From: Parcubacteria group bacterium Athens0714_12
GTDB taxonomy: Bacteria > Patescibacteriota > Patescibacteriia > UBA2591 > VMGY01
Direction of reading: 5' to 3'
Length of the DNA stretch: 37,788 nucleotides
Assembly: GCA_007378955.1 (NCBI GenBank)
Contig: VMGY01000012.1
Location: 1-37,788, forward strand
Shown: piece by piece, positions 1 through 37,788 of the stretch
How the letters are laid out: each line of letters starts with the position of its first letter
Position numbering within the stretch: the stretch's first letter is position 1
Translations under genes and position numbers: made by a program
Notes under the pieces: generated by a model
Told to the model about the DNA's origin: nothing
What the model saw: the letters and a program-made list of their open reading frames with translations, nothing else
Database searches by the model: none

Positions 1-99
1 GACCGAATTCTTTTAATCAAAAATGAAAAGAAAATTTTTCGGTTTTGGCAGCCCGGCCTCTTTTCCGAAAGAGCCGTACGCGAAATCGCACGGCGCTGA
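1..99. repeat. Left copy of a perfect 99-bp inverted repeat
   Basis: This segment is the exact reverse complement of 6052-6150, 99 of 99 bases by my reading. It contains two small internal palindromes: GCCGT..ACGGC, and TCTTT..AAAGA around TCCG. The window begins at the outer edge of the repeat, so it may extend further left. It could be the end of a mobile element or a dispersed repeat. An exact 99-base match at a sequence edge could also reflect an assembly k-mer overlap. Confidence 0.85.
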
Positions 100-175
100 T
101 TGAACGAAAATAACTGTGTCAAAAGAGATATGTAAATGCGGTACGGCGTGGAAAATAGTTGATTTAGCTATATAA

Positions 176-1306
176 ATGTGTATAATTAAAAAAGTAACCT
201 CAATTTTAAAATACGAAGTTATGAAAGATATTATCGCTAATAAATTGGAGCCATTTATTTTCCTTTATATAACAGAAAGGTGCCAACTTCGATGCCGCCA
301 TTGCTACATGGGAGATCGCCTTTCAAATCCCAAGGAAATGTCATTAGAAAAAATTATTAAAATCCTTAATTATTTCAAAGTTATTGGGCATTATAAATTG
401 TATCTTTTGGGTGGAGAACCCTTATTACATCCACAAATAAAAGAAATTATTACTATAGCAAACAAAATCGGTTACGAAGTTGTTGTGACATCCAATGGAC
501 AGTTTGATAAAAAAATTCTTCAAGATTATACGCCAGAGTTAATTCATAGTTTTTCATTTAGTATTGAATCTTCAAATAAAAAAACTCATGATTATATTCG
601 CGGGAAGGGTACATTTAAACGACTTATTGATAATATTAAGATTGTTCAGTCGCAAGGTTATCAAGCTAGGATAGTATCAACAGTTTCAAATATAAATGTG
701 AATAAACTCACTGATTTAATTGATTATTCTGCTAGAGTATTAAAAGTTAGCATGCTATCCTTTCATTATTTCTCGCCAATTGGTCAAGGAGAAGAATATA
801 TCAACAAATTGATCTTGCCTGAAGACTGGATTAATTTTTGTAAAGAAATAGAGGAATATCCTATACCAGAAAATTTCTGGGTCTATTATCCTCCAACTTT
901 TGTTTATTCTGACGAATTATCATATCTCACTGAGAGAGGATACAAGGGCTGTACAGCTCGTTGGGTTGAGCGTTTGGCCATACTTCCATCAGGACAAATA
1001 TATGCCTGCTCAGTCTTTTTTGATACCAATATGAATTTTGCGCTATGGAGAAATAAAAAAATGGAAATAAGAGATTCCAAGAATACGGAATTAAGAAGTG
1101 TGTATAAGGTAAATGATAATTGCATGGATTGCCCAAATAAAAACCAATGCTTCGGTGGTTGTGGTGCCTATAGGGATCTTAAAAAAAAATTCCCTGGCAT
1201 AATATCTTCTGATAATTGCAAAAGAAAAATTATTCCCCTGTGCCCCCTATGGTCAACTTATGCGGGAAATAATCACCCAATATCCAAAATACAGGAATTA
1301 AGATGA
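176..1306 (+). CDS. Radical SAM/SPASM-domain protein
   Basis: The protein has 376 residues. The radical SAM cluster motif CQLRCRHC (CxxxCxxC) is at residues 36-43, followed by the SAM-binding GGEP motif. A Cys-rich SPASM-type C-terminus follows (GCTARW, YACSVF, CMDCPNKNQCFGGC, DNCKRK, PLCPLW) and would hold auxiliary Fe-S clusters. SPASM enzymes modify peptides, proteins or small molecules by radical chemistry; the substrate here is unknown. It is the first gene of a four-gene operon, and its stop overlaps the gltX-like start (ATGA). No clear Shine-Dalgarno precedes the ATG at 176, and an internal ATG at 221 is an alternative start. No small precursor ORF was noticed nearby. A tetrapyrrole-type SPASM enzyme (AhbD/NirJ-like) is possible, but the other pathway genes are missing. 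Confidence 0.88.
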   Translation: MCIIKKVTSILKYEVMKDIIANKLEPFIFLYITERCQLRCRHCYMGDRLSNPKEMSLEKIIKILNYFKVIGHYKLYLLGGEPLLHPQIKEIITIANKIGYEVVVTSNGQFDKKILQDYTPELIHSFSFSIESSNKKTHDYIRGKGTFKRLIDNIKIVQSQGYQARIVSTVSNINVNKLTDLIDYSARVLKVSMLSFHYFSPIGQGEEYINKLILPEDWINFCKEIEEYPIPENFWVYYPPTFVYSDELSYLTERGYKGCTARWVERLAILPSGQIYACSVFFDTNMNFALWRNKKMEIRDSKNTELRSVYKVNDNCMDCPNKNQCFGGCGAYRDLKKKFPGIISSDNCKRKIIPLCPLWSTYAGNNHPISKIQELR

Positions 1307-3018
1307 CGCTTGAAATAATAAAAAAACATAACTTAAAAAAGCTTAGTTTGCGTAACAACAATATGGAAAATATTACAAATCAATTATTCCCACATAAATT
1401 AGAGAGTGTTATTTCTATGTACAAGAAATATCCAAAAAGAATTTTACCGAAGGGTGCTATGGTTACTCGAATAGCACCTAGCCCCACGGGATTCTTTCAT
1501 ATAGGCGGTCTTTATATGGCTCTTATTTCTGAGCGTTTTGCGCATCAAACTAAGGGGGTTTATTATCTTCGTATTGAGGATACCGATAAGAAAAGGGAAA
1601 TAGAAGGAGCTCGTAAAATTATTAGTATATCGTTGTGTAAATATGGTTTGAGTCCTGATGAAGGAGAAGGCCTAGGTGGTATTGAAAGGGGCATATATGG
1701 CCCATATTGCCAGTCCGATAGGAAAGAAATATACAAAGTGTTTATAAAGCATCTTGTAGAAATTGGCAGAGCATATCCATGTTTTTGCAGTCAAAGCGAA
1801 CTTGATGAAATGCGTAAAATGCAGGAAGAAGCAAAAGTGCGAACAGGATACTATGGCATTTGGGCAAAATGGAGAGATGCCGACAAAAATTTGGTAAAAG
1901 AGATGTTGGATAATAATAAGGAATTTGTAATTAGATTCAAATCTACAGGAGATTATAAAAAAAGTTTTTCATATAAAGATTTACTTAAATGCTCAATAGA
2001 ATTTCCCGAAAATGATATCGATACAGTAATTATGAAATCCGACGGATTGCCCACATATCACTTAGCTCACGTAATTGATGACCATCTAATGAGCACCACG
2101 CATGTGCTGAGGGGTGATGAATGGATATCATCAATACCGCTGCATTATGAATTATTTAATACACTAGAGCTAGAACCACCGCTATATGGACACATTTCTC
2201 CTATTAATAAGATTGATGAATATGGCCATAGGAGAAAATTATCCAAAAGAAAAGATCCAGAAGCAAATGTTATCTATTACGATCAAAAAGGTTACCCCAG
2301 AATTGCCATAATTGAATACCTCATGAATTTGGCCAATTCTGATTTTGAAGATTGGAGAAATAAAAATCCAACAAGTCATTATACGGAATTTACATTAACT
2401 TTTAAAAAATTGGCTGCGAGCGCCGGGCCATTGTTTGATGAAGCCAAACTGAGAGATATTTCCAAGGAATTAATTGCAAAAATGACAGCAACAGAAATTT
2501 ATGAAGATGTAGTTAATTGGTCTTCGGAATATGATTCTAAATTCAAAGATGTTTTACTTTCAGACAAAAAATATTGGGTTAATGCTTTTTCTATAGAGAG
2601 AAGTATAAAAAAAACAAGAAAGGATATTGCTTGTTGGTCTGAGATAAAAAGATTCTTCTACTTTTTAATTAAAGAGGAATTTGCAAAGCCAGACTGGTTA
2701 AAATTCAACAGCCCATTAAGCAAGAATGAGATAAGCGACATATTATTACAATATAGCGCTGAGTTTTCAATAAATGACTTACAAGATGAGTGGATGAACA
2801 AAATTCGACGCATTGCCATTAAATTCAATTTTGCTCCTAATGCTATAACATTCAAAGATAATAAAGATAAATACAGGGGTCATGTTGGTGATATTGCTCA
2901 GATTATTAGATACGCGATTACTGACAGAACGCAAACCCCAGATCTTTATCAAATTATTCAAGTGTTGGGTGAACAAGAGTGTGCAAGAAGAATCTCCTTT
3001 GGGAGAAATTTTGACTAA
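1303..3018 (+). CDS. gltX: Glutamyl-tRNA synthetase (GluRS), probably dedicated copy
   Basis: This class I aminoacyl-tRNA synthetase of 571 residues should charge tRNA-Glu with glutamate. The signature IAPSPTGFFHIGG gives the HIGH motif (HIGG, near residue 66), and YLRIEDTD follows. KLSKRKDPEA (near residue 312) is the KMSKS loop. The C-terminus keeps the family ending 'RTQTPDLYQIIQVLG', so catalytic and anticodon-binding regions look complete. An N-terminal extension of about 50 residues precedes the usual start and makes the protein longer than the usual 470-500 residues. The ATG overlaps the stop of the radical SAM gene, suggesting translational coupling. The glutamyl-tRNA reductase gene lies 40 bp downstream and a tRNA-Glu gene lies at 5873-5944. 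Whether the genome has a second, housekeeping GluRS cannot be seen here. Confidence 0.92.
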   Translation: MTLEIIKKHNLKKLSLRNNNMENITNQLFPHKLESVISMYKKYPKRILPKGAMVTRIAPSPTGFFHIGGLYMALISERFAHQTKGVYYLRIEDTDKKREIEGARKIISISLCKYGLSPDEGEGLGGIERGIYGPYCQSDRKEIYKVFIKHLVEIGRAYPCFCSQSELDEMRKMQEEAKVRTGYYGIWAKWRDADKNLVKEMLDNNKEFVIRFKSTGDYKKSFSYKDLLKCSIEFPENDIDTVIMKSDGLPTYHLAHVIDDHLMSTTHVLRGDEWISSIPLHYELFNTLELEPPLYGHISPINKIDEYGHRRKLSKRKDPEANVIYYDQKGYPRIAIIEYLMNLANSDFEDWRNKNPTSHYTEFTLTFKKLAASAGPLFDEAKLRDISKELIAKMTATEIYEDVVNWSSEYDSKFKDVLLSDKKYWVNAFSIERSIKKTRKDIACWSEIKRFFYFLIKEEFAKPDWLKFNSPLSKNEISDILLQYSAEFSINDLQDEWMNKIRRIAIKFNFAPNAITFKDNKDKYRGHVGDIAQIIRYAITDRTQTPDLYQIIQVLGEQECARRISFGRNFD

Positions 3019-3058
3019 ACACTCTTTATTATCTAGAATAATGTAAAAAATTAATCAT

Positions 3059-3970
3059 ATGGGAAAAATAATCGACTCGAAAGATGCAGAATGCTATTTT
3101 ATTGACTATAAATTTGTTTCAAAGCATAATCTTAGTGGCTTTATAGAAAAAGTGAAGTTGGGTGGCCTTAATTTGGATAGAAATATGTTTGTTATTTCCA
3201 CTTGTCTGCGTTATGAAATTTATAATTTTTCTGGCAAAGAATGGAAATTTGAGAATAAGAATATGTTTGTACATATTTCAGGGAATTTATGCCTAAGAAG
3301 ATTCATTTCGCTTTTATGTGGGCTCCAATCAGAGATTATTGGCGAGAGAGAAATATTTGTTCAAATTCGTTCTGCCGTGTACGAAGCAGCAAAAAACAAC
3401 ATGCTCGATAAGGCTGTGTTTTGGCACATTGTTTCTTTATTTGAAAAAGCTGAAAAAGTAAGAAATACACATTCTATTGACTGTCAAGAAAATTATTCTA
3501 CAGTGGGAGCAAAGGTACTTGACAAAGAAATTACTAGTCCGGCGAATGTAGCAATTATTGGTGGTGGATATATGGCTGAATCATTTTTGAATAATATCAA
3601 CGCAACCAAATTAAAGAAAGTTTATTGGATCAATAGAAGTGTTGAAAAAATTAAAAAAATTGCCAGAAAACAGCATATTATTCCGATAGAGTTATTCGAG
3701 TTTTATAATTTGGAGAATGCAGAACCAGTCATAAATAAGGCTGATTTTGTATTCGCTGCTGCCTATAATTGCGGCGGACGATTTTCAAAGATACATTTGA
3801 ATGATACTAATTGCGTAGTTGATGTTTCCTATCCATCTCTTTTTTCAGATGATATTGGATGCAATTTTTATTCTATTGATAATACTTACTTTGAAAAATT
3901 AATAGAAAGTCCAATTTCAAAAAGTCTAGTGTTTTCTGCTGAAAAAGAAATTGATTCACTGATTCTATAA
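3059..3970 (+). CDS. hemA: Glutamyl-tRNA reductase-like protein, short form
   Basis: The family reduces glutamyl-tRNA(Glu) with NADPH to glutamate-1-semialdehyde. The catalytic cysteine motif is visible as ISTCLRYEIY with Cys at about residue 49. The helical signature follows as CGLQSEIIGEREIFVQIRSA, then a Rossmann NADPH-binding segment 'VAIIGGGYMAESF'. The protein has only 303 residues against about 420 for typical enzymes; it stops after the NADPH domain and lacks the C-terminal dimerisation domain. It sits 40 bp after the GluRS gene and 2 bp before the nucleotidyltransferase-like gene. No hemL, hemB or later tetrapyrrole gene is in the window. The product may therefore feed a different pathway, or the enzyme may act on another tRNA-bound substrate (inference). 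Confidence 0.87.
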   Translation: MGKIIDSKDAECYFIDYKFVSKHNLSGFIEKVKLGGLNLDRNMFVISTCLRYEIYNFSGKEWKFENKNMFVHISGNLCLRRFISLLCGLQSEIIGEREIFVQIRSAVYEAAKNNMLDKAVFWHIVSLFEKAEKVRNTHSIDCQENYSTVGAKVLDKEITSPANVAIIGGGYMAESFLNNINATKLKKVYWINRSVEKIKKIARKQHIIPIELFEFYNLENAEPVINKADFVFAAAYNCGGRFSKIHLNDTNCVVDVSYPSLFSDDIGCNFYSIDNTYFEKLIESPISKSLVFSAEKEIDSLIL

Positions 3971-3972
3971 AA

Positions 3973-4638
3973 ATGAATACAACTTTTGTAAAAAATGAAC
4001 TATTGTCTTTTGTTAATTTGGATAATATTTTGTTTGTAACCACCCAATCCATTGATATAAGTTCAGATATCGATATATATTGTGTCGCCAAAAATAATAT
4101 TAAATCTCAAGTACATATTTATAAGAAAAATGGTTATTGGATTGAAGTTTTTATTGATACTTGGGATGATATGAGGCAAAAAATAAAAAATAATGACGAA
4201 ATTGTTGTTGGCTTTATTTTAAGAATGCAGCTAATTGAATTTTTGAGTAATAGGAACGCGTTTAATGATGCCGTTCAGCTTATAAATGATAAGTACGAAA
4301 TTGTTCAGGAAAGGAAAACAATCTTAATGTATCGCATAAAAGTTTTGTCGTCAAAATATTTATCAGCTACAAACACGCAAACAAGATCATTTTTCAAGGG
4401 TCAGCTAATTCCACTTTTCGCCTTGATAGTATTTGATAAATATGGTGTTTGGCCTGAATCACCTAAGAAATGGATTGAGCAATTAAAACGAATGAAAAAG
4501 ACAGAGTCAAGACAAATCGTACAATGCATTGACTCAGATGAAAATATTGATGAACTTATTAAAATATCTACCAAAAACTTTAAAGGCATCCATATAGAAA
4601 AGGATAGTGAAAACAATAAAATAACATATCTCGGATAA
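3973..4638 (+). CDS. Nucleotidyltransferase-like protein
   Basis: This 221-residue protein is the last gene of the operon, 2 bp after the reductase gene. Residues near 22-40 read 'TTQSIDISSDIDIYCV', which resembles the minimal nucleotidyltransferase pattern in which SDID supplies two metal-binding aspartates. A later 'WIEVFIDTW' could give the third acidic residue. The usual GS before the motif is not canonical, so activity is uncertain. The rest is helical, charged and not recognised. Such folds transfer NMP to proteins, RNA or small molecules. Co-transcription with GluRS and glutamyl-tRNA reductase suggests a role on a glutamate-derived or tRNA-bound intermediate (inference). Confidence 0.6.
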   Translation: MNTTFVKNELLSFVNLDNILFVTTQSIDISSDIDIYCVAKNNIKSQVHIYKKNGYWIEVFIDTWDDMRQKIKNNDEIVVGFILRMQLIEFLSNRNAFNDAVQLINDKYEIVQERKTILMYRIKVLSSKYLSATNTQTRSFFKGQLIPLFALIVFDKYGVWPESPKKWIEQLKRMKKTESRQIVQCIDSDENIDELIKISTKNFKGIHIEKDSENNKITYLG

Positions 4639-4797
4639 ACTATTTTTGAAAGAGCTATCAGTGTGCTTATTTAGGACATTGAATTACGAAATGCAGATCT
4701 AACAACCAAATCTGGACAATTCAAAAACCTCTTTGGATTTCCCAAATTTGGTTGGTAGCGAGCAAATTGTAAAAATTACAAACATTGAAACGAATAA

Positions 4798-5601
4798 TTA
4801 AGCGATTTGATAAGCCAGCAGGCTGTAGATATAGTTAGCCAAATATCCGCCCACTGATCTTGGTAAGCTGGTTACCAGTCCATAAAACATTTTTAAGTTT
4901 CTGAAATTGAGTTCTATTAACATTCTGGTACCGTAAAGAAATTCCTGAAATTTGGTCATTGGATTTTTCATATTCTTTCTCGGTTTAACAAGGAGCATTC
5001 TTTTGCCTTCGCGACAGAAATCTTGCTGGAGTTTTTTAGAGACATATCCAGCGTCAGCAATGAATAATCCCAATAAATCCTTGTTTAGTTTAAGAAAGAT
5101 TTCTCTGTCGTCAGTGTTGCCGGAAGTGAATCTTACAGCCAACATTTTCCTGTTCAAATCAGTTGTAATGTGCATTTTTAAGCCAAAAAATGGACCTTTT
5201 CCTGTATATCCCCAGTTAGCTAATCCCTTCATTGTTTTGTGTCCTTCAGCTTTCCGATTAGAACAGACCGGTATTTCAGTAGAATCAGTATGCTTGATAA
5301 AATGCTGATTGCTTCTGTTGGCTTTCAGAATTGTTACCAGAACCAGCAGAGCCAGATGAGCAAATCTATTTATATTCACCACCAAGGTTTTGTAAGAACA
5401 TTTCGGCTTAAAGATTTTATAGACAGACTTCTTGGTGGCAATGTTGTTAGATTGTTTGAAGATTGCCAGCGAAAGAGTGTCCGTCCTTTTAAGAGCTAAT
5501 TTTCGACCTTTGTTGTTTTCAAACTTATCAAGTCTCAATTGTTTGTAGAAGAATTTTACAATCTGCTTTAAATTGTTGTATAATTGAATTACGGTTTTCA
5601 T
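4798..5601 (-). CDS. IS982-family transposase
   Basis: This 267-residue DDE transposase catalyses movement of the surrounding IS. The catalytic-core hallmarks are 'KHTDSTEIPVCSNRK' (first Asp), the GYTGKGPFFGLKMH stretch typical of the family, 'FIADAGYVSKKLQ' (second Asp) and a late Glu in 'GTRMLIELNFRNLK'. It appears full length and is enclosed by the terminal repeats. Its start codon lies inside one arm of a 19-bp perfect inverted repeat (5599-5617 and 5644-5662), which could hide the start in transcripts entering from outside the element. Confidence 0.9.
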   Translation of the reverse strand: MKTVIQLYNNLKQIVKFFYKQLRLDKFENNKGRKLALKRTDTLSLAIFKQSNNIATKKSVYKIFKPKCSYKTLVVNINRFAHLALLVLVTILKANRSNQHFIKHTDSTEIPVCSNRKAEGHKTMKGLANWGYTGKGPFFGLKMHITTDLNRKMLAVRFTSGNTDDREIFLKLNKDLLGLFIADAGYVSKKLQQDFCREGKRMLLVKPRKNMKNPMTKFQEFLYGTRMLIELNFRNLKMFYGLVTSLPRSVGGYLANYIYSLLAYQIA

Positions 5602-5662
5602 AATGGTGTAAAATTATCTATTGTTGACTAATCCGTCAACATTATAATTTTACACCATTATG
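5599..5662 (-). promoter_or_regulatory. 19-bp stem-loop over the transposase start codon
   Basis: CATAATGGTGTAAAATTAT at 5599-5617 is perfectly complementary to 5644-5662, leaving a loop of 26 nt with an inner TTGAC..GTCAA pair. The transposase ATG is the outermost triplet of the stem. Only RNAs starting upstream of 5662 would fold this way. That is consistent with protection against read-through expression, a strategy known from other IS families. Confidence 0.6.
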
Positions 5663-5762
5663 AAGATTTCGGCTCTTTCGTAATTCAAGGTTTAGGAGTA
5701 ATTTAATATTACAAATTTATTTATAGGATATTAAGTTTCAATAATATTTCTGTAAAAAATTT

Positions 5763-5824
5763 AGGCGCTATTTTAGTTGCAGTTAATTCTTGAATCTAGG
5801 TACTAAAAAAATAGTAAGCGCTTA
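5763..5824. other. Imperfect stem-loop between IS982 and tRNA-Glu
   Basis: GGCGCTATTTTAGT near 5764 can pair, with a few bulges, to ACTAAAAAAATAGTAAGCGC near 5802-5821, leaving a loop of about 25 nt. I do not recognise it. It is the only structure I see between the IS and the tRNA gene. Confidence 0.3.
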
Positions 5825-5872
5825 GCACCGCCCACCAAATCCACTCCGAAAAATCGGAAAGTCTCGAAATCG

Positions 5873-5944
5873 TAGCCCCAAGGGGAATCGAACCCCTGTT
5901 TACAGGATGAAAACCTGCCGTCCTGACCACCAGACGATAAGGCT
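5873..5944 (-). tRNA. tRNA-Glu (anticodon UUC)
   Basis: The 72-nt sequence folds as a full cloverleaf. The anticodon arm is GCAGG-TTTTCAT-CCTGT, giving anticodon TTC, and the T-arm is AGGGG-TTCGATT-CCCCT. The D-stem (GTCT/GGAC) and a 4-nt variable loop match glutamate tRNAs. The discriminator is A73 and CCA is not encoded. The acceptor stem opens with an A1-U72 pair and has two G-U pairs, a weak end for a tRNA-Glu. It lies in the same inverted-repeat-bounded region as the GluRS and glutamyl-tRNA reductase genes, on the opposite strand. Confidence 0.95.
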
Positions 5945-6051
5945 AAAATCAATAAAAGTATAATTTTATTATAGCATCTTTATTGCAAAAATGTTGCCAT
6001 ACCTCAATGGTTCTAAGTACTACTTATTTTAGCTCTTATTATAAACATTTG

Positions 6052-6150
6052 TCAGCGCCGTGCGATTTCGCGTACGGCTCTTTCGGAAAAGAGGCCGGGC
6101 TGCCAAAACCGAAAAATTTTCTTTTCATTTTTGATTAAAAGAATTCGGTC
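6052..6150. repeat. Right copy of the perfect 99-bp inverted repeat
   Basis: It is the exact reverse complement of 1-99. The inner ends of the two copies diverge immediately after TCAGCGCCG on this side, so the inner boundary is sharp. The sequence contains two short palindromes and no ORF. Together the copies enclose the GluRS/GluTR/radical SAM operon, the IS and the tRNA-Glu. The intergenic stretch 6151-6335 holds nothing else that I recognise. Confidence 0.85.
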
Positions 6151-6335
6151 TCAGAATCGGGATATTCTTCAAAAAAAGTTCGAATTTCATTCAATAAACA
6201 CAACCATTTAAAATTAAAATCTAGGCATTCGCCCATGGCGAATTAATTATAAAATTATGCCAAATCAAACATTTTTGGTGGTTTTAAAAAATATCTGAAA
6301 TAATTGTTATAGGCATTAGTTATAAGTTGCCCCAT

Positions 6336-6409
6336 GGCAGGGTAGCTCAGTTGGTTAGAGCGAGGGAATCATAACCCCTAGGTCGTGGGTTCGAATCCCA
6401 CCCCTGTCA
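6336..6409 (+). tRNA. tRNA-Met (CAU), elongator type
   Basis: The 74-nt cloverleaf has acceptor GGCAGGG/CCCTGTC, D-arm GCTC..GAGC and T-arm GTGGG-TTCGAAT-CCCAC. The anticodon loop ATCATAA gives anticodon CAT, with one A-C mismatch closing the anticodon stem. The fully paired acceptor end argues against initiator tRNA. A tRNA-Ile that is lysidine-modified at CAU cannot be excluded. CCA is not encoded. A 14-bp inverted repeat (6315-6328 and 6431-6444) flanks the gene and could set transcript ends or processing. Confidence 0.92.
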
Positions 6410-6474
6410 CTAAAATAACTTGCAACTAATAACTTATAACTAATAACCAAAACTTTATCCCCCTCCTCTTTTAT

Positions 6475-6506
6475 CCCTCCCGTTTAAGGGGAGGATTTTT
6501 GTTTTT
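6475..6506 (+). terminator. Rho-independent terminator after tRNA-Met
   Basis: CCCTCCC and GGGGAGG form a GC-rich stem around GTTTAA and are followed by TTTTTGTTTTT on the plus strand. Confidence 0.75.
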
Positions 6507-6548
6507 AGGCGTTAAAAATTTACCTATGTACTCATCTTGTACACGCTA

Positions 6549-6576
6549 TTGACAAATTTTTGAAAAGTACTAAGAT
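6549..6576 (+). promoter_or_regulatory. Promoter of the beta-barrel-like gene
   Basis: TTGACA (6549-6554), a 16-bp spacer and TAAGAT (6571-6576) lie about 110 bp upstream of the start at 6686. Confidence 0.6.
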
Positions 6577-6606
6577 GTTTAATATAAATAGATGGATCTT
6601 TGAAAA

Positions 6607-6646
6607 GCCAATATCTCGCCAATATCCTGTTGCTTTGCCAATATCC
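6607..6646 (+). repeat. Three GCCAATATC repeats in the 5' leader
   Basis: GCCAATATC occurs at 6607-6615, 6618-6626 and 6637-6645, between the promoter and the start codon. An inverted copy (GGATATTGGC, 7729-7738) lies just after the stop codon of the same gene. The copies could be regulator sites or could pair 5' and 3' ends of the mRNA. I see the repeats; the function is unknown. Confidence 0.65.
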
Positions 6647-6685
6647 GATTATTTTCAAACAAAAACAAAAAAGGAGGAAAAAGAA

Positions 6686-7720
6686 ATGAAGACATTGTAT
6701 TTAGTTTTGTTGGGTTTGCTGATATTGTTCGCGGCTATGCCGGTTTACTGCGCCGAGGTAGGCGGCTTGCCGGCGAAAAACGGGTTTGAATTAGCTTTTA
6801 AATCTGATTCCTCGGAAAGGGATATAGAACTAAAAAGTCCTTTCATCGTATGGCAGGACTCAGGCTCAAGCGAGGGTGGGGGTTACAGCTCATCATGGAG
6901 CGAGGAAGTCAAAATTAACAGCTTTGACGCCGTTGAAAAAACGCAAGCTTCGTACTTCAAAGCTTGTTACACGTTTTTATTTTTAGATGAGGCGCTTCAA
7001 ATTTTCGGGAAAATCGGTTCAGTTTCAGGTGGGCAAAACTGGAGTAATATTGAAATTGAGGAATATTACAACAGCGAGTATGATTACGACGGCGGCTACT
7101 ACGAATATCATAATAAGAACGCGTATTGGGTCAAAAACATGCCTGAAACTCCTGTCAGTCCGCGATGGAGCGCCAGTTTTGGTTCTTATTATGGGCTCGG
7201 GGTAAAATGCGCCCATAAAATGGACAGTGGGGTAAAAATAGGAATGGGCTTACAATATACTGTAAGCAAATTCAAAAAAGACGCCACTATTTCCAAAGAT
7301 GAGGGATCTGGAGGATATGATTATGACTCCGGCGATTATTGGTATCGCACTTCTTACGCCTCATCTTCAACGACAACCATCGCGGATTATGAGACCGCAG
7401 AACCGCAAATTTCAATTATTGCCAGTAAAGAATTTGACAAATTTGGAATTTACGGAGGTATGACCTATTCCATATACCAAGGAAAGGCGAAAGGAAATAC
7501 CAAATATTCTTACCAAGAATCCTATGAGGATTCGTACGGCAATGAATCTGAAGACAGCGAAGAGTCGTCTAATGATTTCAGTTTCAAAACCAAAAGCAGC
7601 CGAAATCTCGGATTGTTTTTGGGAGGAGAATACAATTTAACGGAAAATTTCGGCTTAAACACTGAAATCGCCGTGGGCAATGAACAAAGGCTCACAGTGG
7701 GAGGTTTGTACAAGTTCTAA
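6686..7720 (+). CDS. Secreted beta-barrel-like protein, function unknown
   Basis: The start at 6686 is chosen because AAGGAGG lies just upstream and because a Sec signal peptide begins there (MKTLYLVLLGLLILFAAMPV, cleavage near YCA-EV); a longer frame from 6560 lacks both. The mature part of the 344-residue protein is rich in Gly, Ser, Tyr and acidic residues. It shows alternating amphipathic strands such as 'YYGLGVKCAHK' and 'GVKIGMGLQYTVSKF', and ends 'LTVGGLYKF'. A terminal aromatic after a beta strand is typical of outer-membrane barrels. That would be odd in a CPR cell, which is thought to lack an outer membrane. It has its own promoter and terminator. It could be transferred from a diderm or be another surface protein; no family is recognised. 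Confidence 0.6.
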   Translation: MKTLYLVLLGLLILFAAMPVYCAEVGGLPAKNGFELAFKSDSSERDIELKSPFIVWQDSGSSEGGGYSSSWSEEVKINSFDAVEKTQASYFKACYTFLFLDEALQIFGKIGSVSGGQNWSNIEIEEYYNSEYDYDGGYYEYHNKNAYWVKNMPETPVSPRWSASFGSYYGLGVKCAHKMDSGVKIGMGLQYTVSKFKKDATISKDEGSGGYDYDSGDYWYRTSYASSSTTTIADYETAEPQISIIASKEFDKFGIYGGMTYSIYQGKAKGNTKYSYQESYEDSYGNESEDSEESSNDFSFKTKSSRNLGLFLGGEYNLTENFGLNTEIAVGNEQRLTVGGLYKF

Positions 7721-7740
7721 ATTAAAAGGGATATTGGCTA

Positions 7741-7775
7741 AAAGCCACAGCTTCAACAGCTGTGGCTTTTTATTT
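7741..7775 (+). terminator. Terminator of the beta-barrel-like gene
   Basis: AAAGCCACAGC and GCTGTGGCTTT form a perfect stem around a 7-nt loop and are followed by a T-rich tail. It lies 20 bp after the stop. Confidence 0.85.
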
Positions 7776-7836
7776 TTGGATTACGAAATGCCTAAAACGC
7801 GGCAGGACGCGCAGGACGGGGTCAGGTCTTACTTTA

Positions 7837-8706
7837 TTACTTTTTATTCTTTTTTTTCTCAACCTGTTTAATCACCCGGCTAACAGTTACATAATGAATC
7901 CCTAAATAATCAGCAATTTCTTTTAAAATATAGCCATAATAAACATAAGATTGATAAATGGTTTCTTTTTTTAATTCCTTATCCTTAAGTATTTTTTCGG
8001 TAAATAATTCATCAAGTGTTGGCCTTAATACATATCTTTGTGCTCTCGGCACTTCCTTTAGCCTTTCTTTGTCTTTCAATATGTCTTTAAATTTTTCAAT
8101 GAAATTATCTGCGCCGAGCAATATCTGCCCTTTTAAATCTTTCCACGGGGAATCTTCTTTAATTCCATCAAATATAAATTGTTTATATTGTTCCCTTGCT
8201 CTTATCTTGTTACTCCCAAATTGAAAAAGTATCCAGTCAACTGTCAAAAAACAAGGTTTTTTCACTTCTCCAATAATGGCCATATAACTACTCCATCGCC
8301 AATCTTGAGGCCATTTTACTAAACCTGCCCTTAAAGGATTTAAAACTACATAGCGGCATAATGATAAAAGATAACTATCTTTATCCACCAATATTGCCTT
8401 ATATCTTCCTTGAAACAGATGCCCAACTTTATTATGCCTTGTATTAAAAGACTGAGTATATACCCCATTTAACTGTCTCATCCCTCTGGATAAATTTCCT
8501 TCAGGCGTCTCAATAATTAAATGGTAGTGATTATCCATTAGGCAATAAGAATGGCAGATCCAGTTGAATCTCTCAATTACTAAAGACAATACTCTAAAAA
8601 AGTTACCCCTGTCCAAATCATCTTGAAAAATTATCTGTTTTGCGTTTCCTCTAGAAGTTATATGATAAATTGCTCCTGGATATTCTATGCGTAATGGTCT
8701 TGTCAT
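7837..8706 (-). CDS. REP-associated tyrosine transposase (Y1, IS200-like)
   Basis: The protein has 289 residues. It opens with 'MTRPLRIEYPGAIYHITSRG', continues with the HUH-type 'MDNHYHLIIETPEGNLSRGM' and then 'VGHLFQGRYKAILVD', all hallmarks of RAYT proteins. These nick and join single-stranded DNA at REP-like hairpins. The C-terminal 60 residues look like a helix-turn-helix ('LKEIADYLGIHYVTVSRVI'), common in this subfamily. The gene starts directly after a TATAAT-containing direct repeat with almost no leader, and GGTCAGGTCTT lies just beyond its 3' end. Confidence 0.92.
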   Translation of the reverse strand: MTRPLRIEYPGAIYHITSRGNAKQIIFQDDLDRGNFFRVLSLVIERFNWICHSYCLMDNHYHLIIETPEGNLSRGMRQLNGVYTQSFNTRHNKVGHLFQGRYKAILVDKDSYLLSLCRYVVLNPLRAGLVKWPQDWRWSSYMAIIGEVKKPCFLTVDWILFQFGSNKIRAREQYKQFIFDGIKEDSPWKDLKGQILLGADNFIEKFKDILKDKERLKEVPRAQRYVLRPTLDELFTEKILKDKELKKETIYQSYVYYGYILKEIADYLGIHYVTVSRVIKQVEKKKNKK

Positions 8707-8750
8707 AAAATAATTATAACGGTTCTATGTTGTCTTACAAGACCTTACTT

Positions 8751-9377
8751 TCAACTGCTATTTCCTGATAAATTTTTTATCTCTTTTTCAAAAAATTTCT
8801 GAAGTTTTATTTTTGTAATTTTCCCTCTTAAAAATTGAATCTCTATATCCTCAATATCATCTAAATAAATTAGCTGCTCCAAAAATAATCTTGGATCGAA
8901 TTTTTCTTTATATTTTTTTTGAGCTATCTCAATAATCTTTTTTAAAGAAATATGCTTTTCTCCTAAAAGAAAATATAAATCAATATAATCTTTTAATGTG
9001 CCTCTTCTTCCTAATGTATATGCTTTCATAGCTGCAATTTCTGGAATTTTTAAAATATTTACACATTGAAATTTAATTGGCTTAAAAATCAAAGGAAAAG
9101 AATATTTTACGAAATCTACTTTTGTTTTACTAACATTTAGGCTAAGCTGCTCTGAATTATTCACTATTACCTCCAATTTTTTATCTCTAAAAATTTTCTC
9201 TACTTTATTTAAAAAATTTGAAGGAATATCTTTCTTTGAAAATAAATCAAAATCAATTGATATTCGATGGCCAATCTGTAAAGCTAAAGCTGTCCCTCCC
9301 GCTAAATAAAATTCGGGAAAATTCTTAAATCTTTGGAAAATTTCTCTGCCTTCTAATTTTAATACTTCTTGATGCAT
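8751..9377 (-). CDS. AbiEii-type nucleotidyltransferase toxin
   Basis: This 208-residue protein shows the family pattern 'FYLAGGTALALQIGHRISID' followed by FDLFS, with the catalytic GG..T and DFD residues. The downstream signature 'AMKAYTLGRRGTLKDYIDLY' is also present. Relatives are nucleotidyltransferase toxins of type IV AbiE-like systems that act in phage resistance or plasmid and island maintenance. The start overlaps the upstream antitoxin-like gene by 53 bp in another frame, the usual order of such pairs. The pair is held inside a RAYT element between two repeated ends. Confidence 0.87.
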   Translation of the reverse strand: MHQEVLKLEGREIFQRFKNFPEFYLAGGTALALQIGHRISIDFDLFSKKDIPSNFLNKVEKIFRDKKLEVIVNNSEQLSLNVSKTKVDFVKYSFPLIFKPIKFQCVNILKIPEIAAMKAYTLGRRGTLKDYIDLYFLLGEKHISLKKIIEIAQKKYKEKFDPRLFLEQLIYLDDIEDIEIQFLRGKITKIKLQKFFEKEIKNLSGNSS

Positions 9378-9657
9378 ATTTTATTTTCTTAATTCCTAAC
9401 AAAAGAGAAATTAATCTCAAAGCCCTCTCTCTGAACTCGCTAATCGGGGCATTTTCTATAATATTTTTAATCTCTTTTTCCCCGTAATTTTCAATTATCC
9501 ATTGCCAATGCTTCCAACTCCCATAATTGATAGTATTAATGATAATTCTTTGTTTGTTCTTTTCTAATTGAAGCCAAGAAAATTTATAGGACCAAAAAAG
9601 AGAGGTAAAAAATTCTGGGAGTTTTGTTTTTTGTTTAAGTTGTCCTTGCTTTTTCAT
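9325..9657 (-). CDS. Putative antitoxin partner of the AbiEii-like gene
   Basis: The 110-residue protein reads 'LPEFFTSLFWSYKFSWLQLE' near the N-terminus, then 'INYGSWKHWQWIIENYG' and 'FRERALRLISLLLG'. I recognise this as the small partner often found directly upstream of AbiEii nucleotidyltransferases in low-GC genomes. It is not a winged-helix AbiEi, so the antitoxin role is inferred from context. It overlaps the toxin gene by 53 bp. Its transcription probably starts at the TATAAT in the direct repeat near 9714-9731. Confidence 0.7.
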   Translation of the reverse strand: MKKQGQLKQKTKLPEFFTSLFWSYKFSWLQLEKNKQRIIINTINYGSWKHWQWIIENYGEKEIKNIIENAPISEFRERALRLISLLLGIKKIKYASRSIKIRRQRNFPKI

Positions 9658-9755
9658 TCTTAATTTCTTTTAACCTTTTAAAATTTTTTGTCAAAATTAT
9701 GACGATTTTTAAAAAAATAATTATAACGGTTTTTTATTTTGTTATATTGCAAGAC

Positions 9756-9862
9756 CTGACCCCCTTATGCTTATGCTTATGCACTTATGCACTGACCCCC
9801 TTATGCACCCCCTTATGTGCTTATGTGACCCCCTTATGCCCTTATGATGACCCCCTTATTAC
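9756..9862. repeat. Cluster of short GACCCCCTTATG repeats
   Basis: Five copies of a core close to GACCCCCTTATG are interspersed with extra CTTATG units, directly outside the right end of the RAYT element. The first copy overlaps the GACCTGACCCCC end sequence. The spacing is irregular and the units are only about 12 bp, so it is not CRISPR. It may be degenerate REP-like sequence or slippage product. Confidence 0.7.
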
Positions 9863-9895
9863 TCTGTAAAATACGAAATGTCTCGCAATAACAAG

Positions 9896-11989
9896 TTATT
9901 CGTCTATCCTATAAACCTTAAGACGCACACAAGCATTTATCACATCTCCCGCTGTCTGAGTAATTGTAAATTTATACCTTATTGAATAAGTGCTGGAATA
10001 AGAAGTATTGTAATATTCAAAACTTTCTCCTTTTATTCTTGCGTTGCCATTCCAACAATCAGGGTCAAAACCTAACATTGGAATGTATTGTTTAAAAACA
10101 CCTACTGGTTGAGTATCAAAATATGGGGTTATAATCTCGTATTCCGGTCCAGCATTTGGGTCATACCTATTATCATATACTAAAGTAGCTCCTTTCAAAT
10201 TACTAACTCCAATTGAATTTAAACATCTTGATCCTGTGCAAATATCTCCTGACGCTTTTATATTACCACTAACATCTAATTTTTCACTTGGCGCCCCCGT
10301 CCCGATGCCGACGTTGCCGCTTCGAAAAACAACAAAACCCGTGGAATCAATATATAACCTGGTATCAGCACTACCACCACCAGTAAATCCAATTCGAGAA
10401 CCATCAGCATTATCACCGTTTAATGAAATGGCGTTATAGGCAGTATTGGATGTATTCGCGCCAAGAAGCATTTTAGTAGTGCCACCTGAATTTATATCCA
10501 ACTTCGCCCCCGGCGCCGTCGTCCCGATGCCGACGTTGCCGTCTGTAGTTATACGCATTCTTTCTGTAAGCACACTGCCATGAAGTCTGGTGGCAAAAGC
10601 CAAATATCCGCCATATTCCCCAGATGTTGAATTATTTTTGCCGCCTCTAATTCCGGCCCATCCGGCTCCGGCAGTGGAGCCAGCTAAGTACCTTCCGCCA
10701 AAGGCGATTGAACCGCCTCTGTCTACCGCCATATCCGAATTGCTTTGGATAAAGAGTTGTCCGGAAGCAGTATTAAAAGCGCGGTCTTCGCTGGAAATAA
10801 GTTGCGCGTATACGACATCACCGGCGGTATTCTGACCTCCGATACCCGTAACAATTGTAAGATTAGACCTGGGGTCAGTGGTCCCGATGCCGACGTTGCC
10901 GGTGGATGCTAAGATTGTCAGCTTTTCACTAAATGTCCCATAAGAACCTGTGTCAAAACCTATTCCTATTCGAGTTGCTGTTTGATGTGCCCAAATATTG
11001 AAATATCCTCCTGCATTTGTATTAAACCCCATACCATACCTTCCTTCAGAACCCATTCTGATAGCGTCAACATTTGATTCGCCATTCCCAAACATTAATT
11101 TTGAAGCAGGCGCCGTCGTCCCAATGCCGACGTTCCAAGCCGTATTTTGTGGATAAAGATTTGAGCCAGATTGAGTCCAATATCCTCCGCCTGCGGCCGC
11201 CCAACTTGCTTTACAGTCTCCATTAATACAAAGTCCGCCCGAAGCGTTAATTTGCCCTCCCTGAACATCAAGCTTATAACCCGGCGCCGTCGTCCCAATG
11301 CCTACATCGCCATTAGCTAAAATAGTCATTCTGTCTGCGCCGGCAGTGGAAAATCTTAAAATATCCACACCGCCACTATACATTCCTGTATTGGTGTCGG
11401 CACTGAAAGAAAAACCAGGGCCTGCCGCAGTTCCATTTGCGGCTTGCACTAACCTGCCGGAAGTTATTACTTGGGTGCCAGCCGCCTGCAGACTGCCAGA
11501 AACTAAATTCAAGGAATCACCAGGTGGTAAAGTAAGCGTATTGGCGGCTGAGCGGTATAATTCAACATCTGTGCCAAAAGCAATCCCGCCAGTTGCTGTG
11601 GTATGAGTGGCTAATTCTAATTTATGGGTTGGCGCTGTTATCCCGATGCCGACGTTGCCGTCTTTTGTCACTACCAACTTAGTCACATTTTCATTTTGAA
11701 GAAGCAATAAATTACCAACTGAAGTACTGTCAATATTGCCATAAATAAGGTTTTCTCCTGCCTGAAGAATTAAAGCATTACTGCCCACCATAAAACCCTT
11801 GGCTGTGGAAGAATTGCCTAAAATAGTCAAAGCTCCTTGCTTGTCTTGAGCGCCGGTTCCTACATTAACAGGCGCGTCCACATTGCCTAACGGAGGATTA
11901 AGACTTGGCTCGTTCCATTGCGCGAAAACAAAAAAAGGAGAAAGCATCAGGCAAAGAGCGAGGAAAAAGAAAGAGATGGTTTTTTTCAT
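9896..11989 (-). CDS. Secreted surface protein with GNVGIGTTAP repeats
   Basis: The start at 11989 (697 residues) is chosen because a signal peptide begins there (MKKTISFFFLALCLMLSPFF, cleaved near VFA-QW); the longer frame adds 22 residues without purpose. After it comes a 'PPLGNVDAPVNVG' segment that I associate with CPR surface proteins. Six copies of a motif close to GNVGIGTTAPxxKLDV follow, spaced 40-150 residues apart, as in phage tail-fibre-like and adhesin shafts. At DNA level the copies are recognisable as CCGATGCCGACGTTGCC on the plus strand. A Cys-containing C-terminal region follows (GDICTGSRCLN, FDPDCWNG). It is probably a cell-surface fibre or adhesin. Confidence 0.82.
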   Translation of the reverse strand: MKKTISFFFLALCLMLSPFFVFAQWNEPSLNPPLGNVDAPVNVGTGAQDKQGALTILGNSSTAKGFMVGSNALILQAGENLIYGNIDSTSVGNLLLLQNENVTKLVVTKDGNVGIGITAPTHKLELATHTTATGGIAFGTDVELYRSAANTLTLPPGDSLNLVSGSLQAAGTQVITSGRLVQAANGTAAGPGFSFSADTNTGMYSGGVDILRFSTAGADRMTILANGDVGIGTTAPGYKLDVQGGQINASGGLCINGDCKASWAAAGGGYWTQSGSNLYPQNTAWNVGIGTTAPASKLMFGNGESNVDAIRMGSEGRYGMGFNTNAGGYFNIWAHQTATRIGIGFDTGSYGTFSEKLTILASTGNVGIGTTDPRSNLTIVTGIGGQNTAGDVVYAQLISSEDRAFNTASGQLFIQSNSDMAVDRGGSIAFGGRYLAGSTAGAGWAGIRGGKNNSTSGEYGGYLAFATRLHGSVLTERMRITTDGNVGIGTTAPGAKLDINSGGTTKMLLGANTSNTAYNAISLNGDNADGSRIGFTGGGSADTRLYIDSTGFVVFRSGNVGIGTGAPSEKLDVSGNIKASGDICTGSRCLNSIGVSNLKGATLVYDNRYDPNAGPEYEIITPYFDTQPVGVFKQYIPMLGFDPDCWNGNARIKGESFEYYNTSYSSTYSIRYKFTITQTAGDVINACVRLKVYRIDE

Positions 11990-12086
11990 ATGGCTTGTGT
12001 TGTTAATTTTAATTATTAAATTATGTAATAAAATAAACATTGCCCATTTAAACAAATAATAAAATATTTTTCAAAATCGCCAAAGA

Positions 12087-12476
12087 TTATTTTTTCCCTA
12101 AAATCTCATTCACTTTATTAACTACTTGGATTGGCGTCATATTCGCCTTAATCAAATAATCCACCGCGCCTAATTTTTGGCCTTTCTTTATATCGTCTTC
12201 CTGGCCCAAATTGCTAAGTAAAATAACCGGAATATTTTTAGTTTTTTTATCTTTTTTTAATTCTTCCAAAACGCCAAAACCGTCAAGCTGGGTCATAATA
12301 ATATCCAAAAGAATAATAGCTGGCATTTCTTTTTTAGCTATTTCCAATCCGGTTGTTCCATTATTGGCTTGAAAAACCTTAAAATTATTATTAGAAAATT
12401 TTAAAGAATACATTTTTAAAAGAATTTCCTCATCTTCAATAATTAAAATCTTCGTTTGCTTTTCCTGGTTAGGCAT
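12087..12476 (-). CDS. Single-domain response regulator (receiver only)
   Basis: From the methionine at 12476 the protein has 129 residues and is a stand-alone receiver domain. It has the acidic pair in 'ILIIEDEE', the phosphoacceptor Asp at about residue 58 in 'AIILLDIIM', and the conserved Lys in 'VDYLIKA'. There is no output domain, so it should act by protein contact or as a phosphorelay intermediate. A longer frame to 12563 adds an unlikely N-terminus. GGGAGGG lies about 16 nt before the chosen start, further than usual. The 7TM-GAF histidine kinase at 24821-27001 is a possible partner but is not adjacent. Confidence 0.88.
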   Translation of the reverse strand: MPNQEKQTKILIIEDEEILLKMYSLKFSNNNFKVFQANNGTTGLEIAKKEMPAIILLDIIMTQLDGFGVLEELKKDKKTKNIPVILLSNLGQEDDIKKGQKLGAVDYLIKANMTPIQVVNKVNEILGKK

Positions 12477-12621
12477 AAATTTAATTTTACAACCCTCCCC
12501 TTTCCTCTTTTTATTAATAATTATAACACAATGATTTAAAAATAAACAATGATGTTTATTCACTTAAAGTATATAAATAAATATTATCAAATTTGTAAAT
12601 TATCCGCAAGACAAAAATTAA

Positions 12622-12653
12622 AAAAATCGTTGGTTGATTCACCAGCGATTTTT
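12622..12653 (-). terminator. Bidirectional hairpin terminator
   Basis: AAAAATCGTTGGT pairs with ACCAGCGATTTTT with a single G-T wobble around a 6-nt loop. On the minus strand it follows the small gene at 12680-12871. Confidence 0.8.
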
Positions 12654-12679
12654 TTAAGAATTTTTTTCATCTTCTCTTC

Positions 12680-12871
12680 TTAGGAAATGATTTTTACTTT
12701 TTGGTTTAGAAAAAAATATTTTTTAGATATTTTTTCTCCCGCCTTGAGGGCGTTTTTACATTTCTCGCTACACTTAATATCCACAATCTCGCCCTCCCCG
12801 ACGTCAGCAAGTCCTTCAACAAGTCCCACGATTGCCCCTATATTACGCATATTTCTTTCCATTTCTATCAT
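12680..12871 (-). CDS. Small hypothetical protein with CSEKC motif
   Basis: The protein has 63 residues with a single internal motif CSEKC and a basic C-terminus. It is not recognised. It is supported as a gene by a purine-rich GGGGGGAGGG just before the start, a strong promoter (TTGACA, 17 bp, TACAAT) about 70 bp upstream, and a hairpin terminator after the stop. The second methionine at 12862 is better spaced from the ribosome-binding site. It is divergent from the radical SAM gene at 13109 and shares a control region with it. It could be a regulator, an immunity protein or a second peptide of that locus; this is inference only. Confidence 0.6.
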   Translation of the reverse strand: MIEMERNMRNIGAIVGLVEGLADVGEGEIVDIKCSEKCKNALKAGEKISKKYFFLNQKVKIIS

Positions 12872-12944
12872 TTCCCTCCCCCCTTTCTATCTATATTTTT
12901 ACTTAAATTCAATTTTAATAGAGTTATTTTAGGTTATATTAACA

Positions 12945-12988
12945 ATTGTATCAAATTTTGACAAATTTGTCAATCCACCTGTGGATAA
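12945..12988 (-). promoter_or_regulatory. Promoter with 16-bp palindromic operator and DnaA box
   Basis: On the minus strand TTGACA (12968-12973) and TACAAT (12945-12950) are 17 bp apart. The -35 box is part of a perfect palindrome TTGACAAATTTGTCAA (12958-12973), a likely repressor site. TTATCCACA, a perfect DnaA-box sequence, lies at 12980-12988. A single 9-mer may be chance. Confidence 0.6.
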
Positions 12989-13027
12989 GTCATAATCACA
13001 AAAATTATATAAATCTCAATGAAACAG

Positions 13028-13092
13028 TTGACAAATGTGAATAATTTAGTAAGATAAAGATAAACAAGAACTTAAAAGCACATTGAAAATTA
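13028..13092 (+). promoter_or_regulatory. Promoter and leader motif of the radical SAM/20-mer operon
   Basis: TTGACA (13028-13033), a 16-bp spacer and TAAGAT (13050-13055) form the promoter. ACATTGAAAATT (13081-13092, preceded by a C) lies in the leader just before the GGGGGTG ribosome-binding site. It matches the motif found upstream of the other three RiPP-like operons (GTTCRTTGAAAATT). Confidence 0.6.
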
Positions 13093-13108
13093 AAAAAGGG
13101 GGTGAATC

Positions 13109-14467
13109 ATGAAAATTTCAAAATATCTTCAAATAATTCAAGAAAAAAATGGTTCTCTTTGTTTCAATTCATTGATGGGAAATTTATTTTTTCTGGAACC
13201 GTTGTATATGAATACCTTGAAATCATTTCACTCACCTCGCGAACTCACGGAAAAAGAAAAAGAATCTTCCATTGTCTCTGAACTTATTGAAGCGCATTAT
13301 TTAATTAAAAATGACTTAGAAGAAAGAAATATCTTAAAGAAGCGCAATAAAAAATGGATAAAATCAGTTGTTGGCGGACGCCGTGTCTTCCTTTTGAATC
13401 TTATCGTCTCTGAAATTTGCAATATCGCTTGCCCTCATTGTCTGCACAAATGCTCTGTCAACACAAACTTGTCCCATGGAAACAAAAAGCTTATGGACTG
13501 GCCAACAGCCGAAGAATCAATTAATCTTTTTACTAATTTAATGGCAAAATGGAAACGAAAAGATTATACCGTAAGCTTTGGCTCCGCGGAACCATTAATA
13601 AATTGGCGTGTTTTAAAAAAATCAGTGATTTATTTAAAAAAAATAAATCCGGATATTAAAATAACTATAAATACCAATTTATTACTGATAGATAATGAAA
13701 AAGCGAAATTTTTCAAGGAAAATAACGTGTACTTGTCTACATCTTTAGACGGCCCAAAAAAAGGAAATGATCTTATCAGAATTTACGCTAATAAAAAAGG
13801 CACGTATGGCGATATACTGAACAAATTCAAACTATTAGCTAAGATAGGTTATCCTTTAGACGGTTTCAGTATAACTATCAACGACAAAAATTTTAATTAT
13901 GTTGACGCGAATTTTATTAAATGGGCTTCTAATCAGGGATTTAAGGGCATCGCGACAGATATTGATCTCATTAATACCTTAAATTCATCTCGTTCAGTTG
14001 ACGATTACGTTGACAAATTAATGGAATTAAGGAAAGCCTGCCTTGAGAGCGGTATGGAAAATTTTGGAAGCTGGACGACCGCTTACCACAATTTAGTTAA
14101 TGGCTGTGAAGATAATATGCCGACATTTTGCAAAGCCGCAAAAGGAAATAATGTTTCAATTAACCCCGAAGGCAATATCTTTATTTGCGGCCACACCAAT
14201 ACTCTTTTAGGAAATATCAAGTATTTTGAAAAAACTTTTTATCCTAAAAGTCCTTACTGCGATCTCATTGAGAAAAGATTACCGGGAAATAATCAAAATT
14301 GTTTTAGCTGTTATATTGAAGGAATATGCGCCGGCCAATGCCAAATAACAAGAGAAGCGGCCAAAAGGACAAAAAATAAGCGCGATTTATTTTTATGCAA
14401 TTTTTATCGGGCCGCAACTTTCAAACTTTTCAAAGAAAAATTACGGGCCGAATTAATAAATAATTAA
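13109..14467 (+). CDS. Radical SAM/SPASM peptide maturase
   Basis: The protein has 452 residues. The first 85 or so form a small domain typical of peptide-modifying SPASM enzymes and may bind the leader peptide. The cluster motif 'CNIACPHC' is at residues 104-111. The SPASM region carries 'CKAAKGNNVSINPEGNIFIC', 'CFSCYIEGICAGQC' and a final 'LFLCNFY'. The usual GGEP is replaced by 'FGSAEPLIN'. GGGGGTG supports the start at 13109. A 20-codon peptide gene follows after 11 bp and is the probable substrate. A divergent small gene and a convergent MFS transporter flank the locus. Confidence 0.9.
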   Translation: MKISKYLQIIQEKNGSLCFNSLMGNLFFLEPLYMNTLKSFHSPRELTEKEKESSIVSELIEAHYLIKNDLEERNILKKRNKKWIKSVVGGRRVFLLNLIVSEICNIACPHCLHKCSVNTNLSHGNKKLMDWPTAEESINLFTNLMAKWKRKDYTVSFGSAEPLINWRVLKKSVIYLKKINPDIKITINTNLLLIDNEKAKFFKENNVYLSTSLDGPKKGNDLIRIYANKKGTYGDILNKFKLLAKIGYPLDGFSITINDKNFNYVDANFIKWASNQGFKGIATDIDLINTLNSSRSVDDYVDKLMELRKACLESGMENFGSWTTAYHNLVNGCEDNMPTFCKAAKGNNVSINPEGNIFICGHTNTLLGNIKYFEKTFYPKSPYCDLIEKRLPGNNQNCFSCYIEGICAGQCQITREAAKRTKNKRDLFLCNFYRAATFKLFKEKLRAELINN

Positions 14468-14478
14468 GGAGGTGAATT

Positions 14479-14541
14479 ATGCGCAAAGTTAAAGCCGAGC
14501 CCCAAAACAGCATGGGCGGCAAACGAACGACCTGCAAATAA
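14479..14541 (+). CDS. 20-residue putative RiPP precursor
   Basis: The frame encodes MRKVKAEPQNSMGGKRTTCK. AAGGAGGTG lies at ideal distance before its ATG, and a hairpin terminator follows 23 bp after the stop. It starts 11 bp after the radical SAM gene, so it is co-transcribed. It has a basic N-terminus, one Cys, two Thr and a C-terminal Lys; Cys or Thr may be the modified residues. It is shorter than most known RiPP precursors, so either it is nearly all core or the leader is minimal. It was found by reading the intergenic sequence. Confidence 0.7.
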   Translation: MRKVKAEPQNSMGGKRTTCK

Positions 14542-14564
14542 TCTTTTGCGGAAAATAACAAAAT

Positions 14565-14592
14565 AGGGGTGAATTTATTTCGCCCCTTTTTT
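14565..14592 (+). terminator. Terminator of the radical SAM/20-mer operon
   Basis: AGGGGTGAA pairs with TTCGCCCCT (one G-T pair) and is followed by six T on the plus strand. It overlaps the 3' end of the convergent MFS gene. Confidence 0.8.
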
Positions 14593-15792
14593 ATTTTTTA
14601 AAAATGAATATATCAAAGGAAGCGATAAAAGCAAAAAACCGGACAAAACGATTGATTGGCGCAATGAAAAAGTAATTAAAACAAGCCCCGCAATCGGACC
14701 GCCAATAATTGAAGAAAATGATTCAATGACTGACTTAGCCGAAAGAACAGTGGCGCGATTTTTGGAACTTATATAAAAATTGACAAGTGATTCTTCCAAG
14801 GGCACGAAAATTTCTTCTATGGAACTGAATAAAATAAAAATCGCTGCGATTATTAAGGAACCGGAAATAAAGCCTAAAGACATAAGCAGAAACGCGTAAG
14901 CCGCCATAATAAAAAGCAAAATAGACAGCCGGCTTTTTTTCTTAAGAAGCTTTTCTATGAACAAAGGCAAAACAACCCCAATACCGGCAATAATTGAAAA
15001 TAAATATCCAATCATCGGCAAGGAAATATTATTTTTTTCCAAATAAGGAGCCCACGCCAAAGAAGTTATCTCGTCAACAAAATAAAAAACAAAAATGCCA
15101 AGAAACAGCAAACTGATTATTTTACTTTTGAAAATAAACTTGAAGCTTTCTTGAATATGGCTTGTAAACTTTTTTATTTCATAAACTTTTTTAGCTTCTT
15201 CGGATTTTATAGATTCCTTTTTTATTTCAGATTCTTTCCCTAAAAAAAGAATTAAAGAAGATAAAATCATACCCGAGCCAAATATCGCCCAAAGGATGGA
15301 CATGCCGTAAAGTCCGACAACAATGCCCGCAATCACGGGTGCGGCGATTAAGCCAATATTTCTAAAAGCCCTGGTTTTCAAAAAATATGAATCCGTAAGA
15401 AATCTTTCCTTTTTTTCATTAAGCAAATCCACGACCCATGCCCGATCCGCCCCGCTGAAAAGAGTTTCAAATATCGCGTTAGCGACAAAAAGCAGAAGCA
15501 TCGCGTGAAAACTATGGACAAAGGGTACGAACAATAAAGAAAAGCCGCTTAAAACATACCCCAAAATAACGCTGAATTTTCTACCATAAATATCGGCAAT
15601 CGCGCCAGTCGGAATTTCAAATATCAAACCCGCGATACTTCTGGCGCTTCCAATTAGAGCGATCTTCCAAAAATCAAAACCAATACTAAGAAAATATAAA
15701 ACATAAAAAGGCATTATCACTTTTGAAAGCCCCAAAACCAAAGAATGCAAATAAAAAGGTGTTAAAATTTTTAACTCATTTTTCTGAAACAT
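14575..15792 (-). CDS. MFS transporter
   Basis: This 405-residue protein has about 12 hydrophobic segments in two halves with a charged central loop (KESEIKKESIKSEE). The loop between TM2 and TM3 reads 'GAIADIYGRKFSVILGY', the classical MFS motif GxxxDRxGRK. It resembles drug/proton antiporters of the multidrug and tetracycline type, but the substrate cannot be told. It is convergent with the radical SAM/20-mer operon, with the stop inside the shared terminator. It is thus a candidate exporter for that product by proximity only. No other gene is co-directional within 80 bp. Confidence 0.85.
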   Translation of the reverse strand: MFQKNELKILTPFYLHSLVLGLSKVIMPFYVLYFLSIGFDFWKIALIGSARSIAGLIFEIPTGAIADIYGRKFSVILGYVLSGFSLLFVPFVHSFHAMLLLFVANAIFETLFSGADRAWVVDLLNEKKERFLTDSYFLKTRAFRNIGLIAAPVIAGIVVGLYGMSILWAIFGSGMILSSLILFLGKESEIKKESIKSEEAKKVYEIKKFTSHIQESFKFIFKSKIISLLFLGIFVFYFVDEITSLAWAPYLEKNNISLPMIGYLFSIIAGIGVVLPLFIEKLLKKKSRLSILLFIMAAYAFLLMSLGFISGSLIIAAIFILFSSIEEIFVPLEESLVNFYISSKNRATVLSAKSVIESFSSIIGGPIAGLVLITFSLRQSIVLSGFLLLSLPLIYSFLKNKKGAK

Positions 15793-15878
15793 ACTACTAA
15801 AAACATAATTCTAAAATAAAAAAGTATTTAACTTTCAACAATTTTTAAATATTTTTCAAACATATAAATAAATTTTAT

Positions 15879-16050
15879 TTACCCTGCCGCCACCTCAAAA
15901 CAAAACCTGCTCCCCTTGCCCTCGCCTTCGCTCTCTGACCAGATTTTGCCGCCGTGCGCTTCAATGTTTTTCTTGGCGATAAAAAGTCCCAAGCCAGAGC
16001 CGGTTTTGGAGATGTCCGGGATTATTGAGCCGCGGGTAAATTTGCCGAAC
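15879..16050 (-). pseudogene. Histidine kinase 3'-end remnant A
   Basis: On the minus strand this encodes only the last 55 or so residues of a histidine kinase ATPase domain, FGKFTRGSIIPDISKTGSGL and onward to 'GSRFCFEVAAG' and a stop. It is homologous but not identical to the 3' end of the intact kinase at 24821-27001. Homology stops sharply at GCCGAACA, where the terminator of the upstream cassette begins. Confidence 0.85.
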
Positions 16051-16080
16051 AAAAAAGGGTTATTTTTATGATAACCCTTT
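16051..16080 (-). terminator. Terminator of the six-gene cassette
   Basis: AAAGGGTTAT and ATAACCCTTT form a perfect stem. On the minus strand six T follow. The stem overlaps the stop codon of the gene at 16079. Confidence 0.8.
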
Positions 16081-16690
16081 ATTTTAGAACAAAATTTCCA
16101 ACAAGAGCAGTAACTGAATCAAATTTTTTATTTGAATCTACAACTAAAAGGTCACTGCCACTAATTTCAAAGTGATTTATCATAAGGTGATAATGCCTTG
16201 TTTCAAATGGCTCAATTTCTTCTAATCCCTCTAAAGTATTAAAGTAGTTCAATACCTCCAGAGGCCTCATTCTTATCCTTTTATAACCTATGATAGGCTC
16301 AACCCTTAAAATAATAAAGCGAATTCTAAAGTTTTCGGCCATTTTAGCTACAAACGTATAGTCTAAATCTGGTATAAAAGGGCTATCAACCTCTTTGCCA
16401 TTTAATCTTAAAGCTTTCTTCGCGGAGATTGCATAATGACAATCTACCAACAAAACATCACTTCGACTTTTTAAAAAGTTGTTTGTGACTAATTCAGCAG
16501 CAGGCAAAATTAGTTTGTCATGTTTGCAACCTATTTCTTCCCAACTATCTAGTCCCATTGTTTTCCCGAGAGCAATTACGGCATGCCGCTGTTTAGCCAC
16601 ATCATGAGCAAACTCTTGTGATAATTTTTTACAACAGCTAGTTTTTCCTGCTCCGTGAATCCCTCCGATAAACACGACTTGCTTTAACAC
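16079..16690 (-). CDS. P-loop NTPase, small-molecule kinase-like
   Basis: The 203-residue protein has a Walker A motif 'FIGGIHGAGKTSCCKKL' near the N-terminus and a hydrophobic 'DVLLVDCHY' strand that may be Walker B. A later 'FIILRVEPIIGYKRI' resembles the lid region of adenylate- or nucleoside-type kinases. The start codon is GTG at 16690, fixed by AAGGAGGTGAG 8 bp before it. It is the last gene of a tight minus-strand cassette and the only one with a strong ribosome-binding site. The substrate is unknown. Confidence 0.7.
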   Translation of the reverse strand: MLKQVVFIGGIHGAGKTSCCKKLSQEFAHDVAKQRHAVIALGKTMGLDSWEEIGCKHDKLILPAAELVTNNFLKSRSDVLLVDCHYAISAKKALRLNGKEVDSPFIPDLDYTFVAKMAENFRIRFIILRVEPIIGYKRIRMRPLEVLNYFNTLEGLEEIEPFETRHYHLMINHFEISGSDLLVVDSNKKFDSVTALVGNFVLK

Positions 16691-16708
16691 TTAACTCACC
16701 TCCTTATT

Positions 16709-17998
16709 TTATTTGTCTAATAAAATTTTCAATGTTCTTTTATAATTTTTAATTAAATTTATTTTCTTTTTAGTTCTTAGTTTTCCTTTTTTGATAATTA
16801 ATTTTCTTTTTCCTTCTGACAGTTTAATAATTCTATTTATGACATTAAAAGATTTTTTTGTTTTAACTGGGTATAAAAATCCATTATAATTATTCTTAAT
16901 CATATCTGAGAAGCAGTCAATATCACTATTAATAATACATAAATCATTATGTCCTATCAATTCAGATTCAAAAGGAACAAGTGGACAAAAATCTTTAGTT
17001 GGTAAATTTAAAAGTATTTTAGTATTTTTATATCTTAATAAATACTTGGGTAGATCAAACTCATAACCCAAAAATAAATTTATTCTACTCTTGCAAGGTT
17101 CTACTATTTTCCTTAAATGATCATGAATTTTGTCAATTATCAATTCCTTGCTAAATCTTGATGCCACTAAAACACCATGGTAATCGCTATATTTCATAAC
17201 TATTTTTACCATGATTTTTAGGGCAGTATCCAATCCTTTGTATTCATCTGCGCGATTGAAACTAAAAATTATTTTTTTATCGGTCGGAATGCCCCTCTTT
17301 TTTAATTCTTTTATAATTTCCTCTTGGGAATATTTATATTTTTCAAATAACAAAAAATAAAATCCGTTTTTGAAAGCCAACATTTTGCTTTCTCGAATAT
17401 CAAATAATTGCATTAGTATCTTTTTTACATTTTCAGAAATATAACCTAAATATGCATTTTTATTCTGGTTAATAATGTCAATGGCCCTTTTCTCCCACTT
17501 CAACCACTTATTATTGTCGACGTAAGACTGTTTATGACTTTCTGAAAGGCTATGGGGTATCCAAACATTAAAACAGTTTTTTTGCTTTATGTCAATATGT
17601 CCAAAAATAGTATCGTTATAAATAATAATGGTTTTTTCTTTTTTAAAATCTGTTATGTCTTTTATAATTTTATTCGCTTGTTTATTGTATTTTTCCCATA
17701 TGCCAAAATTAAAATAATTATCAGTTGGCTTTAACCTTGAATCAATAAAATATATTTTTCCATTATGACTTTTACAAATTTTATTTGATATTTTTAATAA
17801 ATCTTTTCTATCGCCAATAAAACTTGGTTTCAACTTTATAGTAATAATAGAAAGCTTAAAATTATACTTATTCTTAAAACTATTAATAATTTTATCAAAA
17901 CCCATTATAAAGTTATGAGCTATCGCTCCAACCCCGCAGGTTAAAGAAGTTACACCATCTTCAACTATATATATAATATGAACTTTAGATTTCCCCAT
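16709..17998 (-). CDS. Glycosyltransferase, GT4-like
   Basis: This 429-residue protein shows a two-domain GT-B layout. Near residue 250 'IIFSFNRADEYKGLDTALKI' is the usual start of the nucleotide-sugar domain. 'FCPLVPFESELIGHNDLCII' followed by 'NGFLYPV' matches the donor-binding region of family 4 glycosyltransferases, where an E-x7-E motif is expected and is only partly visible. The N-terminus 'VEDGVTSLTCGVGAIAHNF' resembles a glycogen-synthase-like start. It lies 4 bp after the kinase gene, so it is co-transcribed with nucleotide-type enzymes. Acceptor and sugar are unknown. Confidence 0.72.
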   Translation of the reverse strand: MGKSKVHIIYIVEDGVTSLTCGVGAIAHNFIMGFDKIINSFKNKYNFKLSIITIKLKPSFIGDRKDLLKISNKICKSHNGKIYFIDSRLKPTDNYFNFGIWEKYNKQANKIIKDITDFKKEKTIIIYNDTIFGHIDIKQKNCFNVWIPHSLSESHKQSYVDNNKWLKWEKRAIDIINQNKNAYLGYISENVKKILMQLFDIRESKMLAFKNGFYFLLFEKYKYSQEEIIKELKKRGIPTDKKIIFSFNRADEYKGLDTALKIMVKIVMKYSDYHGVLVASRFSKELIIDKIHDHLRKIVEPCKSRINLFLGYEFDLPKYLLRYKNTKILLNLPTKDFCPLVPFESELIGHNDLCIINSDIDCFSDMIKNNYNGFLYPVKTKKSFNVINRIIKLSEGKRKLIIKKGKLRTKKKINLIKNYKRTLKILLDK

Positions 17999-18002
17999 AG
18001 GA

Positions 18003-18581
18003 CTAATTAAAATCTATCCCTATTTTATTCATAATTATTTTAGCTATTTTTTTAACTGGTATATCTGATTTGACCGATAAAAAATTTTTATCACTAAAAT
18101 TTTGAAAAAAATCTTCATAATATGAAAAACAATATTGCATGCCAATTTTTCCACTCCAAACATCAATCTTGGTTTCCTTGCGAGGCCTTCTTTTTAAACT
18201 TTGTTGCGGCTTTATTAATAAATATATATATAAATATGGTTCAAATAATTTATTTTGATTTAGTGCTTGCCTCACCCAAATTGTTTTTTCATTTAAATCT
18301 TTAGCGTAGCCTAATTCTTCAGCGCAATAATCCCACGCAAGCATAGAAGGATATCCTCGGTCAATAATAGCAAATTCTTTACATTTTTTTGCTCTATCAT
18401 ATTTCTTGAGCGTTTCTTGAAAAATTATTTTTTGATTCGTTGTATTATTAAACCCCAACTTACCTAATGACTCATTAATCTTTAAAAAACCGTAATTATC
18501 CCTCAAATAATCAGCTAAAATCGTCTTGCCGCTGGCCGGCAAACCTTCAAGCACAATAACTTTATTAGATAATTTAACCAT
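18003..18581 (-). CDS. Deoxynucleoside/thymidylate kinase-like protein
   Basis: The 192-residue P-loop protein begins 'KVIVLEGLPASGKTILADYL' (Walker A at residues 13-20). It then shows a DRGYPS motif in 'FAIIDRGYPSMLAWDY', like the DRS or DRY motif of deoxynucleoside and thymidylate kinases. 'LIKPQQSLKRRPRKETKID' is a lid-like Arg-rich stretch. It sits 2 bp after the NUDIX gene and 4 bp before the glycosyltransferase gene. It probably phosphorylates a nucleoside, nucleotide or sugar in the cassette's pathway. Confidence 0.7.
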   Translation of the reverse strand: MVKLSNKVIVLEGLPASGKTILADYLRDNYGFLKINESLGKLGFNNTTNQKIIFQETLKKYDRAKKCKEFAIIDRGYPSMLAWDYCAEELGYAKDLNEKTIWVRQALNQNKLFEPYLYIYLLIKPQQSLKRRPRKETKIDVWSGKIGMQYCFSYYEDFFQNFSDKNFLSVKSDIPVKKIAKIIMNKIGIDFN

Positions 18582-18583
18582 AA

Positions 18584-19636
18584 TTAATAAACATAGGGGG
18601 ACTTTTTTTGCGCGACAAAATACAGCAACTCCTTATCCCCATCTTTTATCTTCTTAATTTTTATCAATTTTAATTTTAATTTTTTGATCAATGAATTTTT
18701 AATAAATTGTTCTGTCCAAATTCTTGCAACTTGATTCTGATTGTCAAGAAAAATATTTGGTCCTAATTTTTTACTATTTTTTACCGACTTATGATTTTTA
18801 GTTTTACCGCTAATGATAAAATAGCCGCCTACCTCCATTTTCTTAAGCACCTCATTGATCAAAAAAAATGTTTTTGTGTTTGATAAGTTTAAAGCATCGT
18901 CCGCATAAAATATATCAATTTCCCCAGGCAAATTAAGATTAATGATATTCGCCGGCTTAACAACATTACAAGCTATTTGGCCTAATGCCTTATATTTTTT
19001 AAATGCACTAAAAAAAAATTTAACAATTAAGCTATTTTCGACTAATCCGTATATTTTTATATTTTTTCTTGCTTTGGTTAGTTGAACCAATTGTTCATAA
19101 TTAGATAAGCCTATAAACAAAATATTATCACTGTTCTTCGCATACCTGTTTAACTCTTTATTTAATTCTGAGTTATAATTAATATCTAATTTATAGTTGA
19201 TTTGTAAAAATTTTGTAAAGTAAGGGGACGCGTTATTTTTAATGAATTTTTTATTCTGCTTTAAGAATTTTTTCTCCTCCTCTTTATTCATATATTTAAG
19301 AGCTTTATTATATTCAATCCAAACAAAATCCTCTTCATGATGATAAGTATAATCAGATGCCTTCATTAAAAATAAATGAATATCTTTCCGACTTATAGTT
19401 CCATTATGCTCTGTCCCTTGTCGTTGGATAATACCTAACTTTTTAATAATACTTACTGACTTAAGGCCGATTTCTTCCTTAATTTCCCTTATCGCCGCCT
19501 GTCCAGGATTTTCGTTTTTTTCGACATGACCCTTTGGAAAAGTTAATAAACCGTTTCTAGCGGTTATAAAAAGTATGTATAGTTTATCATTAACAATAGT
19601 GGAAATAATACCTCCCGCTGAAATAACATATTTCAT
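18584..19636 (-). CDS. NUDIX hydrolase fused to a methyltransferase-like domain
   Basis: Residues 1-135 form a NUDIX domain with the box GHVEKNENPGQAAIREIKEE followed by IG, matching GX5EX7REUXEEXGU. Such domains cleave nucleoside diphosphate-X compounds. Residues from about 155 to 350 form a second domain with 'DNILFIGLSNYEQLVQLTKA', 'IDIFYADDALNLS' and 'EVLKKMEVGGYFIISG'. This resembles a class I methyltransferase fold with a poor SAM motif. NUDIX proteins are usually 130-180 residues, so the fusion is unusual. It is in the middle of the cassette, 21 bp after the phosphoribosyltransferase gene. Confidence 0.75.
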   Translation of the reverse strand: MKYVISAGGIISTIVNDKLYILFITARNGLLTFPKGHVEKNENPGQAAIREIKEEIGLKSVSIIKKLGIIQRQGTEHNGTISRKDIHLFLMKASDYTYHHEEDFVWIEYNKALKYMNKEEEKKFLKQNKKFIKNNASPYFTKFLQINYKLDINYNSELNKELNRYAKNSDNILFIGLSNYEQLVQLTKARKNIKIYGLVENSLIVKFFFSAFKKYKALGQIACNVVKPANIINLNLPGEIDIFYADDALNLSNTKTFFLINEVLKKMEVGGYFIISGKTKNHKSVKNSKKLGPNIFLDNQNQVARIWTEQFIKNSLIKKLKLKLIKIKKIKDGDKELLYFVAQKKSPYVY

Positions 19637-19657
19637 ATGATTTATATTATAATTTTA

Positions 19658-20209
19658 TTAGATTAGAAAAACTTCGTTTTTAATTTTATTTTCCCATGGA
19701 AATCTTATCCATTTTAAATTTTCACATTGATATGCGCATATCAAAGACACATTTTGGTGTTTACTATTATATCTTTTTAAAAACATTTCATCAACTACTA
19801 TGCTGCATGCGCCGATAACCTCACTTTGTTTACTTTTTACATATTGGATGGCATTATAAACAGTATCGCCCTCAAAAATAATGTCTTCTACTATTAAATA
19901 TTTTTTACCTTTTTCAATTTTTGGAAGAAGTTTAACCAAAAATTTTTGATAATCGTGCGGTTTATTAGAGTTAGTTTTTGCACCCTGAAAAAAATCCATT
20001 TCTCTCTTGTTAATAAGAAAAGAAAGCATACTGGCTGGCACCATTCCACCCCTGACCAACACGAGCATTTTGTCAAAATGCAGAGACTTTTTATTAATTT
20101 TTTCTTTAAAAATCTGAACTGCTCTTTCAATATGTTTCCAATCCAAAGCTAAATATTTAAAAAATTTTTGTTTAGCTTTTAAGCTTTTAGGATTATTTAA
20201 TAATTTCAT
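19658..20209 (-). CDS. Phosphoribosyltransferase (type I fold)
   Basis: The 183-residue protein carries the PRPP-binding motif as 'KKYLIVEDIIFEGDTVYNAI' (two acidic residues then a T-containing loop). An N-terminal 'VLVRGGMVPASML' matches the GG-MxP loop of xanthine/hypoxanthine-type phosphoribosyltransferases. It would join a base to PRPP or release one. The ATG overlaps the stop of the preceding methyltransferase (ATGA). With the NUDIX, kinase and glycosyltransferase genes it suggests a nucleotide-linked pathway, either salvage or synthesis of a modified nucleoside. Confidence 0.82.
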   Translation of the reverse strand: MKLLNNPKSLKAKQKFFKYLALDWKHIERAVQIFKEKINKKSLHFDKMLVLVRGGMVPASMLSFLINKREMDFFQGAKTNSNKPHDYQKFLVKLLPKIEKGKKYLIVEDIIFEGDTVYNAIQYVKSKQSEVIGACSIVVDEMFLKRYNSKHQNVSLICAYQCENLKWIRFPWENKIKNEVFLI

Positions 20210-20922
20210 AATTTTTTAATACATACAAAAGTATCTTGACTACCTTTAAAAAGATTAATTTTTTTGATTTTGAATAAAACCGTACCACTATATTGTTTTT
20301 TGATTTGTCCTAAAATTTGTTTTAAAAATTTATAATTCAAGCCACAAATATGTCCTACTTTTTTATTATTTCCCTTAGGAAAATAATTTTGGTTGACATT
20401 GGTAATTAAACTAAAAATCAAAAATCTATTAGTATATTTGAGCATTTTAGAAATAGAATATTTAATATATTGATGATAGTATCTCGTTCTTGAATTCAAT
20501 CCTCCTAAATTTATTACCAAATTCCATGTTTGTTTATGATTGAAATTTTTACTGATAAAATTTATTACTTTTAAGCTAATTTTTGGGTATTTTTTTCTAG
20601 CCTGCATTATGAAACTAGATACTATATCAATACCATAATATTTTATGCGGCGGGGGTATTTTGTTTTAAAAAATTTATAAAAATTTCCTGCGCCACAACC
20701 TATGTCAAAAATAGAGTTGACTTCATCGGGATTAATTAAATTAATAACTGTCTGGAAAACTTTCTTATATTTTTCCTGTGATTTCCAATCAAGTGAAGCA
20801 TAATCATTGGCACTTTCTTTGTTTTTTGCAATCCTTTTTTTATAATAATCAATTATTAAAAGTCCGTCTTGCTCCCAAATTTTGATTAATTTTGTCATTG
20901 AACTTGATTTTAGAATATACAT
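20206..20922 (-). CDS. Class I SAM-dependent methyltransferase
   Basis: The 238-residue protein has the SAM-binding motif 'VNSIFDIGCGAGNFYKFF' (GxGxG form) and the second strand 'KYYGIDIVSSFIMQARKKYP' with the ribose-binding acidic residue. The rest fits a Rossmann methyltransferase; the substrate is unknown. The frame begins only 5 bp after the stop of a truncated histidine-kinase fragment. A second methionine at 20898 may be the true start, and neither has a clear ribosome-binding site. It is the first gene of the cassette and overlaps the next gene by 4 bp. Confidence 0.8.
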   Translation of the reverse strand: MYILKSSSMTKLIKIWEQDGLLIIDYYKKRIAKNKESANDYASLDWKSQEKYKKVFQTVINLINPDEVNSIFDIGCGAGNFYKFFKTKYPRRIKYYGIDIVSSFIMQARKKYPKISLKVINFISKNFNHKQTWNLVINLGGLNSRTRYYHQYIKYSISKMLKYTNRFLIFSLITNVNQNYFPKGNNKKVGHICGLNYKFLKQILGQIKKQYSGTVLFKIKKINLFKGSQDTFVCIKKL

Positions 20923-20927
20923 AAATT

Positions 20928-21161
20928 TTATCTCGCAGGTACTTCAAAAACAAACCTGCTTCCCTTGCCCTCGCCCGCGCTTTCCACCCAGATTTTTCCT
21001 TTGTGCGCTTCAATGTTTTTCTTGGCGATAAAAAGTCCCAGGCCGGAGCCGGTTTTGGAGATGTCAGGGATGATGGAGCCGCGCGTAAATTTGCCGAACA
21101 GTTTATCCAAATCGTCTTTTTTGATTCCGATGCCCGTGTCAGAAATGGAAAAATGGCAAAG
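20928..21161 (-). pseudogene. Histidine kinase 3'-end remnant B
   Basis: This minus-strand stretch encodes 'LCHFSISDTGIGIKKDDLDK' through 'TGSGLGLFIAKKNIEAH' to 'GSRFVFEVPAR' and a stop. It covers the G1 and G2 boxes of the ATPase domain of a kinase closely related to the intact copy at 24821-27001. Nucleotide identity breaks off at ATGGCAAAG. The frame stays open to a stop at 21234-21236, which is the stop of the unrelated ORF upstream. There is no sensor or HisKA part, so it cannot be a kinase alone. Confidence 0.85.
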
Positions 21162-21233
21162 CTTTTTTTTATTATTAATTAAATCGTCATTAGTCAAAAA
21201 AGATGTTTGCGGATTAATTTTTTTAAGCCTGAA

Positions 21234-21471
21234 TTACTGCGCCACCTCATCTATTAAATGAGCTTTAATAATCGCTTTATTGGACTCGTATAAATAACTT
21301 AAGGGGTAGTCTAAAATTTTAATATTTTCTTTTGGTTGTCTGTTTGTGTAACTAAAAACTTTATCTTTAATAAAACAAGTGGCTCGCCTGTCACAAGTTT
21401 TAAATTTACCAAACCACAATAAAACCATCTCGCAAATATTATCTTCGGAAATAATTTCAATTTCTATCGCT
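21234..21471 (-). pseudogene. Unrecognised partial coding sequence
   Basis: About 80 codons are open on the minus strand, with protein-like composition such as 'ICEMVLLWFGKFKTCDRRAT' and 'ILDYPLSYLYESNKAIIKAH'. The upstream part runs into the IS3 remnant in a different frame, so its own N-terminus is missing, unless translation starts at the internal ATG of EMVLLWF. I do not recognise the family. It lies in frame with, and one stop codon before, histidine kinase remnant B. Confidence 0.4.
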
Positions 21472-21825
21472 TCAGGTAGGTGACATGCACCTTTTTTTGG
21501 ACATCTTTTTCCACATAAACCGACCTTTAACGGCAAAGGCATAATGCTCTGACGGCGGCATTCCGATGGTTTGGATACGCCGGTTATTGCAATAATACAG
21601 TTGATGGTAAATTTTCTCAATCAATTGCCCTTTGCTTTCAAACCTGTTCAAATTTCCCAGTTCCAATTTAAAATTTGAATAGAACGATTCTTGATAGCTG
21701 TTTTCCCATGGGCTTGCTTTCTTGCTCATAGATATTGTAATACCCAGCTTTTTCAAGAAATCAGCATGCTCTTCGCTCTGATATTCGGAACCCTGGTCAC
21801 CTTTCACGCCGCTTGTGGCAAAGAT
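21472..21825 (-). pseudogene. IS3-family transposase OrfB, C-terminal remnant
   Basis: The frame encodes 'GDQGSEYQSEEHADFLKKLG', 'SMSKKASPWENSYQESFYSN' and 'LIEKIYHQLYYCNNRRIQT', the end of an IS150/IS3-type DDE integrase core including the second Asp (GDQGSEY) and the catalytic Glu (QES). The first two thirds are absent. No terminal repeats were found. It is a dead fragment that marks past insertion activity between the kinase remnants. Confidence 0.85.
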
Positions 21826-21862
21826 AGCTCAAAGCAAAACTTGCTTCCCCTGCCTTGTCTAT
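21826..21862 (-). pseudogene. Tiny histidine kinase C-terminal remnant C
   Basis: On the minus strand the bases read GRGSKFCFELSL, followed by PQAA and a stop. This matches the last residues of the kinase family (GKGSRFCFEV). It is directly upstream of the IS3 remnant and in the same orientation as the other kinase remnants. The match is short, so this is tentative. Confidence 0.45.
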
Positions 21863-22030
21863 TTACAACTATTTCTTTATTTGTTATGTTATTAAGTATA
21901 ACAATGATAAAATTTAGGAGCAAATTTTTATGGTTATCTAAAAAAACTACCCCAAACTATTATCAATAAAATAATTATCTAAATTCTTGTGGCATTTCCT
22001 AATAATTATCAAAATTTATGAACTTTAATC

Positions 22031-22059
22031 TTGACAAAAATAAAATAAAATGTTATATT
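22031..22059 (+). promoter_or_regulatory. Promoter of trpS
   Basis: TTGACA (22031-22036), a 17-bp spacer and TATATT (22054-22059) lie about 55 bp before the start. The leader is too short for a T-box riboswitch. The rest of 21863-22112 holds nothing else I can name. Confidence 0.8.
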
Positions 22060-22112
22060 ACTATGAGTACATTAAATAATAACCAAAATACCTTAAAAAA
22101 AGGAGGAAAACA

Positions 22113-23105
22113 ATGAAATATAAAGTGGAAGTTTTGACAGGTATTCGTCCCACGAATAATTTAACTGTAGCAAATTACCTCGGCGCGGTAGCGCCAATTA
22201 TTGAAATTCAAAAGCAAGGCATGTCTCCTGTAGTTTTTGTTGCCGATCTTCACGCGATTACAGACAAAGAACCAGCTATAATTAGACAATGCGTTCATGG
22301 GGTTGTGGCTGATTATATCGCGCTTGGGGTGGAGCCAAAAAAAACAAAAATCTATCTTCAGTCCGACATAATAGGAGAGCTGGCCACGCTTACCACTTTT
22401 CTGGCGAGGCATATTACAGTCGCGGAACTTTTGAGAGTGCCGACTCTCAAAGACAAGCTCAAGGTAAATATGCATCCTGAAACAGCAAACACTCTTTTAC
22501 TTCTTTACCCGGTACTTATGGCCGCGGACATTCTACTGAATAGGGCGAAAAAAATACCGGTGGGCGAAGATCAGCTTGCCCATATAGAAGTTACCAGGAT
22601 GATAGCGAAGAGGTTTAATAAAAAGTATGGGGAAATTTTCCCTCTGCCAGAAGTATTGCAGGTTAAATCGCTCCGCATCCTTTCTTTAAAAGGAGAGGGC
22701 AAAATGAGTAAGACCAATCCAGAAGGCGCTATTTTTTTAACAGATGACCCGAAAACAGTCACCCGTAAAATCAACTCCGCTGAAACTGCTTTTGAAGGTG
22801 TAATGAATGAAAAATTAGAAAGCCACATTCTGATTGCCAATGGATTGGCGAAAACTGAGTTGGAACGCGACGAAATCAATGCCATCATTAAAGAACATAA
22901 AGACGGCAAGCCAGTGATGGGTAAATTCAAACAGCTTTTTGCTATCGTCACTTTAAATTTCCTTAAGGAGTTTCAAATAAAACGAGCGGCGGTTATGCGG
23001 GACCCATCTTATATTACATCATTACTGAAAGAAGGCAGGGAAGTAGCGCAAAAAAACGCTACCGAAACCATAGAAAAGGTAAAAGAGGTTTTGCGATTTA
23101 TCTAA
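22113..23105 (+). CDS. trpS: Tryptophanyl-tRNA synthetase
   Basis: This class Ic synthetase of 330 residues has 'VLTGIRPTNNLTVANYLGAV' as the ATP-binding signature, where NYLGA is typical and the HIGH-equivalent is TVAN. 'FVADLHAIT' and 'PVGEDQLAHIEVTR' are family motifs, and KMSKT the KMSKS loop. The length is normal. AAAGGAGG precedes the ATG, with a consensus promoter upstream and a strong terminator downstream, so it is a single-gene unit. HIGH-equivalent residues are somewhat degenerate (Ala where Gly is common). It may be the housekeeping enzyme. A TrpD-like gene lies convergent 0.6 kb away. Confidence 0.92.
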   Translation: MKYKVEVLTGIRPTNNLTVANYLGAVAPIIEIQKQGMSPVVFVADLHAITDKEPAIIRQCVHGVVADYIALGVEPKKTKIYLQSDIIGELATLTTFLARHITVAELLRVPTLKDKLKVNMHPETANTLLLLYPVLMAADILLNRAKKIPVGEDQLAHIEVTRMIAKRFNKKYGEIFPLPEVLQVKSLRILSLKGEGKMSKTNPEGAIFLTDDPKTVTRKINSAETAFEGVMNEKLESHILIANGLAKTELERDEINAIIKEHKDGKPVMGKFKQLFAIVTLNFLKEFQIKRAAVMRDPSYITSLLKEGREVAQKNATETIEKVKEVLRFI

Positions 23106-23109
23106 AAAT

Positions 23110-23152
23110 GGCCGGAGAGTTACAAAAAACCACTCCGGCCTTTCTTTTTTTT
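23110..23152 (+). terminator. Terminator of trpS
   Basis: GGCCGGAG and CTCCGGCC form a perfect 8-bp GC-rich stem with a 15-nt loop and are followed by a long T tract. Confidence 0.95.
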
Positions 23153-23180
23153 GAAAAATAATTTTTAGATTTAAAAAAAA

Positions 23181-23666
23181 TCAAATGGCTTTCTGAACTA
23201 TCTGTTTTAATTCATCTTCACTCTTCTCTTGTAAAGCATATATTATTGGATCGTTCTTACCTATAATTATTAGGATTGGTTGTTTATATAAAACAGTATA
23301 GTTAGCTTTATCTAAAGCTAATTTTTTTATTTCTTCAGCAGTTTTAAATAATCTTGATTTTTCTTGCTCAACAATATTTAACGAACTTCTTTTAGCAAAA
23401 TCAGCTAATCTTCTAACTAATTGGCTATTAGATTTTATTCGTGGGGCTGCTAAAACATAAATTTTGAGAAAACACTTCTCTAACCAAGGAGGAATTATCG
23501 CCCTTGGAGCCATTCTCTGATTTTTCGGTAAAAGATTCCTTATCATTTCTCCAAATACTAATTCGCCATTAGTAACATTAACTTCAATCATCGTCTTCTC
23601 TTTATAGGGATAAAAAATTTTAATTACTTCAAGAATGCGGTACATTATATTGGCTAAATCGTCCAC
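23181..23666 (-). CDS. Hypothetical protein
   Basis: The 161-residue protein starts at a GTG (23666); an internal ATG at MIEVNV is an alternative. Visible features are an amphipathic helix-rich middle ('LVRRLADFAKRSSLNIVEQE') and a hydrophobic strand 'YKQPILIIIGKNDPIIYAL' near the end. No family is recognised. It lies 47 bp after the TrpD-like gene on the same strand and is probably co-transcribed. It has no signal peptide or membrane segment. Confidence 0.55.
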   Translation of the reverse strand: MDDLANIMYRILEVIKIFYPYKEKTMIEVNVTNGELVFGEMIRNLLPKNQRMAPRAIIPPWLEKCFLKIYVLAAPRIKSNSQLVRRLADFAKRSSLNIVEQEKSRLFKTAEEIKKLALDKANYTVLYKQPILIIIGKNDPIIYALQEKSEDELKQIVQKAI

Positions 23667-23713
23667 GTCTATAATACTTACCTTAAAACCAAAAAGCCAT
23701 TTATAAGATAATT

Positions 23714-24754
23714 TTAATCTTTTCTTTGGGCGATCTCTGTATCGGCGATTATAGACACTTGATCCATTGCTGATTTACCTCGTGTATCTTTGCCTGATAG
23801 AACAATGATATTTTTATCCGGATATAATTTACTTAAAATGGACAAACACACCTTATTCAGTCCTCTGGTTAAACCATAATTTATCAAATCAACTTCAATC
23901 GGGCATACCATGGCCGCTCCACCAACTAATCCGGCAAAAACTTGCACATTATATAGGCGCCCGTCATAAATATGATTTAACCGAGGAACTATATTGTTGA
24001 TATCAAACACTCCTAAATTAGTTTTAAGAGATATCTTTGCCATTTTATGAATTGGTATATCTAAATTTACACCCATTGACTCAAATATATCGCTCGATCC
24101 AGTAGTACTTGAAGTAGCTCTTGAGACAATTTTTTCTACTATAATATTTTCCTTAATTTCTTTGCCTACGGCCGCTGTTATAGCGGCAGACATAGAACTT
24201 ATATTAAGTAATTTAAAATTCCTTTTTTTCTTACCGCTACCAGCCAAACTAAGTATTTTTCCATTTCTTGTGTTTAGTTTTATTTTCTTTAGATAATTAA
24301 AATTATCTAAATTGAAAACAGACTTTATTATCTCTATTCCATAATCAACCGCTATCTTTAAATTTTTTTGATTATTCATAAAAGACCATAAACAACCATA
24401 AAATGCGCCTAATAATATATCTCTTAATTCTATCTCTTCATCAGAAATAGAAAGAATACTTAAAAATAAGCCTCCTATTGCGGGAGGCGAAGAGACAATT
24501 CCGTCAAGTAGGGCAATGCACTTAATAAAGCGCTCGTCCTTAATAATATTTTTGTTTATTGCATTAATAAACGGGAGTTCTTTGAATTTATAGAAATAGT
24601 AAACGGTTAAATATCCCTTATAAACATTAAAATTCTTATTAGGAATTTTCTTTATTAAATCTATGGCTTGGAGTATTTCACTTTTATTAATATTACCATC
24701 GCCTACTTTCTCTGACAGTTCTACAATTTTATTTATAATTTCTCCCTCTTTCAT
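23714..24754 (-). CDS. TrpD-like phosphoribosyltransferase/phosphorylase family protein
   Basis: The 346-residue protein resembles the glycosyltransferase family 3 fold (anthranilate phosphoribosyltransferase and pyrimidine nucleoside phosphorylases). An N-terminal helical domain is followed by 'GKILSLAGSGKKKRNFKLLN', which aligns with the GTGGDG..TFN phosphate loop in degenerate form. 'IVSRATSSTTGSSDIFESMG' matches the TrpD pattern N-R-x-x-S-S..GS-D-x-x-E-x-x-G. The pyrophosphate loop is not canonical, so the substrate may differ from anthranilate. No other trp biosynthetic gene is present. It precedes the hypothetical gene at 23181 and lies 66 bp after the histidine kinase gene. Confidence 0.6.
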   Translation of the reverse strand: MKEGEIINKIVELSEKVGDGNINKSEILQAIDLIKKIPNKNFNVYKGYLTVYYFYKFKELPFINAINKNIIKDERFIKCIALLDGIVSSPPAIGGLFLSILSISDEEIELRDILLGAFYGCLWSFMNNQKNLKIAVDYGIEIIKSVFNLDNFNYLKKIKLNTRNGKILSLAGSGKKKRNFKLLNISSMSAAITAAVGKEIKENIIVEKIVSRATSSTTGSSDIFESMGVNLDIPIHKMAKISLKTNLGVFDINNIVPRLNHIYDGRLYNVQVFAGLVGGAAMVCPIEVDLINYGLTRGLNKVCLSILSKLYPDKNIIVLSGKDTRGKSAMDQVSIIADTEIAQRKD

Positions 24755-24820
24755 AAAAATTTATTTTCAAACTTTATCATTATCATGGTTAATATAATAA
24801 ATAGAAAAATGGTTTCTTTT

Positions 24821-27001
24821 TTAAATCCCCACCTCAAAGCAGAATCTGCTCCCTTTGCCTTCGCCTTCGCTTTCCGCCCAGATTTTGCCGTTATGAGCTT
24901 CAATGTTTTTCTTGGCGATAAAAAGTCCCAAGCCGGAGCCGGTTTTAGAGATGTCCGGAATTATAGAACCGCGCGTAAATTTGCCGAACAGTTTATCCAA
25001 ATCGTCTTTTTTGATTCCGATGCCCGTGTCAGAAATGGAAAAATGGCAAAGATTATTTTCAAAATTTATTTCTATCGTAATTTTTCCCTTGTCGGTATAT
25101 TTAATGGCGTTATCCAATAAATTCAAAACCACGTCCTTTATTTTATCCCGGTCAACAAAAAGCAAATTGGATTTTGCCGCTTTTTTAAATTCCACTTTCA
25201 AATTCTTTTTATTTATGTCCGGCATAAATTCTTTGATGGTTTCTTCTATCAATTTATCCAAATCCACCTTGCTTTTTTCCAGGCTGAATTTTCCCATTTC
25301 AATGCGGGAAACATTAAGAAAAAGATTGACCAAACGGACTAATCTTTCCGTATTTTGCAGAAGGTCGCTGATGACTTCTGTTTTTTTCTCGTCAAGTTCG
25401 CCGAAATCGCCTTCCAAAAGCATTGATAAATAACCCTTTAAGCCGCTCAAAGGCGTTCTTAATTGATGGGAGGTGATGGAAATAAATTCTGTTTTTATTT
25501 GGTCCAATTTTTTCAATCTTTCATTGACTTTTTTTAAATCTTCCGTCGCTTTTTCCACTTCTAATTTTAATTTCTGGCTGAAATGATGCACTTCCTGATA
25601 AAGCTTCGCTTTTTCCAAAGCCGCGGCAAGCTGCGGCGACAAAACTTCAAAAAGGTTGATGTCTTCCTGCGCATACATATCGCCGGAAAGTTTTTTCCCT
25701 AAAAATAAAATTCCCGTTAATCTACCTTTGGTGAAAATAGGAGCGCAAAAAGCGGCGTTAAATTTTTCAAGGTCTGACTTTATTTTTTCCAATTCTTTTT
25801 TAACTTTACTGCCATTGCCGTCCGCGTCAATAATTTTTCTTTCCAGCTCGTCCGAGATAATTATTTCTTTATTTCTTTTCAAAAACTTAACCAAATAACT
25901 TTTTTGGTCAAAATCTATTATTTTTCTTCCGTTCAAATAATTTTCCTTCCTGAAAAATGATTTATTCTTGTCTGATAATAAAATATACGCTTCTTCAATT
26001 TTCAATTCTTTGGCAAGCGCGGATAAAAACTCGTCAAGCAAAGACTGCAAATCAAGCTCGTAAGAAATAATTTCGCTTAATTTTACTAAAATATCCTGAT
26101 AATTAATTCTGGCTTTAAAAAATATTTTGTCCGTTATTCTGCCCAAATATTTTTTTAAGGGGTCAAGGCTTAAAACGATAATTAAGGAAATAAGAAGAGT
26201 GATTAAAGTTTCATTAAAATCAGATAATTGATGCAAATACGTCACGGCTAAAAGACTGACAAAAGTAAACGCGCCCGCCACATAAACCACCAGCAAAGCG
26301 TAAAGCAAGCTCTTGCTAATCACCACCCGAATATCCATTAAGCGATATTTGACAATGGCGTAGGAAGTGAAGCCGATAAAAAATAAAAATCCGTAAATTC
26401 CTATTCTGAATAAACTCACAGGCAATATGTGCTGAAGAAAAAAATTTATTATTAAAGCCAAAAAAGCAGTCAAAGACAATCCTGTTAAAATATACAATGT
26501 TTGAAGTTTTTGAATTCCGTAACTTTTTTTATATTTAAAAATCAAATTCAAGCAACCTGTTCCGATGTAACCCAAAAGCGTTAAAATATAAAATATTGAT
26601 AATTTACCCCAAGAAAATTGTATTCTGCCTTGATAAAGTGTAATATTAGTGATAATTAAATCTGACAAAATAAAGATTGTAAGAATAACAATAGGAGAAA
26701 AGATTAAAAAAATTTTAATCTTTGAAAGGGTTAAATTAGGGCGATGAAAATAGAGGCAAAATAAAAGAAAAAAATAAGCGATTAATACGCCGGAAATAAA
26801 ATCTATTGTGAGAAATAAAATAGCCAATTCTAAATTAGTAATTTCGTTCTCCAAAAAATTACTGCTCATCCAAACCGCGGACCAAAATGTCAAAGCGCTA
26901 AAAAGCCGATTAATTCTATTTTGCCGACCTTTTAAATAAACTAAAAAACATAAAAATAGGTCGGCGGCCAAGATTAAAATAAATAAAAAATAACTTAGCA
27001 T
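24821..27001 (-). CDS. Histidine kinase with 7TM sensor and GAF domain
   Basis: The 726-residue protein begins with seven or eight hydrophobic segments over the first 260 residues, then a GAF-like region ('EEAYILLSDKNKSF', 'FCAPIFTKGRLTGILFLG'). A coiled linker leads to HisKA with the phosphoacceptor in 'FISITSHQLRTPLSGLKGYL' near residue 510. The HATPase has N box 'DVVLNLLDNAIKYTDKG', G1 'ISDTGIGI' and G2 'GSGLGLFIAK'. It is complete. No response regulator is adjacent; the receiver protein at 12087 is the only one in the window. Three truncated relatives of its 3' end lie to the left. It is divergent from the RaSEA-like gene. Confidence 0.93.
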   Translation of the reverse strand: MLSYFLFILILAADLFLCFLVYLKGRQNRINRLFSALTFWSAVWMSSNFLENEITNLELAILFLTIDFISGVLIAYFFLLFCLYFHRPNLTLSKIKIFLIFSPIVILTIFILSDLIITNITLYQGRIQFSWGKLSIFYILTLLGYIGTGCLNLIFKYKKSYGIQKLQTLYILTGLSLTAFLALIINFFLQHILPVSLFRIGIYGFLFFIGFTSYAIVKYRLMDIRVVISKSLLYALLVVYVAGAFTFVSLLAVTYLHQLSDFNETLITLLISLIIVLSLDPLKKYLGRITDKIFFKARINYQDILVKLSEIISYELDLQSLLDEFLSALAKELKIEEAYILLSDKNKSFFRKENYLNGRKIIDFDQKSYLVKFLKRNKEIIISDELERKIIDADGNGSKVKKELEKIKSDLEKFNAAFCAPIFTKGRLTGILFLGKKLSGDMYAQEDINLFEVLSPQLAAALEKAKLYQEVHHFSQKLKLEVEKATEDLKKVNERLKKLDQIKTEFISITSHQLRTPLSGLKGYLSMLLEGDFGELDEKKTEVISDLLQNTERLVRLVNLFLNVSRIEMGKFSLEKSKVDLDKLIEETIKEFMPDINKKNLKVEFKKAAKSNLLFVDRDKIKDVVLNLLDNAIKYTDKGKITIEINFENNLCHFSISDTGIGIKKDDLDKLFGKFTRGSIIPDISKTGSGLGLFIAKKNIEAHNGKIWAESEGEGKGSRFCFEVGI

Positions 27002-27094
27002 GAATAACTTTTATTAAATTTCCCAATTCTTTCTTTTTATTATACTATATAAAAAAGAAAATAAAAAGAAAAAATCTAATAAATCTAAATTGAT

Positions 27095-28170
27095 ATGGGT
27101 ATTCATTTATTAGTCAATCCAATAAAATGGGTGAAAAAAAATTTTGGCAAAAAAAGAACAGATTTTTTGATTAATCTAATCAGTGGTGGTGAAAATTTTT
27201 ATTATTTGGACAAAATTTACGATTCTCAGCAAAAAAGGCTTGTTAAACGATTAACGTTATTATTACCCGGTAAAGGGTGCAGTTGGGCAAAAATATCAGG
27301 TGGCTGTTCAATGTGCGGCTTTCCAAGCAAAGTAAAAGAGATAGGAAAAAAATTTTCTGCCGATGATTTAATAGGTCTTTACAAAATAGCGGAATTAATG
27401 ACTATTGAAGAAAGGCCTGAGAATTTAACCATTTACAACGCGGGCAGTTTTCTAAATGATGAAGAAATTTCGCCAAAGGCCCAAATAGAAATAACTAATT
27501 TAGTCAAAAAACATCCTTCTATTAAATTATTATTTATAGAATCTCGCGCGGAATTTGTTACTAGCCAAAAAATAAAAAAATTAACTTCTCTTTTGGAAAA
27601 TAAAAAATTGGAAGTAGGTATTGGTTTAGAAGCAGTTAATGAAAAAGTAAGAAATAAATTTATTAATAAAGGATTATCTTTAAAAACATACGAGGAAGCG
27701 ATAAAAACTCTTAAAAAAAACAAAGCTTTATCTTCAACTTATGTTTTCATTAAACCGTTATATCTAAATGAATGGGAAGCAATAGAAGAAGCAATAATAA
27801 CCGCTGAATATGCCCATAAAACAGGGTCGGATAAAATTAATTTTGAAGCGGCTTTTGTGCAAAAAGGCACATTATTAGCCGCGTTTTATGAAAAAGGAGA
27901 ATTCCGTCCGCCGTGGCTTTGGAGCATTCGTGGCTTTGGAGCATTATTGAAGTATTAAAAAGAACTCATCATCTCAATAATATTCAAATCGGCAATTTCA
28001 ACGATGAACCCCCGCCTATCGCTATCCCCCACAACTGCCCGAAATGTTCGTCTCAAATTGAAAAAATTATCCGGCAATACAGAGAAACGAATAATATCCA
28101 TCTTTTTGACGAGCTTGATTGCGAATGCAAGGAGGAATGGAAAAAAATTATTGCTAAATATATTGACTAA
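27095..28170 (+). pseudogene. RaSEA/TIGR01210-like radical SAM gene, frameshifted
   Basis: The cluster motif is CSWAKISGGCSMC (Cx8CxxC, residues 62-74), the Elp3-like spacing of the archaeosine-synthase radical SAM family. 'NLTIYNAGSFLNDEEI' and 'FIESRAEF' are further family marks. The frame is broken by a 17-bp tandem duplication (27912-27945). As it stands, translation stops at 27958 after 287 residues. Removing one copy restores 352 residues with a C-terminal Cys-rich part (NCPKCSS, DCECKEEW). A truncated second copy at 31842-32035 lacks the duplication. It is unknown whether the bacterial protein acts on tRNA. Confidence 0.82.
27912..27945 (+). repeat. 17-bp tandem duplication
   Basis: CGTGGCTTTGGAGCATT occurs twice in a row (27912-27928 and 27929-27945). 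It shifts the reading frame of the radical SAM gene. The remaining gap 28171-28351 is AT-rich and shows no feature I can name. Confidence 0.95.
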
Positions 28171-28351
28171 AATTAATTAAATTATTATAAAAATAAAAAA
28201 ATAATAATAAAAATCTTTACTATTATATTTTAACACATTTTTAAATTTTAGGTAATCTTAGCATACCAATAAACCGTTTCTCAACAAATCGTATGGAGTT
28301 TGATTCCAAGTGATTATATTTTCAACCATTTTTTGCGTTCCGCCCTATTTC

Positions 28352-28885
28352 TCACATCAAATCTTTTAACCCAAATTCCATTAACTTCTTTTTCATTAAT
28401 TCATTAACTCTTTTCTCGTTTTCTTTATGATCTAATGCCTCATGATGAACAGATAAAAGATGAACTATCTCATGAACTAAAACACGTTTCCACCAGTGGT
28501 CGTTTTGAAAATTGGTTATTCTTATAAAAACAGTGGATAATTCAGGGTAATAACTGCCACCAGGTCCAAATGGAATTAGGGCAACATTATAGATACTTGG
28601 TTCTTGCACCCCTAAATCCTTTGCTAAGGATTCGGCAAATTTTCCACCCATTTTTTTCCACCATTTTTCAATTTCAAAAGCGAGTTTTCTCGCCTCTTTC
28701 GGCCAAGTTGATTTCTCCCAAAAACGTTTAGCGGCTTCTTTGTAAGTTTCATTGTCATCTTTTTTGATTGGTAAATTTGGATTCAACCCCCATTTTTTAT
28801 AATTCCCGTTTTCAAAATTCCTTATAGTTTTATTTAAATCTATTAAAGTTTGATCAAGAGAAACTATTATTTGAATATTTTTCAT
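28352..28885 (-). CDS. Putative metalloprotease with HEIVH motif
   Basis: From the methionine at 28885 (MKNIQIIVSLDQ) the protein has 177 residues; a longer frame to 28933 adds 16 unlikely residues. The zinc-binding motif is in 'VLVHEIVHLLSVHHEALDHK', an HExxH with a possible third ligand in the later HHE or HKE. No signal peptide or membrane segment is seen, so it is cytoplasmic. It is unrelated in sequence to the other HExxH protein at 32123. It lies next to a Cys-rich RiPP precursor locus and might cut leader peptides, though a strong terminator separates them. Confidence 0.6.
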   Translation of the reverse strand: MKNIQIIVSLDQTLIDLNKTIRNFENGNYKKWGLNPNLPIKKDDNETYKEAAKRFWEKSTWPKEARKLAFEIEKWWKKMGGKFAESLAKDLGVQEPSIYNVALIPFGPGGSYYPELSTVFIRITNFQNDHWWKRVLVHEIVHLLSVHHEALDHKENEKRVNELMKKKLMEFGLKDLM

Positions 28886-28923
28886 ATTTATAAATATAAT
28901 CAATTTTTTAAAATAAGTAAAGG

Positions 28924-28957
28924 AAAAGGGCAATATTTAAAAAATATTGCCCTTTTT
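28924..28957 (-). terminator. Terminator after the first Cys-rich precursor
   Basis: AAAAGGGCAATATT and AATATTGCCCTTTT form a perfect 14-bp stem around a 6-nt loop. It can work on both strands and ends the operon 30288-28987. Confidence 0.88.
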
Positions 28958-28986
28958 GAAATAAAAATAAATTTTATTTTTATTTC

Positions 28987-29190
28987 TTATCTTCCATCAT
29001 CGCAGTCTGAAATTCCGCAATCCCCTTCGCAATCACACTGTCCGCCGCCATGCCCGTTGTCACACTGCGAACAAACGCAATCTCGTCCTCCTTCATCTTG
29101 GCAGATGGAATTTTCTTGAATTATTGCATTATGTGTTGCTTGAATATGGGACCCTTTTAAATTTTCAAGAAAACTAATAAGCTCTCTCAT
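28987..29190 (-). CDS. Cys-rich RiPP precursor peptide, 67 residues
   Basis: The start at 29190 is set by AAGGAGGTG just upstream; a longer frame lacks support. The N-terminal part (MRELISFLENLKGSHIQ) looks like a helical leader. The C-terminal half holds eight Cys in a Gly/Asp-rich context: ICQDEGGRDCVCSQC, then GQCDCEGDC, then SDCDDGR. There is no signal peptide. It follows the radical SAM/SPASM gene, and thioether or similar links made by that enzyme are the natural expectation. Metal binding (metallothionein-like) is an alternative. The acidic end resembles that of the second precursor at 32876. Confidence 0.78.
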   Translation of the reverse strand: MRELISFLENLKGSHIQATHNAIIQENSICQDEGGRDCVCSQCDNGHGGGQCDCEGDCGISDCDDGR

Positions 29191-29212
29191 AACTATCACC
29201 TCCTTATTAAAA

Positions 29213-30288
29213 TTAGAATTTGTTTTTTTGAGAAGCAAATTCTTTTTGATAACTCATAAAATCTTCGGGATCTCTACTGCTCCAGAATGCAATGCAACCA
29301 CCCTTACAAATTCCCCAGTAGTCACAATCAACACACCCTTTAGATCTTGCTACCGATGCCTTATTTCTAAGTTCGTACATCTGAGAAGAATTCCAAAATG
29401 TTAAGAATTTATCTCTTGAAGAAAATAATTCATTCGTTTCTTGATAATCAGTAATAGGAAAATCAGCAAAATGAGTGCAAAGGCATAGAGAATTATCACT
29501 AGAAATGACAAATCCTCCGCCATACTGAAGTTGACAAATATACCTAATCAACCTCTGAGTGATTAGTTCATCTATAAATTTTCTAGGAAAGTTACAGAAA
29601 GGGACTGTAAGCAAAAAACTCACCTTAATCCCGTATAACTTTACTATTTTATGTATCTCTTGGCAACTTTCAGAAATTTGTTCAGGGGTCAAAACCTCTT
29701 TATCTATAATAGTGCCATTTTTAGAAAGAACTGGGGCAGCGATATTACAGATAGTCCATTTTACTGAATTTCTCTTTATAAAATCTAAAATTTCCTTTAA
29801 ATTATTATAAAGAGTCCGACCCAATGTTATCTCAAACGACACTTTTATACCGGCTTCAATAATATTAGCAAGAGCTATTTCAAGACACTCAAACGCATCA
29901 TTTTTTGTATTATCCAGATAAGATTTTTTTGACCAGCCGTGCAAAGAAATGGTTAAATTTTCTAATCCTGCTTTTAGACAATTTTGAGTAAATTTTTTGT
30001 CAGCAAATTTTAAACCATTTGTAACTAATGCTAAATTCAATCCCTCTTGCTCAATAAGAGAAACAAATTCAGTGAAAGCTGGGTGAAGAGTTGGTTCACC
30101 GCCAATTAAAATACATCTTTGCAAGCCAACTTCTTTTATAGTTGGAAAAAAAATTTAGCAAAAACATCAAAATTTAAATGACGAATCTGCCCAAGACCAC
30201 TTAGGGATCTATAGCACCAAATGCATCTATTCTGACAAGCATCTGATAACGATAACCAAAAAACTTTTGGTTTTACTTCTGTATTCAT
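29213..30288 (-). CDS. Radical SAM/SPASM maturase, frameshifted at poly-A
   Basis: The true start is the ATG at 30288 after AAAGGAGGTT. The first frame encodes 'VFWLSLSDACQNRCIWCYRS' with the cluster cysteines at residues 18, 22 and 25, then hits a stop. The rest, from 'CILIGGEPTLHP' to the SPASM end 'GCVDCDYWGICKGGCIAFW', is in another frame. The shift lies at a run of eight A on the plus strand (30146-30153). Removing two or adding one restores about 357 residues. It could be a sequencing error, a real mutation or programmed slippage. The Cys-rich precursor follows 22 bp later. Promoter and leader motif are at 30315-30382. Confidence 0.85.
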
Positions 30289-30314
30289 CTTTAACCTCCT
30301 TTTTTATTTTGTTT

Positions 30315-30382
30315 AATTTTCAATGAACTTTCACCCTCCTTTTGTTTTTCTTTTATTATATGTACTTTCTCTAAAAAGTCAA
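30315..30382 (-). promoter_or_regulatory. Promoter and boxA-like leader of RiPP locus 2
   Basis: On the minus strand TTGACT (30377-30382), 16 bp and TATAAT (30355-30360) form a near-consensus promoter. The leader carries GGAGGGTGAAAG, then AAAGTTCATTGAAAATT (30315-30331). The -35 to spacer sequence TTTGACTTTTTAGAGAAA is shared with the promoter at 34460-34487. The stretch 30383-30496 shows nothing else I can name. Confidence 0.8.
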
Positions 30383-30496
30383 ACTTTGGGAATAATTATC
30401 GCATGGATTTTTATCGATTCTATTATTAAATAAATATTAGAATCTTTAAATCCTGATTGGGTAAGCAGGTTTTTGATTTTAATTTATAATTTATTT

Positions 30497-31453
30497 TTAT
30501 TCATTAACAAAGGGTTTTCCCATTCCCATCATATGAAAGCCGAGGGGTTCGGTAAATTGTCCCTTCCATTGATAACCCGCGTTTTCATAAATTTTCTTTA
30601 AATCTGCTTCGTCTTTAAAAAACATTTCCCAGTCAGCCGCCCATTTCATAAGATAATAAGTAAATGGATCTTCTGCTCCCATCTTTTTTGTGGCAGTACT
30701 CGCGATAATAACCCCATCTTCTTTTAAAAATTTTTTAATTTTTTGGAGGACAACCACGCTATTTTCTATATTTAACGGACAAATAATACCAATAAGCAAA
30801 ATAATATCAAATTTCTTTTCTGTTTCATATTTTAAAAAGCTCTCTTTAACAAATTCAATATGCTGGCCAACTCCCATATTCATCGCCATTCTTTTTCCTC
30901 TTTTTAAAGAATTTACATCTTTATCAATATGAATTGCTTTTATATTGCCATTGTTATGGCAAGAAGATAAAACATTAATTACATCCCTTCCCGGCCCAGA
31001 ACCGAAATTACCAATTAATATCTTACCGTTTTTCCGGCTATATTCATTGATTATTTTATTAAGCTGTTCTTTTATGGTTATTAATCTGCTTTTCAACGCC
31101 CGCCCTGCTTCGCACTGTAAAAAATAATTATCAATTAATGAAGGCGAAGCCAATCCATCATAAAGAAATTCAGTGGTTACGGAAGTTCCATAATTTGCCA
31201 CGGTAGCTGACAATATCACGCTATTATTAATAAAATAATTAAAAGCATATTCTTCATCTTCCTTGGATACGGGCAATCCTTTAAAATCTTTTATCAAAAA
31301 ATCTTTTACTTTAGCTTCTCCTTTTTTTTCTAAAGCATTAAATAAGCAAATGGCCGCGTCGCTAAAACCTTGGTATTTATTTTCTTCGAATTTTTTTTGC
31401 TTGATAAATTTTTGGAATAAATTTTGCAACAAAGAATTCATATTATTTTTCAT
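30497..31453 (-). CDS. Class I SAM-dependent methyltransferase
   Basis: This 318-residue protein has an N-terminal helical domain of about 130 residues. The methyltransferase fold follows: 'GKILIGNFGSGPGRDVINVL' (SAM motif), 'IKAIHIDKDVNSLKRGKRM' (acidic end of the second strand) and 'KFDIILLIGIICPL'. The substrate is unknown. A helical N-terminal dimerisation domain is common in O-methyltransferases acting on small molecules. It lies between two RiPP-like loci but has its own orientation unit, starting just after the terminator of the repeated 382-bp element. It could modify a peptide product; this is inference. Confidence 0.8.
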   Translation of the reverse strand: MKNNMNSLLQNLFQKFIKQKKFEENKYQGFSDAAICLFNALEKKGEAKVKDFLIKDFKGLPVSKEDEEYAFNYFINNSVILSATVANYGTSVTTEFLYDGLASPSLIDNYFLQCEAGRALKSRLITIKEQLNKIINEYSRKNGKILIGNFGSGPGRDVINVLSSCHNNGNIKAIHIDKDVNSLKRGKRMAMNMGVGQHIEFVKESFLKYETEKKFDIILLIGIICPLNIENSVVVLQKIKKFLKEDGVIIASTATKKMGAEDPFTYYLMKWAADWEMFFKDEADLKKIYENAGYQWKGQFTEPLGFHMMGMGKPFVNE

Positions 31454-31454
31454 A

Positions 31455-31836
31455 TAATAAAAAAATCACCGAAAAAGGTGATTATTAAATTAAATAAATT
31501 ATTTGATTTTGATTGTTGTTCTTGGCATTGCTCCCGCAACCAACATTCAAAAACATCTCTCCCAATCCCTTTGTTTCAGCCAAACTCGCCCATTTTTCCC
31601 GACTATTCTTCATTTTGCCGTTCAATTCTTCTTTCAGCCATTTCAGAAATACATCAAATACGCCTCCCTTGTTGAATCCGCGACTGCGTCTCTCCGCCGC
31701 GGCTGTGCAAAAAACAAAAAACCCTTCGTTCGCCTCCTTGTCTAAGCTTTCGCTTATTAGGCATATTTTTTAGATTAACTGCTTTTAGCATAGCATATCT
31801 TTCCGCTTTTGGCAAATGAAAATTTATGGTATAGTT
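31455..31836. repeat. 382-bp dispersed repeat, copy 1
   Basis: Copy 1 is homologous over its full length to 35200-35581, with scattered substitutions and a few 1-bp indels. Boundaries are sharp: TAATAAAAAAATCACC at one end and GGTATAGTT at the other. It contains no consistent reading frame. On the plus strand its far end is fused to a radical SAM gene remnant. Confidence 0.9.
31459..31780 (-). ncRNA. Candidate structured ncRNA, copy 1
   Basis: A promoter TTGCCA (31810-31815), 17 bp, TATGCT (31787-31792) faces left. A terminator AATCACC..GGTGATT with a T tract lies at its end (31464-31483). Between them are a GNRA-type hairpin TAAGCGAAAGCTTA (31743-31756), a stem GAACGAA/TTTGTTT and a GC-rich CCGCG..CGCGG hairpin. 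All three are kept in copy 2, with pairing preserved through G-U changes. Confidence 0.55.
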
Positions 31837-31841
31837 TATCA

Positions 31842-32035
31842 CATAAAACAGAAACAGATAAAATTAATTTTGAAGCGGCTTTTGTGCAAAAAGGCACATT
31901 ATTAGCCGCGTTTTATGAAAAAGGAGAATTCCGTCCGCCGTGGCTTTGGAGCATTAACAATACAGGGAAACGAATAATATCCATCTTTTTGACGAGCTTG
32001 ATTGCGAGTGTAAGGAGGAATGGAGAAAAAAGAAA
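31842..32035 (+). pseudogene. 3' remnant of a RaSEA-like radical SAM gene
   Basis: The plus strand matches the gene at 27095-28170 almost base for base from CATAAAACAG through the 'PPWLWSI' codons, then after an internal deletion of roughly 130 bp from AATACAG to GAGGAATGGA. It has no start and is fused to copy 1 of the 382-bp repeat. It carries only one copy of the 17-bp unit that is doubled in the longer gene, so it preserves the ancestral form at that site. The flanking 32036-32122 shows nothing more. Confidence 0.88.
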
Positions 32036-32122
32036 TAGATTTCTACATTATTATCTAATTAAATCTGCTAATCAAAATTCTATCAATCTTTTTCTTATTA
32101 ATCCATTAACTCTCTTTTCCTT

Positions 32123-32800
32123 TTACGAATCAACATTTTTTATTAAATGTTTAATATTTTTATCTTTTCGCCAAAGACCAATAATTTGATTTCTTAAATC
32201 CTTATGCTCTTTATATCCATAATCTGGCCTTGATAAAATTCCTTCAAACTCTTCGTTTAGCAAAACCGTTAAAGATTCTCTCAAATCATTAAATCGTTTT
32301 TGCGGCAATCCTAAATCTTTACAGAAAAAACCGTATGCGCGCACAAATTCTATGTGCATAATTTCATGAGCCGCTATCGCGTCAACTTTTTCATCTTTAA
32401 TCCTTACCATAAACCATCCTTCAGGCACATTAAAAGGGCAACTGCCGGCATTAGTAAGATAGGCGGTATAAATATTATTTTTTGGTATAGTGATATTCAA
32501 TACAAAAGACAGTTTATCAAAATAAGTATTGTTAATTTTATTCCACTCTTGACTAAAGGATTTGATTTTACCTTTTATTAATTTTTTCTCCTTTTCTAAA
32601 AAATTAGCAAGGTAATTTTTAATAATTTGTTTTTTTATTAATAAATCTTTTTCTTTTTTAACTTTTTCCACCAGACTCTTATCTATGCCAATTAAACACT
32701 TTGATTTATCTTCTTTATCAAAAAAAGGGGGTGTATCAATAACCCTTAAAATATTCCACCCGTCTTTAGAAATATCATATTTAAATTCAACTTTTGGCAT
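32123..32800 (-). CDS. Putative metallopeptidase with HEIMH motif
   Basis: The 225-residue protein has no signal peptide. The zinc motif is in 'VDAIAAHEIMHIEFVRAYG', followed some 20 residues later by 'FNDLRESLTVLLNEEFEGIL', which could supply a glutamate ligand. Upstream 'FNVPEGWFMVRI' is not a motif I know. The family is not recognised. It is immediately downstream of the second Cys-rich precursor on the same strand, 76 bp after its stop, with a strong terminator between. It may process the leader of that peptide, but this rests on position only. Confidence 0.62.
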   Translation of the reverse strand: MPKVEFKYDISKDGWNILRVIDTPPFFDKEDKSKCLIGIDKSLVEKVKKEKDLLIKKQIIKNYLANFLEKEKKLIKGKIKSFSQEWNKINNTYFDKLSFVLNITIPKNNIYTAYLTNAGSCPFNVPEGWFMVRIKDEKVDAIAAHEIMHIEFVRAYGFFCKDLGLPQKRFNDLRESLTVLLNEEFEGILSRPDYGYKEHKDLRNQIIGLWRKDKNIKHLIKNVDS

Positions 32801-32842
32801 AGTTAAATTATATATTATGTTTATAAAAAAGACAATTTAAAA

Positions 32843-32870
32843 GGCACCTGTCTATATTTTGACAGGTGCC
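32843..32870 (-). terminator. Terminator after the second Cys-rich precursor
   Basis: GGCACCTGTC and GACAGGTGCC form a perfect 10-bp stem with an 8-nt loop; a short T run follows on the minus strand. It lies 5 bp after the precursor stop. Confidence 0.85.
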
Positions 32871-32875
32871 AATTT

Positions 32876-33034
32876 TTATTTGCTATCATCACAAGTACTC
32901 CTATCACAATAACATGATTCGCCATAACACTCGCAAGGATCGCCGGGATTATAACACTCATCACATCCACCATTAAGCACTTTTTGATGATTTCCGGTAC
33001 TTTTTTCGATTACGGAAAGAATTTCTGGGTTCAT
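32876..33034 (-). CDS. Cys-rich RiPP precursor peptide, 52 residues
   Basis: The peptide was found by reading the gap after the radical SAM gene. GGAGGAGG lies 3-4 bases before the ATG. The first 20 residues (MNPEILSVIEKSTGNHQKVL) look like a leader. The core then holds seven Cys, mostly as CxxC or CxC pairs: GGCDECYNPGDPCECYGESC, then YC and DRSTCDDSK. A terminator follows directly. It starts 14 bp after the stop of a radical SAM/SPASM enzyme that carries a peptide-recognition domain. The CxC pairs and acidic tail resemble the precursor at 28987-29190. Confidence 0.8.
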   Translation of the reverse strand: MNPEILSVIEKSTGNHQKVLNGGCDECYNPGDPCECYGESCYCDRSTCDDSK

Positions 33035-33048
33035 ATCCTCCTCCTTTT

Positions 33049-34365
33049 TTATATTTTGATTCGACTTATAACTTTTCTTTTAACTATAGATGCAATAAAT
33101 TTTGACAATTTTTCAGTATCAATATCTACTCTTTTTAATAAATCATCCATTGTAAAATCTTTCAATAGATTAATTGTCTGTAATATTTTGTAGCCATCGT
33201 GATTGACTAAAATTGCTCCTGAAAGAGTAGCCGACACAATAGCGCCAAAATCTTCTTCGCGAAATCTTAAATTATCTTGTAATACATACTTATCTCCGGG
33301 GTTTAAATTATCAATAGAATGATTGATGGGTGAAGTTGAATCAATAATTATCTCGTTTTGACTTGTCATATACGGATCTTTGCCGCAAATATCACCTAAA
33401 TATTTAGCCTCCATTCTGCATCCTCCACTACAAAAATCAATAAACTTGCATCTCTTACATTCAATTGGTATATACTTACCATCTCTCCAATCTGACATTT
33501 TTTCCCAAATATCAATTAAATCTTCTTTAAAAATATTTCCGTAAATCATATCGGAATGAGAGCATGGCCTTATTTCTCCCGCTGAGCTGATCGTACAGGT
33601 TGTAATGCCTGCTGTACAACTTCTACGCGCAAAATGAAAAAATCTATGCAAATCTCCTATTAAACAAAGGGGGTAACATTCTAGAATATCAACACTTAAA
33701 TTCAATTCTTTTTTAATTTTTTCAAGTAAATTTAAACTTTCTTTCACTTGACTCCTTGTCGGACGTAAATCGTTAAAATTACGATTATTTAATGCTGGAG
33801 ACGCTTTAGTTACCGAGAATAATTGCACACCTATGCTCTTTAAAAATTTTGCGGTTTCATATATGCAATCAAAATTTTGTTTTAGCAAAACCATATTGGC
33901 GCTAACCCTTATTCCTTCTGAAACAGCTACTTTTATACCTTTAATTGTTTGCTGCCACGAACCCTGATGATTGGAAATCTTGTCATGAATTTTTTCACTA
34001 GTTGACAAAACTGAAACTAAAACCGATTTTAACCCACTATTTCTTAATGATCTTGCTTTTTCTTTTTCTAATAAAATAAGATTAGAATTTAAGCTTACTT
34101 GTATCCCACTTAAAGATAATTTACTAATAGCAGAAAGCAAATCTTCCCAAAAAATTAATGGCTCGCCGCCTGTTAGGGTCACCGAAAATATCTTATTATC
34201 TATAAGCTTATTGACAATAAAAAGTAAGTCTTTTTCTGTAAGTGATTTAAAATCTTTCTTTGTGTTTTCACGCCAATGGTTATAGCAATATGTACAATTA
34301 TTATTGCAAAGTTCTGTTATTTCAATCTGTGTAGAAATTGGTGCTCTTAATTTTCTGTATTTCAT
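33049..34365 (-). CDS. Radical SAM/SPASM maturase with C-terminal PqqD-like domain
   Basis: The protein has 438 residues. The cluster motif CNNNCTYC lies at residues 20-27, and TLTGGEP follows. SPASM cysteines are in 'CTAGITTCTISSAGEIRPC' and 'ECKRCKFIDFCSGGC'. The last 75 residues ('DNLRFREEDFGAIVSATLSG' to 'SKFIASIVKRKVI') look like a PqqD-type winged helix, the leader-recognition element (RRE) of RiPP enzymes, here fused at the C-terminus. AAAGGAGG precedes the ATG, and the Cys-rich precursor follows after 14 bp. The promoter and leader motif are at 34420-34487. This is the most complete RiPP enzyme in the window. Confidence 0.9.
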   Translation of the reverse strand: MKYRKLRAPISTQIEITELCNNNCTYCYNHWRENTKKDFKSLTEKDLLFIVNKLIDNKIFSVTLTGGEPLIFWEDLLSAISKLSLSGIQVSLNSNLILLEKEKARSLRNSGLKSVLVSVLSTSEKIHDKISNHQGSWQQTIKGIKVAVSEGIRVSANMVLLKQNFDCIYETAKFLKSIGVQLFSVTKASPALNNRNFNDLRPTRSQVKESLNLLEKIKKELNLSVDILECYPLCLIGDLHRFFHFARRSCTAGITTCTISSAGEIRPCSHSDMIYGNIFKEDLIDIWEKMSDWRDGKYIPIECKRCKFIDFCSGGCRMEAKYLGDICGKDPYMTSQNEIIIDSTSPINHSIDNLNPGDKYVLQDNLRFREEDFGAIVSATLSGAILVNHDGYKILQTINLLKDFTMDDLLKRVDIDTEKLSKFIASIVKRKVISRIKI

Positions 34366-34419
34366 GATACGCCTCCTTTTTTGATTTTTTCAATATTAAT
34401 TCTCTCACCAAATTACTTA

Positions 34420-34487
34420 AATTTTCAATGAACGATTTTTTCCTTCTTTTTACTTTTTAAGTATACTTATTTTCTCTAAAAAGTCAA
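34420..34487 (-). promoter_or_regulatory. Promoter and boxA-like leader of RiPP locus 3
   Basis: On the minus strand TTGACT (34482-34487), 16 bp and TATACT (34460-34465) form the promoter. GTTCATTGAAAATT (34420-34433) lies in the leader. The -35 region TTTGACTTTTTAGAGAAA is identical to the promoter at 30355-30382. Confidence 0.8.
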
Positions 34488-34501
34488 ATTTTTTTATAAT
34501 T

Positions 34502-35194
34502 TTACCCGATTTTAAAAATCCTCGCTCCCAGCCAGCGATACCACTTATTGTAAAAAGGATTTTCCCAAACGAGAAGAACTCCGTAATTCAAACTTTCCGA
34601 GTCATTGAAATAGTCAGGCATAATTTTTACAATTTTCAAATCAGCTTTCTTGTAAAAATTAATTTCGGGATCCAATGGCTTTATTCCATTTTTTGTTTTA
34701 ACAGTTGCCTTAACATATTCATCCACAGACATTTTATCGGCAAATTTATGGTAATCAGGAATCCTGCCGCCCAAAACGCCATATTTTAAATTTCTGGCAA
34801 TGCATAACTTAGCTATATTTTCTAATAATCGAGTGCCTGTTTTACAAGGAGCGGAAGGTAAAACGCTTAAATCAACTCCGTATATACTGTCCCCATTCGG
34901 CTTATGGCTATTTTTTATAAAGCCATTGTCGGTAACTTCATACCAATTTAAACTGCTATTATTAATAATATCCGAATAATTTACTTTTTCCACTGCCACC
35001 ACTCCCACAATTTTATCATAATCTTTTATAGCCACTAAAACTCCTTGGGGAAATGTTTTTAATCGGGATTCAAATTGTTCTTTGGTCGCCGCCTTTTCTC
35101 CCCAAGCTTCTTTTTCAACAAATAAAATACCATTAATATCATCAATAGTCGCTTGACGAATTTTCACTTTTTCTAAATTTTTCTTTTTAAACAT
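34502..35194 (-). CDS. GNAT-family N-acetyltransferase
   Basis: This 230-residue protein begins 'VKIRQATIDDINGILFVEKE', the usual GNAT opening, and continues 'GVLVAIKDYDKIVGVVAVEK'. The acetyl-CoA loop region is 'YGVDLSVLPSAPCKTGTRLL', where the canonical R/QxxGxG/A is replaced by PCKTGT. The C-terminal part is longer than in minimal GNATs. The acceptor is unknown. It lies upstream of the radical SAM locus on the same strand, 15 bp from that locus's promoter. Its start is directly after the terminator of repeat copy 2, the same arrangement as the methyltransferase after copy 1. Confidence 0.8.
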   Translation of the reverse strand: MFKKKNLEKVKIRQATIDDINGILFVEKEAWGEKAATKEQFESRLKTFPQGVLVAIKDYDKIVGVVAVEKVNYSDIINNSSLNWYEVTDNGFIKNSHKPNGDSIYGVDLSVLPSAPCKTGTRLLENIAKLCIARNLKYGVLGGRIPDYHKFADKMSVDEYVKATVKTKNGIKPLDPEINFYKKADLKIVKIMPDYFNDSESLNYGVLLVWENPFYNKWYRWLGARIFKIG

Positions 35195-35199
35195 TATTT

Positions 35200-35581
35200 T
35201 AATAAAAAAATCACCTAAAAAAGGTGATTATTAAATTGAATAAATTATTTGATTTTGATTATTGTTCTTGGCATTGCTCCCGCAACCAACGCTCAAAAAC
35301 ATCTCTCCCAATCCCTCTGTTTCAGCCAAACCCGCCCATTCTTCCCAATTATTCTTTATCTTGCCGATTAATTCTTTTTTCAGCCATTCAAGAAATACAT
35401 CAAATACGCCCTTCCTGTTAACTCCGCGACTGCGTCTCTCCGCCGCGGCAGGCAAAGAACAAAAAACCCTTTGTTCGCCTCCTTGGCTAAGCTTTCGCTT
35501 ATTAGGCATATTTTTTAGATTAACTGCTTTTAGCATAGCATATTTTTTATCTTTTGGCAAACGAAAATTTGTGGTATAGTT
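35200..35581. repeat. 382-bp dispersed repeat, copy 2
   Basis: It is homologous over its full length to 31455-31836. A minus-strand frame of 109 codons is open here but is shifted in copy 1. In the stretch I aligned, most codon differences change the amino acid, so the frame is not conserved as protein. A divergent TATAGT on the plus strand may serve the gene at 35608. Confidence 0.9.
35204..35525 (-). ncRNA. Candidate structured ncRNA, copy 2
   Basis: The promoter TTGCCA (35555-35560), 17 bp, TATGCT (35532-35537) and the terminator AATCACC..GGTGATT with a T tract (35204-35229) match copy 1. Internal hairpins are TAAGC-GAAA-GCTTA (35488-35501), GAACAAA/TTTGTTC and CCGCG..CGCGG. The predicted RNA is about 322 nt. 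It does not resemble tmRNA, RNase P or 6S RNA by the motifs I know. Confidence 0.55.
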
Positions 35582-35607
35582 AAGTAGAAATTATATAAAC
35601 AATAATT

Positions 35608-36432
35608 ATGAAAATAGACCAAAATATAATCAAAAATATTTTAACAACTATAAATTACGTCTCGCATAAACACAGATCTCCCTATATACTAAACCTACAA
35701 AAACAAAAGCAAGACCTTTTTATTTACGGCTGTGAACATTCCAATAATTATAAAGAAAAAAAATTTAAAAAAATAGAACAATTATACCGTAAATTTTTGG
35801 ATAAATATGGCAAAAAAGAAACATTAATAATTATTGAGGGGAGTATCCCCGATAAAAATTACCTCATAAAAAAAATGGTAAGCAAATACAGAGAAAGTGG
35901 TTTTATGTATAAATTAGCTCTTAGAAATAGCGTTAAAAAAATTTCCGTGGAACCAACTTTAAAGGAAATAAAAAGTTTTGTTTTAAGCCGGCGACATAAA
36001 AAAATAGATATCCTTGCATGGATATTCTGCAACATATTAGTAAATAAATTAAAAATTAGTAAAAAAATAACCACTAAAGATATCAATAATTTTAAAAAGC
36101 TTATTAAAACGTTTCTAAATAATGACAAAAATATTTATAAAAAAGTAGCTGATAGAATTAATCATTTTGGCGGAGAAAACATTCTACCCGAAAGTATTTA
36201 TTCATTAAAAAAAAATAATCTTAACTTAAGATTATTAAAAAAAATAGAAAACCCTTTTATTAATAATACGCCTATAAATTTAGTAGGGGCTGATTTTAAC
36301 TTGGCGAGAGATTATTTTATGGCAAAAAAAATTTTATATTTACTAGAAAAAAAGAAAAATATTTTTGGCGTTTTAGGATTAAACCATCTCGTTTCACAAA
36401 CATCAGCGATAAAAAAATATTTTTTAAAATAA
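35608..36432 (+). CDS. Hypothetical protein, possibly EreA/ChaN/TraB-like fold
   Basis: The 274-residue basic protein is not firmly recognised. Short conserved-looking strands are 'DLFIYGCEHSNNY' near residue 40, 'ETLIIIEGSIPD' near residue 75 and 'IFGVLGLNHLVSQTS' near the end. An EH, a later acidic residue and a terminal H on strand ends recall the erythromycin-esterase/ChaN/TraB superfamily of putative hydrolases or haem-binding proteins; this is only an impression. There is no signal peptide. It is the only plus-strand gene in the 28-37 kb block apart from remnants. It is expressed from the promoter at the edge of the 382-bp repeat and ends at a terminator shared with the graspetide precursor. 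Confidence 0.6.
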   Translation: MKIDQNIIKNILTTINYVSHKHRSPYILNLQKQKQDLFIYGCEHSNNYKEKKFKKIEQLYRKFLDKYGKKETLIIIEGSIPDKNYLIKKMVSKYRESGFMYKLALRNSVKKISVEPTLKEIKSFVLSRRHKKIDILAWIFCNILVNKLKISKKITTKDINNFKKLIKTFLNNDKNIYKKVADRINHFGGENILPESIYSLKKNNLNLRLLKKIENPFINNTPINLVGADFNLARDYFMAKKILYLLEKKKNIFGVLGLNHLVSQTSAIKKYFLK

Positions 36433-36470
36433 AAAAGGAAGCGGTTTTTATGCTTCCTTTTTTATTTTTT
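36433..36470. terminator. Bidirectional terminator between convergent genes
   Basis: AAAAAAGGAAGC and GCTTCCTTTTTT form a 12-bp stem with a 9-nt loop. It serves the plus-strand gene ending at 36432 and the minus-strand precursor ending at 36475. Confidence 0.88.
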
Positions 36471-36474
36471 CAAT

Positions 36475-36609
36475 TTAATCGTCATCACAAGGGCATACTC
36501 CCCAAGTGACACAATCCCTCGCCTGATCACTGCCATTTTCTATTTTAATAGAATCGGGCAGAATCAGGGCGAAATCAAGAAAAAACGGCCTTTCAAGATT
36601 TTTTTCCAT
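36475..36609 (-). CDS. Graspetide-like precursor peptide, 44 residues
   Basis: The peptide was found by reading the gap after the ATP-grasp gene. The start at 36609 follows AAAGGAGGGAAAG. The leader is MEKNLERPFFLDFALILPDS; RPFFLDF resembles the PFFARFL leader helix that microviridin ATP-grasp enzymes recognise. The core region is 'DQARDCVTWGVCPCDDD', with one Thr and several Asp suitable for ester or amide macrocycles and three Cys that are unusual for graspetides. There is no TxKxPSD core. The start overlaps the ATP-grasp 3' end by 17 bp and a terminator follows. Confidence 0.8.
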   Translation of the reverse strand: MEKNLERPFFLDFALILPDSIKIENGSDQARDCVTWGVCPCDDD

Positions 36610-37627
36610 TACCTTTCCCTCCTTTTTTTGATAATTTTATTAAAACTTCCGCAAATGCTTTGGAAATAGGTAAATTTGTCATGTGTTCTAACCAGCCCCA
36701 TTGTCCATTAGGATTATCTTCCAAAAAAACTATTTTATCATCTGGCGTCATAATCAAATCAATAACACCAAAAGTTAATCTAAAGCTTTTTGTAAAAGAT
36801 ATTAATTTTTTATTAATTGTTTTTCCTAAATCAATTGGTTTATGCGGCATTTCTTTTAATTTACCCATAACTGCGGCTTTTCTATAATCCACCACTCCTT
36901 CTGCAATATTTTGGGAATAAATAGCAACAGAAAACACCTGGTTGTCGACCACTACGGAACGAATATCAAATTTCTTTGGAATATGTTGCTGTAGAAACAT
37001 CGGGCAAAAACGCATTCTCTTTAGATGAATATCGTCCATCGCGTCTTTTGGTATTTTAGTTGTATGAACTAAATATCTTTTGCCATCCTTAAATTGAAAC
37101 AATCCTTTCCTAATCTTTTTAAAAATTACTTCTCGATCAGCCTCCTCCCAAAATTTTTTTATCGCTTCTAAATTATCGGTGATGCAAGTTAAAGGTATCT
37201 CCAAGTCAAAAGAAGCAGCTCTTTCCATTTGTATCATTTTATTAAACTTTAAACGCTCGTTAATTTCCCAGGGATTGGCTACAGGGCACCGCAACATAGT
37301 AAAAGAAATATTCATTGCCCATTCTGATTCGTCAATCATCCAATTTTTTAAATCTGGTTCGTGATCTAATTCGAAACCAATATTAGGTTTATGAATCCGC
37401 CTATTCCAAACTACACCGATTTCTTCAAATTCAAGATCGCGATCAGGAAATTGATATTTTCCAAAAAAATTTCCTTTCTTGTCTAAACGCATAATTACTT
37501 TTATCTTTGAGTGAAATTCATCTGTGTTAAATCTAATAAAATCCAATCTTCTTTTTACCAAATGTTCTATAACAAGCTGCGCGCAATCATCCTGAGAATG
37601 TGTAAGTATTAATATCTTTTTATTCAT
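36593..37627 (-). CDS. MvdD-like ATP-grasp peptide ligase (graspetide synthetase)
   Basis: The start is placed at 37627 after AGGAGG (344 residues); a longer frame lacks support. 'MNKKILILTHSQDDCAQLVI' and 'IGVVWNRRIHKP' are N-terminal marks of MvdC/MvdD-type enzymes. The ATP-grasp core shows 'REVIFKKIRKG', 'FLQQHIPKKFDIRSVVV' and 'GVIDLIMTPDDKIVFLEDNP' with NGQW, giving the metal-binding D and ExN residues. These enzymes use ATP to form ester or amide side-chain links in precursor peptides. The PFF-containing precursor overlaps its 3' end. Only one ligase is present, so a single bond type is expected. The upstream leader carries the shared motif at 37666-37690. Confidence 0.9.
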   Translation of the reverse strand: MNKKILILTHSQDDCAQLVIEHLVKRRLDFIRFNTDEFHSKIKVIMRLDKKGNFFGKYQFPDRDLEFEEIGVVWNRRIHKPNIGFELDHEPDLKNWMIDESEWAMNISFTMLRCPVANPWEINERLKFNKMIQMERAASFDLEIPLTCITDNLEAIKKFWEEADREVIFKKIRKGLFQFKDGKRYLVHTTKIPKDAMDDIHLKRMRFCPMFLQQHIPKKFDIRSVVVDNQVFSVAIYSQNIAEGVVDYRKAAVMGKLKEMPHKPIDLGKTINKKLISFTKSFRLTFGVIDLIMTPDDKIVFLEDNPNGQWGWLEHMTNLPISKAFAEVLIKLSKKGGKGNGKKS

Positions 37628-37665
37628 TACTGTTGCCTCCTCTATTTTATTGATTTTTATTTTCA

Positions 37666-37690
37666 AATTTTCAACGAACTTTCACCCTCC
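37666..37690 (-). promoter_or_regulatory. boxA-like leader motif of the graspetide locus
   Basis: On the minus strand GGAGGGTGAAAG runs into GAAAGTTCGTTGAAAATT. It matches 30315-30339 over 25 bases with one difference. It is 40 bp before the start at 37627. No strong -35/-10 pair was seen for this strand. Confidence 0.7.
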
Positions 37691-37702
37691 CTGAATTCGC
37701 AT

Positions 37703-37730
37703 TTGAAATAGAACACTGGTAAAATATATT
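37703..37730 (+). promoter_or_regulatory. Plus-strand promoter near the window end
   Basis: TTGAAA (37703-37708), 16 bp and TATATT (37725-37730) lie 25 bp before the ATG of the partial gene. Confidence 0.45.
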
Positions 37731-37755
37731 GGAAAGAATTTTTAAATCTAATAAG

Positions 37756-37788
37756 ATGAAAAAAAAGAAAATTTGCGCATTTATCCAA
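37756..37788 (+). CDS. Start of a gene cut by the window edge
   Basis: The frame begins MKKKKICAFIQ at 37756 and runs off the window. A promoter-like sequence lies just upstream. Too little is visible to name it, and no ribosome-binding site is obvious. Confidence 0.35.
   Translation, partial: MKKKKICAFIQ

Follow-up and report, generated by a model that had tools for sequence, protein, structure and literature searches.

Glutamyl-tRNA reductase (HemA) is the textbook gateway to heme and chlorophyll. The locus described here resembles the HemA system in its TCxRxExY catalytic domain, in its Rossmann NADPH domain and in the pairing of the reductase with a glutamyl-tRNA synthetase (GluRS) and tRNA-Glu. 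It also resembles the aminoacyl-tRNA-dependent enzymes of natural-product synthesis, which take aminoacyl-tRNA out of translation and put it into a small molecule, in some cases together with a synthetase encoded in the cluster; AcmD is a precedent for such a synthetase feeding aminoacyl-tRNA to a product (PMC12945691). The classes named in a 2026 review comprise GNAT-fold transferases, cyclodipeptide synthases, LanB/PEARL enzymes and the synthetase-like AcmF and SbzA, with no reductase among them (PMC12945691). A short GluTR-like protein is also known from S. meliloti GR4 (pRmeGR4b), namely Nfe2, a nodule formation efficiency protein; the records seen label the rhizobial protein merely Nfe2 or 'hypothetical protein'.

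The window, i.e. the whole stretch analysed, spans 37,788 nucleotides of contig VMGY01000012.1 from Parcubacteria group bacterium Athens0714_12, whose 0.83-Mb genome is rated 100% complete. Positions 176-4638 hold a tightly packed operon for a SPASM radical SAM enzyme, a GluRS, a short GluTR-like reductase and a probable nucleotidyltransferase. The preliminary description had reported this four-gene arrangement, and the frames lie where it placed them, three of the four being confirmed by a Pfam scan (Radical_SAM, tRNA-synt_1c and GlutR_N with Shikimate_DH). The features of the locus are as follows:

1..99, plus strand: left arm of an exact 99-nt inverted repeat, coinciding with the contig end
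176..1306, plus strand: radical SAM gene (open reading frame)
1303..3018, plus strand: GluRS gene (open reading frame), with a 4-bp overlap with the radical SAM gene
3059..3970, plus strand: GluTR-like reductase gene (open reading frame)
3973..4638, plus strand: fourth gene, probable ANT/KNTase-like nucleotidyltransferase (open reading frame)
4677..5690, minus strand: IS982-family insertion sequence (transposase 4798-5601), with a 7-bp duplication TTTAGGA at 4670-4676 and 5691-5697
5872..5944, minus strand: tRNA-Glu(UUC), found by ARAGORN and Rfam
6052..6150, minus strand: right arm of the exact 99-nt inverted repeat, from the sequence

The reported distance of 1.2 kb between operon and tRNA gene is correct, but it arises because the IS982 element, with its 7-bp target duplication, sits between them; without it the distance is about 0.22 kb. 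The transposase matches NF033520 at 3.4e-37, just below the family cut-off, and the element is a later insertion, outside the pathway considered below. The block had also been described as bounded by inverted repeats. The repeat is indeed exact, but the contig begins with its left arm (the first 99 bases), and further contigs of the genome have 98-99-nt ends in common (C11/C8, C13/C16), so that 99 looks like an assembler k-mer or overlap. The repeat may thus be an assembly-edge feature, and a transposon bounded by it is unsupported, since 99 nt is also the length by which contig ends of this assembly overlap.

On balance we favour the view that the locus is a compact biosynthetic cassette, acquired by horizontal transfer, that would draw glutamate off tRNA for a non-tetrapyrrole product. 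The genes, their conserved association, the intact catalytic motifs, the second gltX and tRNA-Glu and the absence of HemL and HemB are read from the sequence; every reaction, and the product, we infer. The cassette GluRS would charge tRNA-Glu, probably the adjacent extra copy, and Cys49 of the GluTR-like enzyme would attack Glu-tRNA to give a thioester, which NAD(P)H would reduce to glutamate-1-semialdehyde. Radical chemistry by the SPASM enzyme could then remodel this aldehyde or something derived from it, and a nucleotidyl group might be added by the last protein as either a biosynthetic step or a protection.

The radical SAM enzyme ties the cassette to other genomes. It has 376 aa (PF04055 at 1.3e-23), and both its CxxxCxxC motif (C36/C40/C43) and a C-terminal cysteine set (C259, C278, C316, C319, C325, C329, C348 and C356) are invariant in the alignment with its relatives, of which a Nocardia orthologue exceeds the TIGR04085 cut-off. 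A radical SAM core with a Cys-rich C-terminal domain is shared with the SPASM maturases NirJ2, ScmF, AhbD and mycofactocin MftC, but the cassette enzyme approaches no NCBIfam equivalog cut-off (best 90 bits of 500), and no gene for a precursor peptide was recognised next to it. It scores 607 bits in its own genome, against 119 bits for the next best match in 380 genomes of the phylum, and it is 36-42% identical to actinobacterial rSAM1 and rSAM2 (E to 3e-100). By these sequence measures the enzyme is unique among the 380 genomes and of the same subfamily as the paired rSAMs of actinobacterial clusters. Such clusters, found in Nocardia NBC_00511 and NBC_01388, Kitasatospora NBC_01300 and Streptomyces TSRI0281, contain genes for a GluTR-like protein, an FAD enzyme, a nucleotidyltransferase, two rSAMs (41-42% identical to that of the cassette) and their own gltX, and related sets sit on both plasmids and chromosomes. 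The cassette differs from them in having one rSAM, no FAD enzyme, a GluRS of another lineage, its own tRNA-Glu and a nucleotidyltransferase of much weaker assignment. Other genomes holding these gene kinds together had been named as a check on the proposal; with their discovery in actinobacteria, the same gene kinds recur together across phyla, and the cassette is, to judge from gene content, not a chance grouping. The radical SAM of N. farcinica (34%) and some 17 family relatives (about 270-327 bits) were set aside as a paralogous subfamily, no GluTR-like gene being found among the neighbours of the former; the match in N. africana L023 spans 40 residues only and the cluster is absent. Viral contigs gave no matches in the radical SAM scan or in that for GluRS.

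The nucleotidyltransferase-like character given earlier to the fourth protein (221 aa) stands in part. The protein has an SDIDIY motif and no G-S, and the top six Foldseek matches of its AF2 model (pLDDT 52.7) are all ANT(4') aminoglycoside nucleotidyltransferase (E 0.015-0.07), but it matches no Pfam or NCBIfam family. Profile comparison with the actinobacterial nucleotidyltransferase aligns the S-D-x-D stretch only and is not significant, and tblastn against plasmids gave chance matches only. The fold matches point to a probable ANT/KNTase-like nucleotidyltransferase, an assignment that is weak.

The cassette GluRS matches PF00749 (tRNA-synt_1c) at 5.4e-66 and PDB GluRS structures down to 4e-57, keeps its HIGG (HIGH-type) and KLSKR motifs intact and scores 285.1 bits with TIGR00464, just under the cut-off of 289.95. 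Its identity as a GluRS was thus rightly called in the preliminary description; the extra length claimed for it rests on the first ATG and is not clear, for the start may be 1363 or 1459, and the ATG at 1459, just 5' of the catalytic core, yields 519 aa. The search for a second gltX suggested in the preliminary description finds a housekeeping copy in the genome (G000:C2:5941-7413), 33% identical to that of the cassette. The gltX genes of the actinobacterial clusters form one clade (SH-aLRT 100) and are only 40-48% identical to their host copies, and therefore gltX travels with the cluster; the cassette GluRS shares 25-30% identity with them and falls outside their clade in the tree, and is by these comparisons not orthologous. 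A different reading of the duplicated synthetase would make it a self-resistance copy, with the radical SAM and nucleotidyltransferase making or modifying a GluRS inhibitor and the GluTR-like protein as optional tailoring. Cluster-type gltX and rSAM occur without the GluTR-like gene in N. harenae, N. panacis and S. tateyamensis, and self-resistance is therefore possible; the divergence of cluster gltX from the host copy is in keeping with it, as are the synthetase duplicates that confer self-resistance in the acm and sbz clusters (PMC12945691). We nevertheless regard this reading as unlikely, since it leaves unexplained both the recurrence of the GluTR-like gene in four actinobacterial clusters and the cassette and the second tRNA-Glu beside the operon.

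That tRNA-Glu(UUC), which ARAGORN and Rfam (57.8 bits) both identify, is joined in the genome by two further tRNA-Glu genes, likewise looked for on the earlier suggestion. It keeps the Glu identity elements U11-A24 and U13-G22 and the absence of base 47, and has G14, unlike 43 of the 46 tRNAs of the genome. Two Ser tRNAs, which the position count used does not fit, are the only others outside those 43. Given G14, it might be decaying. It has no encoded CCA, which was rejected as a mark of foreign origin, about ten other tRNAs of the genome also being without CCA. No tRNA-Glu gene lies near the actinobacterial cluster loci.

The GluTR-like protein (303 aa) matches PF05201 (GlutR_N, 4.7e-12), PF01488 (Shikimate_DH, 1.7e-9) and PDB 1gpj (8.9e-6), and the top Foldseek matches of its AF2 model, a poor one (pLDDT 45) used for ranking only, are all GluTR (5.6e-7). 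It is shorter than HemA (about 400-460 aa) and lacks the C-terminal dimerisation domain, family matches stopping by about residue 275, and it scores 58.1 bits with TIGR01035 (HemA; cut-off 209.55). Its TCxRxExY residues (T48, C49, R51, E53, Y55), among them the catalytic Cys and the substrate Arg, are invariant with its relatives, and the GGG of its nucleotide-binding loop, GGGYMA, aligns with the canonical HemA rows. It departs from HemA in the loss of the conserved active-site Asn after the Cys, replaced in all 12 accessory proteins, in an N/D-Y motif, and in Arg81, which stands where HemA has its active-site His (aligned with His99 of E. coli); this position is Arg in 12/12 accessory proteins, and His in nine and Tyr in one of the ten canonical rows. 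The TCxRxExY motif, the nucleotide loop, the His-to-Arg change and the N/D-Y motif are common to the GluTR-like proteins, and Nfe2 bears the same three diagnostic changes. These proteins occupy one side of a branch with support 90/95, in a tree with long branches and with only 16-19% identity between groups. On sequence grounds they make up a family of their own, of which rhizobial Nfe2 is a member. The cassette member is the sole GluTR-like match in its genome, and GlutR_N matches occur in 3 of 380 genomes of the phylum; that in genome G045 was discarded as a non-open remnant or chance match. Matches in phage records were set aside as ordinary HemA genes in what is apparently bacterial DNA.

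The same residues could indicate a Cys-dependent aminoacyl transferase, no longer a reductase, that passes glutamate from tRNA through Cys49 to an acceptor modified by the radical SAM enzyme. Cys49 is kept while the active-site Asn and His are replaced in 12/12 accessory proteins, and Nfe2 and its rhizobial relatives, unlike the cassette, adjoin ATP-grasp ligase or ornithine-cyclodeaminase-family genes, with no rSAM or GluRS among the annotated neighbours seen. Yet every member keeps the Rossmann domain and the GxG nucleotide loop, and we consider a transferase rather improbable.

No PF00202 (class-III aminotransferase) match, and therefore no HemL, and no PF00490 (HemB) match was found in the genome, where the controls matched, in line with the lack of hemL and hemB noted initially for the window. 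Neither of the two outcomes that the preliminary description had named as weakening its proposal, heme genes elsewhere in the genome or no second genome with such a gene set, thus came about. Small-genome bacteria often rely on partners, and GluRS, tRNA-Glu and GluTR are the starters of the C5 tetrapyrrole route, so that an incomplete route might persist as a source of glutamate semialdehyde or ALA for a partner or for salvage; with HemL and HemB absent, HemA's diagnostic positions altered (58 bits against 209.6) and homologous clusters residing in hosts already equipped with full-length HemA, this is very improbable. Equally remote is a decaying mobile-element cargo without a working pathway, suggested by the adjacent IS982, the contig-edge repeat and the G14 tRNA, since the four frames are open and tightly packed, their catalytic motifs are intact and the insertion lies outside the genes. 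The dedicated tRNA-Glu system proposed at the outset thus gains from the gltX and tRNA copies, the missing heme genes and the actinobacterial clusters, with the action of the reductase on Glu-tRNA still putative. Counted against the glutamate-diverting pathway were the three actinobacterial genomes missing the GluTR-like gene and the lack of tRNA-Glu near the actinobacterial loci; the non-orthologous GluRS, the 16-19% identity, the long branches and the changed His and Asn; and the perhaps decaying tRNA, the absent FAD enzyme and second rSAM and the weak nucleotidyltransferase call.

More generally, we give an even chance to the idea that short aminoacyl-tRNA reductases related to HemA, present in a reduced-genome bacterium, in actinobacterial clusters and on rhizobial symbiosis plasmids (Nfe2), are a new class making amino aldehydes outside tetrapyrrole synthesis, here served by a dedicated GluRS and by a tRNA-Glu specialised for a role outside translation. 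If true, such a second GluTR family, served by a synthetase and tRNA of its own, would extend the enzymes diverting aminoacyl-tRNA into small molecules by a reductive class and provide a new genome-mining handle, the rhizobial Nfe2 would gain a testable biochemical role, and secondary metabolism would be suggested for a 0.83-Mb genome. The related actinobacterial sets point to an undescribed route to small molecules from tRNA-bound amino acids. In another small genome (G418), a GluTR-like domain is fused to an AspRS-type catalytic core, a predicted protein that shows synthetase and reductase coupled in one chain.

A tight operon lies within the first 6 kb of the window, which is all of contig C22 of an 827-kb genome (27 contigs, completeness rating 100%), and is best explained as a dedicated pathway that would draw glutamate off tRNA for a non-tetrapyrrole product. 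The features concerned are:

176-1306, radical SAM gene, first of the operon
1303-3018, GluRS gene, second
3059-3970, GluTR-like gene, third
3973-4638, 221-aa frame, last; candidate nucleotidyltransferase
4677-5690, IS982, TTTAGGA at either flank
5872-5944 (-), tRNA-Glu(UUC)

The last gene may encode a nucleotidyltransferase, as suggested by a weak fold match. Beyond the operon lie the IS982 transposase and then the tRNA gene; since TTTAGGA flanks IS982 on both sides, the element has inserted between operon and tRNA, which previously stood about 0.22 kb apart. The G+C content of the block (33.2%) matches that of the remaining contig (32.6%).

The genome provides separately for translation, with a housekeeping gltX (C2:5941-7413; the cassette GluRS is 33% identical), a tRNA-Glu(UUC) on C8 and a tRNA-Glu(CUC) on C7. 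Neither class-III aminotransferases (PF00202), and hence HemL, nor HemB (PF00490) were found in this genome, and control genomes do match both profiles. In HemA, glutamate-1-semialdehyde arises when NADPH reduces a thioester formed by attack of the catalytic Cys on the aminoacyl ester (PMC6399207). In a genome with no HemL or HemB such an aldehyde would have to go elsewhere, with the radical SAM protein and the putative nucleotidyltransferase as candidates for acting on it. A review of natural-product enzymes that depend on aminoacyl-tRNA (PMC12945691) names GNAT-fold transferases, cyclodipeptide synthases, LanB/PEARL and synthetase-like enzymes, with no reductase class among them; the literature consulted here was that under open licence.

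Ten canonical HemA proteins were aligned with 12 accessory proteins (the window protein, four actinobacterial, seven rhizobial). All 12 retain the Cys, the Arg and the nucleotide loop, and depart from HemA in three common ways: they lack the Asn that follows the catalytic Cys, have Arg for the active-site His, and carry an N/D-Y motif in place of a conserved Ser region. HemA carries a dimerisation domain, whereas the window protein ends before it (for the HemA roles of this domain, the catalytic Cys and the NADPH domain, see PMC6399207). GluTR ranked first in PDB sequence and fold searches with the window protein, the latter from a poor model. Identity between groups is 16-19%; in a maximum-likelihood tree, subject to a long-branch warning, one branch (90/95; 92% of bootstraps) has the 12 together on the same side.

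A search of 380 genomes from the phylum yielded GlutR_N matches in this genome, in G418 and in G045 (a non-open remnant), and in no other; with the radical SAM profile this genome scores 607 bits, and no other in the phylum exceeds 119. In G418 a single protein (L009:9674-11674) joins the GluTR-like domain to a class II catalytic core of AspRS type that lacks an anticodon-binding domain. This GluTR-like domain keeps the His and has lost the Arg of TCxR, marking it as a separate offshoot, and the amino acid used may differ. AspRS, a second AspRS-like core, SDR and amidohydrolase genes adjoin the fusion.

A tblastn search with the GluTR-like protein led to a Nocardia plasmid, where a gene product annotated 'hypothetical protein' is accompanied by an FAD enzyme, a nucleotidyltransferase, two radical SAM proteins and gltX. 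Plasmids from Nocardia NBC_01388 and Kitasatospora NBC_01300 have the same order, as does Streptomyces TSRI0281. Identity between the window radical SAM and the two actinobacterial ones is 36-42%. Among themselves the cluster gltX genes are 68-81% identical and make up a single clade; they are 40-48% identical to their hosts' own copies, and thus belong to the cluster. The full-strength radical SAM was found in only 1 of 401 genomes of the family to which N. harenae belongs: the cluster is sporadic, often plasmid-borne and likely mobile. It lacks the GluTR-like gene in N. harenae and N. panacis, is broken by a contig end in N. arizonensis, and is spread across contigs in S. tateyamensis, where a genome-wide search did not find that gene. 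In the three genomes without it, host HemA could substitute, or GluRS could confer resistance; AcmD, a cluster synthetase that can both supply aminoacyl-tRNA and confer self-resistance (PMC12945691), indicates that these roles need not be mutually exclusive. A related radical SAM subfamily occurs in N. farcinica (L015:8602-10011) and about 17 genomes; the N. farcinica gene has P-loop kinase, PfkB-like, NUDIX and cupin-like neighbours, with no GluTR-like gene or gltX.

Among the rhizobial members is Nfe2 of S. meliloti GR4 (pRmeGR4b, L016:8878-9813), whose gene adjoins an ornithine-cyclodeaminase-family gene; others have neighbours of that family or ATP-grasp ligases beside them, and one is close to nifHD. 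Both Nfe2 and its relatives annotated 'hypothetical protein' (L007, L017, L068-L071) are GluTR-like, conserve TCxRxExY and lie on symbiosis plasmids.

U11-A24, U13-G22 and a missing base 47 are linked to Glu identity in E. coli, and the extra tRNA-Glu(UUC) has all three. Its position 14 is G, against A in 43 of the genome's 46 tRNAs (two Ser tRNAs, which the position count used does not fit, make up the remaining exceptions); this base would fit either release from translation or decay. Its absent CCA is common enough in this genome.

The left arm of a 99-nt inverted repeat is contig bases 1-99, with no further copies elsewhere in the genome. Terminal stretches of 98-99 nt are also common to C11 start and C8 end, and to C13 start and C16 end, which is the pattern expected from a 99-mer assembler; there may be a genuine repeat, 99 nt or longer, whose length and left flank are unreadable from C22. 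Just beyond the right arm, 93 nt (6151-6243) are identical, in reverse orientation, to the C2 end, and both sites carry a near-identical tRNA-Met(CAT) (window 6336-6410), the C2 copy having a poorly pairing acceptor stem. This is possibly a site of integration or rearrangement, or an assembly effect.

Elsewhere in the window, a SPASM radical SAM (33049-34365, -) and the 52-aa Cys-rich frame directly downstream (32876-33034, -) are a possible modified-peptide (RiPP) pair, and an MvdC/MvdD-type ATP-grasp peptide ligase homologue (36593-37666, -) followed by a 44-aa frame (36475-36609, -) possibly a graspetide system. The radical SAM at 13109-14467 (+) is nearest PapB-type ranthipeptide maturases (105.7 bits against a cut-off of 340), and that at 27095-27958 (+) resembles the archaeosine-synthesis protein RaSEA (TIGR01210, 188 bits against a cut-off of 212), which is unexpected in a bacterium.

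Follow-up and report, generated by a model that had tools for sequence, protein, structure and literature searches.

The window analysed here, a 37,788-nt stretch that is an entire contig of the 827-kb genome of Parcubacteria group bacterium Athens0714_12, carries a peptide cluster in which an element of 382 bases occurs twice, at 31455..31836 (copy 1) and 35200..35581 (copy 2). The two copies, which are the only ones in the genome, form a direct repeat on the minus strand with 91% identity over 383 columns (E 8e-152), and 26 of the 35 aligned columns at which they differ are transitions. The original prediction, which described a duplicated 382-bp element just upstream of a minus-strand enzyme gene in each instance, is correct on both counts. 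Copy 1 precedes a methyltransferase of 318 aa (30497..31453, minus; PF13847, 7e-12), and copy 2 a GNAT-like acetyltransferase of 230 aa (34502..35194, minus), which takes its name from a sequence pattern and from the original prediction, a Pfam search with this protein having returned no match. Alignments with GNAT homologues in five other genomes of the class begin at residues 5-12, which places the start codon within about 30 nt of 35194. The second cassette also encodes a radical SAM/SPASM peptide maturase (33049..34365, minus; PF04055 1e-27, SPASM 5e-7). Graspetide clusters are known in bacteria of the Candidate Phyla Radiation (CPR), to which the present genome probably belongs as judged by size and genes, and the available portion of that report (PMC8939145) describes graspetide/radical SAM clusters with the same ingredients—MvdC/D-like ATP-grasp proteins, SPASM radical SAM proteins, short peptide genes and a very small genome—so that the present peptide cluster is of a known kind. 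A shared leader element, unlike here, is not described in that portion of the report (PMC8939145).

Sites resembling transcription signals bound the element on both sides. The promoter scan identified TTGCCA-17-TATGCT, with a TG before the -10 hexamer, at 31787..31815 in copy 1, and the same promoter-like site lies at 35532..35560 in copy 2, both on the minus strand; the copies differ at four positions in this stretch, all of them within the spacer, and have identical hexamers. At the other end stands an intrinsic terminator, also on the minus strand, which in copy 2 consists of AATCACCT/AGGTGATT and a T tail (35209..35229) and ends 14 nt short of the start codon of the GNAT gene; its counterpart in copy 1 (31464..31483) leaves 10 nt to the start codon of the methyltransferase gene. 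Both the 17-bp-spaced promoter and the T-tailed terminator that had been predicted are therefore found in each copy. Taken singly, promoter-like and terminator-like sites are barely more frequent in this AT-rich DNA than in its shuffles (57 versus 46 and 9 versus 5.3, respectively), which means that the weight of these sites rests on their conservation and placement. Placement is the same in both copies: a promoter, then a leader, then an intrinsic terminator that immediately precedes a start codon on the same strand. Between the element promoter and that start codon, a minus-strand scan detected no further promoter site in either copy, and the sole other promoter-like site upstream on this strand, at 35633, is weak and overlaps a divergent gene. 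This implies that transcription reaches the enzyme genes, unless they are silent, by way of the element and past its terminator. Homology between the copies extends from the promoter as far as the terminator and is lost at the unrelated open reading frames, a pattern that a shared control region would produce. A well-spaced Shine-Dalgarno sequence is absent between terminator and start codon in both enzyme genes; AGGTGAT, in the 3' arm of the copy 2 terminator, is Shine-Dalgarno-like as read from the sequence and rather distant from the start codons. In another genome of the class, a stretch similar to the element promoter precedes an open reading frame, and neither of the two GNAT homologues whose upstream regions were inspected has such a leader. 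The arrangement lends good support to a predicted unit in which a promoter is followed by some 300 transcribed bases and by a terminator through which polymerase would have to read for enzyme expression. We give an even chance to the reading that the element is a promoter plus a transcribed 5' leader whose leaky terminator attenuates the two tailoring genes.

There are signs of local structure in the predicted transcript. Its 5' domain (35399..35515 in copy 2 and 31653..31770 in copy 1, minus) is predicted to fold into a 10-bp closing helix with GAAA, GAACAAA/TTTGTTC and CCGCGGC/GTCGCGG hairpins, and a long hairpin follows towards the 3' end of copy 2 (approximately 35245..35320, minus). In folding windows that were picked after inspection of the fold, the 5' domain has z-scores of -3.5 (copy 2) and -3.7 (copy 1) and beats 299 of 300 shuffles in each copy, and the 3' hairpin has a z-score of -5.0 in copy 2 and of -2.3 in the homologous stretch of copy 1; the whole RNA reaches -2.7 and -1.0 in the two copies. 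A structure set by hand for the 5' domain has 29 pairs, all of which are kept in both copies, three of them with one-sided changes. Two details that had been pointed out before hold exactly: the GNRA-type hairpin TAAGC-GAAA-GCTTA is invariant, and the stem GAACAAA/TTTGTTC versus GAACGAA/TTTGTTT keeps its pairing through G-U. These two G-U changes are nevertheless one-sided, and random mutation yields them about as well. Among trials of random mutation with the same spectrum, 36 of 150 attained the consensus energy and 71 of 150 the energy of copy 1, while 6 of 60 reached the shared pair probability, and tests of broken pairs against random controls gave P values of 0.07-0.7. There is no two-sided compensatory change between the two copies, and their substitutions show no significant preservation of structure. 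Evidence for RNA structure in the element is therefore suggestive only. The original prediction of a new structured RNA gene stands as regards a predicted transcribed unit with local structure and without a relative in Rfam, but is not borne out as regards a free-standing gene. A trans-acting small RNA with its own promoter and terminator would explain the promoter-RNA-terminator unit, the fold z-scores and the fact that both copies are intact as RNA. However, the terminator abuts the next start codon and leaves the next gene no room for a promoter, which makes a 5' leader the simpler explanation, and the lack of covariation between the copies, of copies elsewhere and of an Rfam match even at relaxed thresholds also speaks against such a gene, which we regard as very improbable.

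Copy 2 also contains a long open frame, a point absent from the original prediction. This frame of 109 aa (35231..35560, minus), which may encode a small protein, ends with a stop codon 1 nt before the terminator stem. Only 0.15% of shuffles contain a frame as long (P = 0.0015; the P value for the copy 1 frame is 0.23), and its codon score of 0.06 bits per codon is close to the median for fragments of real genes and equals the 95th percentile for wrong frames. Copy 2 is the only one of the two to combine a longer-than-chance frame with gene-like codons. A gene for a small protein or precursor peptide of about 90-109 aa, followed by a leaky terminator that lowers expression of the enzyme, with copy 1 as its frameshifted pseudogene, would account for these properties and would suit the setting in a peptide cluster. 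Against it, the reading frame is not conserved, as had been noted before: a 1-nt difference near 35452 breaks it between the copies, which share no common frame with an excess of synonymous change, and substitutions in the C-terminal part are evenly spread over the three codon positions (8/7/8). No Shine-Dalgarno sequence precedes a usable start of the copy 2 frame, protein searches found no relative in 58 related genomes, 379 genomes of the phylum or viral contigs, and no Pfam, NCBIfam or PHROG family matches it. A single-sequence structure model of its putative product is uninformative (pLDDT 47), and a DusA-like hit of the copy 1 frame, weak at E 0.035, was taken as chance. On balance, we consider a functional small-protein gene rather unlikely, although a long frame with gene-like codons that ends just before a terminator may reflect a peptide gene that has decayed or is very local in occurrence.

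How widespread is the element? At the DNA level, its own genome, 58 relatives and 380 genomes of the class yielded short chance matches instead of a third copy, and a degenerate DNA pattern run against GTDB contigs hit two unrelated MAGs named as proteobacterial genera, which is about the chance number. Viral contigs, phages and plasmids contain no copy either. The search for further copies that the original prediction had proposed, which in all covered about 400 related genomes, GTDB and viral, phage and plasmid sequences, has therefore left the count at two. A covariance model of the 5' domain found one weak match (24 bits) in 58 + 285 genomes, which lies inside an apparent glycosyltransferase gene and is at chance level. 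The prediction that the RNA would fit no known family also holds, the Rfam check having returned no match in the region; at relaxed thresholds, the best sub-threshold hits (E 0.5-0.9) are far below the gathering threshold. Known RNA genes are thereby rejected as the identity of the element, the two tRNAs of the window lying elsewhere. A mobile element was rejected as well because there are no terminal inverted repeats, no transposase was seen and there are no other copies.

The surroundings of the pair point to its origin. Only 5 nt separate the end of copy 1 from a duplicated tail (31842..32030, plus) of the plus-strand radical SAM gene at 27815-28147, which lies 4 kb from its original and has lost about 128 nt internally (96% identity over 114 nt and 95% over 73 nt). 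Besides the element and this radical SAM tail, the two cassettes share only the ends of genes near 28356/32058 and the radical SAM promoter regions (30277-30387 versus 34353-34492, about 77%). The enzymes between these shared parts are barely or not related, and the radical SAM proteins are 23% identical. Since the homology breaks off at the gene borders on either side and copy 1 lies against a duplicated gene tail, the pair was probably produced by cassette duplication or exchange, whether through tandem duplication followed by replacement or through import from a relative. The restriction of homology to control regions and gene ends suggests that control regions were kept while coding cassettes were exchanged or replaced. 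The same facts might be read differently, the element being a passenger without a present role, either a gene that has decayed or a mobile element, carried along with the duplicated or exchanged peptide cassettes. That both copies lie in one duplicated cluster, that copy 1 adjoins a truncated gene remnant and that the substitutions look neutral would fit such a passenger. Its boundaries, however, are a promoter and a terminator, hexamers, hairpin and terminator are kept, and terminal repeats or a transposase were not seen, which makes a passive role quite improbable in our view.

We therefore return to the attenuating leader. The element most likely controls how often transcription continues into the enzyme gene, which would be control of a familiar kind exerted by an unfamiliar sequence. 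We infer that RNA polymerase would start just after TATGCT and transcribe a leader of about 300-320 nt, and that transcription would mostly halt at the intrinsic terminator, which lies 10-14 nt ahead of the enzyme start codon; the fraction that reads through would then express the methyltransferase behind copy 1 and the acetyltransferase behind copy 2. Switching between two folds is conceivable, because in both copies an upstream GGGAUU can pair with the 5' arm of the terminator, AAUC(A)CC, which on paper would form an antiterminator. When the transcript is folded without the 3' arm, the 5' arm of the terminator pairs with GGGAUU, with a probability at the CC end of about 0.8 in copy 2 and 0.98 in copy 1. 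Leaders that attenuate transcription include riboswitch, T-box and leader-peptide types. Like these, the element has a promoter, a structured leader (100-300 nt in known ones), a terminator immediately before the first start codon and possibly a competing antiterminator. Unlike these, it has no Rfam match, is present as two copies in one genome, and no ligand, tRNA or conserved leader peptide was identified for it. In peptide-bacteriocin operons, the precursor gene comes first and a partial terminator precedes the enzyme genes. The element resembles this layout in its short upstream transcribed unit, its terminator, the modification enzyme on the same strand and the setting in a peptide cluster, and departs from it in that its open frame is without family or relative and is broken in copy 1. 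A bolder proposal, that the element represents a new structured class of cis-acting RNA that controls peptide-tailoring enzymes in CPR bacteria and is kept while the cassettes behind it are exchanged, is in our opinion decidedly improbable, and with only two copies an RNA family is not yet definable. Should the element be an attenuating leader, it would be a concrete instance in which ultra-small uncultured bacteria control their modified-peptide genes at the RNA level, with a control region retained while the enzyme genes behind it are swapped. In the accessible part of a paper on Patescibacteria, riboswitches are mentioned solely as tools to be developed (PMC11665869).

Several other features of the cluster deserve mention. 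The upstream regions of the two radical SAM genes (30277-30387 and 34353-34492, minus) have TTGACTTTTTAGAGAAA promoters in common, and GTTC(A/G)TTGAAAATT before the start is common to all three peptide operons (30277-30387, 34353-34492 and 37654-37690, minus); these upstream regions amount to a second shared control sequence of the peptide cluster. A frameshift close to eight consecutive T residues divides the radical SAM gene of cassette 1 (29213-30290, minus), with the junction near 30125-30145, so that the N-terminal part with CQNRCIWC is in a different frame from the rest, which could be explained by a pseudogene, slippage or an assembly error. Short Cys/Asp-rich open frames at 32876-33034, 28987-29238 and 36500-36610 (minus), beside radical SAM/ATP-grasp genes, are likely peptide precursors. 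Two proteins of the HExxH type are encoded at 28352-28933 (HEIVH) and 32123-32800 (HEIMH), both on the minus strand, one of which has a weak match, below the cut-off, to the LiaK/YydH epipeptide metalloprotease (E 0.0013). Finally, 20928-21807 (minus) is a fragment closely similar to the C-terminus of the histidine kinase encoded at 24821-27001, and is adjoined by transposase-like fragments.

Follow-up and report, generated by a model that had tools for sequence, protein, structure and literature searches.

The window, a 37,788-nucleotide stretch that is an entire contig, ends in a three-gene cassette comprising an ATP-grasp enzyme of the graspetide ligases, a 44-residue precursor peptide and a Tiki/TraB-like putative peptidase. 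What was established is the gene content of the cassette, the conservation of these genes, the fact that they occur together one-to-one in six genomes, and the family of the enzyme. It is reasonably probable that this is a CPR graspetide cassette whose product carries an ester ring and a Cys-Cys disulfide, the leader being removed by the TraB-like protein. Enzyme, precursor and putative peptidase form a minimal testable kit with an invariant core, and they pose a chemical question, the native use of cysteine by graspetide enzymes. CPR bacteria grow attached to or together with other microbes, and to our knowledge their chemical means are almost unknown. The elements of the cassette in the window are as follows.

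36593 to 37627, minus strand: ATP-grasp graspetide synthetase, 344 aa, ATG at 37627 and stop at 36593 (PF21068, profile and Foldseek matches)
36475 to 36609, minus strand: graspetide precursor, 44 aa, MEKNLERPFFLDFALILPDSIKIENGSDQARDCVTWGVCPCDDD (ORF; leave-one-out profile; homologues beside the enzyme in five other loci)
36571 to 36588, minus strand: leader motif PFFLDF, residues 8-13 of the precursor
36478 to 36516, minus strand: core DCVTWGVCPCDDD, residues 32-44, at the exact C-terminus (family pattern D-C-x-[ST]-W-x4-C-D-D-D)
36617 to 36622, minus strand: ribosome-binding site of the precursor, GGAGGG (from the sequence)
35608 to 36432, plus strand: Tiki/TraB-like putative metallopeptidase, 274 aa, convergent with the precursor (adjoins it in 6/6 loci; GxxH motifs)
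36426 to 36468, plus strand: terminator-like hairpin between the convergent precursor and TraB-like genes (18-pair stem and T-run)

The ATP-grasp gene was located at the end of the contig, which stops upstream of the enzyme. The precursor was found directly 3′ of it on the same strand, beginning within the final codons of the enzyme gene (17 nt overlap). No match to a second ATP-grasp of this kind was obtained elsewhere in the host genome (826,950 bases, rated 100% complete). The region contained two terminator-like hairpins where 1.5 would be expected, which makes the hairpin weak evidence on its own. The Rfam scan of the window returned two tRNAs only. Ribosomal protein bL30 had no match in the host genome in a search that detected it in 13 of 14 control genomes; its absence is presumably a trait of CPR bacteria and was used as a sign of this group. 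The 0.83-Mb genome, the bL30 result and Wolfebacteria as the closest named relatives of the enzyme support the CPR host claimed in the first-pass annotation: the host is probably a CPR (Patescibacteria) bacterium, tiny and probably host-dependent in lifestyle.

In the leader, an E, the P and the DF of its motif were invariant across the six precursors, as were an IE ahead of the core and D-C-x-[ST]-W-x4-C-D-D-D, which runs to the last residue. The donor Thr/Ser (T35 in the window) and the acceptor DDD were thus invariant, and this Thr/Ser was the only invariant donor of the usual type; no family member contained Lys in the core. The first-pass annotation had described a microviridin-like PFFLDF leader and a core without TxKxPSD. 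Both descriptions were borne out: P, D and F of the motif were invariant in 6/6 loci, the Phhx(1,2)h leader pattern occurred in 5/5 distinct precursors, and TxKxPSD occurred in 0/5. It had also remarked on three core cysteines, which are present in the window peptide but do not hold as a family feature, because only C33 and C41 were conserved (fixed spacing, 6/6) and C39 was peculiar to the window.

A chance reading frame of only 44 codons was considered and refuted, and we regard it as practically impossible. A leave-one-out profile built from the five other precursors found the window ORF as the sole hit in its 826,950-base genome (E 4.9e-17). Across 380 genomes of the window's class, the precursor profile gave four strong hits (E 3.6e-25 to 9e-23), which were exactly the loci with the four closest ATP-grasps, each beside its enzyme; the remaining nine hits were weak (E 0.0168 to 0.1). 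The pattern DC.[ST]W.{4}CDDD, searched in six frames of 80 records (476,012 bases, duplicates included), recovered only the six homologous loci and their duplicates, and it arose in 0/200,000 shuffles of the window peptide. Codon choice differed at 12/14 invariant residues among the five distinct precursors, which indicated that the precursor is conserved as a protein. Every precursor start was preceded by a GGAGG- or AGGAG-like ribosome-binding site. When the PFF leader was searched as a DNA pattern in 379 genomes of the phylum, four genomes matched, and the window's own was the only match within a precursor. The graspetide locus proposed in the first-pass annotation is real, and its coordinates were exact.

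The same enzyme, precursor type and TraB-like gene were found in five other genomes, with 48-66% identity to the enzyme of the window. Two loci belonged to Wolfebacteria (L002 and L003; enzyme 66% identical, from one scan of genome contigs). Among the 380 class genomes, 14 had an enzyme match, and three of these besides the window were close (L024, L025, and L026; 49-56%). Of the 13 other matching class genomes, 11 were taken in, and G548 and G499 were left out for short or weak matches. A second search matched 20 other genomes, and the flanks of 10 were read. Precursor candidates near other ATP-grasps were restricted to ORFs on the strand of the enzyme, no more than 2.5 kb away, that carry a Phhx(1,2)h-like pattern. 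In a comparison of 25 ATP-grasp regions, the precursor was present in six, and the TraB-like gene was present in those same six and in 0/19 others. The six enzymes formed a single clade with 100/100 support in a tree of 23 ATP-grasp rows, for which the tool warned that long branches meet elsewhere in the tree, and none of 500 shuffles was as clustered.

In all six loci the precursor immediately followed the enzyme, in the same orientation. The precursors of the other five loci were 42-46 aa long, alike in leader and core, and five distinct peptides were present among the six loci because both Wolfebacteria precursors were identical. From a reading of its ORFs, each cassette contained only the ATP-grasp, precursor and TraB-like genes. 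In L003, exactly these three genes were enclosed, with a histidine kinase gene on one side and a repeated copy of that gene's 3′ end on the other, which indicated that they behave as a unit. Among the proteins tested, an ABC exporter was found near the L003 cassette only, and no dedicated exporter was common to all loci. A gene for DUF6624 adjoined the cassette at L025 only; we infer that it corresponds to cluster 23 of Makarova et al. (PMC8939145). At this locus, a 40-nt repeat (93%) at 3745-3784 and 6147-6186 flanked the three-gene cassette, and it may mark the border of an insertion or be an upstream element that is shared.

The first-pass annotation had called the enzyme MvdD-like. This stood at the level of the domain, since PF21068 (the MvdD pre-ATP-grasp domain) matched above the Pfam cut-off (4.9e-15), but NCBIfam ranked MvdC (TIGR04185, 206 bits against a cut-off of 425) above MvdD (TIGR04184, 194 against 475), followed by SAV_5884 and grasp-with-spasm (TIGR04192, 140 against 230), all well under their cut-offs. 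The profile of the enzyme family matched the solved structure of MdnC (5ig9, 2e-53) and also MdnB (5ig8), AMdnB (7m4s), and CdnC (7mgv). Foldseek with the predicted model, a mediocre one (mean pLDDT 70.5), likewise returned 5ig9 first (6.6e-23). E303 and N305 of the FLExNP motif were invariant in 6/6 enzymes. The MdnC-type profile and structure matches, together with the NCBIfam scores below cut-off, place the predicted protein within the graspetide ligases and outside every named subfamily. Relatives occurred in 73 plasmid records, all below 60% identity, the best among the 10 listed being 31% (Nostoc). No viral relatives were confirmed when viral contigs were scanned once with the enzyme alignment (600 candidate stretches).

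The enzyme superfamily also includes RimK, and the NCBIfam rimK_fam model matched the enzyme at 1.9e-9. RimK targets typically have acidic C-termini, and that of the precursor resembles them, so the enzyme might ligate an amino acid or another amine onto the Asp triad in the manner of RimK, without cyclising. We give this very little chance: the PFF leader, like the pre-ATP-grasp MvdD domain, is a feature of graspetides, MdnC, MdnB, and CdnC were far better fits than RimK, and such ligation gives no reason for the invariant Thr/Ser.

The third gene was absent from the account of the locus in the first-pass annotation. Its homologues adjoined the precursor in 6/6 loci but had diverged, with 23-36% identity to the window's protein. 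Two GxxH motifs (G41..H44 and G257..H260) were invariant in 6/6 proteins, and E77, E115, R234, and D235 were also kept. We take two GxxH motifs to be the mark of the Tiki/TraB/EreA/ChaN superfamily. The Pfam model TraB_PrgY_gumN (PF01963) reached 16.1 bits in the window protein against a cut-off of 26.8 (E 0.01), and one of the six members matched it at E 1 or better. The predicted model (confidence 87.9) gave weak fold matches, including EreC (erythromycin esterase) and ChaN, at Z 6.8 to 7.0, and unrelated rows scored as high. A PDB sequence search with the TraB-like profile gave no meaningful match. The motifs, together with the mention of TraB/Tiki proteins for branch 2 in the text of Makarova et al. 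(PMC8939145), suggest that the gene encodes a putative Tiki/TraB/EreA-like peptidase.

In a draw of 275 genomes, a TraB-like match was found in six, two of them in the cassette, and three of the other four were read (L101 to L103). L101 and L103 had TraB-like relatives with no ATP-grasp match in the stretch read, and L102 had one beside a radical SAM-like gene, also with no ATP-grasp. Since such relatives occur without an ATP-grasp, a wider and more general part of TraB-like proteins in peptide maturation is possible. These relatives and the weak fold match count against the role proposed for the gene in the cassette. Between the radical SAM-like and TraB-like genes of L102, at 1591-1860 on the plus strand, there was a short W-D-repeat frame ending NNWRGDWDKWDNWDQWDQNR, perhaps a peptide precursor.

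The most likely product carries one Thr/Ser-Asp ester ring and a Cys-Cys disulfide, with its leader cut by the TraB-like protein. By analogy with the family, the ATP-grasp enzyme would bind the PFFLDF leader and phosphorylate, at the expense of ATP, one carboxylate in the C-terminal Asp triad. T35, the invariant Thr/Ser two residues past C33, would then attack, closing a macrolactone of approximately 8-10 residues (-18 Da). The general scheme of leader docking, carboxylate phosphorylation and donor attack is described in PMC13097080. Because no core has Lys, the link is expected to be an ester and not an amide. The convergent Tiki/TraB-like protein would cut off the leader, and after export a disulfide between C33 and C41 (-2 Da) would give a compact bicyclic peptide. 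Several links per peptide are typical of the graspetide synthetases characterised so far (PMC13097080, available text), and the single invariant Thr/Ser counts against this reading. We guess, in line with the text of Makarova et al. (PMC8939145), that the peptide may be secreted as a weapon or a signal passing between CPR cells and their hosts.

The paired cysteines, invariant like the Asp residues and at fixed spacing, could also be native donors. C33, and perhaps C41, would then form thioesters, giving a labile, perhaps reactive omega-thioester peptide. The i, i+2 spacing of the C-x-T donors and the D-x-D acceptors fits a hairpin with T35-D42 inside and C33-D44 outside, and graspetide synthetases form thioesters efficiently once the native donor is replaced (PMC12291112). 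However, C41 adjoins the acceptors, which leaves too little room for a separate ring; thioesters are unstable, and a disulfide explains the paired cysteines more simply; the linkage is termed non-native in PMC13097080, and no native case is given in the available text of PMC12291112 or PMC13097080, while that of PMC13003496 has no bearing on the matter. We hold native thioester formation to be unlikely, and its specific form, a natural hairpin with one ester and one thioester in which Cys and Thr/Ser serve as native donors to the Asp triad, to be slightly more doubtful still. If true, this would perhaps be the first native Cys donor in the graspetide class, made by ultra-small CPR bacteria.

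Two further peptide-like systems were arranged in line on the contig of the window.

28352 to 28933: HExxH protein of the first system, followed by a Cys/Asp-rich ORF, a radical SAM gene and a methyltransferase
28987 to 29190, minus strand: Cys/Asp/Gly-rich 67-aa ORF ending CDDGR, between the radical SAM gene and the HExxH protein, a RiPP-like precursor
32123 to 32800: HExxH protein (HEIMH) of the second system, LiaK-like but far under the cut-off
32876 to 33034, minus strand: Cys/Asp-rich 52-aa ORF ending CDDSK, between the SPASM radical SAM gene and the HExxH protein, a RiPP-like precursor
33049 to 34365: SPASM radical SAM gene (CNNNCTYC), followed by a protein with a weak RimI match

Neither Cys/Asp-rich ORF had a Pfam or NCBIfam match. 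Their ends, CDDGR and CDDSK, compare with CDDD in the graspetide precursor, and with two more Cys/Asp-rich peptide systems on the contig, a whole family of these peptides may be produced by a single cell. In the first system, the CxxxCxxC start of the radical SAM gene at 29213 apparently lies in a different frame, at about 30100-30193 (minus strand), broken near a T-run, which may reflect an error of assembly or a frameshift.

A SPASM radical SAM gene was also found near the cassette of L002 (8732-10033), and SPASM genes are noted in branch 2 loci in the text of PMC8939145. The neighbouring radical SAM enzymes might therefore modify the graspetide precursor as well, adding Cys thioethers alongside the ester links. 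We consider this highly improbable, as the SPASM radical SAM gene of the window has its own Cys-rich precursor alongside, and L024, L025, and L026 showed no radical SAM among the Pfam-tested proteins, the contigs of L025 and L026 being short. The Cys/Asp richness and the CDD at the ends of both radical-SAM precursors, with the invariant Cys and Asp of the family, would also suit a metal-binding peptide for metal uptake or storage, in which the ring fixes the ligands and two Cys and DDD bind the metal with no disulfide. No metal transporter or regulator was noticed among the genes tested beside the six cassettes, and we judge this metallophore-like function improbable compared with the esterified, disulfide-closed peptide.

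The first-pass annotation had suggested a new graspetide core type in a CPR bacterium. Graspetide loci in CPR bacteria were already reported in 2022 by Makarova et al. (PMC8939145), so that the host group is not new, but the core is distinct from those of microviridins and of CPR branch 1. The family shares the ATP-grasp fold and the PFF leader with the microviridins (MdnA with MdnB/MdnC; MvdC/MvdD), and its best solved relative is MdnC. Microviridins are made by a pair of ATP-grasp enzymes, whereas the window genome has one, with MvdC and MvdD scores under half of the cut-offs; neither TxKxPSD nor Lys is present in the core, which contains two invariant Cys. A microviridin core was rejected on this basis (TxKxPSD in 0/5 distinct precursors).

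CPR branch 1 has a TxxxTx(6-10)Dx(1-4)D core, with exceptions noted within the branch (PMC8939145, available text). A CPR host, an ATP-grasp and the Phhx(1,2)h leader are in common with it, but the core pattern was found in 0/5 distinct precursors, and the branch 1 enzymes were only 27-31% identical and formed a separate clade; this identity was also rejected. Precursors of branch 1 type were found at L029, L033, L034, and L073. Three contigs of one genome (G572, with L026, L028, and L029) each carried a graspetide-type ATP-grasp gene, in one case with a DC-CDDD core and in another with the branch 1 core TSGTTSGT.

Branch 2 is described with TraB/Tiki, zincin, SPASM, and methyltransferase neighbours, and most of its loci are given without a confident precursor (PMC8939145, available text). 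The CPR host, TraB/Tiki, a zincin, SPASM radical SAM and UbiE-like methyltransferase nearby, and the Phhx(1,2)h leader are all in common with this branch. Its tandem cluster 342 and Giovannoni precursors, compared by text description, do not fit the single DC-CDDD precursor. Compared with the text of that paper rather than its tables, the DC-CDDD peptide looks like one of the missing precursors of branch 2, and the family probably supplies precursors that the 2022 survey missed. Groups 27 and 42 of a 2026 RODEO survey (PMC13097080), compared by description, also come from candidate bacterial phyla, and group 42 includes DUF6624, as beside L025. The core fits neither the branch 1 nor the microviridin signature, while the neighbours fit branch 2; it is thus a new core variant within the known graspetide class, and it may stand unremarked in a supplementary table. 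No relevant publication on graspetides with Wolfebacteria, or on the core strings, was found in the searchable literature, which took in main text and few subscription journals.

Repeats of gene 3′ ends, chiefly of histidine kinase genes, bordered blocks in the window and in the Wolfebacteria loci, which suggests, from the sequences, that the cassettes were traded and inserted behind kinase genes. In the window, the 3′ end of a histidine-kinase-like gene (24821-27001, minus strand) was repeated in frame at 20940-21179 and 15891-16052, with 90-96% protein identity, at gene-block borders. In L002, the kinase gene and the repeats of its 3′ end were located at 2849-4495, 7666-7845, 8495-8635, 12011-12070, and 13597-13662; in L003, the kinase gene at 6237-7877 and the repeat at 10227-10376 enclosed the three-gene cassette. 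A RaSEA-like radical SAM gene of the window (27095-27958, plus strand; NCBIfam 188 of 212 bits) had its 3′ end (27815-27958) repeated at 31839-31967, beyond the first radical SAM block. At 31455-31836 and 35200-35581 the window contained a direct repeat (about 380 nt, 91%), with two copies genome-wide, each just upstream of a minus-strand peptide-system block.
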